A DNA stretch of 34,715 nt from Candidatus Hydrogenedentota bacterium (GTDB lineage: Bacteria > Hydrogenedentota > Hydrogenedentia > Hydrogenedentales > SLHB01). The notes beneath the pieces are model-generated. The model saw nothing but the letters and a program-made list of their open reading frames with translations. It did no database searches and had not been told where the DNA came from. Below, piece after piece: positions 1 to 34,715 of the stretch. Positions within the stretch are counted from its first letter, which is position 1; each line of letters starts with the position of its first letter. The position numbers were made by a program, and so were the translations under genes. The stretch is taken from assembly GCA_019695095.1 (NCBI GenBank), contig JAIBAQ010000051.1, positions 1 through 34,715 on the forward strand. The letters run 5' to 3'.

Positions 1-1
1 T

Positions 2-142
2 ATCCTGGGCTTTGTACTCGACCACGTAGCCAATCCGCCCGTCCCGGCGTCCACGCCCGTCATCCAACAGCCCGCTCCCCAGAGCCTGCATCCACCCGTG
101 GAATCCGGGCAGACTTCAGCGAGCGAGGGACAGACCGCGTAA
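2..142 (+). CDS. C-terminal end of an unidentified protein (5' truncated)
   Basis: An open frame enters from the left edge and ends at TAA 140-142. The 46 visible residues begin with a short hydrophobic stretch (ILGFVLDHV) and continue as a Pro/Gln/Ser-rich, probably disordered tail. Frame 1 is also open here, but this frame has the higher G+C at third codon positions, as in the surrounding genes, so it is preferred. The tail could follow a membrane segment. No family can be named from so little sequence. Confidence 0.45.
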   Translation: MLGFVLDHVANPPVPASTPVIQQPAPQSLHPPVESGQTSASEGQTA

Positions 143-467
143 CCGTAAACTGATCGCGCAGCGCGCGTCCCCCCTATTCCGAATTCCTCACGAACACACT
201 CTGTTTTCGGAGACCCGCTTTGTTTTTCGTCGCAAGTCTCGCAAACACAACGGTTTCGAGAGAGGTTCAGGTTTGTTCGTGAGAAATCCGGGATAGTCAC
301 TTTTGGGTCGGTCAAGTACTCCGGATAGACTGGAATCAAGTCCAGGACAGGATTTACGTTTCGCGAAAAGAGGAAACCACCAGAAGCGTCACCTTGCATA
401 AGTAAGCTATCACGGCTGCGCTATTTGCGCAATACGGATCTTGTGATATGGGGCGGCAAGTGTCGAA
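143..467. other. Intergenic region with one repeat copy
   Basis: No gene is supported on either strand. The region holds an inverted copy of the dispersed intergenic repeat (181-294) and a second short echo of its end near 341-346 (tccggatag). It lies between the 3' end of the truncated + strand gene and the 3' end of the ABC ATPase, so it is a convergent spacer. Confidence 0.6.
181..294 (-). repeat. Dispersed intergenic repeat, copy 1 (inverted)
   Basis: The reverse complement of this stretch aligns over its full length with the core at 16044-16152. Shared blocks include TCTCACGAACA at one end, GAACCTCTCTC and GCGAGACTTGCG in the middle, and AGTGTGTTCGTGAG at the other end. The ends are inverted repeats of each other (TCACGAACACACT at 188-200; GTTTGTTCGTGAGAAATCC at 271-289). 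It lacks the hairpin extension of the other two long copies. Small size, terminal inverted repeats and no coding capacity fit a MITE- or REP-like element. Confidence 0.8.
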
Positions 468-1277
468 TCAGACGGAATGTGTGCGAGCCGTGTCGTGCGC
501 AAGTCCGGGGCGCAGCCAATAGCTCGCGCCGTCGAATTCCACGCGGCAATTCATATCGAACGTTTTTGAGAGGATTTCGGAGGTCAGCAGGTCGCGAGTG
601 CTTCCCTGCGCGACGACACGTCCCGCCTTTAAGGCACACACCCGAGTCACCCACCCACCAATCTCTTCGATGTGATGTGTAACGAGCAACAGAGTTGGCG
701 CATCTTCCCGCTCCGCCAAGCGGGCCAAGTCGTCCAGAAAGTCGCGACGCGCGTGCGGGTCCAGCCCGGCGCACGGCTCATCCAAGACCAAGAGCGTTGG
801 TTTGCAGACGAGTGCGCGAGCAATCAGCACACGCTGTTGTTCCCCTTGGGACAGCACGCCAAAAGGCTGGTCAGCCAGGCCCTCGCTGTTCAGCAAGCTC
901 AGCGCTTCCCATGCGCGTGCGCGTTCCTCGTCCGAATACTGCCGATAGAGCCCTAGCGTCGCCTCCAACCCCGATTCCACAACGTCCAGCGCCGTGTCAT
1001 CCTGCGGCAACCTGCTCTCCAACGCCGAACTCACCCAGCCGATGGTCTTGCGCAACTCCCGGATGTCACACTCGCCGAATACACGTCCCAGTACACTGAC
1101 CGTGCCCTCGCTTGGCCATTCGTAGCCGGTGACAATCTTGAGAAGCGTTGTTTTACCCGAACCGTTTGCCCCAATCAGGGCCCAGTGCTCGCCTTGCTGG
1201 ATCGTCCACGAAACACGATCGAGGATGGTCCGCCCCTTTCGCTTAAACGTAATGTCATGTAGCTCAACTGCATTCAT
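468..1277 (-). CDS. ABC transporter ATP-binding protein (ModF/YlmA-like, orphan)
   Basis: A single ABC ATPase domain of 269 aa. Walker A GANGSGKT lies at residues 36-43, the signature LSQGEQQR at 142-149, Walker B TLLVLDEP at 161-168, and the H-loop His at about 201 (THH). The start is ATG 1277, with GGAAGA about 8 nt upstream; an in-frame TTG at 1307 has no comparable site. There is no membrane subunit or binding protein nearby, so its transport partner is unknown. The overall layout resembles the soluble ModF/YlmA group of ATPases. It is downstream of pcm in the same direction, separated by about 70 bp that hold a repeat fragment, so it may be read through from the thpR-yggT-pcm operon. Confidence 0.88.
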   Translation of the reverse strand: MNAVELHDITFKRKGRTILDRVSWTIQQGEHWALIGANGSGKTTLLKIVTGYEWPSEGTVSVLGRVFGECDIRELRKTIGWVSSALESRLPQDDTALDVVESGLEATLGLYRQYSDEERARAWEALSLLNSEGLADQPFGVLSQGEQQRVLIARALVCKPTLLVLDEPCAGLDPHARRDFLDDLARLAEREDAPTLLLVTHHIEEIGGWVTRVCALKAGRVVAQGSTRDLLTSEILSKTFDMNCRVEFDGASYWLRPGLAHDTARTHSV

Positions 1278-1317
1278 GAAGAAGTCTTCCTGTCGGACAG
1301 TAAACAACCTGTGAGAT

Positions 1318-1350
1318 AAGTTCGCGTGTGTTCGCGAGAAGCCCGGACTA
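1318..1350 (-). repeat. Fragment of the dispersed repeat at the pcm stop codon
   Basis: The sequence GTGTGTTCGCGAGAAG followed by CCCGGACTA matches the end of the long repeat copies. On the minus strand it reads TAGTCCGGG and then the inverted terminal motif. The TAG is the stop codon of pcm (1348-1350). Confidence 0.65.
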
Positions 1351-2055
1351 CTCGGTCAGATCCCAGCCATCCGCTCCGATTAGGGGAACAAAAACGCATC
1401 CGGTGCTATATTCCTGGCGAAAGGTCTGGCCGATCTTCGTTATGCAGAGCAACTCCTGCGATTCCCGCCCCCCGACTGGACAGATTAACCGCCCACCTTC
1501 CCGCAACTGATTTCGCAGCGCGGCGGGTATTCGCGGCCCCGCAGCCGTGACGATAATCACATCGTATGGGGCTGACTCCTGCCATCCCAACGTGCCGTCA
1601 CCCACTTGAACTTCCACATTGTTAAATCCCAGCGTTTGCAGCAGACCTGCGGAACGCGATGCCAACTCCGGCACCCGTTCAATGCTGACGACTCGCCGGG
1701 CCAGCCGCGCGAGCACGGCGCATTGGTAACCCGAGCCCGTGCCGATTTCCAGAGCGGTATCATCGGGCTTGACGTGCGCCAACTGCGTCATCAGAGCGAC
1801 CATGAACGGCTGGGAGATGGTTTGGCCGTGACCAATTTCGAGCGGACGGTCATCGTATGCGTGAGACTTCAGGTCATCCGGCACAAAGCACTCGCGTGGA
1901 ATACTCCCCATCGCCTCCAGCACACGCGGCTCCACGATTCCTCTGCGCTTGAGCTGCGTGTCGATCATGCGCGAACGGTCTTCGGCGTAGGGATCTCCCG
2001 CTTCGATGAGTCCCTCCTTTCCAAACCAGCGCCTGATAAACTTCTGGCGCAACAT
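1348..2055 (-). CDS. pcm: Protein-L-isoaspartate O-methyltransferase
   Basis: A 235-aa SAM-dependent enzyme that methylates isoaspartyl residues in aged proteins to start their repair. Family marks seen: GQTISQP at residues 77-83, SAM-binding motif I EIGTGSGYQ at 103-111, GDGT at 152-155 and a VTAA motif after the third strand. It is slightly longer than the E. coli enzyme because of an N-terminal extension of about 25 residues. The start is ATG 2055 with AAGGTGA about 8 nt upstream. The gap to yggT upstream is only 6 nt, so the two are co-transcribed. Its TAG stop lies inside a fragment of the dispersed repeat. Confidence 0.95.
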   Translation of the reverse strand: MLRQKFIRRWFGKEGLIEAGDPYAEDRSRMIDTQLKRRGIVEPRVLEAMGSIPRECFVPDDLKSHAYDDRPLEIGHGQTISQPFMVALMTQLAHVKPDDTALEIGTGSGYQCAVLARLARRVVSIERVPELASRSAGLLQTLGFNNVEVQVGDGTLGWQESAPYDVIIVTAAGPRIPAALRNQLREGGRLICPVGGRESQELLCITKIGQTFRQEYSTGCVFVPLIGADGWDLTE

Positions 2056-2061
2056 TGCTTG

Positions 2062-2319
2062 TCACCTTGCGGGGTAAATAGCGGCGAGGATCAAGAATCG
2101 GGCAAACCACAGCACAACCAAAGCCGCCAGCGGCCCAAAATCGACTGGACCCAGGGACGGCAACGCGCGCCGGATCGGCTTGAGGAAGGGATCAACGCAT
2201 TGCGGTATCCAGCGCCAGCGCGCGGAGTACAAGTCTATCTCAAGATAAGACGCCAGCCAACGCAGGAGAACCAGCATCATGTACAGCGTCAGCAGACTAT
2301 AAATCGCGCGTCCAATCAT
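2062..2319 (-). CDS. yggT: YggT family membrane protein
   Basis: An 85-aa protein with two hydrophobic segments (about residues 5-25 and 62-80) flanking a polar stretch with the family pattern DPFLKPIRRALPSLGPVDFGP. It is the single-repeat form, about half the length of the two-repeat E. coli YggT. The family is linked to osmotic stress and cell-envelope or division functions, but its biochemical role is not settled. The start codon overlaps the thpR stop by 4 nt (ATGA at 2316-2319), and pcm follows after 6 nt. Confidence 0.88.
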   Translation of the reverse strand: MIGRAIYSLLTLYMMLVLLRWLASYLEIDLYSARWRWIPQCVDPFLKPIRRALPSLGPVDFGPLAALVVLWFARFLILAAIYPAR

Positions 2320-2918
2320 GTCGGGAAGGAAAACTCCTTGATACAGGTATAAACAGGGCCTTGAGGCCTCAAGTCACTGGAAAATAATGACACACTCTTC
2401 GCCGTGAATGCACCAAAGAGCGTAGACTGTTCGCGCCGCATCAATGCAGCCAGTCTCTCTATTGCCGGATCGCCCGCATCTTTCGCGCCTCGACCACTCG
2501 CCTTGTCCCGGTCATCCTTGATGCGGGCCAACGTGACATGAGGATGGAAGCGGCGATTCTCCGGCTTCTGCCCGATGGCCACAGCCCCCGCCTCCGCTAT
2601 CCGGAATGCAGCTTCAAGCGCCCCATCGGCAGGCGTCACGCCAGCCCACACGACAGTTGGTCTCCGGGCGTTGGGAAAAGCGCCGACACCGCGAACCGTG
2701 AGGTCAAACGCGCTCACCTCGGCAAATGCCGGCGCAACGTGCTCCAGATACGTTTCCGCGTCAGCCTCGCCGATTTCGCCCAAGAAGCGTAACGTCAGAT
2801 GCATGGCGCCGGGTTTCACCCACGAAGCGCGTAAGCGCGATTCGCGCAGATTCTGTTGTACGTCCAGCAGCCTCATCCGAATTTCCTCGGGGATCTCAAT
2901 GGCCACAAAGGCCCGCAT
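2316..2918 (-). CDS. thpR: RNA 2',3'-cyclic phosphodiesterase (2H family)
   Basis: A 200-aa member of the LigT/ThpR 2H phosphoesterases, which hydrolyse RNA 2',3'-cyclic phosphates to 2'-phosphates. The two catalytic HxTx motifs are present: HLTL at residues 40-43 and HVTL at 127-130, each inside a typical beta-strand context (MHLTLRFLG; FHPHVTLARIKD). The N-terminus MRAFVAIEIP is characteristic. The start at ATG 2918 has GGAGAG upstream. It is the first gene of the thpR-yggT-pcm operon and overlaps yggT by 4 nt. Confidence 0.93.
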   Translation of the reverse strand: MRAFVAIEIPEEIRMRLLDVQQNLRESRLRASWVKPGAMHLTLRFLGEIGEADAETYLEHVAPAFAEVSAFDLTVRGVGAFPNARRPTVVWAGVTPADGALEAAFRIAEAGAVAIGQKPENRRFHPHVTLARIKDDRDKASGRGAKDAGDPAIERLAALMRREQSTLFGAFTAKSVSLFSSDLRPQGPVYTCIKEFSFPT

Positions 2919-2979
2919 TGTTGGCTCTCCTTACCGCAGACTGAATTCCGAGTCTATTGCGCGCCGGCTAAGAGACAAG

Positions 2980-3004
2980 TCCGCGCTGGTTTGTGAGACA
3001 TCCG
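2980..3004. repeat. Fragment of the dispersed repeat upstream of thpR
   Basis: GGTTTGTGAGACATCCGGACTA resembles the repeat terminus (GTGTTCGCGAGAAAT followed by CCGGACTA). It lies between the divergent thpR and TerB-like genes. Confidence 0.45.
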
Positions 3005-3078
3005 GACTATGATGACACTTCCTTTCTGGAAGTCAATCGGAAACACGTGTTAGCATTCAAGAAAATGAAGGGACTGTC

Positions 3079-3528
3079 ATGCTTGAGAAGCTTCTCCAAC
3101 TGCTCGCTCCACGCCAGACCGATTCGGCCGTCGACCGCGAGGAACGCTTGCGTTTGGCCACTTGTATTGTATTGCTTGAAGTGGCCGGCGCAGACAACGA
3201 GTTTTCTCCTGCCGAGTGTCAGCTCATTATCGACTCTTTGCGTACGCGATTCGACCTCTTGCAGGAGGAGGCAGAGGAACTCATCGAAGTGGCCCAAGAA
3301 CGCCGACAGGAAGCCAGCGGGCTCTGGAAGTACACAAACCAAATCAATCAATCATGCAGCGTAGAAGAGAAAGTTGGAATCATTGAAGAAGTGTGGCGAG
3401 TCATCTATGCGGACGGCAGTCTGGATGGCCACGAAGACTATCTGGTCCACAAACTCGCCGACCTGATGAACCTGACTCACCCCCAGCTCATTGAGGCGAA
3501 GATGAGGGTTTCCCGACCCAAGGCGTAG
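3079..3528 (+). CDS. TerB-like (tellurite-resistance/DjlA-type) helical protein
   Basis: A 149-aa all-helical, acidic protein. Family-like marks are the MLEKLLQLL start, then VLLEVAGADNEFSPAE (residues about 31-46), and a second copy of the same pattern, VWRVIYADGSLDGHEDYLV, near residues 105-123. In the TerB/COG4103 family these two acidic loops bind a metal. It is cytoplasmic, with no signal peptide. The exact function of stand-alone TerB proteins is unclear; a link to stress or membrane-associated processes is known for the family only. It is transcribed alone, divergent from thpR. Confidence 0.82.
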   Translation: MLEKLLQLLAPRQTDSAVDREERLRLATCIVLLEVAGADNEFSPAECQLIIDSLRTRFDLLQEEAEELIEVAQERRQEASGLWKYTNQINQSCSVEEKVGIIEEVWRVIYADGSLDGHEDYLVHKLADLMNLTHPQLIEAKMRVSRPKA

Positions 3529-3630
3529 TGGACACGCCAACTTACGATCGAGCATGGCGATTCGCCTGCCTCATTGTCACGTCCGACGGTCTTAGATGTG
3601 AAATCTCAGACTTGAGAATCTAATCGGGCC

Positions 3631-3830
3631 TATTCCCGGATTTCTCACGAACACACTTTGCCTTCTCTCGCAACCAGTGCGTTTGCGGGACTCACGGCAA
3701 GAAATTGGGCAGTTCTCCGAAAACAGTGTGTGTTCGCGAGAAATCCTCATGGCATAGCATCAAAGTCGCGCACGTGAGCAATTTGCGTCGGCGCACTATA
3801 GCGCCGATGCAAATTGCGGACTATTCCCGA
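3631..3830 (+). repeat. Dispersed intergenic repeat, copy 2 (full length)
   Basis: The core runs 3638-3746 with terminal inverted repeats: GGATTTCTCACGAACACACT at 3638-3657, and its near-complement ending AGAAATCC at 3746. After a linker comes a 17-bp hairpin: GCAATTTGCGTCGGCGC at 3778-3794 and its near-complement at 3801-3817. It ends GCGGACTATTCCCG. It sits between two convergent genes and supplies the TAG stop (3821-3823) and the last two codons of the glycosidase-like gene. Copy 3 at 16038-16236 matches in the same orientation, with the same 109-bp core length. Confidence 0.85.
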
Positions 3831-5341
3831 ATCTCCGCCCAGACCATCTTGGCCTCGCCGGAACCACCGCTCACCGCCACGGCGTTGCTTCCATCTTTGA
3901 GCGCACTCAACTCCGATTCAAATCGAATTGCCCTGGCTACTCCCGGAAAATCGGCCAAGTCCTCAACGATTCCTGCCAACGAGCATGCGGCACCGTTCAC
4001 GGACACCTTGAGTGTCTTCTCATCTACCCCCTCGGCCTTATCAAATCCGATTATCACTGCCGCTTTGCCGGAGGGAGGTTTTGGACCCGCATAGATAGTG
4101 ATTACCGGGTTATCCGCCAACGCAGCGGGCAACTGTGCTCCGTTGGAGACGCCTGCGGGGACCGTATCGTGATAGGTGCTGACAAAGCGCCGCTCTTTCC
4201 CAACCAGCGTTTTAAGCGCTATACCTTCTTCCAGCAAGGACCGGTAGGCCTCCACACCGCCATGCATGGGGGCCGGGTCCATGTAGTTGAACAAGTAAAT
4301 TGCGTCCGCGCCGCGCATCAATTCCATGGAGGCGAAACCCCGCGCCGACGACAAGGTATTCTCCGTCTGCTTGGCGCCCGGATATGCAGCAATGAGTATT
4401 TCTCCTCCAGGCGCGAGCGTTATCTTCTTAGCGCTATCGCCCAGACGCGCGCGCCACTCCTCGACGGGTATGTCGAAATCGATGCTTGCCCAAAATGGTG
4501 TCGGAACCAGCACGTCGACCAAGTCTTCCTTAACCCAAGTCACGCCATCCATGCCAAGTCCGTACGCCGCGTCGGGGACCGCGGGCACACGCGCGCCAAT
4601 TTGAATCGGATGACCTCGTTTCTGCGACCAATCCACCGACAGCGCCCGCACATCGCGCATAAACTGAGTGAGGATGTCCCGTCCTTTGGCCTCTTCGCCG
4701 GGCTTGAAGTGATAGCCAAACCGCATCCAATCCAGTTCAATACCGTCGGGATCATATCGCTCGAACAGTTCCTTCACGTACACCATTGCGTGTTCGCGCA
4801 CTTCTGGAATCCCGTAATTCAGCGCGCGATCCTGCCACGCGCCGGTACTGCCGGGCACGCGCCAGTAGTCCGGGTGCTTCACCCAGAACGTGCTGTGCAT
4901 GAAGTTTTTCGGGTTGTTGACGTCGTGCACATCGTTCATGCGCATCGTCAGCCACGGCGAGATGCCCTTCTCACGGCAACGTGCAATCCATACCGCGTAG
5001 GGGTCCAATCCCCGCTCATGAAGGAGCCGCGCGTTATCCACCCATTTCCGGCAGAATTCCGGTTCATCGGGAACCACCTGGTCACCGACTTCCCAAATGG
5101 CGTCGCGGGCGGCACTTTCATGGCTGGCCCGCATCGCATTGGGATTCAGGAAAAGATGCGTTACGGCCGTGCCCGCGTACTGATCGACAAACGCGTGGAG
5201 CCCGTCCAGCGTCATGTCGCCTGCATTGCGCGAACCAAAGAAATGGCTATTGTCCTCGTTGATGATGAACGGCGTCTTGTCCGCGCCGACTCCCAGCAAC
5301 GGAGTGGATATGGCCAGACACAAGACTACGCACGAAACCAT
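3821..5341 (-). CDS. Secreted glycoside-hydrolase-like TIM-barrel protein
   Basis: A 506-aa protein with an N-terminal signal peptide (MVSCVVLCLAISTPLLGVGA, residues 1-20) and a glycosidase-like barrel over about residues 25-390. The strand-end motif DGIELDWMRFGY (199-210, with E202 and D204 as candidate acidic residues) and the pattern ISPWLTMRMNDVH resemble bacterial GH10-like/GHL families of TIM-barrel hydrolases. The last 100 or so residues look like a beta-sandwich accessory domain. The start is ATG 5341 with AAAGGGGGG upstream. Substrate unknown; it probably acts in the periplasm or outside the cell on polysaccharide. Its last two codons and stop fall in the dispersed repeat. Confidence 0.72.
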   Translation of the reverse strand: MVSCVVLCLAISTPLLGVGADKTPFIINEDNSHFFGSRNAGDMTLDGLHAFVDQYAGTAVTHLFLNPNAMRASHESAARDAIWEVGDQVVPDEPEFCRKWVDNARLLHERGLDPYAVWIARCREKGISPWLTMRMNDVHDVNNPKNFMHSTFWVKHPDYWRVPGSTGAWQDRALNYGIPEVREHAMVYVKELFERYDPDGIELDWMRFGYHFKPGEEAKGRDILTQFMRDVRALSVDWSQKRGHPIQIGARVPAVPDAAYGLGMDGVTWVKEDLVDVLVPTPFWASIDFDIPVEEWRARLGDSAKKITLAPGGEILIAAYPGAKQTENTLSSARGFASMELMRGADAIYLFNYMDPAPMHGGVEAYRSLLEEGIALKTLVGKERRFVSTYHDTVPAGVSNGAQLPAALADNPVITIYAGPKPPSGKAAVIIGFDKAEGVDEKTLKVSVNGAACSLAGIVEDLADFPGVARAIRFESELSALKDGSNAVAVSGGSGEAKMVWAEIRE

Positions 5342-5390
5342 TGGCCCCCCTTTCCGGAGATGGCGGATTCCTGCGCCTCTTCTCCGGCGC

Positions 5391-5420
5391 TCAATTGCGC
5401 CCGCGCAAAACGCGGACTAG
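5391..5420. repeat. Variant of the repeat's hairpin module
   Basis: The stretch CGCTCAATTGCGCCCGCGC followed by AAAACGCGGACTAG resembles the hairpin module and GCGGACTA end of the long repeat copies. The CTA at 5417-5419 is the stop codon (TAG) of the minus-strand small secreted protein gene. Confidence 0.5.
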
Positions 5421-5929
5421 TCCCTGGTCAGTTCACCCGGGGCGCCGTCCCACGTGGCGCCTTGACCAAAGCGATACCGATACGTCTCGCGGCCGGAGAC
5501 ATCCGTTTGGGTATTTGCCGAGGCTGCGGCTGCCTCGGTACGGTTCGACTTTCGCTCACCTTCGTAGACTCGATATGTATATTGAATCAAGCCGATGAAT
5601 CCGCGTTCGGTCGCCGAACTGCGCGACGTCGGAAACGCGTCCAGCGGATGGTATTCCTCGTACACTTTCACCTTCTTATAGTACTTGCCGCGCAGTTGGC
5701 CTTCTCCCTCGAAAACGACCTCTCCATGCCGCCCCGCCATATTCATGCGCTTCAGCTCGGACTTACCAATCCCGTCCAGGCGTTCCATGACCTTATCGGT
5801 GCCCGAGACGTAGCCCTCCGGCTTCTCACCGATGCCAAAGTCATATTTCACTTTCTCGATGACGCTTCCGCCCGACGAGGCGCACGAGCAAACTGCCAGA
5901 CAAACCAAAAGTGCCCAAAGGGGTTTCAC
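5417..5929 (-). CDS. Small secreted protein, possible lipoprotein, unknown function
   Basis: A 170-aa protein with a hydrophobic leader (MKPLWALLVCLAVCSCASSG). The Cys at residue 16 in VCSC is a possible, non-ideal lipidation site. The mature part is rich in charged residues and Tyr (EVVFEGEGQLRGKYYKKVKVYEEYHP; quoted here only as its pattern of alternating strands), suggesting a beta-rich fold. No known family is recognised. It lies 75 bp upstream of the glycosidase-like gene in the same direction, so the two could be co-transcribed. Its TAG stop lies in a repeat-derived GGACTAG. Confidence 0.65.
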   Translation of the reverse strand: MKPLWALLVCLAVCSCASSGGSVIEKVKYDFGIGEKPEGYVSGTDKVMERLDGIGKSELKRMNMAGRHGEVVFEGEGQLRGKYYKKVKVYEEYHPLDAFPTSRSSATERGFIGLIQYTYRVYEGERKSNRTEAAAASANTQTDVSGRETYRYRFGQGATWDGAPGELTRD

Positions 5930-6004
5930 GCCTAATCTCCTTGCATGTGCATAGCGCCGTAGAATGGGCTACTGCTTTCTGAGTTTGAGCTTCCATGTGC
6001 TTTG

Positions 6005-6021
6005 GTACACCAACGGTGCAC
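6005..6021. promoter_or_regulatory. Operator-like palindrome
   Basis: GTACACC-AAC-GGTGCAC is an imperfect 7-bp inverted repeat around a 3-nt centre, about 75 bp upstream of the small secreted protein gene and about 50 bp past the flgL stop. It could be a regulator-binding site, but no partner is known. Confidence 0.3.
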
Positions 6022-6069
6022 ACAAGAATGGAATACATAGATTCTAAGGAAGGTCTAGAAGGGAATCAA

Positions 6070-6984
6070 TTATCCCACGTAGTCGAGTAGGCTTGGCTGG
6101 ATTACTCGCGCAGCGGCGTTTAGGGCCGCCTGAAACGCGTTGCTTTGCGCGTTCAACCGGATGATGACATCCGCAAAATCCGCGTCGCGTGAATCCGAAA
6201 GCAACTGCTCTAACTGGATTTGGAAATCTTCCGTCTCATTGGTCAGGCTGGTTACACGATTCTGCACCGCACCCAGACGCGCCATTCCTTGATTGAGCTG
6301 CTGACGTATCGCCTCCAACTCATCCAAGCTCTGATTCTGAAGCGTCGCCTGATCGCCCGCACGCAGCGCATCGCGTATGTCGATCAAAGTCTGAAACAGG
6401 TCCTGCGACCCTTGAAACACCGTGGACCCGGGCTCGTTCACTTCCACCGTGACCCCGTCCGCAACTCCCACGGAAACCGTCTCAGTATTCCCTTGATAGG
6501 TGACAGCCGTGATATCGCCGTCGACGTCCCTTGTGACCTCATACGGCATCGAACGGGTACGCGTGCCGCCAAAGATGTAGAGATTTCCCGATTGATGGTT
6601 CGCCGTATTGACGGCGCCCTCAAGCAGTTGGTCAATTTCCTCCGCGATGGCATCCAAGGCTGCCTGGCCTTCCGTGCCATTTGCCCCTTGCAGGGTTAGC
6701 TCGCGGGCGCGCAGGATGGCATTCACCATGGTCTGCAGCGAGCTTACCGACTCCTCAAGTTGTGGACTTGCGGAGGACATGTTGTCGAGGTATTGCTGAT
6801 TCTTGGCAATGGCGGCTCGCGTGTTCATCGCGCGGCGCGCGTCCACAGGATTGTCCGAAACGGTGTTCACGCGCAATCCGGTTGCGAGTTGCGTCTGCAG
6901 ATCCAGAATCCGCTTGCTCTGATCCTGGATATTGTTGAGCAACCGGTTCATCACGATACCTTGTGTAACACGTAGCGCACCCAT
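6070..6984 (-). CDS. flgL: Flagellar hook-filament junction protein FlgL (HAP3)
   Basis: A 304-aa flagellin-like junction protein. The N-terminal D0/D1 helices carry the family pattern (RVTQGIVMNRLLNNI; LATGLRVNTVSDNPVDARRA; residues about 5-50), and the C-terminal helix (RLNAQSNAFQAALNAAARV) is the flagellin-type D0 helix. Between them lies a variable domain with NLYIFGGTRT. The start is ATG 6984 with GGGGG about 7 nt upstream. It is the last gene of the operon, 3 nt after flgN. flgK, which normally sits between flgN and flgL, is absent. Confidence 0.93.
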   Translation of the reverse strand: MGALRVTQGIVMNRLLNNIQDQSKRILDLQTQLATGLRVNTVSDNPVDARRAMNTRAAIAKNQQYLDNMSSASPQLEESVSSLQTMVNAILRARELTLQGANGTEGQAALDAIAEEIDQLLEGAVNTANHQSGNLYIFGGTRTRSMPYEVTRDVDGDITAVTYQGNTETVSVGVADGVTVEVNEPGSTVFQGSQDLFQTLIDIRDALRAGDQATLQNQSLDELEAIRQQLNQGMARLGAVQNRVTSLTNETEDFQIQLEQLLSDSRDADFADVIIRLNAQSNAFQAALNAAARVIQPSLLDYVG

Positions 6985-6987
6985 GGA

Positions 6988-7500
6988 CTACCCCCGATGA
7001 TCCAACATTACAGGCTCGATGAGGCGCACGGTTGTCCCGCCTCCTTGTTCCGTGTAGTTGCCCGCAAGCCCTTCGGAACACGCCTGGAATGTGTCCAACA
7101 ACTGCTCTGTCACGTTTAACGACTGGCGCAACATGCGTGCATTCGTTCGAACAACCGTTCGATTCGCCGCGATGGCCGCCTTCAGACGCGTCTGCAAATC
7201 CCTCAGCCTGCCCTTCCATTCCACGGGGACCGCTTCGATTAAATCGCTCAAACACGGATTTGCGTTCGAAATACCGCCTTTGGCCAGAATAGGTTGCACG
7301 ATGGAGTTGCGCATTGCATGGGCTTGCGCCGTCTCTCGAACCAGCGCTTCCAGTGCTTCTGTCCGCGCCTGCAGCGTTTCGAGATCTTGCGCCAACAACG
7401 CCTCATGCTGAGATCGGCAAACACTCAAGAGATTCTCTTGGCGTTCAATCTCATCTTCCAGCAATTGGCATAGCGTATTGATGTTGCTATCCACAGCCAT
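6988..7500 (-). CDS. flgN: FlgN-family flagellar export chaperone
   Basis: A 170-aa, helical, coiled-coil-rich protein. FlgN binds the hook-associated proteins FlgK and FlgL in the cytoplasm and delivers them to the flagellar export gate. The pattern of an N-terminal helix (LLEDEIERQENLLSVCRSQHEALLAQDLETL, in pieces) and a conserved C-terminal helix with NARMLRQSLNVTEQLLDTF is typical. It lies immediately upstream of flgL (3 nt), which supports the assignment. Sequence conservation in the family is weak, so context carries part of the weight. Confidence 0.85.
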   Translation of the reverse strand: MAVDSNINTLCQLLEDEIERQENLLSVCRSQHEALLAQDLETLQARTEALEALVRETAQAHAMRNSIVQPILAKGGISNANPCLSDLIEAVPVEWKGRLRDLQTRLKAAIAANRTVVRTNARMLRQSLNVTEQLLDTFQACSEGLAGNYTEQGGGTTVRLIEPVMLDHRG

Positions 7501-7542
7501 CAGATTCCTTTTGCTTTACTCTTTATCGGCAGACGCTCGCGA

Positions 7543-7893
7543 TCACTTGACCTCGATCAGCGGGGCGGCCGTGGCTTCCGAGGCGGCCAGGGCGGCCCTC
7601 CCCCTGGATTCGGCGGCGCGCAACTGCTGCTCCATCAGCTTCGCGATTCCGAATTGCCCGCTTTTGGCAATTTCACCGCTTAAGGTATCGTTCAGCATCT
7701 CACGGTAGTAGTCCGAATCAGGGTCATTGCCAAAAAGGGTTCCCTTGGGAACAGACTTCTGCATTTCTTGCAGCAGGGTGAAGACGAAATAGTGCTCGTA
7801 TTCCTGCAAAGCCAGCTTCTCGCGCGAGGACTCCTTCGCCAAAGCCCCGGTTCTCGCTTCCGTCACATTCGCCAATGGGTTTACGTACAGCAC
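7543..7893 (-). CDS. flgJ: Flagellar rod-binding protein, FlgJ N-terminal type
   Basis: A 116-aa protein matching only the rod-binding half of FlgJ: YEHYFVFTLLQEMQKSVP and the later YREMLNDTLSGEIAKSGQFGIA pattern. It acts as a cap or scaffold for rod assembly in the periplasm. The C-terminal muramidase domain found in enterobacterial FlgJ (313 aa) is absent, as in many other phyla, so a separate peptidoglycan hydrolase must open the wall. The start is GTG 7893, whose last base is shared with the flgI TAG (TAGTG), consistent with translational coupling. Confidence 0.9.
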   Translation of the reverse strand: MLYVNPLANVTEARTGALAKESSREKLALQEYEHYFVFTLLQEMQKSVPKGTLFGNDPDSDYYREMLNDTLSGEIAKSGQFGIAKLMEQQLRAAESRGRAALAASEATAAPLIEVK

Positions 7894-8999
7894 TACATAA
7901 TCTCCAAGTCCGCGTCCATCGCCCCCGACTCACGCAATGCCTGAAAGATGGAAATCATGTCGCGGGGAGTCACCTTGAGCTTGTTCAAAGCCAATGCGAC
8001 GTCGCTCGCGGATGTCCCCTGAACCGGCATCAGGAAAGCTTGCTGCTCTTCCGCTGCAACGTCCACGACCTCTTCCTTAACGGTCTCCCCTTGAGACAAC
8101 GGGGCGGGTTGGCTTACCACCGGCGTTGTCGCAATCTGAATGCTCAGGTTGCCGTGAGCCACTTCGCACGGTTTGATCATTACGTCGCCGCCTACAACCA
8201 GCGTGCCTGTGCGCTCGTTTATCACAACACGGGTGGGCAGGTCTGAGGACACATCCAAATCCTGCAGCTTGGCGATGAAGCCAATGAGTTCCTGCTGCAT
8301 GTCCTGAGGGATACGCACCGTGATGGTGCTCGCGCTTAACGCTGAAGCGCTTCCTTCCCCAAACTCCTTATCCGCCGCTTGACGAATGTTCTCGGCCGTC
8401 TTGAAGTCTGGGCGGCGTAGAAGCAGCGCGACACGATCCCCGTCGGTAATCGTCGAAGGGACTTCTTGTTCGACGAATGCGCCCATCGGAATACGGCCCA
8501 CGGTTACGTGATTCTTGCGGACCGACGTCCCACCGCCCGTATCCGCGTTGAATCCGCCAACCGATAACGGACCCTGCGCGACGGCATACACCGTCTCATC
8601 GGTGCCGGGACCATACAGATACGTTTCCAGGAGGGTACCGCCTTCCAGACTTTCCGCGTCGCCAACGGCACTTACGCGAACGTCGATACGCGTACCTTCT
8701 TTCGCAAATGCGGGTAGGGTGGCATCCACCATGACCACGGCCACGTTGTCGGACTTCAGATCGGCGATTTTATCTACATCAATGTTCATGCGGTCCAGCA
8801 TGCGTTGCATCCGGCGTAGTGCGTCGCCGGTTTTATCGCCGGTGCCCGCAAGGCCCACGACGATACCCACGCCTTTGAGTTGGTTACCCCGTGCCCCCTG
8901 GATTTCGCACAAGTCCTTGATACGTGCCGCACTCGCGGGGGCCGATAACACCAGCCCGGCGAGCAACGCGCAAATCAGACTGCCTCGTAGTGCTTGCAT
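7893..8999 (-). CDS. flgI: Flagellar P-ring protein FlgI
   Basis: A 368-aa periplasmic protein that forms the P ring around the rod in the peptidoglycan layer. It has a signal peptide (cleavage after about APASA, residue 24) and the strongly conserved start of the mature protein, ARIKDLCEIQGARGNQLKG with GIVVGLAGTGDKTGD. The C-terminal motif LNKLKVTPRDMISIFQALR is typical. The length matches the family. It lies between flgH and flgJ; the ATG 8999 is preceded by AGGGA. FlgA, encoded upstream, is its assembly chaperone. Confidence 0.97.
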   Translation of the reverse strand: MQALRGSLICALLAGLVLSAPASAARIKDLCEIQGARGNQLKGVGIVVGLAGTGDKTGDALRRMQRMLDRMNIDVDKIADLKSDNVAVVMVDATLPAFAKEGTRIDVRVSAVGDAESLEGGTLLETYLYGPGTDETVYAVAQGPLSVGGFNADTGGGTSVRKNHVTVGRIPMGAFVEQEVPSTITDGDRVALLLRRPDFKTAENIRQAADKEFGEGSASALSASTITVRIPQDMQQELIGFIAKLQDLDVSSDLPTRVVINERTGTLVVGGDVMIKPCEVAHGNLSIQIATTPVVSQPAPLSQGETVKEEVVDVAAEEQQAFLMPVQGTSASDVALALNKLKVTPRDMISIFQALRESGAMDADLEIM

Positions 9000-9059
9000 T
9001 ACTGGTCCCTAAGCCTTTCCATCACGCAAACCTTGAATTCATGCCCGTTTCACGCACGC

Positions 9060-9698
9060 TCAGTATGGCGACACCCAATCCAGAAGCCTCGTGAGCACGC
9101 CTCGACGTTGATTGTTCCAAAGCGGCCCTTTTCCGCTCAGTTCAATAACGGCGTTCGCCAATTGAGTCGAGTCCAGTGTATTCGCGGGGGTCACGTCCCG
9201 AGCCCGCGCAGTCCCCGACACCACCATCCGCGACTGTTCGCGATTCATGGTCAGCAGTTTCTCGCCCCGCAATTCAATGGTGCCGTTGTCGTTCACCTTC
9301 GTAACCGTGCACGTTACGGTGGTCTCCAACGTGTTCTTACGCGCGGTCTTACCGGTGGTGCGTTGTTCGTTCTTCATTCCAATCTGCCAGTTCGGCAGCT
9401 TTCCCGCTGTTGTAATGCCGAAACCGTCCGGCTTTGCCGCCGTCAGGAAGGTGTTGTCGCCGGCGTTCGCTTCCGACTCCACGTCGGACTCTTTCTTCGT
9501 ATTCGTATTCGCATCGGTCTGCGCGGCGATCTCTTCCTTGATAAGAACGGTTATGATGTCGCCTTCGGCGAACCGCGCCTTCTTCAGCGAAACAAGCGTC
9601 CCCTGTGACGCTGTCTTCTGCGAAAACAACGAATCCCCCCATGCGGGGGCTATCGCTATCACCGTGGCCGCAATTGCCGTTATCAATCGCCTGTTCAT
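9060..9698 (-). CDS. flgH: Flagellar L-ring protein FlgH
   Basis: A 212-aa protein forming the outer-membrane L ring. Family marks: GDIITVLIKEEIAAQTDA, FLTAAKPDGFG and VSGTARARDVTPANTLDSTQLA. The start is ATG 9698, with AGGGAGG 6 nt upstream; the longer frame from 9752 lacks a better site. The mature end is AWG/DSLFS, and there is no lipobox cysteine, although enterobacterial FlgH is a lipoprotein. It therefore seems to use an ordinary signal peptide. It overlaps no neighbour: flgA ends 10 nt upstream and flgI follows after 60 nt. Confidence 0.94.
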   Translation of the reverse strand: MNRRLITAIAATVIAIAPAWGDSLFSQKTASQGTLVSLKKARFAEGDIITVLIKEEIAAQTDANTNTKKESDVESEANAGDNTFLTAAKPDGFGITTAGKLPNWQIGMKNEQRTTGKTARKNTLETTVTCTVTKVNDNGTIELRGEKLLTMNREQSRMVVSGTARARDVTPANTLDSTQLANAVIELSGKGPLWNNQRRGVLTRLLDWVSPY

Positions 9699-9708
9699 CC
9701 TGTCCTCC

Positions 9709-10665
9709 CTACTCCACAACCACGATGCCGTCTTTGCGTAACGTTCCCACAAACTCCTGTTTCGAATCGGGATTAAGGCAGGTCAGTACTTCGCCGGCCC
9801 CTGCATTTCCGAGGGCGACTGCGCGCGACCGGATGAGCAATCCACCTGCCCGCGTTTCCACCGTGACCGCCTGATTCCGCTTTACCAGTTGCGGCGGCAC
9901 CACTTGCCGCGGCGAGATGACCTGCCCCGCAAAGATGGTGCTCCGTGCCGTATTTCCTACCAAGTCCTCCAACTCCGTCACATAGCTGCCAGTACGTAGA
10001 TTCGCCAAGGAACGCTTTTCCACTTGCACGTCGGAGGGAGTAATCAGTTTCCCCCGAGGGATGTCCATCGTGGTCACCAGCACGTCTGCCAGTGCATCTA
10101 CTTTGGCCTTCATGGTGATGCTGCGCTTCACGTCGCCGTCCACACGGATCTCACCGCGAAAGACGGTCGGCCCAATCCAACGGTACTGGGGTTGAGGCGA
10201 CCACTTGATGGACAGTTCACCTTCGGGGACGACGATGCTTTGCGCCTGATGCTCGACCTCGATTTCCGTATCCTCGAGCTTCCAGGGCACCTTAGATTCA
10301 ATGAACGCAAACAGATCCTCTGCCAGGATGTCTTGGGTCAATTCCATCGAAAGCGTCTTTGCGACGACCGCATTGGCGCCGTCCAGCGTAATGTCGCTCG
10401 CCTGGACCCCCGCGCTCTCGATGCGCGTGCGCACGAGCGTCGCATCCAAACGCTTGGAGGCGCCCGGCGCAGCCGCTCCGCCCAACTCGATCTGCCCGAG
10501 AACCGGAGCATTCTCCCCTTTAATCTCCGCGACCTCGCCCAAGGTAACCATTGGGCCTTTTACGTAGGCCTCCGTCTTCAGCATGACGGTGTCGGCGGGT
10601 TCCGCCCACGCCGTCATGGGAAGGAGCGCGGCTACTGCGATTCCGAGAATCCGTGCGCGTCTCAT
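9709..10665 (-). CDS. flgA: Flagellar P-ring assembly chaperone FlgA
   Basis: A 318-aa periplasmic protein with a signal peptide (MRRARILGIAVAALLPMTAWA). The C-terminal half carries the SAF-like domain and ChapFlgA pattern: TTMDIPRGKLITPSDV, VGNTARSTIFAGQVI and VKRNQAVTVETRAGGLLIRSRAVAL. It helps FlgI assemble the P ring. It is longer than E. coli FlgA (219 aa) because of an extra N-terminal domain of about 100 residues. The start is ATG 10665 with AAGGAG upstream. It lies between flgG and flgH. Confidence 0.94.
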   Translation of the reverse strand: MRRARILGIAVAALLPMTAWAEPADTVMLKTEAYVKGPMVTLGEVAEIKGENAPVLGQIELGGAAAPGASKRLDATLVRTRIESAGVQASDITLDGANAVVAKTLSMELTQDILAEDLFAFIESKVPWKLEDTEIEVEHQAQSIVVPEGELSIKWSPQPQYRWIGPTVFRGEIRVDGDVKRSITMKAKVDALADVLVTTMDIPRGKLITPSDVQVEKRSLANLRTGSYVTELEDLVGNTARSTIFAGQVISPRQVVPPQLVKRNQAVTVETRAGGLLIRSRAVALGNAGAGEVLTCLNPDSKQEFVGTLRKDGIVVVE

Positions 10666-10687
10666 GTTCAGCTCCTTACCCTACCGC

Positions 10688-11479
10688 TTACCGTCTGACG
10701 TTATTGGCCGTCTGAAGCATTTCGTCGGAGGTCTGTATGACCTTCGAATTTGCCTCGTAGGCGCGCTGCGCAATGATCAGATTAAGAATCTCTTCCACGA
10801 CCTGAACGTTCGAGTTCTCCAAAAATTGTTGCTGCAGCGTACCAAGACCGTTTAGACCCGGCTGACCTGCCACGGGTGGGCCCGAAGCTTCGGTCTCCTG
10901 AAAGACATTCTTGCCGAGACTCGCGTCGAGGCCTGCATTGTTGATGAACCGCACCAACTGTATGGTCCCAAGGTTCGAAGGTGTCGCGTTCCCCGGCACA
11001 GTGACCGAGACCACACCGTCTTGCCCGATGGAAATTTCCTCGAAGTCGTTCGGCACCGTGATTCCTGGCGTTAGCGGGAAACCGTCCGCCGTCACGAATA
11101 TGCCATTTGCGTTGATTCGGAAACTGCCGTCCCGTGTGTACCCCGTGGTGCCATCCGGCAATTCGACTTGAAAGAAACCATCCCCCTCGATAGCCATATC
11201 GAAGGGATTATTGGTCTGAATCAGATTTCCTTGTGAAAACGTCTTTGCAACCGTTACAGGCCGCACGCCGTGCCCGATGTGAATGCCTGCCGGGATGATT
11301 TCACCTGCCGCCGTCTGAGTACCGGCCGGCTTCACTGTTTCGTACAGCAAATCCTGAAAATTCACGCGGCTCTTCTTGAAACTTGTCGTATTGACGTTCG
11401 CGAGGTTGTTGGCAATCGTGTCAATGTTGGTCTGTTGCCCAACCATGCCCGTTGCCGCCGTGAACAGTGCGCGAATCAT
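10688..11479 (-). CDS. flgG: Flagellar distal rod protein FlgG
   Basis: A 263-aa rod protein. The N-terminal rod motif IDTIANNLANVNTTSFKKSR, the domain with NPFDMAIEGDGFFQVELPDG, and the C-terminal helix VVEEILNLIIAQRAYEANSK are hallmark features of FlgG. The C-terminal helix packs into the coiled-coil core of the rod. Start ATG 11479 with GGAG 8 nt upstream. It is 15 nt downstream of the flgF-like gene, so the two are tightly coupled. Confidence 0.96.
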   Translation of the reverse strand: MIRALFTAATGMVGQQTNIDTIANNLANVNTTSFKKSRVNFQDLLYETVKPAGTQTAAGEIIPAGIHIGHGVRPVTVAKTFSQGNLIQTNNPFDMAIEGDGFFQVELPDGTTGYTRDGSFRINANGIFVTADGFPLTPGITVPNDFEEISIGQDGVVSVTVPGNATPSNLGTIQLVRFINNAGLDASLGKNVFQETEASGPPVAGQPGLNGLGTLQQQFLENSNVQVVEEILNLIIAQRAYEANSKVIQTSDEMLQTANNVRR

Positions 11480-11494
11480 CCCCTTCGCTCCTTA

Positions 11495-12253
11495 TTAGGC
11501 CGGTGAACCCACGTCGTTGATGAGACGCCCTGCCGTCTCGTCAACCGCCGTAATGACTCTCTGGTTTGCCTCATAGGCCCTCAGACCAAGCATCATCTCT
11601 GCCATCTCGACGGGCGCCTGCACATTGGATGCCTCAAGCGAACCCGCTATCAGACGCGTCTCCGTCGCCGCCGTTGCTTGCGCGGCTACGGGTTCCGACG
11701 CAAAGAAAAGACTTCCACCTTCTTGTTCGAGCAGCCGAGGCTCCTGAAATTCCACGATGCGAATCTCTCCGACAAGCTGGCCATCCACAGTGACCGCGCC
11801 GGTGTCGTCTATCCGCACCTTGCCTTCGCCTACGTCGATTGCCCCGCCCCCGGCCGACTGAATCTTGTAGCCGTCCTGCGTTGCCAACTGGCCGTCCACA
11901 TCCACGATGAATGAGCCGTTGCGCGTGTAGCGTTCGCCACCGGGCGTCTCGACGCCAATGAACCCCGGCCCGGAAAGGGCAACGTTCAGTGGGTCGTCCG
12001 TGGTAAAAATCGGACCTGATTGCAGGTCGGTAAACGTGGCAAGTGTCTTGAGTCCGCCGCCGGGGCCGCGCTTCGAATTCAGTTGCGCCGCCGTGGCCGT
12101 TTCGCCCAGAAACAACTCCTTGAACCCCTGGGATATGGGGTTCTGACGCTTGAACCCCACCGTCGCCGAGTTGGCGATGTTATTGGCGATGACGTTATGA
12201 CGCTCTTCCAACGCCATCATGCCCGTCGCTGCCGCATACAGGCCTTGTATCAT
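11495..12253 (-). CDS. flgF: Flagellar proximal rod protein, FlgF-type
   Basis: A 252-aa paralogue of FlgG. It shares the N-terminal MIQGLYAAATGMMALEERHN, ANNIANSATVGFKRQ and the C-terminal MAEMMLGLRAYEANQRVI pattern. As the first gene before flgG it is assigned to FlgF, a rod component. The start ATG 12253 is preceded by GGGAGG. It is the first gene of the operon, about 155 nt downstream of the inferred sigma-54 transcription start. FlgF and FlgG are hard to separate by sequence alone; the order supports FlgF. Confidence 0.9.
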   Translation of the reverse strand: MIQGLYAAATGMMALEERHNVIANNIANSATVGFKRQNPISQGFKELFLGETATAAQLNSKRGPGGGLKTLATFTDLQSGPIFTTDDPLNVALSGPGFIGVETPGGERYTRNGSFIVDVDGQLATQDGYKIQSAGGGAIDVGEGKVRIDDTGAVTVDGQLVGEIRIVEFQEPRLLEQEGGSLFFASEPVAAQATAATETRLIAGSLEASNVQAPVEMAEMMLGLRAYEANQRVITAVDETAGRLINDVGSPA

Positions 12254-12418
12254 CGCTACCTCCCCGGTTTCGGACCCTATCGCAATCGCCTTTCGGCGCT
12301 TTTCCCGGCAGCCCGGCGTTGCTTAGGGATGATTCGACGACGCTTTAGGGAGAGCATCGCCGACGCCGGGCCGACCACTCACGAGCGACCTGCTATGGGA
12401 CAGGTCGGATAGGCCAGA
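12254..12418 (-). promoter_or_regulatory. Structured leader of the flagellar operon
   Basis: About 155 nt of 5' leader between the inferred sigma-54 start site (about 12408) and flgF. It holds two perfect inverted repeats. CGACCTG/CAGGTCG (12386-12392 and 12401-12407) would form a hairpin at the very 5' end of the transcript. GCCCGGCGT/ACGCCGGGC (12311-12319 and 12363-12371) would close a loop of about 43 nt. A 5'-terminal stem-loop often protects mRNA; that role is inferred. Confidence 0.5.
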
Positions 12419-12435
12419 TGCAATGAATGTGCCAA
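12419..12435 (-). promoter_or_regulatory. Sigma-54 (RpoN) promoter of the flagellar operon
   Basis: On the minus strand the sequence reads TTGGCACATTCATTGCA, matching the -24/-12 consensus (TGGCAC, 5-nt spacer, TTGCA) with exactly 10 nt between the invariant GG and GC. It points toward flgF. RpoN control of rod and ring genes is known in many bacteria. An upstream activator site was not identified. Confidence 0.85.
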
Positions 12436-12501
12436 TGCGATGACTAGCGGTAAAATGGCGAAAATTGAAGACTTTGGCGGGTAAGCAGGCAGGAGCATCC
12501 T

Positions 12502-12630
12502 AGCTCGTACCGGTAATTCCTGCCCATCACCGGAACTTTCTTCTCCCAGGTCTCCACGCTAGACTTTATTCGGACTCTTGCGCAGCCGAGTGCGCCGCAA
12601 GGCACTAACGGGCAGGTGTACTCGGTCGCT
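12502..12630 (+). ncRNA. Structured RNA candidate upstream of fthC (possibly 6S RNA)
   Basis: The stretch can fold into a long rod. ACCG/CGGT (12509/12623), GTA/TAC and CCTGCCC/GGGCAGG (12519-12525/12610-12616) form the base. CTTGCG/CGCAAG (12577-12582/12596-12601) forms an apical hairpin. A large unpaired middle could be a central bubble. In many bacteria the 6S RNA gene precedes the 5-formyltetrahydrofolate cyclo-ligase gene, as here. No conserved primary sequence was recognised, so it could equally be a leader structure of fthC. Confidence 0.35.
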
Positions 12631-12663
12631 TGATTTCGAACCATACTTGCGGAAAGGAACCGC

Positions 12664-13245
12664 ATGTCAAACCCTGATGCGAAATCCCAGCTTCGGGCAC
12701 GCCTCCGCGCCATGCGTTCGGCGTTGTCACCCACCGAGGTCCAAACTCGCAGTGCGGCGGTCCATGCCAATCTCCTGCTTCAACCCGAGTTCTGGGCGGC
12801 CCCGATGCTTCTGACGTACGTTTCCATTGACAACGAGGTCGATACGCGCGCTCTCATAACCTCCGCGCTCGCGGAAGGCCGCCGGGTTGCCGTGCCTCGC
12901 CTGGGCACCCCCGGAGCCATGGACTGGGTTGAGATTTCGTCGCTGGAGTCACTGACCGAGGGCAAGTATGGCATTCCCGAACCAGTTCGGACCCTTCCCG
13001 CGACACGCGTGTCACGCGACAGCATCGTCCTTGTCCCAGGAGTTGCCTTCTCGCCGTCCGGTCACCGAATCGGTTTTGGGGGCGGGTATTTTGACCGATT
13101 CCTATCCGAATTCGGGGGCGTTTCCATCGGTCTGGCCTACGATTTTCTGGTGATGGACTCGTTGCCCACGGCGCCCCACGACCGGCGCGTCGTTATCCTC
13201 GTCTCGGAGACTTCCGCTTACCGAGCTGACGCGCTCTCATCCTGA
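12664..13245 (+). CDS. fthC: 5-formyltetrahydrofolate cyclo-ligase
   Basis: A 193-aa cytoplasmic enzyme (also called YgfA or Fau) that converts 5-formyl-THF to 5,10-methenyl-THF using ATP, feeding one-carbon metabolism. The family signature LVPGVAFSPSGHRIGFGGGY spans residues 123-142 and is followed by FDRF. The N-terminal helix KSQLRARLRAMRSALSP is typical. The start is ATG 12664 with GGAAAGGAA just upstream. Its 3' end overlaps the 3' end of convergent miaA by 28 bp. Confidence 0.94.
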   Translation: MSNPDAKSQLRARLRAMRSALSPTEVQTRSAAVHANLLLQPEFWAAPMLLTYVSIDNEVDTRALITSALAEGRRVAVPRLGTPGAMDWVEISSLESLTEGKYGIPEPVRTLPATRVSRDSIVLVPGVAFSPSGHRIGFGGGYFDRFLSEFGGVSIGLAYDFLVMDSLPTAPHDRRVVILVSETSAYRADALSS

Positions 13246-14153
13246 AGCAGCCGCAATGCCTGCTCCACGTGCGCCTCGGTAAACGAGCTACCCGTCACCG
13301 GCAACCAGTGAATACGATCGTCGGCCCGGAACCACGTCAACTGCCGCTTGGCGAATCGTCGCGTCTGCTGCTTGGTGGTCTCTATCGCTTCGGCCAACGT
13401 CTGTTTACCGTCTATATACGCTGCCATCTCCCGAAATCCTACCGATCGCAGACGTTCAACCTCTGAGCGGTATCCGCGTTCCAGGAGCGCCCGCACTTCC
13501 TCCACAAACCCCGCGGCCACCATTGCGTCGACACGCTCGTTGATTCGCCGGTAGAGCTCCTCGCGCGGAAAATCCAGTGCGACCAACACCGCAGAATAGG
13601 CGTGTGTTCGCTCACGGTGCTCGCGATGAAGCCGAGACATGGGCTGCCCCGTCAGCCTGTACACCTCCAGGGCCCGCACGATCCGCCGCAGATCGCCTGG
13701 AAGTATTATCGCGGCATACTCCGGGTCCACCGATTGCAGTTGTTCGTAGAGCGGCGCTCCCGACTCGGCCTCCCGATGCAACTCTTCTCGAATCGTATCG
13801 TCTTTCGGAGGTCCATCGAAAAGGCCGTCAATCAACGCATTGACATACAAGCCGGACCCACCGGCCACGACGGCAACCTTCCCACGCGCATTCAGCGTAT
13901 CGACCACCATCCGCGCCTGCCGCTGGAATTCGCCCGCAGAGAATTCGCAATCCGGTTCGAGCACTCCCACGAAATGGTGCTTCACCGCAGCAAGCTGCTC
14001 GGCGGTGGGGGCCGCTGTCCCGATTTCCATTCCGCGATACACCTGCATCGAATCGGCGGAGATAATCTCGGTGTTGAGGCGCCGGGCAACTTCAATCGCC
14101 AACGCCGTCTTGCCCGACCCGGTAGGTCCCACGACTGCCAGAATGGAAGTCAC
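13218..14153 (-). CDS. miaA: tRNA dimethylallyltransferase
   Basis: A 311-aa enzyme that adds a dimethylallyl group to A37 of tRNAs reading codons that begin with U. P-loop GPTGSGKT at residues 9-16, the substrate motif ADSMQVYRGMEIGTAAP at about 34-50, GGSGLYVNALIDGL and the C-terminal KRQLTWFR are all typical. The frame extends upstream to 14444, but the family start fits GTG 14153, which overlaps the mutL TGA (GTGA). The upstream extension is shadow sequence of mutL. It is co-transcribed with mutL; this pair is also linked in E. coli. Confidence 0.95.
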   Translation of the reverse strand: MTSILAVVGPTGSGKTALAIEVARRLNTEIISADSMQVYRGMEIGTAAPTAEQLAAVKHHFVGVLEPDCEFSAGEFQRQARMVVDTLNARGKVAVVAGGSGLYVNALIDGLFDGPPKDDTIREELHREAESGAPLYEQLQSVDPEYAAIILPGDLRRIVRALEVYRLTGQPMSRLHREHRERTHAYSAVLVALDFPREELYRRINERVDAMVAAGFVEEVRALLERGYRSEVERLRSVGFREMAAYIDGKQTLAEAIETTKQQTRRFAKRQLTWFRADDRIHWLPVTGSSFTEAHVEQALRLLQDESASAR

Positions 14154-16033
14154 TGCCGTCTCCGGAAGCTCTTCTCCATCTGCATTTGGGTCAATTCGGT
14201 GATGATTGGCCTTCCGTGGGGACACGTGTAGGGGGGGCGCATCCGCCGGAACCCTTCCAGCAGTTCTTTGCGTTCCTGCGGAGACAGCCGATCGCCTGCT
14301 TTCACGGAGCCTCGGCAGGCCTCCACGGTCAAGCGGAGCGCGTCCGAGATAAAGTCCTCGCGCGAGAACAAGTCCCCCTGCGCCAACTGGTCCAGCACGC
14401 GGAAGATTGCATCGGCAATCTTGGACTCCTGATACAGGTGACAAACCGCCGTCACCTGGAATGTCGTGCCGCCAAACGGCTCGATTTCGATCCCGATACG
14501 CGAGAAAAGCGGCAGATTCGTTTCGAGCAGCCGCGCATGCGACGGGGGAAGCTCCACCAGAATGGGCACGATCAACTGCTGCGCCTGGTAATCGTGGTCG
14601 GCAAGATCAGCGCGCAGACTGTCGTAGGTTAACCGCTCATGCAACGCGTGCTGGTCGATGATCAACAACCGGTCTTCTTCCGGCACCAGCAAGTACGTGT
14701 CGAAGAGTTGCATCGGAGCATCGTCCATGTGGCCGATAGGACGGTAGACGGCCATTGGCGCAACCCGATCCACGTGGTCCGACGTTGCCGGACCCGAACC
14801 CGCGAATTCGGTTTGCACCGGTTCTGTGTAGGCTTCAAGCGGATTCGCGGTCTCCACAAAACGTGCGGCTAGGATGGGCGGAGTCTCAAACATGGGCGGT
14901 ATAGAAGCACTTGCCGCTTCCGTACCGGCGAGCCTTGGGCTTGTCTCGCTTATGAGTGTCCGCATGACCGGTTCTTCGCGCACTGGAAACGACGGCGCGG
15001 GAGTCACCAGCGTCTCGCGTCCAACTTGGATGCGTTCCATACGGCGGCGGACTACGTCACGAATGGCTTCGCGCACCACGCGCTCCTCGCGGAAACGCAC
15101 TTCGCGCTTCGCGGGGTGGATGTTCACATCCACGTAGCGCGGATGCGACTCGACCATGACGATGCCCACCGGATACCGTCCAATCGTCAGCAGTCCGCGG
15201 TAGCCGTCTTCCAAGCCATACTGCAGCGAACGATTCACGATAGGACGCCGATTCAAGAAGAAGAACTGATGCGAACGCTGCGACCGCGTGAGTGCGGGCG
15301 TTCCCACCAACCCTCGGAATCGAAGTCCAGCCTGCTCTTCATCCAAGTCGATCAAATCGTTCAGGAAGTTGAGTCCCCAGATAAGGGCGACCCGTTCGCG
15401 CAGCGTCGCGCGCTCCGGGATGTCGAGCAGCGTCTTTTCGTTGTGCAACAGATGAAATCCGACGCCCACTTCCGCGAGCGCGTGCCGTTGCACGATATCG
15501 ATGCACAGACTCAGTTCGGTGGTGATCCCCTTCAGGAATTTCGCGCGTACGGGTGTGTTGAAGTAGAGCCGGTTCACGCTCACTCGCGTTCCCACGGGCG
15601 CGGCCACGTGGTCTACGTCGCGAAGGATTCCCCCTTCCACGCGCACCCGCGTCGCGGACTCATCGCGTTCGCGGCGCGTGACCATCTCGAATCGTGAAAC
15701 GGCCGCGATACTCGCCAGGGCCTCTCCACGGAACCCAAGCGTCAGAATGTTGTCCAGGTCCTCGGCTTTGCGGATCTTGCTTGTCGCGTGCCGTTCAATC
15801 GCCAGCAACGCATCCTGCTCGGACATTCCATGACCGTTATCGATGACCTCGATCGTCCTGCGCCCCGCAGCCACAAGCCGCACCTGAATCCGCGTCGCGC
15901 GGGCGTCCAGCGCGTTCTCAACAAGCTCTTTGACAACAGACGCGGGGCGTTCGACCACCTCGCCGGCTGCAATCTTGTTGGCCACGTTCTCGGGCAGTAC
16001 ACGGACTGCGGGTATGCTTGTTTTCGCGCTCAT
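14150..16033 (-). CDS. mutL: DNA mismatch repair protein MutL
   Basis: A 627-aa GHKL ATPase that links mismatch recognition by MutS to strand incision. N-terminal motifs: KELVENALDA (residues 35-44, catalytic E36), DNGHGM (65-70) and TLGFRGEAL (98-106). The C-terminal domain carries the endonuclease motifs DQHALHERLTYD, ACRGS and CPHGRP, so it is the nicking type found in bacteria without MutH. In the first motif the usual final Glu is Asp. The ATG at 16033 is preferred over the GTG at 16036; the site just upstream is a weak TTAGGTG. A repeat copy ends 4-5 nt before it. Followed by miaA. Confidence 0.95.
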   Translation of the reverse strand: MSAKTSIPAVRVLPENVANKIAAGEVVERPASVVKELVENALDARATRIQVRLVAAGRRTIEVIDNGHGMSEQDALLAIERHATSKIRKAEDLDNILTLGFRGEALASIAAVSRFEMVTRRERDESATRVRVEGGILRDVDHVAAPVGTRVSVNRLYFNTPVRAKFLKGITTELSLCIDIVQRHALAEVGVGFHLLHNEKTLLDIPERATLRERVALIWGLNFLNDLIDLDEEQAGLRFRGLVGTPALTRSQRSHQFFFLNRRPIVNRSLQYGLEDGYRGLLTIGRYPVGIVMVESHPRYVDVNIHPAKREVRFREERVVREAIRDVVRRRMERIQVGRETLVTPAPSFPVREEPVMRTLISETSPRLAGTEAASASIPPMFETPPILAARFVETANPLEAYTEPVQTEFAGSGPATSDHVDRVAPMAVYRPIGHMDDAPMQLFDTYLLVPEEDRLLIIDQHALHERLTYDSLRADLADHDYQAQQLIVPILVELPPSHARLLETNLPLFSRIGIEIEPFGGTTFQVTAVCHLYQESKIADAIFRVLDQLAQGDLFSREDFISDALRLTVEACRGSVKAGDRLSPQERKELLEGFRRMRPPYTCPHGRPIITELTQMQMEKSFRRRQ

Positions 16034-16037
16034 CACC

Positions 16038-16236
16038 TAACCCGGATTTCTCACGAACACACTTGAACCTCTCTCCTAACCAGAGTGTTCGCGAGACTTG
16101 CGGCCAAAATCAAAGCGACTCTCCGAAGACAGAGTGTGTTCGCGAGAAATCCTCATGGCATAACCTCAACGTCTTGCACGTGAGCAATTTGCGTCGGCGC
16201 TCAATCGCGCCTGTGCAAATTGCGGACTAATTCCCG
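16038..16236 (+). repeat. Dispersed intergenic repeat, copy 3 (full length)
   Basis: The core at 16044-16152 has the same length (109 bp) and terminal inverted repeats (GGATTTCTCACGAACACACT; AGTGTGTTCGCGAGAAATCC) as copy 2. The linker shares CTCATGGCATA. The hairpin at 16184-16223 (GCAATTTGCGTCGGCGC with its imperfect complement) and the end GCGGACTAATTCCCG are also shared. It occupies nearly the whole 5' leader of mutL, ending 4-5 nt from its start codon, so any mutL promoter lies in or beyond the repeat. Confidence 0.85.
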
Positions 16237-16328
16237 CCGCCATTCTAAAGCAGCCGCTCCGCACCCGCAACCGCCATTTCATCCCTGTGGAGTCCTCTCT
16301 CCCTTGCTCATCTGCGCCCCGAAATAAG

Positions 16329-16365
16329 CGAAGCAGGCCTGACACCCTGAGGCGGGCCTGCTTCG
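16329..16365 (-). terminator. Terminator-like hairpin after lipoprotein LP1
   Basis: A perfect 11-bp stem, CGAAGCAGGCC/GGCCTGCTTCG, 20 bp past the LP1 stop. On the minus strand it is followed by CTTATTTC, an incomplete U-tract, so it may end transcription less efficiently than the hairpins after LP2 and LP6. Confidence 0.55.
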
Positions 16366-16384
16366 AAGTTCAGTGAGGAGTTAG

Positions 16385-16822
16385 CTAGATTTCGAACCGC
16401 ACGTCTCCGTAGATGGTCGAGCAGGCGGGAAGTCTGCGATTCCAGCTTAGACCCTGGTAATAGTCGATACAGACGTTGGTGGTCGTGATTTCGATCCCCT
16501 CATTTACTACGATGAGTTCGTTGTTGACGGCTTCACCGCAGAAGAGGAACTCGTCGACGATGTCAAACACACCCCGTACCATGTACGTACCCGGCGCAAA
16601 CCCTTTGATATCCTCAGACTGCCCGGATACCAGCACTGACGTCAGGTCATTTGGCCCCCATGACAGAGCGCCCTGATTCGCCACATTCACTTCTTTCAAG
16701 TCATACGACGTGAAGTTGTTGATACAGAACTGATACTGAAGCAGATTGCATCCTGCAAATACCGTAGCTACCGCCACGAGTATAACGGCAGCGAGGATTC
16801 CCCAACTGCGTGACCGTCTCAT
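16385..16822 (-). CDS. Tandem paralogous lipoprotein LP1
   Basis: A 145-aa predicted lipoprotein with signal segment and lipobox ending in FAGC, followed by the family start NLLQYQFCINN. Family blocks: SYDLKEVN; SWGPNDL; EDIKGF; GTYMVRGVFDI; ITTTNVCIDY; and the end IYGDVRFEI. Four cysteines follow the lipidated one (QFC, LFC, NVC, PAC). The start is ATG 16822 with AAAGGAG upstream; the frame extends further but without a better site. It is the most divergent in its loops (an inserted SWNRRL before the last Cys). Function unknown; it is probably anchored at a membrane facing the periplasm or cell surface. Confidence 0.85.
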   Translation of the reverse strand: MRRSRSWGILAAVILVAVATVFAGCNLLQYQFCINNFTSYDLKEVNVANQGALSWGPNDLTSVLVSGQSEDIKGFAPGTYMVRGVFDIVDEFLFCGEAVNNELIVVNEGIEITTTNVCIDYYQGLSWNRRLPACSTIYGDVRFEI

Positions 16823-16930
16823 GCCTGATCTCCTTTGATTCGTGCGGGCTTGCTTGACTGGTCTCCTTCCAGTATCGCACCGGAGCGCAGCAAGCTTCGT
16901 CGCTTCCATCAAGAAAAACCAACCCTCGGC

Positions 16931-16968
16931 AAGAAAAAAGCAGGCTCGTCGAGGTTTAACAAGCCTGC
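16931..16968 (-). terminator. Rho-independent terminator after lipoprotein LP2
   Basis: On the minus strand a GCAGGCT/AGCCTGC stem (16962-16968 and 16940-16946) is followed by TTTTTTCTT. It lies 24 bp past the LP2 stop and upstream of LP1, so LP1 needs its own promoter or read-through. Confidence 0.8.
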
Positions 16969-16991
16969 CCCCTATACCAATTACTTCAAGA

Positions 16992-17438
16992 CTAGATTAC
17001 GAATCGGACATCACCGTAAATCAAGGTGCACCCGCCAATAACAACGGCCTTACCCTGCAACAGAGTATCCTCTCTGTAATCGATGCAGACGTTCGTCGTC
17101 GTGATATCGATACCTTCGTTCACGACGATCAATTCATCGTTGATTACATCGTCGCAGAATTCGCTGGAATCAGCGACATCGAAAACTCCGCGAACCATGT
17201 ACGTTCCCGCCGCGAAACCTTTGATGTCCTCCGAGCCGCCAGGCGCAAGAACAGCGCTCAGATCGTTCGCCCCCCAGGAGTCAGCGCCCTGGTTTACAAT
17301 GTTCACGTCCGTGAGGTCAAACGAAGTAAGGTTGTTGATGCAGAACTGGTACTGAAGCAGATTGCACCCTGCCAATACCGTTGCGACCAACACAACGCAC
17401 ACACCCATTGCCAATCCAAACCGACGCACCACTCGCAT
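16992..17438 (-). CDS. Tandem paralogous lipoprotein LP2
   Basis: A 148-aa predicted lipoprotein: MRVVRRFGLAMG leader, lipobox LAGC, then the family pattern NLLQYQFCINNLTSFDL, SWGANDLS, PGGSEDIKGF, YMVRGVFDV, ITTTNVCIDY and IYGDVRFVI. All four mature-domain cysteines are present (QFC, EFC, NVC, GGC). The start is ATG 17438 with AAGGAGA 8 nt upstream; the upstream extension of the frame to 17510 is not needed. Its leader peptide is nearly identical to that of LP3, marking these two as a recent duplication. A TATAAT sits at about 17462, very close to the start. Function unknown. Confidence 0.86.
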   Translation of the reverse strand: MRVVRRFGLAMGVCVVLVATVLAGCNLLQYQFCINNLTSFDLTDVNIVNQGADSWGANDLSAVLAPGGSEDIKGFAAGTYMVRGVFDVADSSEFCDDVINDELIVVNEGIDITTTNVCIDYREDTLLQGKAVVIGGCTLIYGDVRFVI

Positions 17439-17593
17439 TACATGTCTCCTTCTTCCGCTTCTCATTATACGGGTATACAACGCCCCACTATTCGAGACTG
17501 AGCATACCACGTCATGACATACACTACAATCCGCCCCACCCTTAGACGCTCATGTGCGTCAACCCATGCATACTACCTGGTGTGGGGCGACTG

Positions 17594-17610
17594 ACCGGTC
17601 TTCAACCGGT
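17594..17610 (-). terminator. Weak hairpin after lipoprotein LP3
   Basis: ACCGGT-CTTCA-ACCGGT forms a 6-bp stem 14 bp past the LP3 stop. There is no U-tract, so it is at best a weak terminator or mRNA 3'-end structure. Confidence 0.25.
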
Positions 17611-17623
17611 TATTCGCTCGACG

Positions 17624-18067
17624 CTAGATTTCAAACCTGGCTGCGCCATAGATCGACGTGCAGACATCGGCCTTATCTTTGGACACAATGCCTTCGATCT
17701 CACGGTAATCGATACAGATATTCGTCGTCGTGATTTCAAGGCCTTCGTTCACGATGATCAACTCACCATTGATGACTTCGTGGCAGAGATTAGGCTCGCC
17801 CGCGATGTCAAACACGCCGCGAACCATGTACATGCCAGGCGAGAACCCTTTGATATCTTCCGAGCCGCCCGGCTCAATAACACCGGTCAGATCGTTTGAG
17901 CCCCAAGAGTCAGCGCTTTGAGTTGTAATGTTCACTTCCTTGAGGTCATACGGCGTCAAGTTGGTGACGCAGAACTGGTACTGAAGTAAGTTACACCCTG
18001 CCAATACCGTTACAACCAGCACAACGCACATACCCGCCAGCAATCCAAACCGACGCACTACTCGCAT
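17624..18067 (-). CDS. Tandem paralogous lipoprotein LP3
   Basis: A 147-aa predicted lipoprotein. The lipidated Cys is residue 25 (LAGC), and the other four cysteines are at 33 (QFC), 95 (NLC), 118 (NIC) and 136 (DVC). Conserved blocks are as in its paralogues: YDLKEVNI, SWGSNDL, PGGSEDIKGFSPG, YMVRGVFDI, EITTTNICIDY, IYGAARFEI. The start is ATG 18067 with AAGGAG upstream. The pattern of short strands with SWGxNDL and PGGS turns suggests a small beta-sandwich. Function unknown; the intergenic gap of 164 bp to LP4 suggests separate transcription. Confidence 0.86.
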   Translation of the reverse strand: MRVVRRFGLLAGMCVVLVVTVLAGCNLLQYQFCVTNLTPYDLKEVNITTQSADSWGSNDLTGVIEPGGSEDIKGFSPGMYMVRGVFDIAGEPNLCHEVINGELIIVNEGLEITTTNICIDYREIEGIVSKDKADVCTSIYGAARFEI

Positions 18068-18231
18068 TGCATTTCTCCTTTTTCATCTGCTCTACGTATT
18101 GACTCACCATTCTGCACAAAGCGACTGGGAATACTCAGCCTTCCCCTATCGCTCATCGTCCGGGCGCACTCAATCTCGGCAAGCAACTCACGACGGAGTG
18201 CGCCAGCTCAAACGACTTTCAGACTGATGAC

Positions 18232-18666
18232 TCAAATCTCGAACCGCGCGGCGCCGTAGATATCTACACAAACAGTGCTCTTTTTCTCTGGAACTTCTTC
18301 GTCGTAGTCGATGCAGATATTCGTCGTCGTGATCTCCAGACCGTCGTTCACAACGATGAACTCGTTGTTATAGACGTCTTCGCAGACATCCTCCTCATTC
18401 ACGATGTCAAATACGCCTCGCACCATATACATTCCCGGGGAAAAACCCTTGATGTCTACCGAACCGCCCGGCAGGAGCGTGCCAGAGAGATCGTTCGAAC
18501 CCCACGACGGCGCGCCTTGAGCCGCAATGTTCACTTCCTTGAGGTCGAATGACGTAAGGTTGTTGATGCAGAACTGATACTGTAGCAAGTTACATCCGAC
18601 CAATAGCGGCGTAACCGCCCCCATTGCCAGAATCGCCACCAACGCATAACGTGTGAACCTTTTCAT
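18232..18666 (-). CDS. Tandem paralogous lipoprotein LP4
   Basis: A 144-aa predicted lipoprotein: MKRFTRYALVAILAMG leader, lipobox LVGC, NLLQYQFCINNLTSFDL, SWGSNDLSG, PGGSVDIKGFSPG, YMVRGVFDI, ITTTNICIDY, IYGAARFEI. The four mature cysteines (QFC, DVC, NIC, TVC) are kept. The start is ATG 18666 with AAGGAG 7 nt upstream. A strong promoter lies about 90-115 bp upstream. Its C-terminal block is identical to that of LP3 but its leader differs, hinting at exchange between copies. Confidence 0.86.
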   Translation of the reverse strand: MKRFTRYALVAILAMGAVTPLLVGCNLLQYQFCINNLTSFDLKEVNIAAQGAPSWGSNDLSGTLLPGGSVDIKGFSPGMYMVRGVFDIVNEEDVCEDVYNNEFIVVNDGLEITTTNICIDYDEEVPEKKSTVCVDIYGAARFEI

Positions 18667-18753
18667 GGCACTGCTCCTTATGGTCTACGCCACATTCCTC
18701 TCCCGGATACGCTCAGTTGGATAAACGAACACAGATTCCCTACAGCACCTCAG

Positions 18754-18782
18754 ATCTTAGGGAGATCGGCTCAACTTGTCAA
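18754..18782 (-). promoter_or_regulatory. Sigma-70-like promoter of LP4
   Basis: On the minus strand TTGACA (18777-18782), a 17-nt spacer and TAAGAT (18754-18759) lie about 88 bp upstream of LP4. This is a consensus -35 with a good -10. Confidence 0.75.
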
Positions 18783-18836
18783 TTGCTATTCACTCGTTCC
18801 AAACAAGGATTGACTCAACCACGCGGACAGCAGATC

Positions 18837-18887
18837 AGCCCCTCGCATATGACGGAACCCCCCGCAACCAATCGGCTGCGAGGGGCT
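18837..18887 (-). terminator. Terminator-like hairpin after lipoprotein LP5
   Basis: A perfect 11-bp stem, AGCCCCTCGCA/TGCGAGGGGCT, encloses a 29-nt loop, 25 bp past the LP5 stop. There is no U-tract on the minus strand, so the function is uncertain. Confidence 0.4.
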
Positions 18888-18912
18888 CTACCAAAATATC
18901 TGCAATCAGGAC

Positions 18913-19356
18913 TTAAATTTCAAAACGGACTGCGCCATAAATCTCAACGCAATCGCCCGGAGCCTTGACGCCGTTCTGCACCACATACTGCTCGTTGTAG
19001 TCGATACAGACGTTTGTCGTCGTGATGTCGATGTTCGTATTTGTTACGATGTACTCGTCATTGATGACAGGTTCACATACCTGACTGTCGGCCACGTCGA
19101 ACACGCCGCGAACCATGTAGTCACCAGCCGAAAAACCCTTGATGTCTTGCGTCTGTCCAGGTCCAACAATTCCGGTCAAATCGTTCGAACCCCACGATCC
19201 CGCTCCCAGCGCCACAACATTCACCTCAATAAGATCGTAGGAACTCTGATTGTTCACACAAATCTGATAAGTGAGCAGATTGCAGCCCACCATAACCGGA
19301 GCCACAATGCCCACCGCAATGGACATCACAATCGCTGCCGTTTTCCACGTCCTCAT
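18913..19356 (-). CDS. Tandem paralogous lipoprotein LP5
   Basis: A 147-aa predicted lipoprotein: MRTWKTAAIVMSIAVG leader, lipobox MVGC, then NLLTYQICVNNQSSYDL, SWGSNDLTG, PGQTQDIKGFSAG, YMVRGVFDV, DITTTNVCIDY, IYGAVRFEI. All four mature-domain cysteines are present (QIC, QVC, NVC, GDC). It departs from the family in the second block (PGQTQ instead of PGGSE) and has a longer loop before the last Cys. The start is ATG 19356 with AGGAGG 5 nt upstream, and a TATAAT promoter lies about 70 bp upstream. Function unknown. Confidence 0.86.
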   Translation of the reverse strand: MRTWKTAAIVMSIAVGIVAPVMVGCNLLTYQICVNNQSSYDLIEVNVVALGAGSWGSNDLTGIVGPGQTQDIKGFSAGDYMVRGVFDVADSQVCEPVINDEYIVTNTNIDITTTNVCIDYNEQYVVQNGVKAPGDCVEIYGAVRFEI

Positions 19357-19423
19357 AGCCGCCTCCTATTCCTTGCTCTATCGCGTTCTCTAGACTCGAT
19401 ATACCCGTTCCAGCATCGGCACT

Positions 19424-19454
19424 ATTATACTCTCTCGGAGAACACACATTTCAA
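19424..19454 (-). promoter_or_regulatory. Sigma-70-like promoter of LP5
   Basis: On the minus strand a perfect TATAAT (19424-19429) is preceded by TTGAAA (19449-19454) with a long 19-nt spacer. It points to LP5, about 70 bp away. Confidence 0.55.
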
Positions 19455-19493
19455 GATGTCTCCGTCTTTTGGCCGTTTCGACCAATAGAACGT

Positions 19494-19532
19494 AAAAAAA
19501 CCGTCCCTTTTCGCTTACGCTCGAAGGGACGG
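19494..19532 (-). terminator. Rho-independent terminator after lipoprotein LP6
   Basis: On the minus strand a CCGTCCCTT/AAGGGACGG stem (9 bp) is followed by seven Ts (19494-19500). It lies about 30 bp past the LP6 stop and upstream of the LP5 promoter, isolating LP6 as its own transcription unit. Confidence 0.9.
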
Positions 19533-19563
19533 CCAAAGTACTCAGTCTCAGTGACGGGATCCG

Positions 19564-19998
19564 TTAGATGATGTAACGAACGTCGCCGTAAATGAAGGTG
19601 CATTCTTCTTCGGTGTCAACATCTTCGGAATAGTCGATCGCGACATTCGTCGTCGTAACTTCGATACCCGTGTTGTATACAAGGTATTCGTCGTTGTAGA
19701 TCGGTCCGCAGATCTCATCGTCTTCGGCATCGGCTACATCGAATACGCCACGAACCATGTATTCACCAGCCGCGAAACCCTTGATGTCTTCCGAACCACC
19801 AGGCGCAAGAATTGCCGACAGGTCGTTCGAACCCCACGATTGAGCGCCGTCCGCCGTGATGTTGACTTCCATCAGGTCGTACGAGGTCAGGTTGTTGATC
19901 TCGAACTGATACTGAAGAAGATTACAACCAACCATCACGGGCAATGCCACACTTACCAACACGGCCATCACTACAGCGAAGCGTTTCCAATTCGACAT
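19564..19998 (-). CDS. Tandem paralogous lipoprotein LP6 (lacks two cysteines)
   Basis: A 144-aa predicted lipoprotein: MSNWKRFAVVMAVLVS leader, lipobox MVGC, then NLLQYQFEINNLTSYDL, SWGSNDLSA, PGGSEDIKGFAAG, YMVRGVFDVAD, EVTTTNVAIDY, IYGDVRYII. Two of the four family cysteines are replaced (QFC to QFE, NVC to NVA) while the other two remain (EIC, EEC). The start is ATG 19998 with AAGGAGG upstream. It has its own extended -10 promoter and a strong terminator. It is richer in acidic residues than the others. Function unknown. Confidence 0.86.
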   Translation of the reverse strand: MSNWKRFAVVMAVLVSVALPVMVGCNLLQYQFEINNLTSYDLMEVNITADGAQSWGSNDLSAILAPGGSEDIKGFAAGEYMVRGVFDVADAEDDEICGPIYNDEYLVYNTGIEVTTTNVAIDYSEDVDTEEECTFIYGDVRYII

Positions 19999-20439
19999 GT
20001 GCGTTTTCCTCCTTTTGCTGCACCCTACAGACGTTACCCTATAGGCATCGTCCATGTTTCCTCAAAACTATAGCACACCCTTCAGCGTTCAACAAGTCTA
20101 CCACTTTTCACACTTTGCCGCTAGCTCATTCTCCGTCTGCACTCCCCAATTTCGGGCTGGAATCCTCCCCTTCCCAAAATCGGTACCGTACACTCTACAC
20201 TCGAACCACTACGGCGTTACCGATTGACCTTTTCCTACACAACAGGTTGTGCTTAGACGGCTCCACTATACCAGCAGTCCGCTCTAGCCGTCAAGTGAAA
20301 ACATCGGAAACCCACGTAACCCACCATCTGCTCTCTACATAGGCACCTTTGCGGCACATTGTCATCGTTCGGCTCGGCACTGCCCCCTTCTCTTCCGGCA
20401 GTGGCCCGACCCGCAGCAGGGGCATCTCCAATCGACGAA
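19999..20439. other. Intergenic region upstream of LP6
   Basis: No gene is supported. The right part of the LP6 leader and promoter lies at 20000-20095. A GC-rich hairpin, CACTGCC/GGCAGTG (20378-20384 and 20397-20403), lies about 40 bp past the M14 gene stop and could serve as its terminator, though it lacks a U-tract. The stretch 20100-20370 shows nothing recognisable and is poorer in G+C than the genes. Confidence 0.5.
20067..20095 (-). promoter_or_regulatory. Extended -10 sigma-70-like promoter of LP6
   Basis: On the minus strand TTGTTG (20090-20095), a 17-nt spacer and TATAGT (20067-20072), with TG one base upstream of the -10 (TGCTATAGT). It lies about 70 bp upstream of the LP6 start. 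Confidence 0.7.
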
Positions 20440-23028
20440 TCAGTTATACACGAAATAGGCTGTAGCGTTACAGCTCTCATCCGCGCGAATCCGCACCCAA
20501 TGTGCGCTAAATCCGTCCGGGAACTTCAGGTAACGGTACGGCTTCTTGGCGCCAATGCGAAGCGTTTCATAAAGTTCCCAGTGTCCATCCCCCAGAAAAT
20601 CCACTTCGACACAGAATCGCACAGCCTTCTTGGAATCGTGCGCAAGGTGCAATACCTTCTTGTCGTAGCCCGTCATCAGGTACGGGTCGGATACTTCTCC
20701 GGCGCGAATCGGCGTGTTCCACCAGGGCCCTCCCCATCCACTTGGCTTGCCCATTTCCCACAAGTCGTCCAATGCCCCAAACCAGAACCCCGATTGCGGT
20801 TGGCCCTGGTCGTGGTCGATTTGGTCAGAAGCCATCACAAAGAATCCTCGCCACGCACAGAAGTCGGGAACAACCCGCAGATGCGTGCAAATGGGACGAA
20901 TCCCCCAGATGTCCCCCCCGTACGCAAATGGCGGCAACTCAAAGAACGTGCCGTGAACGTCCATCAAAAGGCGCTCCGTACTGGCATGCCGGATCCGCAT
21001 CCACTCCGTGTTCCAGGTGTGGTCCCAAGTCTGGCTGGACTTGGGCAGAAGGTATCGCTTCCATTCGCCCTTCACAAGAACACGGAGTATGACGCTCGAT
21101 TTTGTCCATCCGGTCGCGTAAAGCGTTTCGCCGCCATAGGACTCGCTGCCCCCGTTTCCACTAACTTCGACAAACGGGTTACGCTCCAGCACGGTCCATG
21201 TCCTGCCGTCCCATTCGGCAAGCCGGCCTGCGTCGCGTTCGCCCAGAAACTCCTTCTCGTCGTAGGTGTTATTTGCGACCACGACGCGTCCTTGTCCGGT
21301 GAAGGCCCCCTTGAAGTGCTGTTGTGCGCCAACCACCGTCAACTCGTCGCGCAAGTTGAACAGGAGCTTTGCCGATACGTCATACACGTCGACTTCCCAG
21401 AATTCGCCTTCCATGCCGAGAAAGTAGACTTTGTGCTTGGGATCGGTGAGATGCGCGACAGTAGCAGTCAGACGAAAGCCTTTCAGCGCCTCGACGGTCC
21501 TGACTTGCCCGTCCGCGTCGATTGCATAGGGACCGATGAATGCTTGCCCGCTAGGCCAGTGCACCATGCGATTCGCGTAGGTCCCCGTCACCGACGCAGG
21601 ATGCCGCCGCATCGTCATGTCCGCGTCGATTTCGTAAAGCCCAAGTCCCTCGCCCCGAATGTGTGCCACATATCCGACGGCCCACAACTTCCCGCCCCAC
21701 GGAATGATGGCCCCGATACCCGCCTCTGAATCGCTGCCCACTCCTTCAGCCATCACCGTCATATTTGGGTAAATGCCATCGACATGGGGCTGAATCGACG
21801 GAGGTTCTTGCGGAAGCTTCGCCCCCGTCTTCTCAAGATATTCGCGAAGTGCTCTCGCCAGCGAACGGCCGAAGGCGCGCGCGCTGTCCGCCGTCACAAC
21901 CTTTCCACCGGCGCTTGCGTAGGGGATTTCAATGGACGCACACAAGCGGGCCCCTGGAATGCCTTCGGCCCATCGCGCAAAACTCCGCCCCTGCGAAAAG
22001 TTGGAGCTCTTGTTCCACGCTGCTCCATGTGGAAGGTTGTCCGCCGCTTCGTACGGCAGCGGGCCCTTGTTCACGCGCTCCAGAATGGCCCCAAATGTTT
22101 GCTGCTCCATCCACATCGATTCGTTTTCGCTGCCGACTATATAGATGTCTTCGTTGTGTTCGCCGCGCAAATACGGACAATGCAGGTCAAGCGCGACTCG
22201 CAGTTTGCCGTCGGCCCAGTTGCGCAGCCGGGTCCGCAACGCCGCCACTTCAGGATGCACGCTGGGGCCGATATAATCGCGGTTGTGATCGTGCGGACGT
22301 CTGTTCTTGCCTTGGTCCCCATCCTCGACCCCGTCTTTGTCCACAAATGGAACCGCCAGAATCTCAACGTTTCGCCGAAACCAGTACCCGGTATCGTCAT
22401 CGGCTAACACGGCATCCAGAAGACCTTCCAAAGCGAAACTAGATGCGCTTTCGCACGCATGATGCCGCGCCGTGACCACAACGCGATAGGGCGCTTCGCC
22501 GTCGAGCCGTCCCGCTCGCAGAATCTCAACCCCGCGCCCTTTTGCACTCTTGCACAGAATCTCAGTCGAAATAGCATCGCTCTTATCATGCGCGGCGAGA
22601 AATGCCTGCAGGTTTGTTTCGACGTAGGGAATCGCAAAAGCGAATCGCGTTTCGCCGCTTTTGACGGGAAACGAGTACTGAAACGAAGTGCCGGCTACGC
22701 TACCGGCTCCCAACCACGACCACGTCTCTCCCCCGTCCGTGCTTACGGCAGGTCCGCGTACACCAATTGGATTCCGCTCGCCAAACTGAAACGTTAGGGT
22801 TCGCCCTGCAGCTCCATTCACGCGGAAATTCCAGTAAAACCACCAACCCTCCGTGTCGCGCAGGTCCGGGTTCAAATGGATCGTATCGCCATCAGACTTC
22901 TCGACAACGATATTGCCTCCGGGGAAGTCTGCGTCAATAGAGAGTGATTTGTCTTCTGCGGCCCAAGTAAGAGTACCCCCAACGAAAAGGATACAAACGG
23001 ACACCCATCGCTTCATGCGTCCAGGCAC
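20440..23028 (-). CDS. Secreted M14-family carboxypeptidase fused to a propeller-like domain
   Basis: An 862-aa protein with a signal peptide (to about residue 24). Residues 30-140 resemble the N-terminal beta domain of cytosolic-carboxypeptidase-type (M14D) enzymes (WWFYWNFRVNG; WSWLG). Residues 150-400 form the M14 zinc peptidase: H190-x-x-E193 (HHACE), N249-R250, H283 (DLH) and the catalytic E367 (SIEIPY). Residues 411-862 form a separate domain with repeated Gly/Trp strands (GKLWAVGYVAH; GLYEIDADM; VYFLGMEGEFWEVDVYD), propeller-like. Start GTG 23028 with GAGGAG upstream, better spaced than the ATG at 23016. It follows the FG-GAP gene by 52 bp. Substrate unknown. Confidence 0.82.
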   Translation of the reverse strand: MPGRMKRWVSVCILFVGGTLTWAAEDKSLSIDADFPGGNIVVEKSDGDTIHLNPDLRDTEGWWFYWNFRVNGAAGRTLTFQFGERNPIGVRGPAVSTDGGETWSWLGAGSVAGTSFQYSFPVKSGETRFAFAIPYVETNLQAFLAAHDKSDAISTEILCKSAKGRGVEILRAGRLDGEAPYRVVVTARHHACESASSFALEGLLDAVLADDDTGYWFRRNVEILAVPFVDKDGVEDGDQGKNRRPHDHNRDYIGPSVHPEVAALRTRLRNWADGKLRVALDLHCPYLRGEHNEDIYIVGSENESMWMEQQTFGAILERVNKGPLPYEAADNLPHGAAWNKSSNFSQGRSFARWAEGIPGARLCASIEIPYASAGGKVVTADSARAFGRSLARALREYLEKTGAKLPQEPPSIQPHVDGIYPNMTVMAEGVGSDSEAGIGAIIPWGGKLWAVGYVAHIRGEGLGLYEIDADMTMRRHPASVTGTYANRMVHWPSGQAFIGPYAIDADGQVRTVEALKGFRLTATVAHLTDPKHKVYFLGMEGEFWEVDVYDVSAKLLFNLRDELTVVGAQQHFKGAFTGQGRVVVANNTYDEKEFLGERDAGRLAEWDGRTWTVLERNPFVEVSGNGGSESYGGETLYATGWTKSSVILRVLVKGEWKRYLLPKSSQTWDHTWNTEWMRIRHASTERLLMDVHGTFFELPPFAYGGDIWGIRPICTHLRVVPDFCAWRGFFVMASDQIDHDQGQPQSGFWFGALDDLWEMGKPSGWGGPWWNTPIRAGEVSDPYLMTGYDKKVLHLAHDSKKAVRFCVEVDFLGDGHWELYETLRIGAKKPYRYLKFPDGFSAHWVRIRADESCNATAYFVYN

Positions 23029-23079
23029 GGCACGCTCCTCTCGTGTATCCCTGCAATCTGCTGCGGCGCCGAAGACGGG

Positions 23080-24261
23080 CTATTTTGCAGTACCGTTTCC
23101 GAGCACGTTCTCGAACCACACTGGACCGCCCCACTTCCCAGTCACAACGATGTCCTTGTCGCCGTCGGCATCGAGGTCTGCAACCGCAATGTTCATTCCC
23201 GATCCGATGCCTTGGTCAAAGGTAATATTGTGCTTCGTCCACGACACATCCGGCTTACGCTTCAGGTCGTACCAGTAAACGCCCAACGGCTCGAATTCGC
23301 CAGGATCGCCCCCATTGTGGGCCATGAACCGTTTCCCGGCGATCAACTCCAACTCGTCGTCTGTATCCAGGTTCGCCAACGCCAGGCTGTGTACCTGCGA
23401 CCACGACGTGTCGATCACGTGCCGTGTGAAAGCGATCTCTGCCCCTTCTTTCACCTGCTCGAACCAATAGAGCCCATAGTCGTGCGCTGCACTTCCAATC
23501 AAATCGGCTAGACCGTCCCCGTTCACGTCATACACCAGAATCTGCGCCATGTCGGTCGTGGGCTTACCGCGATTGCCGATATCGATGGGATGCTCCGTCC
23601 ATGTGCCCGCGCGTGGATCCTCGGGGGCTTCGAACCACGCATCCGGCCGCACCAGATCCGGTCTTCCATCGCCGTTGATGTCGCCGCATCCCACGCCCCA
23701 CGTCATTTCTTTTTCCGACACAACGTGTTTCGTCGGAACGCCATTCTTGACCTCATACCAAACCGTGTTGACAACTGCGGGCAGTATCTCTTGCGCCTTC
23801 CCGTCGCCATCCACGTCTTCAAGCTCGCCTGCCTCGTAGTTGCCGTTCTCCATGAACAACTTCCGCGTCCAAGTCCCGCCGGCAGGGCCAGGATTCTTCA
23901 CCCAATCGCATTTCTTCTCGAACCACGTGCACGTCACCACATCCAGCCAGCCGTCGCCATCGACATCCAGTGGCACGTTCATGAAGTCATCTTGATACCC
24001 CTTGCCGTCCTCTCCAACCACGCCTCCCACGTCGCAAATCTTGACTGGCTTGAAGTCGGGCGCAAGATAGAGAAATGGCAACCCCACGATGTCGAGCTTG
24101 CCATCATTGTTGAAATCCCCCACGCAACACGCTTCGCTCCGGTGCGTCCCCACACGGTGAACCTTAAACGCGTCGCCTGACTGTCCCTCCGCGGAAATTC
24201 CCGAACCGGCGGCCATTACTACTGCCAATGCCATTGACCAGATCGCTCTCTTGACTTTCAC
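23080..24261 (-). CDS. Secreted FG-GAP/VCBS repeat protein
   Basis: A 393-aa protein with a signal peptide (AIWSMALAVVMAAGSGISA) and at least seven FG-GAP/VCBS-type repeats, each with a calcium-loop motif: DFNNDGKLDIVG, DVDGDGWLDVVT, DVDGDGKAQE, DINGDGRPDLV, DVNGDGLADLIG and DLDADGDKDIVVTG. These fold as a seven-bladed integrin-like propeller, often for carbohydrate or surface binding. The start is GTG 24261 with GGAGAG 6 nt upstream; the frame's upstream extension to 24324 has no signal-peptide logic. It is probably co-transcribed with the M14 gene downstream. Confidence 0.85.
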   Translation of the reverse strand: MKVKRAIWSMALAVVMAAGSGISAEGQSGDAFKVHRVGTHRSEACCVGDFNNDGKLDIVGLPFLYLAPDFKPVKICDVGGVVGEDGKGYQDDFMNVPLDVDGDGWLDVVTCTWFEKKCDWVKNPGPAGGTWTRKLFMENGNYEAGELEDVDGDGKAQEILPAVVNTVWYEVKNGVPTKHVVSEKEMTWGVGCGDINGDGRPDLVRPDAWFEAPEDPRAGTWTEHPIDIGNRGKPTTDMAQILVYDVNGDGLADLIGSAAHDYGLYWFEQVKEGAEIAFTRHVIDTSWSQVHSLALANLDTDDELELIAGKRFMAHNGGDPGEFEPLGVYWYDLKRKPDVSWTKHNITFDQGIGSGMNIAVADLDADGDKDIVVTGKWGGPVWFENVLGNGTAK

Positions 24262-24665
24262 GGCTGCTCTCCCCAGTACACTGTTCTCGCCATTGTACAT
24301 ATTCTTATACTCGAGAAGGCACACAACCTTGGACTACGGCCGCAGCGCCATAGCCGAATGTGCAATCCTCCTAAGAAACGGACCCTACAAATTGCTTTCG
24401 CCCTTACAGGGCTCACGTTGGGTAAGGGCTGGTACCTGGGGTTTCGATTCGCGTCGGTGACGCGAATCTCACCCCAGGCCAGAGTCCGCCGTGCCTGCGG
24501 CACTCAAGAGAAAAGGCCGTTCGCTTGGCTTCTGTTTCTATCACCAAAACTCGCGCTCGCGCGGTCCCCTGCTCAGAATGCCCGTTGTGCCAACCTGCAA
24601 CTTGCGTTAGGATATCTTTCGCCAGAGAAGGCGACCAAGTAAATCGCCACAAAGGGGGGGGCAGC
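24262..24665. other. Divergent intergenic region with palindromic block
   Basis: It separates the FG-GAP gene (minus) from the DoxX-fusion gene (plus). It holds a compound inverted-repeat block (24400-24478). Outside that, no clear promoter or gene was seen; frames here are shadows. Confidence 0.5.
24400..24478. repeat. REP-like double hairpin
   Basis: GCCCTTAC/GTAAGGGC (24400-24407/24422-24429) is an 8-bp inverted repeat. It is followed at once by a larger one: CCTGGGGT...GATTCGCGTC-GGT-GACGCGAATC...ACCCCAGG (24435-24478; stems of 8 and 10 bp). Two adjacent palindromes without coding resemble bacterial REP/BIME elements. Confidence 0.7.
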
Positions 24666-26228
24666 ATGGCGACAGCGAAATCTACCGGCGAGTCAACACA
24701 ACGCAGCGCCCCGCTGACATTGATGGTCACGCTGCTGCGCGTTCTTATTGGCTGGCATTTTCTTTACGAAGGCGTGGTGAAACTTGCCGCAGAGAAATGG
24801 AGTGCGGGCAGCTACCTCGCCAGTTCACGCGGATTCCTCTCCGGTTTCTATCATTGGTTGGCATCCGATCCCACGATCCTTCGCGTCACCGACCTCATGA
24901 ATATGTGGGGCCTCACCCTGATCGGCGTGGCACTTATTCTTGGCCTTTTCACGCGCACCGCAAGCCTGTTTGGCGCGCTCCTCCTCGGGTTCTACTACAT
25001 GGCCTACCCGCCGTTTGCGGGGCTCGACTTCGGCGCGCCGTCCGAAGGCCACTACCTCCTTGTAAACAAGACCTTGGTGGAAATGGTGGCCTTGCTCGCG
25101 TTGGCCTCCATTCGCCCCGGTATCCAGTTGGGCCTGGACCGAATTGTTCGCCTGATTGTGTCCAAGTTACGGCGTTCCTCGGGTACGGACTCGGCTTCCG
25201 CCGAATCGGCACCGCTCTCCACGCGACGCGAAGTACTCGCAGGTTTGGCAACGGCGCCGGTGCTCGGAGCCTTTGCGCTCACGTACAACCGCCAGAAAGA
25301 GCAGGAAGCAATCGACGCCATTTCCGGCGCGACTATCGTGCTGCGCGACACGAACCTCGCCCAATTGAAGGGGGCCTTGCCCAAGGGCGAAATCAGAGGA
25401 ATGAAATTGAGCCGCCTGATTCTCGGCAACAACCTCATCGGCGGCTGGTCGCATTCTCGCGACCTGATCTACGTATCCGAATTGTTCAAGGCCTACAACA
25501 ATGACCGCAAAGTCTTCGAAACGCTCATGCTCGCCGAGAAAGCGGGCATCGACACCATGGTCGTCGTCAACGCCCAATTCCCGCTGTTCAACCGGTATAA
25601 GCGGATCATGGGCGGCAAACTGCAAACGATCTGCCAGGTATTTCCCAAAGAAGACGATTTGTTTACAGACGCCGATAAGGCCATCGACTACGGCGTGACC
25701 ACCCCGTATTTCCAAGGGGCCGTATCTGACCGTTTCGTTCAGAACGGCATGGTCGATAAGATCGGCGAAGTTGTCGAACACATCCGCAAGCAAGGCTATC
25801 CCGCGGGAATCGGCGCCCACTCGATTCAGGTGCCCATCGCTTGCCAGAAGGCAGGTATCATTCCCGATTACTACGTGAAGACCTGTCACCACGATCAATA
25901 CTGGTCCGCGACGCCGCGCGAAAACCGCCAGGAATTCACCGTCGATCGGGCATGGTCCCCCGACCACAATCTGCCCCACGACAACATGTTCGACGTGTTT
26001 CCGGAGCAGACCATCGAGGTCATGAAAAGCATCGAAGTACCTTGGATCGCCTTCAAAGTGCTCGCGGGCGGCGCGATTCATCCCAAAGACGGGTTCAATT
26101 ACGCTTTCAAAAACGGCGCGGATTTCCTGTGTGTCGGCATGTTCGACTTCCAGATCGTCGACGACGTCAACATCGCTATCGACACGCTGCGCCAATGCCA
26201 GGTTCGAGAGCGTCGCTGGATGGCGTAG
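24666..26228 (+). CDS. DoxX membrane domain fused through a Tat-like motif to a TIM-barrel-like domain
   Basis: A 520-aa protein. Residues 18-150 are a DoxX-type integral membrane domain (LLRVLIGWHFLYEGVVKL; four hydrophobic segments near 18-36, 78-95, 98-115 and 136-150). A linker leads to STRREVLAGLATAPVLGAFA (185-204), which looks like a Tat signal with R187 R188 and a hydrophobic core. Residues 247-509 form a TIM-barrel-like domain with SRLILGNNLIGGWSHSRD, resembling aldo/keto-reductase-like proteins. The start is ATG 24666 with a G-rich site upstream; the frame opens at 24525 but lacks a site there. Catalytic role unknown. It ends 1 nt before the convergent gene. Confidence 0.8.
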   Translation: MATAKSTGESTQRSAPLTLMVTLLRVLIGWHFLYEGVVKLAAEKWSAGSYLASSRGFLSGFYHWLASDPTILRVTDLMNMWGLTLIGVALILGLFTRTASLFGALLLGFYYMAYPPFAGLDFGAPSEGHYLLVNKTLVEMVALLALASIRPGIQLGLDRIVRLIVSKLRRSSGTDSASAESAPLSTRREVLAGLATAPVLGAFALTYNRQKEQEAIDAISGATIVLRDTNLAQLKGALPKGEIRGMKLSRLILGNNLIGGWSHSRDLIYVSELFKAYNNDRKVFETLMLAEKAGIDTMVVVNAQFPLFNRYKRIMGGKLQTICQVFPKEDDLFTDADKAIDYGVTTPYFQGAVSDRFVQNGMVDKIGEVVEHIRKQGYPAGIGAHSIQVPIACQKAGIIPDYYVKTCHHDQYWSATPRENRQEFTVDRAWSPDHNLPHDNMFDVFPEQTIEVMKSIEVPWIAFKVLAGGAIHPKDGFNYAFKNGADFLCVGMFDFQIVDDVNIAIDTLRQCQVRERRWMA

Positions 26229-26229
26229 A

Positions 26230-28395
26230 CTACCGACTCGCCGATCCTTGATTCCGGTCCTTCCAAGGACGTCCATCATTCCAAGCCAATTGCTTCTTGA
26301 CGGCGCGGAGGTGTTTGCCAATCTTGCTCGATAAGGTGGCGTCCCACAGCGATGTGTTCTGTTGGCGAAGGGCAAGCACCGCGCCCGTCCACGCGTTACC
26401 CCAGCCAGACTCGATGCACCACGCACCCCATCCGACATCGCCCGACGCCGACCAATAGTCCCAGCGCTTGAAGTCAAATGCGCGCAACCACGCGCCGCTG
26501 AGATACGGATACTTCTCCGACCGGGTCTGAATACGGCACAAGTATTCGGCGACTTTGTCCTCCGCCACCTTGAAGCGTGCGTCGCCCGTGGCCGCATAGG
26601 CTTCATGCAAAGCCAGGAATGCAAACGGCGTCGTATAGAGTTGGTCAGACGCCGGATCGCCGTTGACCTGTATCAGCGATGCCTCCGCCGTCCCGTATTC
26701 TTCGTTGGATTTCGACCAAGACCAATCGCTGGGCTTGTCGGCGCATTCCACGATTGCGCCGCACGGCTGGACCAATGCGAGAACGTCGTCCCCAAGCCGC
26801 GTCAACCATGCGCGATGCTCCGGAGTATCGTCCACGCGCACCAGCCACGCCAACGTCAACAACATTTTCGAGCGTTCCGCGCTGTTGCGCCAAAGCCATT
26901 TCTCCGGATACCCCTCCATCGTTTCGCGGATGGCCTCTTCCGTGCGTTCGATAAAGGGTTGGTAGTCCGTGCGCGCGTAGGCCCACAGGTAGCATGTCCA
27001 AAGATTGCACTCGAAATGTGGAGAAACGTTGACGGTCGGTTTGTCGTGATAGTAGCGCCAGCCGTGAAGCTCAAGCTGCGGCATATCGATGCGATCGCCG
27101 CGAAACCCCTTCGTCCCGGTTGTCCGCAGGTTGGCGAGCAACGCCCGCAACAACGGTTCGTCCCACCGATCCGTTTGCAGTGCCGCCGAGGCCGCCGCCG
27201 TCGCCAGAATCACCCGCGCATTATCGTCACCGTAGTTGGCCACTTCCCAAAGCGGCGAATAGAGTCCCCACGACACCAGCCCGTATGCCGGGTGTTTCGG
27301 ATTCCCGCGCCCGCCCCCGCACATGCCCTGAGGCGAGTACACGAAATCGAGCAAATTCTGCGCGACCTCGCGGCTACGTTCTCCCTTGTTGAGCGCCGCA
27401 TCGTACGCAAGCGTCATCGCTGCCTCCGTGTTGCAGTCGGCGCGGATCGGCAAACGTTGAACTTGAGAACCGTTCCACGAAATCGCCGATGCGTAGCCCT
27501 CTAGCATGCCCAGACTGCCGTCGCCAACCGGTTCCGCGTCTCCGGGCGTGAGAATGGTTTCGACGTTCTTGGTCAGTAGTTCGCGAATCTGCGGCAAACG
27601 CGATTCAGGGATAAGCAGTCGCGAACGATGAAACCACTGTGCCGATGCATCGAAGGCGGCCTTCTCGTAATCAGGCGGCAAGAGCTCCTTCGCTGCATAC
27701 ATGGGCCGCACGTCGGGCGTCCATGTCAGGTCTGTTGGCGTCGACTGTGTGAGCCATGCGAGGATCGATTCCCACACGACCTTCCAATCGGCGGTTGGCG
27801 CGAACCGTCCCGTGACAAAACCGCTGAGTTTTGTCGTCGCAACAAGGCATTGTTTTCCGGGAACCTCAAATAGAATCGGATAAAACTTCTCGGGCATGCC
27901 AAACACTGCCGTGTCGTATCCGGCTACGCGGGCCGCAACTAACCACGACTCCGGAGTCTTCGTCGGCAATAGCACGCACCCGTTGGCGGTGAGTATTCGC
28001 AACGCGGGCAATCGCTCACCAAACACCGCGCCCGTCGTGACAATACGTTCCCATTCCGTTGGCTGCGAAACCCCAAACTCAACACCAGGAACTGATTCTG
28101 GAAACTCGACATATACTCGCAGGTTCTTCGCCGCCGCCTTTTCGAATACGCCATCCGAGACAACCGTCCGGGTTTCGGGATATCCCTCCGAAAGCAGCAA
28201 TACGGCCCCACCCTTACGCGCACGGTCTACCGCCGATTCCGCCGAGTCGCAACGCTCAAACGCACATCCCGAAGACCTCAATACCTTGCAGAGGTCATTG
28301 TCTTGTGCCCCCCACACCGTCAAAGCGACGCCCTCATCTGCAAGGCAGGTCCCACAGATACACGCAACGGTCAGAATCAAACGCGTCAACTTCAT
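26230..28395 (-). CDS. Secreted alpha/alpha-toroid-like protein, unknown function
   Basis: A 721-aa protein with a signal peptide (MKLTRLILTVACICGTCLA). Residues about 20-220 look like a Rossmann-like alpha/beta region (VWGAQDN; GGAVLLLSEGYPE; LRILTANG). Residues about 250-700 are helical repeats (YDAALNKGERSREVAQNLLDF; TTPFAFLALHEAYAATGDARF; WGNAWTGAVLAL), as in (alpha/alpha)6 toroid glycosidases or lyases. I cannot assign a named family or an active site. The start is ATG 28395 with GGGGGAG upstream. It converges on the DoxX-fusion gene with a 1-nt gap, and is divergent from the beta-helix gene. Confidence 0.72.
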   Translation of the reverse strand: MKLTRLILTVACICGTCLADEGVALTVWGAQDNDLCKVLRSSGCAFERCDSAESAVDRARKGGAVLLLSEGYPETRTVVSDGVFEKAAAKNLRVYVEFPESVPGVEFGVSQPTEWERIVTTGAVFGERLPALRILTANGCVLLPTKTPESWLVAARVAGYDTAVFGMPEKFYPILFEVPGKQCLVATTKLSGFVTGRFAPTADWKVVWESILAWLTQSTPTDLTWTPDVRPMYAAKELLPPDYEKAAFDASAQWFHRSRLLIPESRLPQIRELLTKNVETILTPGDAEPVGDGSLGMLEGYASAISWNGSQVQRLPIRADCNTEAAMTLAYDAALNKGERSREVAQNLLDFVYSPQGMCGGGRGNPKHPAYGLVSWGLYSPLWEVANYGDDNARVILATAAASAALQTDRWDEPLLRALLANLRTTGTKGFRGDRIDMPQLELHGWRYYHDKPTVNVSPHFECNLWTCYLWAYARTDYQPFIERTEEAIRETMEGYPEKWLWRNSAERSKMLLTLAWLVRVDDTPEHRAWLTRLGDDVLALVQPCGAIVECADKPSDWSWSKSNEEYGTAEASLIQVNGDPASDQLYTTPFAFLALHEAYAATGDARFKVAEDKVAEYLCRIQTRSEKYPYLSGAWLRAFDFKRWDYWSASGDVGWGAWCIESGWGNAWTGAVLALRQQNTSLWDATLSSKIGKHLRAVKKQLAWNDGRPWKDRNQGSASR

Positions 28396-28684
28396 CGCGC
28401 TTCTCCCCCGGTCTAATACTTCTTCTGCCGGCCATTACCCAACGCAGCGTGACACAAGTCAGTCTACACGAGTTCCTTCCCTGCCAGGCAATTCCCCGTC
28501 AAATCTCCGGTTTCTTCGAACAGTACTCTCTGCGTTTTTGTGTTCTTTTGCGGCAAAACTTTCGGCACCTGTTTACCGTGGACAGCGTCATCTGCGGTTT
28601 GATAACGCGCGTATGCATCTGCTCCAATGAGTCCTGATTCACGAATGGGGGCTCCGCGATCCTCACGCAATGGAGGGAAATACC

Positions 28685-30127
28685 GTGTCCATAGCTCGTA
28701 TTGGCCGCCTACTGTCGATCGCGGCGGCATGCATGCTTATCATCGGCCCGCTGTGCGCAGCCGAACCTGCACTCGAGGATCTCAAAGCGTTCGCCGACGG
28801 CAAACGTCCGGCCACAGCCGCGCTGCAAAAGCTGATCGACGAAAGTGACGGCGCCGTGACTTTCCCTGCGGGCACATTCCTGATTGACGCGCCGCTTCGT
28901 GTCGATCTGACAGTTCTCGGATTCCGCTCATTGCGCGGAGCGGAAGGCACAACGCGTCTACTAGCGGACCTCTCTGGACCCGCAATTCAGATCGTCGGCA
29001 GCCACAATGGGACAGCAGCCCCTGAATCGGTTGAGGAACACATCTGGGACAAAGAGCGCTTCCCGGTCATAAGCGGTTTGGAAATCGTCGGGAAACAAGA
29101 ACAGGCCGACGGGATCGAGTTGGTCCGCACGATGAAATGCACGATCCGAAACGTGCTCATTCGCCGCTGCCGCTACGGCATCCACCTTGTTGAACGCAAC
29201 CGCAACATCATCATTTCCGATTCGCACATCTACGATGGAACCGACACTGGCATCTTCCTCGATAACTGCAATCTCCACCAGATGAACATCACGGGGAACC
29301 ACATCAGCTACAACAAACGCGCCGGTATCCGGCAGTTCAACGGCGATGTCCATAACGTGCAAATCGCCGGCAACGACATCGAATACAACTTTGGCAGCGA
29401 AGAAACCTCCGGGGAAATCGTGCTCGAATCGCCTGACAGCCTTATCAGCGAATACGCTATCACCGGCAACACCATTCAGGCCCGTCCCGAGAATCCCGGC
29501 GCGAATATCTACCTTGCGGGAAGCGAACAAAATGCACCCGGGGCCTCCCGCGTGATTGCCATCACCGGCAACATCATCGGTGACCGCGACAAGAACATCG
29601 TTCTCACGCGCACATCGAAGACGACCATCGCCGGCAATACCATCTACGGCGGCAATACCCTCAGCCTTCACTTCCAGCAATGTGCCAACATCGTGCTGAA
29701 TGGCAACAACATCGGCACTCGCCCCTCCGCGCACGCGCAGCGCGACTCATACACCGACGGTATCTTGCTCGAGAACTGCGCCGACTGCCTCATTACGGAT
29801 AACATCGTCAGCGAGCACCACCAGGGAGACGCAACGTCTGGCGGCGCCATCACCTTGGTCGATTCGCGACACTGCCGCGTTTCCGATTGCCAAATCCTCC
29901 GTCCCAAGTTTCGGGGCGTCCACCTTATCGGCGGTGTGGGCTGCGTCGTCTCCGACAACTCCATCACGGCCCCGGACTCCGGCGAGTTCGTTGCGGCCAT
30001 CGCGGTCTCCGGCAAAGGCCGCGCGCACATGGTCCAGAACAATTGGATTGCGACCACACTTTCGATACCGGTCGTCATCGATGAAGGCACATGCACATTG
30101 CGCGAGAATACGACCGTCGCGCCTTAG
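28685..30127 (+). CDS. Secreted right-handed parallel beta-helix protein (NosD-like)
   Basis: A 480-aa protein with a signal peptide (RLLSIAAACMLIIGPLCAA). At least eight PbH1-type coils with an Asn ladder follow: ITGNHISYN, IAGNDIEYN, ITGNTIQA, ITGNIIGD, IAGNTIYGG, LNGNNIGT, ITDNIVSEH and VSDNSITAP. The N-terminal part (DGAVTFPAGTFLIDAPLRV) matches the usual entry of pectin-lyase-like folds. The start GTG 28685 has GGAGGG 7 nt upstream; the ATG at 28670 has no site. Such proteins bind or cleave polysaccharides; no catalytic residues are evident here. Confidence 0.83.
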   Translation: MSIARIGRLLSIAAACMLIIGPLCAAEPALEDLKAFADGKRPATAALQKLIDESDGAVTFPAGTFLIDAPLRVDLTVLGFRSLRGAEGTTRLLADLSGPAIQIVGSHNGTAAPESVEEHIWDKERFPVISGLEIVGKQEQADGIELVRTMKCTIRNVLIRRCRYGIHLVERNRNIIISDSHIYDGTDTGIFLDNCNLHQMNITGNHISYNKRAGIRQFNGDVHNVQIAGNDIEYNFGSEETSGEIVLESPDSLISEYAITGNTIQARPENPGANIYLAGSEQNAPGASRVIAITGNIIGDRDKNIVLTRTSKTTIAGNTIYGGNTLSLHFQQCANIVLNGNNIGTRPSAHAQRDSYTDGILLENCADCLITDNIVSEHHQGDATSGGAITLVDSRHCRVSDCQILRPKFRGVHLIGGVGCVVSDNSITAPDSGEFVAAIAVSGKGRAHMVQNNWIATTLSIPVVIDEGTCTLRENTTVAP

Positions 30128-30255
30128 AGGTTACGCACCGCTACAAGAATCAAAGAGTGGGCAATCGCACGCCTTCACTGCAGGCTAATTCGAGTTTCTT
30201 CGCCACGACTGCCACCTTCCGACAGTCTATGTATTCGGATTGGATTCTCTGATTC

Positions 30256-30343
30256 CAAATCCACCATACTTTCCTTCTCCGCCGACGGACTTTGCGCCGG
30301 CGGTATTTGTTGTATGGGCTCGTTTGCCGCAGGAGACCCCCGC
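30256..30343 (+). promoter_or_regulatory. Leader block A before the first sugar-binding protein
   Basis: It contains AATCCACCATACTTTCC, a GC-rich hairpin near CCGCCGACGGACTTTGCGCC, and GCCGCAGGAGACCCCCGC just before the TTG start. Parts of the block recur before the second binding protein (ACCACCATACT at about 31867) and, almost entire, at 33696-33797. Confidence 0.65.
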
Positions 30344-31783
30344 TTGCGTAGAACCTATTTCATTTGGGCTTTAGGTGTGCTTGTTTGTGCCGCCGTGGCC
30401 ATGCTGCTGCGCCCCTCGGAAGCCGGGTCGCCGGAAGAGCGCCAAGCCATCGAAGAAGGCCGCACGATCATTGTGTATTGGGATCGGCACTCCGGTCACG
30501 AGCACGCCATGCGCGCCGAGCTCATCCGGGAGTACAACAACACCCAAGGCAAAACCGACGGTGTTTACGTGCGCGCGTTGCCCATTGGCTTCTTCGCCCT
30601 CATGGAAAAGATGCTCACTTCGATTGCCGGGGGGTCGCCGCCCGACGTCTGCAGTATCGACACCAGCATTCTGATGCAGCTTGCAACCCAGGGGTGCTTC
30701 ACGCCCTTGGGCGAATGGATGAAGACCGTCCCCGCCCTTCAAGAGGACCGGTTTCTGCGCCACACGTGGGAGATGGTCGCCTACGAAGGCTATGACGCCG
30801 CTCATCAGAACTGGGTCGACGACGTGTGGGGAATCCCCTCGACAACGGACTCTTATTGCCTTCTATGGAACAAGGACATCTTTCGCAGGGCTGGCCTTGA
30901 TCCCAATACGCCGCCGAAAACGACACAGGAACTCGAGGAGTTTGCCGCCAAGCTCACCATTCGCAACGGCGCGGAGGTCACTCAGATTGGGTTTATCCCA
31001 TGGTTTCCGTGGGACATTTCCCTGATGTGGGGCGGCATGTTCGGCGGCTCCTATTACGACCCGGAAACCGGACTTGCCACCTGCGGTTCCGACCCGGCCG
31101 TCATCGCGTCGCTCGCTTGGCAAGCCAAGTTCAGCATAGACCCAAACTCGGACAACAACGCGCCATTCGCGGTCGACGCGACCAAGTTTCAGTCGTTCGA
31201 GAAAATGGGCGCGTATCAAAGCGCCAACAACCCCTTCTACGCCGGGAAGGTCGCTATGATCGTGGAGGGTGAATGGCAAGCCACCTTCATCCCCCAATAC
31301 GCAAAGCACCTCGATTGGGGCGTCGCGCCGATTCCGCAACCCGAAGGCGCGCCCCCACGCGCATACGGTCCCGCGTGCGTCTGCGACTCCGTCCCCGCGA
31401 GCGCCAAGCACAAGGAAGAAGCCTTCAAGTTCCTGAAGTGGTTCTACTCGCCGCGCCCTGGTGGCGGTTTCTCTCCCATCAGCGACTACAACTTCGCGAT
31501 TCACAACATCCCATGCATCCGCGAAGAAGCCATGCAGGACCGGTTCATGAAGGACCCCAAATTCAGCGTCTTCGTCAACGAACTCCTCACCAAGCCCGAA
31601 ATCGTCTCTCAACCCAACCTTCCGCAATCGCAGTTCTATCTCGACGAAATCGAACGCGGCCGCGAATTTGTCACCATGCACGAAAAGACCCCCGAGCAGT
31701 CGGCTAAAGACACCGAAACCCGCACAAACGAAGTGCTCGAAGACACCTACCGGCAAATGAAGGTGTTGAAGAAGGCAGATTAG
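30344..31783 (+). CDS. ABC transporter sugar-binding protein (family 1), membrane-anchored, copy 1
   Basis: A 479-aa extracellular solute-binding protein. Residues 5-22 form a signal or anchor helix (FIWALGVLVCAAVAMLL) without a lipobox. Then IIVYWDRHSGHEHAMRAELI and the SBP family 1 pattern: SPPDVCSIDTSILMQLATQG, VWGIPSTTDSYCLLWNKDIF, YAGKVAMIVEGEWQ and AFKFLKWFYSP. The start is TTG 30344 with AGGAG 8 nt upstream, which matches the position of the GTG start of copy 2; the ATG at 30314 lies in leader block A. The permease at the window end is its probable partner. Sugar specificity is not known. Confidence 0.85.
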   Translation: MRRTYFIWALGVLVCAAVAMLLRPSEAGSPEERQAIEEGRTIIVYWDRHSGHEHAMRAELIREYNNTQGKTDGVYVRALPIGFFALMEKMLTSIAGGSPPDVCSIDTSILMQLATQGCFTPLGEWMKTVPALQEDRFLRHTWEMVAYEGYDAAHQNWVDDVWGIPSTTDSYCLLWNKDIFRRAGLDPNTPPKTTQELEEFAAKLTIRNGAEVTQIGFIPWFPWDISLMWGGMFGGSYYDPETGLATCGSDPAVIASLAWQAKFSIDPNSDNNAPFAVDATKFQSFEKMGAYQSANNPFYAGKVAMIVEGEWQATFIPQYAKHLDWGVAPIPQPEGAPPRAYGPACVCDSVPASAKHKEEAFKFLKWFYSPRPGGGFSPISDYNFAIHNIPCIREEAMQDRFMKDPKFSVFVNELLTKPEIVSQPNLPQSQFYLDEIERGREFVTMHEKTPEQSAKDTETRTNEVLEDTYRQMKVLKKAD

Positions 31784-31824
31784 CCCACAAAGCAATCCCA
31801 TAGACTAAATTGGGCTCCTTGGAA

Positions 31825-31849
31825 CCAGTGGGCTCCTTTCGCTCACTGG
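31825..31849 (+). terminator. Hairpin between the two binding-protein genes
   Basis: CCAGTGGGC/GCTCACTGG, a 9-bp stem with one G-U pair and a 7-nt loop, lies 42 bp past the first binding-protein stop. With no U-tract it is more likely an mRNA processing or stability element that separates the expression of the two paralogues than a full terminator. Confidence 0.4.
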
Positions 31850-31917
31850 AATCTGTCCTCCCAGAACCACCATACTCATTGTCCGCACAAGTATTGCCGT
31901 TCCGGGGGGACTTTCAC

Positions 31918-33354
31918 GTGCGAAAGACCTATGCCATTTGGGTGCTGGGTGCCATGCTCTGTCTGGGCATCATCGCTATTCTGCGCCCATCTGAAGCCGG
32001 CTCCCCGGAGGAACGCGCCGCACTCAATCAAGGCCGCACGGTAATCGTGTACTGGGATCGTCACTACGGACACGAGCACGCCATGCGCGCGAAGCTTATC
32101 GAGGAGTACAACACCACCCAAGGCATCGCCGACGGCGTCTATGTGCGCGCGCTCCCCATCGGCAACTCCGCGATTATGGAGAAACTGCTCACCGCCGTAG
32201 CCAGCGGTTCTCCGCCAGATGCGTGCAGCATCGACTCAGGCATTCTCATGCAGTTGGCCACCCAGGGGTGTTTCACGTCGCTCAGCGACTACGCAGACTC
32301 CATTCCCGCGCTGAAACAGGACCGCTTTCTTCCACACACCTGGGCCATGGTCTCTTTTGAGGGCTACAACTCCAATCGCCGCGCCTGGGTCGATGGCGTC
32401 TGGGGAATCCCCACCACCACCGAGGCCTACTGCCTGCTGTGGAACAAGGACGCCTTTCGCCGCGCTGGACTCGACCCCGAGCGTCCTCCAAGAACCATCC
32501 GCGAACTGGAGGAATACGCCGCCAGACTCACTATCCGCGAGGGTTCCGAGACTAAGCAGGTCGGTTTCGTGCCGTGGTTCCCGTGGGACATGACCCTCAT
32601 GTGGGGCGGCCTGTTTGGCGGCACGTGGTACGACTCCAAGACCGGATATGCGACCTGCGCGAGTGACTCCAGTATCGTGGCGTCGCTCGCGTGGCAAGGC
32701 ACATTCAGCGAGACCCCCAACTCCGCCACCAATGCCCCCTACGCCCTCGATTCCAGCAAGTTCCAGTCCTTCGAGAAGATGGGCGCGTACCAAAGCGCCA
32801 ACAACCCCTTCTACGCGGGCAAAGTCGCCATGATCATCGAGGGTGAATGGCAAGTCACCTTCATCGAGAAATACGCCAGCCACCTCGATTGGGGCGTCGC
32901 GCCCATTCCTCAACCCGAAGACGCCCCGCCACGCGCCTACGGTCCCGCGTGCATCTGCGACGCCGTGCCCTCAAGCGCCAAACACAAAGACGAAGCCTTC
33001 AAGTTCCTGCGTTGGTTCTACGCGCCACGCTCAGAAACAGCCACATCGCCCTGCAGCGATTTCAACTACACCATCCACAACATCCCCTGCACCCGCGAGG
33101 AGGCCCTGCAAGACCGCTTCATGAAAGACCCCAAATTCAGCGTCTTCGTTAACGAACTCCTCACCAAACCCGAAATCGTCACCCACCCGCTGCTCCCCCA
33201 GCCTCAACTCTTCCTCGACGAAATCGAACGCGCCCGCGAATTCGTCATCCTCCACGAAAAGTCCCCCGAACAAGCCGCCCAGGAAATCGAGACCCGAACC
33301 AACGAAGTGCTCGGCGATACATACAGGCAAATGAAGAAGTTGACGCCAGAATAG
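31918..33354 (+). CDS. ABC transporter sugar-binding protein (family 1), membrane-anchored, copy 2
   Basis: A 478-aa paralogue of the preceding gene. Identity by eye is high along its whole length, including YQSANNPFYAGKVAMI and ELLTKPEIV. It has an anchor helix (YAIWVLGAMLCLGIIAIL) and no lipobox. The start GTG 31918 has GGGGGG 8 nt upstream and aligns with the start of copy 1; the frame opens earlier (31810) but only in the leader. Differences cluster in loops, compatible with different ligands. The stop TAG is followed by TCCGG, the sequence seen at other repeat-linked stops. Confidence 0.85.
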   Translation: MRKTYAIWVLGAMLCLGIIAILRPSEAGSPEERAALNQGRTVIVYWDRHYGHEHAMRAKLIEEYNTTQGIADGVYVRALPIGNSAIMEKLLTAVASGSPPDACSIDSGILMQLATQGCFTSLSDYADSIPALKQDRFLPHTWAMVSFEGYNSNRRAWVDGVWGIPTTTEAYCLLWNKDAFRRAGLDPERPPRTIRELEEYAARLTIREGSETKQVGFVPWFPWDMTLMWGGLFGGTWYDSKTGYATCASDSSIVASLAWQGTFSETPNSATNAPYALDSSKFQSFEKMGAYQSANNPFYAGKVAMIIEGEWQVTFIEKYASHLDWGVAPIPQPEDAPPRAYGPACICDAVPSSAKHKDEAFKFLRWFYAPRSETATSPCSDFNYTIHNIPCTREEALQDRFMKDPKFSVFVNELLTKPEIVTHPLLPQPQLFLDEIERAREFVILHEKSPEQAAQEIETRTNEVLGDTYRQMKKLTPE

Positions 33355-33413
33355 TCCGGTGTTTTTGTCGGGAGGATCTTGTCCTTTAGTGTTGAACGTG
33401 CGACAATAATGGC

Positions 33414-33629
33414 ATGTCCATACCAGCCCTAGATATTAACCGCCTCACGATAGACGAACGTCTACGCCTTATCGAAGACCTTTGGGAGAGCCTCGTATCG
33501 CGCCCAGACAGTATTCCCCTGACAGACTGCCAACGCAAAGAGTTGGATCGCCGTTTAGACAAGATGAATTGCGATGGTTCACCAGGGACTCCTTGGGAAG
33601 AGGTCATTTCCAACATCGCGCGAGATTAG
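33414..33629 (+). CDS. Orphan addiction-module antitoxin component (TIGR02574/PF09720-like)
   Basis: A 71-aa protein with the family pattern LTIDERLRLIEDLWESLV near the N-terminus, then a short helix (CQRKELDRRLDKM) and SPGTPWEEVISNI. Such antitoxins pair with ParE/RelE-type toxins, usually encoded immediately downstream. No toxin frame is present after 33629, so it is an orphan or a relic of a lost pair. The start is ATG 33414. Confidence 0.8.
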   Translation: MSIPALDINRLTIDERLRLIEDLWESLVSRPDSIPLTDCQRKELDRRLDKMNCDGSPGTPWEEVISNIARD

Positions 33630-33695
33630 TCTCGTCTCTGCCAAGTCTTCAATCACTGCGTCACCCACTCTGAATCAAATCCCGCGCTGGAATAT

Positions 33696-33830
33696 CCCCC
33701 CCGGAATCCACCATACTTTCCCATCTCCGCCGGCGGGCATTCCGCCGGCGTGATTCATTGCACGGATGAATGTGCCGCAGGAGACCCCCGCTTGCGAAGT
33801 GCTTATCGGATAAAGAGATTGGGCGCCAGT
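33696..33830 (+). pseudogene. Decayed third copy of the binding-protein leader and start
   Basis: The sequence repeats leader block A almost intact (AATCCACCATACTTTCC; GCCGCAGGAGACCCCCGC). It then continues with CTTGCGAAGTGCTTATCGG in place of the copy 1 start CTTGCGTAGAACC. The encoded residues LRSAYRIKRLG align with LRRTYFIWALG of the intact gene, after which similarity ends. It is a truncated third copy. Confidence 0.65.
33728..33750. repeat. Perfect 9-bp GC-rich hairpin in leader block C
   Basis: CGCCGGCGG/CCGCCGGCG with a 5-nt loop. Leader block A has a less perfect version of it. Confidence 0.6.
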
Positions 33831-33834
33831 GTGT

Positions 33835-33854
33835 GGCAGGCATCCTTGCCTGCC
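33835..33854. repeat. Perfect 8-bp hairpin (REP-like)
   Basis: GGCAGGCA-TCCT-TGCCTGCC. A short GC-rich palindrome of the type that recurs as REP sequence in other genomes. Confidence 0.55.
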
Positions 33855-33935
33855 GCCCAAATGCCATTTGCAGCTAGTGTAGTGAATCGTATTTGGGACA
33901 ACATATTGGAAAACCCAAGGAAAAGCTCAAAGCAG

Positions 33936-34010
33936 CGGAAAACAGGGACTGACACAAGCGTAGCGAAGCGGAGACGTGTCTGTCCCTGCTTTCCGTGTCC
34001 CTGCTTTCCG
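33936..34010. repeat. Long imperfect hairpin with tandem 15-bp repeat
   Basis: CGGAAAACAGGGACTGACAC (33936-33955) pairs at 18 of 20 positions with GTGTCTGTCCCTGCTTTCCG (33976-33995). The unit TGTCCCTGCTTTCCG is then repeated in tandem (33981-33995 and 33996-34010). It resembles REP elements mobilised by REP-associated transposases; no transposase is in the window. Confidence 0.7.
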
Positions 34011-34093
34011 AAAAACGCAGGCTGCGATGCCTTTGACATGCGGAAACCGACGCAGCTTCCGCGCCCGCGTGAGTCTGCCAGGAGCGCCGCGCT

Positions 34094-34715
34094 ATGACCA
34101 AGACGGAACGGCGCGACTTTCGGAACGGCGTACTTTTCGCCTCGCCCTACATTGTCGGCTTCTTAATGATCAGTCTTTACCCGCTGGCGATGACCGCCAT
34201 CTACAGCCTCAGCGATTACGACGCCATCAAACCCATGGCGTGGGTCGGCATGGGCAACTACACGCGCCTGCTTGAAGATGACCGGTTTTGGATTGCTCTG
34301 AAGAATACACTCTACTTCACCATTGCGTCTGTCCCTGCGCGCCTTGCGCTGGCGCTCGTACTAGCCATGCTGCTGAGCCTCAAAATACGCGGGCAAGCGG
34401 TCTACCGCACGATCTTCTTCCTGCCTACTATCGTGCCGCTGGTGGTGTCGGCCGTTTTGTGGATGTGGGTGTTCAACCCGCAGAGTGGCTTGCTGAACGG
34501 CGCGCTGCAGCAAATCGGAATCTCCGACCCGCCGGGATGGCTCGCCGATCGCGCATGGGCGAAGCCCGCCCTGGTTCTGATGAGCCTATGGGGTATCGGA
34601 GGCTCCATGGTGATCTTCCTCGCGGGTCTGGCGGATGTCCCCCAGTCCTTATATGAAGTCGCCGATTTGGACGGTGCAGGCCCCCTTACCAAGTTTCGCC
34701 ATGTGACCATCCCCA
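34094..34715 (+). CDS. ABC transporter permease (MalF/UgpA type), 3' truncated by the window end
   Basis: At least 207 aa of a carbohydrate ABC permease. Membrane segments: GVLFASPYIVGFLMISLYP; FWIALKNTLYFTIASVPARL with LALALVLAMLL; RTIFFLPTIVPLVVSAVLWM; ALVLMSLWGIGGSMVIFLAG. The EAA loop EVADLDGAGPLTKFRHVTIP marks the coupling site to the ATPase. The start is ATG 34094 with AGGAG about 9 nt upstream. The frame runs off the end without a stop. It most likely works with the two binding proteins upstream; the second permease should follow. Confidence 0.9.
   Translation, partial: MTKTERRDFRNGVLFASPYIVGFLMISLYPLAMTAIYSLSDYDAIKPMAWVGMGNYTRLLEDDRFWIALKNTLYFTIASVPARLALALVLAMLLSLKIRGQAVYRTIFFLPTIVPLVVSAVLWMWVFNPQSGLLNGALQQIGISDPPGWLADRAWAKPALVLMSLWGIGGSMVIFLAGLADVPQSLYEVADLDGAGPLTKFRHVTIP

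Follow-up and report, generated by a model that had tools for sequence, protein, structure and literature searches.

The question raised by this locus is what occupies the gap next to mutL, and why a similar palindromic sequence recurs along the same contig. The window (the whole stretch of DNA analysed, 34,715 nucleotides) is contig C51 of a Hydrogenedentota MAG of 6.77 Mb in 405 contigs (95% complete); judged by the FlgI protein (61-69% identity), its nearest named relatives are Hydrogenedentota MAGs. The initial annotation described a dispersed element that would be either MITE-like and mobilised in trans or a structured RNA module. The first of these readings is favoured here, with a probability of about 0.9: the sequence is most likely a MITE, i.e., a 186-bp non-autonomous DNA transposon without coding capacity, moved in trans by a DDE transposase. 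This reading agrees with 4-bp duplications at the borders, dispersed copies in unrelated flanks, an intergenic location, and absence from relatives, and it adds a clearly delimited MITE family from a little-studied, uncultured phylum.

The index copy (plus strand, 16041-16226) lies directly upstream of the start of mutL (14150-16036, minus strand), runs from CCCGGATTTCTC to GCAAATTGCGGA, and is 95% identical to the consensus. It is comprised of module A, a palindromic left part with the arms GGATTTCTCACGAACACACT and AGTGTGTTCGCGAGAAATC (16041-16151), a linker conserved in full copies (CTCATGGCATAACCTCAACGTCTTGCACGTGA, 16152-16183), and hairpin B at the right end (a 17-bp stem with a 6-nt loop, 16184-16223), which is followed by GGA and then by the target duplication. 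The left duplication, CTAA at 16037-16040, was read directly from the sequence, the general rule for such duplications coming from 30 copies, and the right one (16227-16230) is identical to it. The consensus of 30 aligned copies, with its flanking duplications, reads CTAN, CCCGGATTTCTCACGAACACACTT ... AGTGTGTTCGCGAGAAATCC TCATGGCATAACCTCAACGTCTTGCACGTGA GCAATTTGCGTCGGCGC TCAATC GCGCCGGTGCAAATTGC GGA, CTAN; its borders are sharp and the sequence outside them is random. Terminal inverted repeats are present but imperfect (9 of the first 14 terminal positions), and the ends may also be written as YCCGGATTTCTC and ..GCGGA. No gene was called inside the element, in line with the earlier statement that it holds no open frame.

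A second full-length copy (plus strand, 3635-3820; 86% to the consensus) is flanked by CTAT at 3630-3633 (plus one extra T) and at 3821-3824, and the right duplication contains the in-frame TAG stop (3821-3823, minus strand) of the gene at 3821-5341. The third long copy (minus strand, 178-292) is a short form that consists of module A only: both of its ends are of the left type, and the tail is missing. Its flanks are CTAT (174-177) and ATAG (293-296), i.e., not a direct duplication. That three long copies exist, as the initial annotation had claimed, was confirmed by an identity of 81% over 194 nt between 3635-3828 and 16041-16234, by an inverted match of 183-296 to 16037-16150 (85% over 114 nt), and by consensus alignment scores of 180, 248, and 333, compared with a maximum of 26 in 2000 random stretches of the window. 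The proposed unit of 109-114 bp has to be redrawn, since this core is the left part (module A) only and the unit is the 186 bp seen at 16041-16226 and 3635-3820. Similarly, two copies do share the linker (with CTCATGGCATA) and the 17-bp hairpin, but these are integral to the standard element rather than an optional module, and the unusual copy in the window is the one at 178-292, not those bearing linker and hairpin. Module A as an independent mobile unit was considered and rejected, as there are few short forms and the one in the window has no direct duplication.

The small fragments noted earlier are also real, with scores of 40, 27, and 45 for 1326-1350, 2989-3009, and 5385-5419 (all on the plus strand) against the random maximum of 26, which the second beats by one point; all three end in ..CGGACTA. 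The first is a remnant of a module-A-type end whose final CTA is the TAG stop of the PCMT gene (1348-2055, minus strand), the second a weak remnant of the same type of end (..CATCCGGACTA), and the third a right-end remnant (hairpin B) ending in the CTA that forms the TAG stop of the gene at 5417-5929 (minus strand). Elsewhere in the genome, a 55-bp internally deleted element (C31:12751-12810, locus L125) retains an intact CTAG/CTAG duplication and also ends at a TAG stop.

A search of the whole genome for further copies yielded roughly 150. The 16-nt left end has 170 matches (at most 1 mismatch) and the 20-nt right end 152 (at most 3 mismatches), with 0 in the reversed-pattern control in both cases, and at least 40 full copies are present at 88-95% identity. 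The copies diverge independently (median 7% from the consensus, best pair 96%). No match was detected among 79 relatives, 24 of them from the same family and none from the same genus, so the element is probably specific to this genus or species; the left-end pattern alone occurs in a few of 60 genomes as 1-2 isolated one-mismatch sites. Exact 20-mers of the element gave no hit in named genome and viral contig collections.

The evidence on how the element moves comes mainly from its borders. An earlier suggestion to look for target-site duplications led to a 4-bp YTAN repeat, perfect in the index copy (CTAA/CTAA). In 18 of 30 full copies located in long stretches, the same 4 bases stand to the left and to the right, compared with 8% for mispaired copies. 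The fourth base, which is free (A, C, G, and T are all used), agrees in 80% vs. 23% in mispaired copies (p=6e-11), and flank positions outside the target, C(>T)-T-A-N, carry almost no information. The 4-bp repeat is thus a true target duplication. Such a duplication is a mark of DDE transposition, whereas Y1 transposition gives none, which argues against movement of the IS200/REP type, and a DDE mechanism is inferred from it. Briefly, the transposase would recognise the two ends, which are imperfectly inverted (left YCCGGATTTCTCAC; right, read inwards, TCCGCAATTTGCAC), and make a cut staggered by 4 nt in the target, [C/t]TAN; repair of this cut would then produce the 4-bp direct duplication. 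No paralogous empty site was found within the genome.

The duplication also bears on a REP/BIME-type or IS200/IS605-derived palindrome moved on single-stranded DNA by a Y1 (RAYT-like) transposase, in which the TAG beside the right hairpin would be a REP-like foot tetranucleotide. Such an origin would account for a hairpin that adjoins NTAG, for the intergenic location often at gene 3′ ends, as in REPs, and for the three Y1 transposase genes of the genome. It is nevertheless very improbable, because the CTAN on the two sides mostly share their fourth base and because the ends of the element are absent from all three Y1 loci; a RAYT-mobilised REP/BIME was rejected on these grounds. REPs are associated with Y1/RAYT transposases and are not known to have flanking target duplications. 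The palindromes of E. coli REPs lie close behind stop codons, as here, but the present element is a 186-bp unit with a 4-bp duplication. It was also reported that REP sequences of E. coli located at most 15 nt behind stops can stall ribosomes (PMC12306157).

With regard to the transposase, the MITE reading would have it supplied in trans, and the initial annotation had proposed a search for an autonomous copy with the same ends. None was found in the 405-contig MAG: a scan of 1.2 Mb for widely spaced ends bordered by target duplications gave no matching pair that enclosed a transposase-like ORF, and seven transposase-family searches of the genome gave no transposase with the element's ends. 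PF13546, PF13586, PF13701, and PF13340 had no members in the genome in these searches. There is one complete PF01609/PF05598 gene, which looks IS1182-like and has its own ends (GAGGCTGTCTCACAAT), unlike those of the element, as well as a second, partial PF05598 frame on C367. A suspicious end pair on C88 (18775/21501) was rejected as an autonomous copy, since the two ends belong to separate, ordinary copies, whose right ends are at 18938 and 21334. Short-read MAGs often lack multi-copy IS; the absence of a partner from an assembly of 405 contigs therefore weighs little, and the partner may be unassembled or lost. On C4, at about 6.6 kb (plus strand, L073), lies a 104-bp sequence with a CTAC/CTAC duplication and the ends CCCGCGAATTGC...AACCCGGG, which may represent a further MITE family served by the same transposase.

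IS701 and IS5, which have YTAR-like targets, are possible parents with 4-bp duplications as here. IS701 members make exactly 4-bp duplications and have the ends NNNYACTNY (PMC2266710), compared with YCCGGATTT in the element. An IS701 MITE was rejected because this end consensus differs and PF13546 is absent from the genome, and an IS5 MITE because PF13340 and PF13586 are absent and the one complete PF01609/PF05598 gene looks IS1182-like.

Several bacterial MITEs (RUP, Correia/NEMIS, ERIC, MITEAba12) are likewise non-coding sequences of 100-200 bp with terminal inverted repeats and a short duplication, mostly intergenic, with palindromic transcripts, and moved in trans; MITEAba12 makes a 9-bp duplication (PMC2229807, PMC6382973, PMC10969869). 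Many of the elements listed in that literature have TA at their ends, whereas the target here is CTAN with a 4-bp duplication and the ends are asymmetric. MITEs without a functional partner have been described in Haloquadratum, where SMR-A is similarly about 110 bp long, with inverted repeats, no known transposase, and a strong target preference; in contrast to the present element, the Haloquadratum SMRs leave no target duplication, and their preferred sites are other mobile elements (PMC3119063). The element is probably a new family among the classical MITEs, one whose 4-bp target is CTAN and which is over-represented at TAG stops. A recent review of prokaryotic MITEs, in which the words "stop codon" do not occur, makes no mention of such an excess.

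Where the copies lie was assessed with a codon-usage model written for this analysis, under which 83% of the genome is coding; genome-context statistics cover 2.75 Mb and 23 extra loci, and counts of location, age, and pairing refer to 60 full copies. Nearly all pieces (116 of 118) lie outside genes. Of 58 full copies, 39 have the right end directed towards the 3′ end of a gene. The in-frame stop of a gene that reads into the element falls within the right-hand duplication in 23 of 60 (22 TAG and one TAA, read from the duplications), compared with only 3 copies in which the left end carries a stop. On the strand that leads into the right end the target reads NTAG, and TAG stop codons therefore qualify as targets. 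Since the pre-insertion site is the left flank, CTAN, and the right flank, the in-frame TAG predates the insertion and the gene is not truncated; an insertion there would keep the stop and leave the protein intact. For the PCMT gene, for instance, the match to the Pfam profile extends as far as position 207 of 210, and the gene end is therefore natural. Duplication of CTAN thus makes TAG stops natural, harmless landing sites and offers a simple route for mobile hairpins to gene ends.

Occupied TAG stops number 21 of 694, compared with 18 of 1784 TAGs located 1-300 nt downstream (OR 3.1, p=9e-4). TGA stops, which are not possible targets, provide a control: without any use of element detection, TCCG follows the stop in 37 of 712 TAG, 4 of 487 TAA, and 3 of 750 TGA cases. 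The stop-codon excess is 2-5 fold, a size that depends on our own gene calls and on a sample taken partly from contigs with strong matches. The fraction of copies at stops is 16/30 among the least diverged and 7/30 among the most diverged (p=0.03), and the higher share in young copies favours insertion preference over slow selective retention. In our view, the over-use of stops is mostly due to a preference at insertion, or to filtering at a very early stage, rather than to selection acting later on a regulatory hairpin. The age trend points to insertion, and not subsequent domestication, as the origin of the association. This has a bearing on the way in which REP-like repeats came to adjoin stop codons in other bacteria.

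It is conceivable, although we give it less than even odds, that the association is a mere by-product of the CTAN target, with genes protected by selection and TAG stops simply being harmless CTAN sites; this would oppose the insertion-preference part only and not the MITE reading. It fits a target that carries no information beyond CTAN, and the left-right asymmetry at stops would be expected under it because NTAG always contains TAG. On the other hand, TAGs 1-30 nt downstream of stops should be equally harmless, yet 0 full copies in that orientation lie there and 23 lie at stops, with 362 and 694 sites available, respectively. A stronger and rather doubtful version of insertion preference is that in-frame TAG stops are themselves what the transposase prefers (stop-codon homing), for example if it were coupled to the termination of transcription or translation. 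If true, it would be a genome-wide system that places a 17-bp hairpin directly behind stops with the proteins unharmed.

The location also invites a reading as regulatory or structured RNA (a 3′-UTR hairpin or terminator) that selection retains at gene ends; it may have spread by copying yet be functionally domesticated. The orientation of right ends towards gene 3′ ends, the 23 abutted stops, and the right-hairpin remnants that persist at stops are in its favour, as is the conservation of stems and ends (94%, vs. 83% for the module A loop). The latter fits several source copies under mobility selection as well as host function, and was counted for neither. Both strands of the consensus give a strong fold (about -82 to -84 kcal/mol), as expected of any palindromic MITE. 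In 60 copies, 963 of 1019 cells in hairpin B are paired, compared with the 954.5 that independent columns would give, and two-sided changes number only 6; the stems of module A behave in the same way, with no pairing excess. In addition, no U-run follows the hairpin when it is read from the stop, and the at-stop fraction falls with age instead of rising. The structured-RNA alternative of the initial annotation, for which there was also no Rfam match in the window, is accordingly improbable.

Some other repeats were also observed. A second, larger dispersed family, marked by AACCACGGGTGAACACCGATGAACTCCGATAA and unrelated to the 186-bp element, is found at C54:10956-12113 (L208) and in about 140 other intergenic regions. 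In the window, six tandem paralogues at 16385-20055, about 63-80% identical in DNA, encode a putative lipoprotein of about 150 aa (..GCNLLQYQFCINNLTSYDLKEVNI..), the first of them without a Pfam match. A tandem pair of paralogous genes at 30314-33354 (489 and 514 aa, 70-82% identical in DNA) resembles extracellular solute-binding proteins.

Follow-up and report, generated by a model that had tools for sequence, protein, structure and literature searches.

Positions 16385-19998 of the window (the whole 34,715-nucleotide stretch of Candidatus Hydrogenedentota DNA that was analysed) hold a head-to-tail run of six minus-strand lipoprotein genes, whose products, here LP1-LP6, are divergent members of a widespread six-strand beta-sandwich family with the motif YISPsS..WG.D.LG (the WG domain). 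The genes are paralogous, have been kept under purifying selection and occupy a conserved locus, and a sandwich fold is predicted for their products. We interpret the array, with moderate confidence, as an old, lineage-specific tandem expansion of envelope-anchored binding modules that would share a scaffold and differ in their loops; the binding role is suggested by analogy with other sandwich domains.

Organization of the lipoprotein array

The array consists of six intact open reading frames of 144-148 codons:

16385..16822, minus strand: LP1, lipoprotein of 145 aa, adjoining mutL
16992..17438, minus strand: LP2, lipoprotein of 148 aa, nearest copy LP3 (dS 0.73)
17624..18067, minus strand: LP3, lipoprotein of 147 aa, AlphaFold2 mean pLDDT 82.6
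18232..18666, minus strand: LP4, lipoprotein of 144 aa
18913..19356, minus strand: LP5, lipoprotein of 147 aa
19564..19998, minus strand: LP6, lipoprotein of 144 aa, without equivalents of C33 and C118

These frames and their leaders confirm an earlier account of six tandem paralogous lipoproteins on one strand, each with a lipobox. A Shine-Dalgarno (GGAG-type) site precedes the ATG of every LP, and all six products have a signal peptide and a lipobox of the form [F/L/M][A/V]GC-N, with the mature protein, as read from the sequence, starting at Cys-Asn. Identity to LP3, taken as the reference, is 52-69% among the copies, 52 columns are invariant, and no seventh copy was found at E below 1 in the 6.77 Mb draft genome, a MAG. 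The shared blocks quoted in the preliminary description do exist in the array, but several vary between copies: the start block is NLLTYQICVNN in LP5 and NLLQYQFEINN in LP6, SWGSNDL has one variable position, EDIKGF becomes VDIKGF in LP4 and QDIKGF in LP5, and ITTTNVCIDY reads VTTTNVAIDY in LP6. YMVRGVFD and TTTN are invariant across the six.

Candidate termination signals are located at the 3′ ends of several of the genes:

19499..19534, minus strand: intrinsic terminator after LP6, an 11-pair hairpin followed by a T-run; convincing
16935..16973, minus strand: intrinsic terminator after LP2, GCAGGCTTGT...ACGAGCCTGC followed by TTTTTT; convincing
16329..16365, minus strand: probable terminator after LP1, GAAGCAGGCC...GGCCTGCTTC, with a weak T-run
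18850..18893, minus strand: very strong hairpin after LP5 (z -4.67), T-run absent

The canonical hairpins and T-runs after LP6 and LP2 bear out the claim of two clear terminators; none that is convincing was found 3′ of LP3 or LP4, and in a related genome, G009, a GC-rich hairpin and T-run follow all three lipoprotein copies. Three sigma-70-like sites are present in the array region, where shuffled sequences lead one to expect 3.5 +/- 2.2; because the count is at chance level, promoter matches were dropped as evidence for the promoters formerly assigned to three of the genes. The proposal that the genes are separate transcription units survives in part: the terminators, which serve two or three genes, make separate units likely for part of the array, but LP4, LP3 and LP2 could share one common transcript. 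No RNA element was found with Rfam between positions 12000 and 24500.

Relationship to a wider domain family

Searches of Pfam, NCBIfam, PHROGs and PADLOC with the LPs gave sub-threshold matches only, and a profile search of PDB sequences found nothing; in these database profile searches, no characterised family claims the LPs. None of the papers searched names both Hydrogenedentota and lipoprotein. A first scan of genome contigs with A1 gave no relative. Within the same phylum, iterated profile searches recovered single lipoproteins and fused proteins with the motif N..T..I.E.YI...A..WG.N.L...L.PG......G.YD.RA, and further profile searches reached other phyla, where the pattern is IVND..GYDIYYVYISPsSsd.WG.DrLG...L.PG.s..f.v..G.YDI...DEDGDTY.

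Because the profiles used in those searches contained the LPs, the link was tested independently by hhalign, aligning the six LPs with ten domains that include no LP and of which nine are from other phyla. The alignment has a probability of 94.8% (E 5.5e-8, 51 columns, score 46.9), with a set of sequences whose choice was not wholly blind since the ten had first been reached via LP-containing profiles. Removal of the one Hydrogenedentota row leaves 90% (E 1.6e-6). As controls, reversing the alignment lowers the probability to 0.1%, and the best score in 30 column shuffles is 18.0 versus 46.9. The earlier label of an unrecognised family is thus apt insofar as the LPs are absent from Pfam, NCBIfam, PHROGs and PADLOC, but they are not isolated and join this wider family. 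The wider WG domain is itself absent from Pfam and, for three members scanned, from NCBIfam; members such as WP_315962769.1 (Pseudomonas plasmid NZ_CP135972.1) are annotated as hypothetical protein.

The LPs and the wider domain share the motif order N..T..I..VYIS....WG.N.L...L.PG......G.YD.R, and both are secreted as judged from sequence, with leader and lipobox in the six LPs and signal peptides in other members. The LPs differ in having a seventh strand and two cysteine pairs, in YM for YD, and in being without the acidic DEDGDTY segment. Tandem arrays have formed elsewhere in the family too: a genome of another phylum (G481; L212 1846-4873) encodes five tandem small secreted WG-domain proteins on one strand, without lipobox, and since this array is its own, tandem expansion of the domain has occurred more than once. 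In one other genus, 18 of 19 genomes contain the domain, and each of the proteins read has two or three repeats of it. Searches by tblastn gave no match for two domain members against plasmids and one against phages, and a third domain query matched two plasmid records. A standalone member on a Pseudomonas plasmid (L211 1384-1770), annotated as a hypothetical protein, lies between a Calx-beta protein gene and a chemoreceptor gene.

Within Hydrogenedentota, and with Pfam run on one representative per kind of fusion partner, the WG domain is N-terminal to a C11 peptidase (L068), PGAP1-like esterases (L065-L067, L078), CotH (L072) and CAP (L017), and C-terminal to PKD (L069, L079). The N-terminal fusions in the same phylum would suit a standalone domain that acts as an inhibitor or chaperone, controlling extracellular hydrolases like those to which it is fused elsewhere. 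We consider this unlikely, as no such enzyme lies consistently beside the array and the carboxypeptidase-like gene at 20440-23028 is absent from the locus in relatives.

A conserved locus upstream of mutL

The genes of the window that bear on the location of the array are as follows:

14150..16036, minus strand: mutL, with the array directly upstream here and in G009 and G021
13218..14444, minus strand: miaA (IPP transferase), which also lies downstream of mutL in those relatives that were inspected
30314..33354, plus strand: a pair of neighbouring paralogues that encode sugar-ABC substrate-binding proteins

The MutL of the window is 60-75% identical to that of Candidatus Hydrogenedentota MAGs, and below 45% to all else. 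G009 and G021, from another genus within the same family, have three related lipoproteins directly upstream of mutL-miaA and oriented alike. The single lipoprotein gene of G014 is located at the end of a contig and is divergent from a sugar-ABC transporter/inositol-monophosphatase-like cluster; in L089 that same cluster and mutL are divergent, with no lipoprotein gene between them, and in L093 the cluster lies near mutL. Each of the two substrate-binding protein genes of the window is about 52-54% identical to the homologue beside the G014 lipoprotein gene. A lipoprotein gene was therefore probably present in the vicinity of mutL and the ABC genes before these genera diverged. The copy count in related genomes, one in G014 and three each in G009 and G021, compared with six here, suggests that copy number probably changed after that split. 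The preliminary description missed this conservation of the locus at mutL, as well as the relatives of the domain in other phyla.

The scan of neighbours, which covered part of the window genes, identified mutL, miaA, flagellar and peptidase-like genes. The only consistent companions of the array are mutL/miaA and, at a greater distance, the ABC genes, so that no partner can be named. Adjoining the array at 20440-23028 is a gene for an 862 aa protein with a sub-threshold match to an M14 carboxypeptidase N-domain; this carboxypeptidase-like neighbour was dropped as a partner because it is absent from the locus in relatives. The window also contains a 721 aa open reading frame without a Pfam match (26230-28395) and, downstream of miaA, flagellar rod and flgA-like genes (9709-12253).

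Age and divergence of the copies

In all LP pairs with usable dS, dN is well below dS, which excludes chance and places all six genes under purifying selection. Except for LP2/LP3, dS between copies is high or saturated; with dS far above dN, the copies are old and have been retained under that selection. LP2/LP3 has the lowest dS of all pairs (dN 0.18, dS 0.73) and 77% nucleotide identity, and the likeness runs across the whole gene, which fits a more recent duplication. A tree places all six LPs together to one side of a branch (98/99), and between G009 and G021 a single pair is clearly orthologous; the grouping indicates either that the array expanded after the genera had separated or that its copies were homogenised very long ago.

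Gene conversion between copies, as had been suggested, is not supported. In a permutation test over 273 polymorphic sites, one of 15 pairs falls below 0.01, a single 20 nt tract with p 0.0035 that becomes about 0.05 once corrected and is within chance, and LP2 and LP3 are alike over their full length. These data bear on the idea that the array is a surface-variation repertoire, in which alternative forms are recombined or switched in response to phages, predators or grazers. Tandem lipoprotein arrays with variable segments do occur elsewhere, for example the S. aureus lpl genes, paralogues in tandem whose lipoprotein products combine conserved with variable segments and whose copy number differs by lineage (PMC4470592). 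The LP array shares that general organization, but the organisms are of a different kind, Pfam-A scans of the LPs gave no match to the staphylococcal lpl family model, and gene shuffling has been proposed for lpl and none is seen in the LPs. With the divergence between copies old and an outer-face location of the LPs only putative, we rate surface variation as quite improbable.

Variable loops and cysteine pairs

Variation in the mature part is concentrated mainly in residues 88-100 and 122-138, two loops that contain all of the gaps. Columns with at least four residue types number 4 of 15 in the first of these segments and 11 of 20 in the second, compared with 4 of 62 in residues 26-87 and 0 of 30 in residues 101-121 and 139-147 together. 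This loop variability may represent relaxed constraint, not diversification, a reading left possible because dS is saturated.

C95 and C136 are invariant in the LPs, one in each variable loop, and from the co-occurrence of the cysteines a disulfide between them probably ties the two loops together. C33 and C118 are present in LP1-LP5 and in the G009 and G021 copies and are both missing from LP6, the pattern expected of a putative second disulfide that was lost as a pair.

Another possibility is that the LPs are redundant copies of an abundant envelope or matrix lipoprotein that do the same structural job, the array mainly raising dosage. The highly conserved core (with YMVRGVFD and TTTN unchanged), purifying selection at a single locus, and the near-identical cores of copies a and b in G009 agree with it, but the two loops differ in both length and sequence, a cysteine pair is lost in LP6, and purely redundant paralogues as old as the saturated dS implies would be expected to have been lost. 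We regard redundancy as possible, with less confidence than the binding-module interpretation.

Predicted structure

The AlphaFold2 model of LP3 is a seven-strand sandwich (mean pLDDT 82.6, with the mature domain mostly about 80-94), in agreement with the earlier impression of a small beta-sandwich fold. The wider WG domain is modelled with six strands (pLDDT 95.4), and as the order of these six is identical in both models, the LPs add one strand at the C-terminus. PDB neighbours common to both models are the HGSNAT luminal domain, AlgF, 2mca (a Eubacterium NMR structure) and domain 4 of cholesterol-dependent cytolysins, with structural Z of about 8 to 10 for LP3 and 7.4 to 8.3 for the wider domain. 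Matches at Z of 8-10 are general sandwich matches, reflecting a common fold in the predicted models and no proof of function.

AlgF of P. aeruginosa (6czt, 6d10) has a sandwich similar to LP3, with Z of 8.8 over 88 residues and 8.2 over 81, and no AlgF chain appeared in the profile search of PDB sequences. A published study argues that AlgF mediates protein-protein contacts and counts PepT2, pneumolysin and transthyretin among its structural neighbours (PMC10641220), a list that overlaps that of the LPs. AlgF is built of two sandwich domains whereas each LP has one, and it acts in alginate acetylation. A location within an alginate biosynthesis cluster is a further mark of AlgF; the scanned neighbours of the LP genes are the mutL, miaA, flagellar and peptidase-like genes named above. 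Transthyretin-like sandwiches are alike in overall fold, at a Z of about 7.8 across 94-99 residues that is tied with many other sandwiches, and have no sequence match to the LPs.

Proposed function

We propose that each LP is made with a signal peptide, exported by Sec and lipidated (Lgt/LspA) at the lipobox read from its sequence. The mature product would begin with a lipidated Cys and an Asn and comprise a single domain of about 120 residues. This domain is predicted to be a six-strand WG beta-sandwich with an extra C-terminal strand, and it would presumably be anchored in the outer membrane. By analogy with AlgF and the PepT extracellular domain, its loop face may bind a partner protein or glycan, and the copies would divide the labour, with a common scaffold and a different loop face and possibly different expression. 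A stronger form of the proposal, in which the array is a recognition repertoire and the disulfide-tied variable loops give each copy its own extracellular ligand, is in keeping with the domain having expanded in tandem several times (six copies here, three in the sister genus, five in another phylum); we view it as doubtful.

The WG domain is recurrent across several bacterial phyla and precedes secreted enzymes of several types, yet is missed by current protein-family libraries. Giving it a name would allow annotation of many hypothetical exported proteins. The array described here offers naturally occurring variants of a single scaffold, differing in their loops and in one cysteine pair, that could be used to find what the domain binds.

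Follow-up and report, generated by a model that had tools for sequence, protein, structure and literature searches.

Paired loss of two conserved cysteines in one member of a tandem lipoprotein array from a Hydrogenedentota bacterium suggests the loss of a disulfide bond

LP6, one of six tandem lipoprotein genes in a 34,715-nucleotide stretch of DNA from a Candidatus Hydrogenedentota bacterium (the whole stretch that was analysed, referred to here as the window), lacks two of the four cysteines that LP1-LP5 have in common. With a probability of about 0.6, we favour a combined reading in which the LPs are exported beta-sandwich lipoproteins with the ancestral pairs C33-C118 and C95-C133, LP6 has lost the first of these bonds, a clamp between two strands, and a relative from genome G014 has swapped one partner of that clamp for another. 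Cysteines are numbered as in LP4 (C33, C95, C118 and C133), and the lipobox Cys is not counted among the mature cysteines. The data show the Cys pattern, its derived state in LP6 by parsimony, the even Cys counts and the predicted strand order and fold resemblance; we infer the bonds themselves, the placement of positions 33, 118 and 71 within bonding distance and oxidation outside the cytoplasm.

Table 1. Coordinates of the lipoprotein genes, of the cysteine sites in LP6 and of the adjoining gene in the window.
Feature	Position	Strand	Remarks
mutL-like gene	14150..16036	-	directly downstream of the LP array
LP1	16385..16822	-	mature Cys 33, 95, 118, 134
LP2	16992..17429	-	mature Cys 30, 92, 115, 134 (start 3 residues shorter)
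LP3	17624..18067	-	mature Cys 33, 95, 118, 136
LP4	18232..18666	-	mature Cys 33, 95, 118, 133; sequence used for AlphaFold2 model
LP5	18913..19356	-	mature Cys 33, 94, 117, 136
LP6	19564..19998	-	144 aa; mature Cys 97, 133 only; Glu33 and Ala120 at lost Cys sites
LP6 codon TGC, Cys133, kept	19600..19602	-	at LP4 C133
LP6 codon GCG, Ala120	19639..19641	-	at LP4 C118
LP6 codon TGC, Cys97, kept	19708..19710	-	at LP4 C95
LP6 codon GAG, Glu33	19900..19902	-	at LP4 C33
LP6 lipobox Cys25	19924..19926	-	lipid-anchor site

LP1-LP6 are six intact open reading frames arranged in tandem on the minus strand; they encode lipoproteins of 144-147 amino acids that can be aligned unambiguously and share 58-70% pairwise identity past the lipobox (Table 1). 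All 13 close members of the family have a Gly-Cys past a hydrophobic stretch, its Cys being residue 22-25, and the lipobox Cys is present in each of the six LPs, which bears out the statement of the initial annotation that LP6 has retained its lipid-anchored Cys. By this signature LP1-LP6 are bacterial lipoproteins and predicted substrates of signal peptidase II. The signal peptides of LP2 and LP3 (17429-17355 and 18067-17993, minus strand) are closely alike and carry an additional Cys within the hydrophobic stretch, which may reflect a recent duplication or conversion of the 5' ends of these two genes. Downstream of LP1-LP6 lie two genes that we take to be mutL-like and miaA-like, and the order LP array, mutL, miaA, with the array directly upstream, is common to the host genome (G000; 6.77 Mb, 95.3% complete) and to genomes G009 and G021, the mutL sequences of which are 71-73% identical. 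The tandem array upstream of mutL-miaA is kept across two genera, with 6, 3 and 3 copies (window 14150-20000; locus L045, 5485-9860; locus L046, 4381-8786), the lipoproteins themselves being only ~30% identical between genera. Scans for promoters and terminators returned nothing beyond what shuffled sequence yields. In Pfam, no family scored above cut-off for LP1-LP6 or for one protein each of G014 and G021, and in NCBIfam none did so for LP4, LP6 and one protein each of loci L007 and L008. Weak Pfam matches of the LPs to FAM163 and Mid2, which lie mainly over the signal peptide and below cut-off, were rejected.

That four cysteines are common to LP1-LP5, and that the first and third of these are gone in LP6 with the second and fourth kept, had been noted in the initial annotation and was confirmed by alignment and by the codons, as were the positions (33, 95, 118 and 136 in LP3). 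The GAG and GCG codons of LP6 each lie three base changes away from TGC or TGT and hence are not single-base errors. LP6 alters five of the 54 columns that are invariant in LP1-LP5 (C to E, C to A, I to L, I to V and F to Y); the three changes at non-Cys columns are all conservative, and the probability that at least two of the four Cys columns fall among the five changed columns is P = 0.039. Using as reference the 11 canonical four-Cys members, i.e. LP1-LP5 and six genes of G009 and G021, we found that LP6 keeps 15 of the 17 invariant columns and that both changed columns are Cys, a result expected for 6 of 136 column pairs (0.044). By these counts, the loss of cysteines in LP6 is specific and modestly exceeds chance.

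A profile search of 68 genomes of the host's order identified close relatives of the LPs in G009 (3 copies), G021 (3 copies) and G014 (1 copy) and weaker relatives in eight further genomes (G003, G010, G013, G026, G031, G038, G057 and G067). A scan of genome contigs with LP4 alone gave no relative, and with the LP alignment as the query it gave one record, that of G021. In a wider search, in which up to the best 10 candidates were scored per genome, matches with E <= 1e-5 occurred in 10 of 386 genomes, all in the host's order; the LPs, which matched no curated family above cut-off, were thus seen in one order only among the 386 genomes searched. All six genes of G009 and G021 carry four Cys, and in the outgroup genes C33 is present in 7/7 and C118 in 6/7, so that the state of LP6 is derived by parsimony. 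Few forks of the gene tree are well supported, with 2 of its 10 inner branches starred. The number of mature cysteines is even in all 13 close members (4, 4, 4, 4, 4 and 2 in the window, 4 in G014 and 4 in each of the six G009 and G021 genes), and the Cys pattern has changed only twice among them, in LP6 and in G014; with so few independent changes, the even counts are suggestive support for pairing. Distant homologues (L010-L014 and L019) were excluded from these counts, as their alignment past strand E is too poor to score position 118; they have no Cys at position 33, and L011 has several at other sites. L015, L016, L020, L021 and further weak loci of the 68-genome search were left out of the alignment. 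Two of these distant homologues, both from one genus (L015, 1366-2049, minus strand; L020, 1168-1839, plus strand), have an extra domain ahead of the LP-like domain, which in L020 matches PKD and in L015 is similar by eye.

Structure prediction, which the initial annotation had proposed as a check on the pairing, gave confident AlphaFold2 models for LP4 and for the G014 protein, both with the strand order of transthyretin. For LP4 (13 rows) the mean pLDDT was 85.4, with most blocks of the domain above 90; three models reached 83.6-85.4 and two were poor (63.3 and 55.8). For the G014 protein (19 rows) the pLDDT was 86.6 and all five models were alike (85.7-86.6). Strands in the LP4 model span residues 30-36, 41-49, 69-75, 78-87, 102-112, 116-124 and 134-143, and in both models they can be labelled A, B, D (with some doubt), E, F, G and H, E being joined to F through a short helix. 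VIA-align superposed residues 30..144 of LP4 on residues 10..124 of transthyretin with Z 7.8 (3.1 A, 99 residues) and residues 28..127 of the G014 protein on the same segment with Z 8.7 (2.9 A, 97 residues). The strand order, the EF helix and the fit across the whole domain agree with a transthyretin-like fold; strand C is missing as a long strand, and a Z near 8 can reflect a common sandwich arrangement, which may be all that the likeness amounts to. As in transthyretin (prealbumin), the strands predicted for the LPs run in the order A-B-(D)-E-helix-F-G-H along almost the entire domain, but the LPs share only ~9-12% identity with it and are lipid-anchored, and transthyretin is not known to have a disulfide at the LP Cys sites. 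Searching 177635 PDB sequences with the 13-row profile yielded no match at E up to 10, so that membership of the transthyretin family finds no support at the level of sequence. The luminal domain of HGSNAT, the extracellular domain of PepT1/PepT2, the AlgF domains and the NMR structure 2mca matched LP4 or the G014 protein equally well or better in VIA (Z 8.4 to 10.1, ~2.3 to 3.5 A) and have no sequence kinship to the LPs; since several unrelated sandwich domains tie in this way, the structural match speaks for the strand order and does not point to any family or function. In Foldseek, 2mca was the only match with E < 0.001, and among viral structures there was no match with E < 0.001. Membrane-binding domains of pore-forming toxins, which also tie structurally with the LPs, were rejected as a likeness of shape only.

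The strand order allows the four cysteines to be placed relative to each other. With the alignment ends as anchors, C33 would fall on Met13 and C118 on Thr106 of transthyretin; C133 of LP4 maps to the GH loop and C95 just after the EF helix. In transthyretin, Glu54 lies on strand D and His88 in the EF loop. Published descriptions of that protein give its two sheets as DAGH and CBEF (PMC7139926), place Met13, Lys15, Thr106 and Ala108 in pocket P1 with Glu54 at its outer edge (PMC3672920) and describe a hydrogen-bond network of His88 with the GH loop (Ser112 and Pro113; PMC3795539). Across the LPs, positions 32/34 of strand A and 117/119 of strand G are always hydrophobic and positions 31/35 and 116/120 mostly polar, and from this alternation C33 and C118 are expected to point outward. 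The topology thus supports a model in which strands A and G lie side by side and carry C33 and C118, respectively, both exposed on the outer side, and the other two cysteines would be on loops that contact each other in transthyretin, C95 on EF and C133 on GH; with this placement, the natural way to join them is C33 to C118 and C95 to C133. According to this model, the ancestor of the close LP family would most likely have carried both disulfides, C33-C118 as an external clamp across the sheet that fastens strand A, just past the lipid anchor, to strand G, and C95-C133 as a bridge between the EF and GH loops. In LP6 the entire clamp would then be gone and the bridge between the loops retained, leaving it with one disulfide as compared to two. 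The initial annotation had already proposed C33 and C118 as one pair and C95 and C133 as the other; fold topology, the strand-face pattern and the outgroups speak for this proposal, and the G014 protein, which has no C118, speaks against it if taken literally.

In the G014 protein (L007:295-675, minus strand) cysteines are found at residues 31 (corresponding to position 33), 69, 96 and 119 (before strand H), and an Ala occupies the position of C118. A homologue that had lost only one of C33 and C118 had been named in advance as evidence against their pairing, and to the letter the G014 protein is such a homologue; it has also gained a Cys on the segment of strand D, Cys69, at the site where the LPs have Asp71, and its count is still four, so that the change looks like the replacement of a partner. 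In LP4, position 71 faces the same way as positions 33 and 118, as judged from the hydropathy pattern of the LPs. Cys31 and Cys69 of the G014 protein would thus probably represent a partner swap, in which C33 was kept, the Cys of strand G lost and a Cys on the strand-D segment gained, the clamp now tying strand A to its neighbour on the opposite side. Against the combined reading, Cys96 lies in strand F in the AlphaFold2 model, not in the EF loop, and its MAFFT column differs from that of C95. The G014 gene is not beside mutL in its contig (L044; G014:C667, 295-3094); it adjoins genes that are 52-60% identical to window 30128-34714, including two tandem SBP_bac_1 solute-binding-protein genes.

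Whether the host makes disulfides outside the cytoplasm, as the initial annotation had supposed, was examined at the level of the genome, and here the supposition found no support. The host genome gave no match to VKOR (PF07884), DSBA (PF01323), DsbB (PF02600) or Thioredoxin_4 (PF13462), all of which were recovered in positive-control genomes, and thus gives no support to the LPs as Dsb-type substrates; with the genome 95.3% complete, an oxidase of these known families is likely to be truly absent. VKOR, DSBA and Thioredoxin_4 were also absent from G009 and G021 (the DsbB scan covered the host genome only). Within the order, VKOR was found in 8/68 genomes, Thioredoxin_4 in 7/68 and DSBA in 7/68 (6 above cut-off), and among the four genomes with close LPs only G014 has both a VKOR and a DsbA-like domain, which it encodes in a single frame (422 amino acids). 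VKOR and Thioredoxin_4 (DsbA-like) share one frame of 391-436 amino acids, a natural VKOR-DsbA fusion, in seven of the eight VKOR genomes (G001:C187, G016:C314, G022:C76, G002:C96, G019:C8, G023:C694 and G014:C394), and most other genomes of the order have neither. All four genomes that contain close LP members encode DsbD_TM, indicating that some envelope thiol chemistry exists. A majority of extracytoplasmic proteins with an even number of cysteines is described as a sign of Dsb-dependence (PMC5403849). We therefore counted cysteines in exported proteins with 1-8 mature Cys, using a simple gene caller of our own and signal-peptide rules and setting apart CxxCH heme proteins and pilin-like starts. 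The host had 30 even and 52 odd proteins (800 kb in 40 stretches of 20 kb; odd excess p = 0.02) and G009 had 16 even and 22 odd (400 kb in 20 stretches of 20 kb). The same script returned 14 even and 7 odd for E. coli (250 kb), which is the expected direction with too few proteins for significance (p = 0.19), and 7 even and 8 odd for the VKOR-positive G002 (188 kb), where it thus gives no contrast. In the host, Cys makes up 1.10% of exported and 1.46% of cytoplasmic proteins, so that exported proteins are fairly Cys-rich. Oxidative folding of the LPs is thus unproven, and the host gives it no general support.

These data bear on several other explanations. For any fixed pairing, two of the six possible double Cys losses remove a true pair, and the LP6 event alone is consequently weak evidence as to which cysteines pair and cannot separate the pairings confidently. 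The cysteines might thus be joined as C33-C95 and C118-C133 or as C33-C133 and C95-C118, or bonds might link two lipoproteins of the array; we consider this quite improbable, as a transthyretin-like topology puts C33 and C118 on neighbouring strands and the other two cysteines together at one end, on loops, and the G014 protein, in which C118 is gone with C96 and C119 kept, fits C95-C133 as the untouched pair. More serious is the possibility, which we regard as a substantial one without preferring it, that Cys69 of the G014 protein is an unrelated change and not the new partner of Cys31, in a family without strict pairing: the match of G014 segment 67-73 to the D strand and the start of the DE loop of transthyretin derives from end offsets only, and the G014 branch is long (1.31). 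The partner swap is favoured over this explanation by the orientation of position 71 and by the DAGH sheet of transthyretin, in which strand A is flanked by D on the side away from G.

The cysteines could also be conserved but unbonded in the cell, as reduced thiols or in a metal or redox role, LP6 having drifted at two of them independently. The lack of matches to the four oxidase families, the missing even-Cys excess among the 82 exported host proteins with 1-8 Cys and the retention of one of the two positions in G014 are all in line with this idea. We nevertheless judge it unlikely, given the even counts in 13/13 close members, losses in LP6 that required three base changes apiece in a protein otherwise intact at 15 family-invariant positions, and the DsbD_TM domains of all four host genomes, which suggest thiol-disulfide exchange in the envelope; moreover, C33/C118 and C95/C133 would lie at two separate sites of the fold and appear ill-suited to a single four-Cys metal site. 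A bolder extension of the combined reading of two ancestral disulfides is that pressure on the family has maintained a disulfide clamp on the first strand, with parity kept through the pair loss in LP6 and a swap from strand G to strand D in G014. As most of these bacteria are without any known disulfide oxidase, the copies in the host, G009 and G021 would then be oxidised by an unrecognised or uncatalysed route; this proposal is speculative, and we would call it doubtful.

Changes of this type have been described elsewhere. In nematode ZP modules, a whole Cys pair has been replaced by Lys and Ala in one subfamily, and another lost one Cys, the kept partner of which is well placed to bind a new Cys on a neighbouring strand (PMC7456536). 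Like the proposed LP clamp, the disulfide of the ZP-N domain joins strand A to strand G (PMC7456536); in contrast to the LPs, the ZP modules are eukaryotic, belong to another domain family and were assessed by homology models with distances. Paired loss and partner replacement are thus known from these modules, inferring pairs from joint loss is not new, and the change in LP6 is of a known kind. A literature search for Hydrogenedentes or Hydrogenedentota together with disulfide and lipoprotein found no paper. The LP array offers a small, testable case of disulfide loss within a set of tandem paralogues, with an outgroup that has seemingly rewired the same bond. Most of the Hydrogenedentota genomes examined are without known disulfide oxidases, yet some encode lipoproteins that look disulfide-bonded, and how, or whether, these bacteria oxidise their envelope proteins becomes a concrete question.
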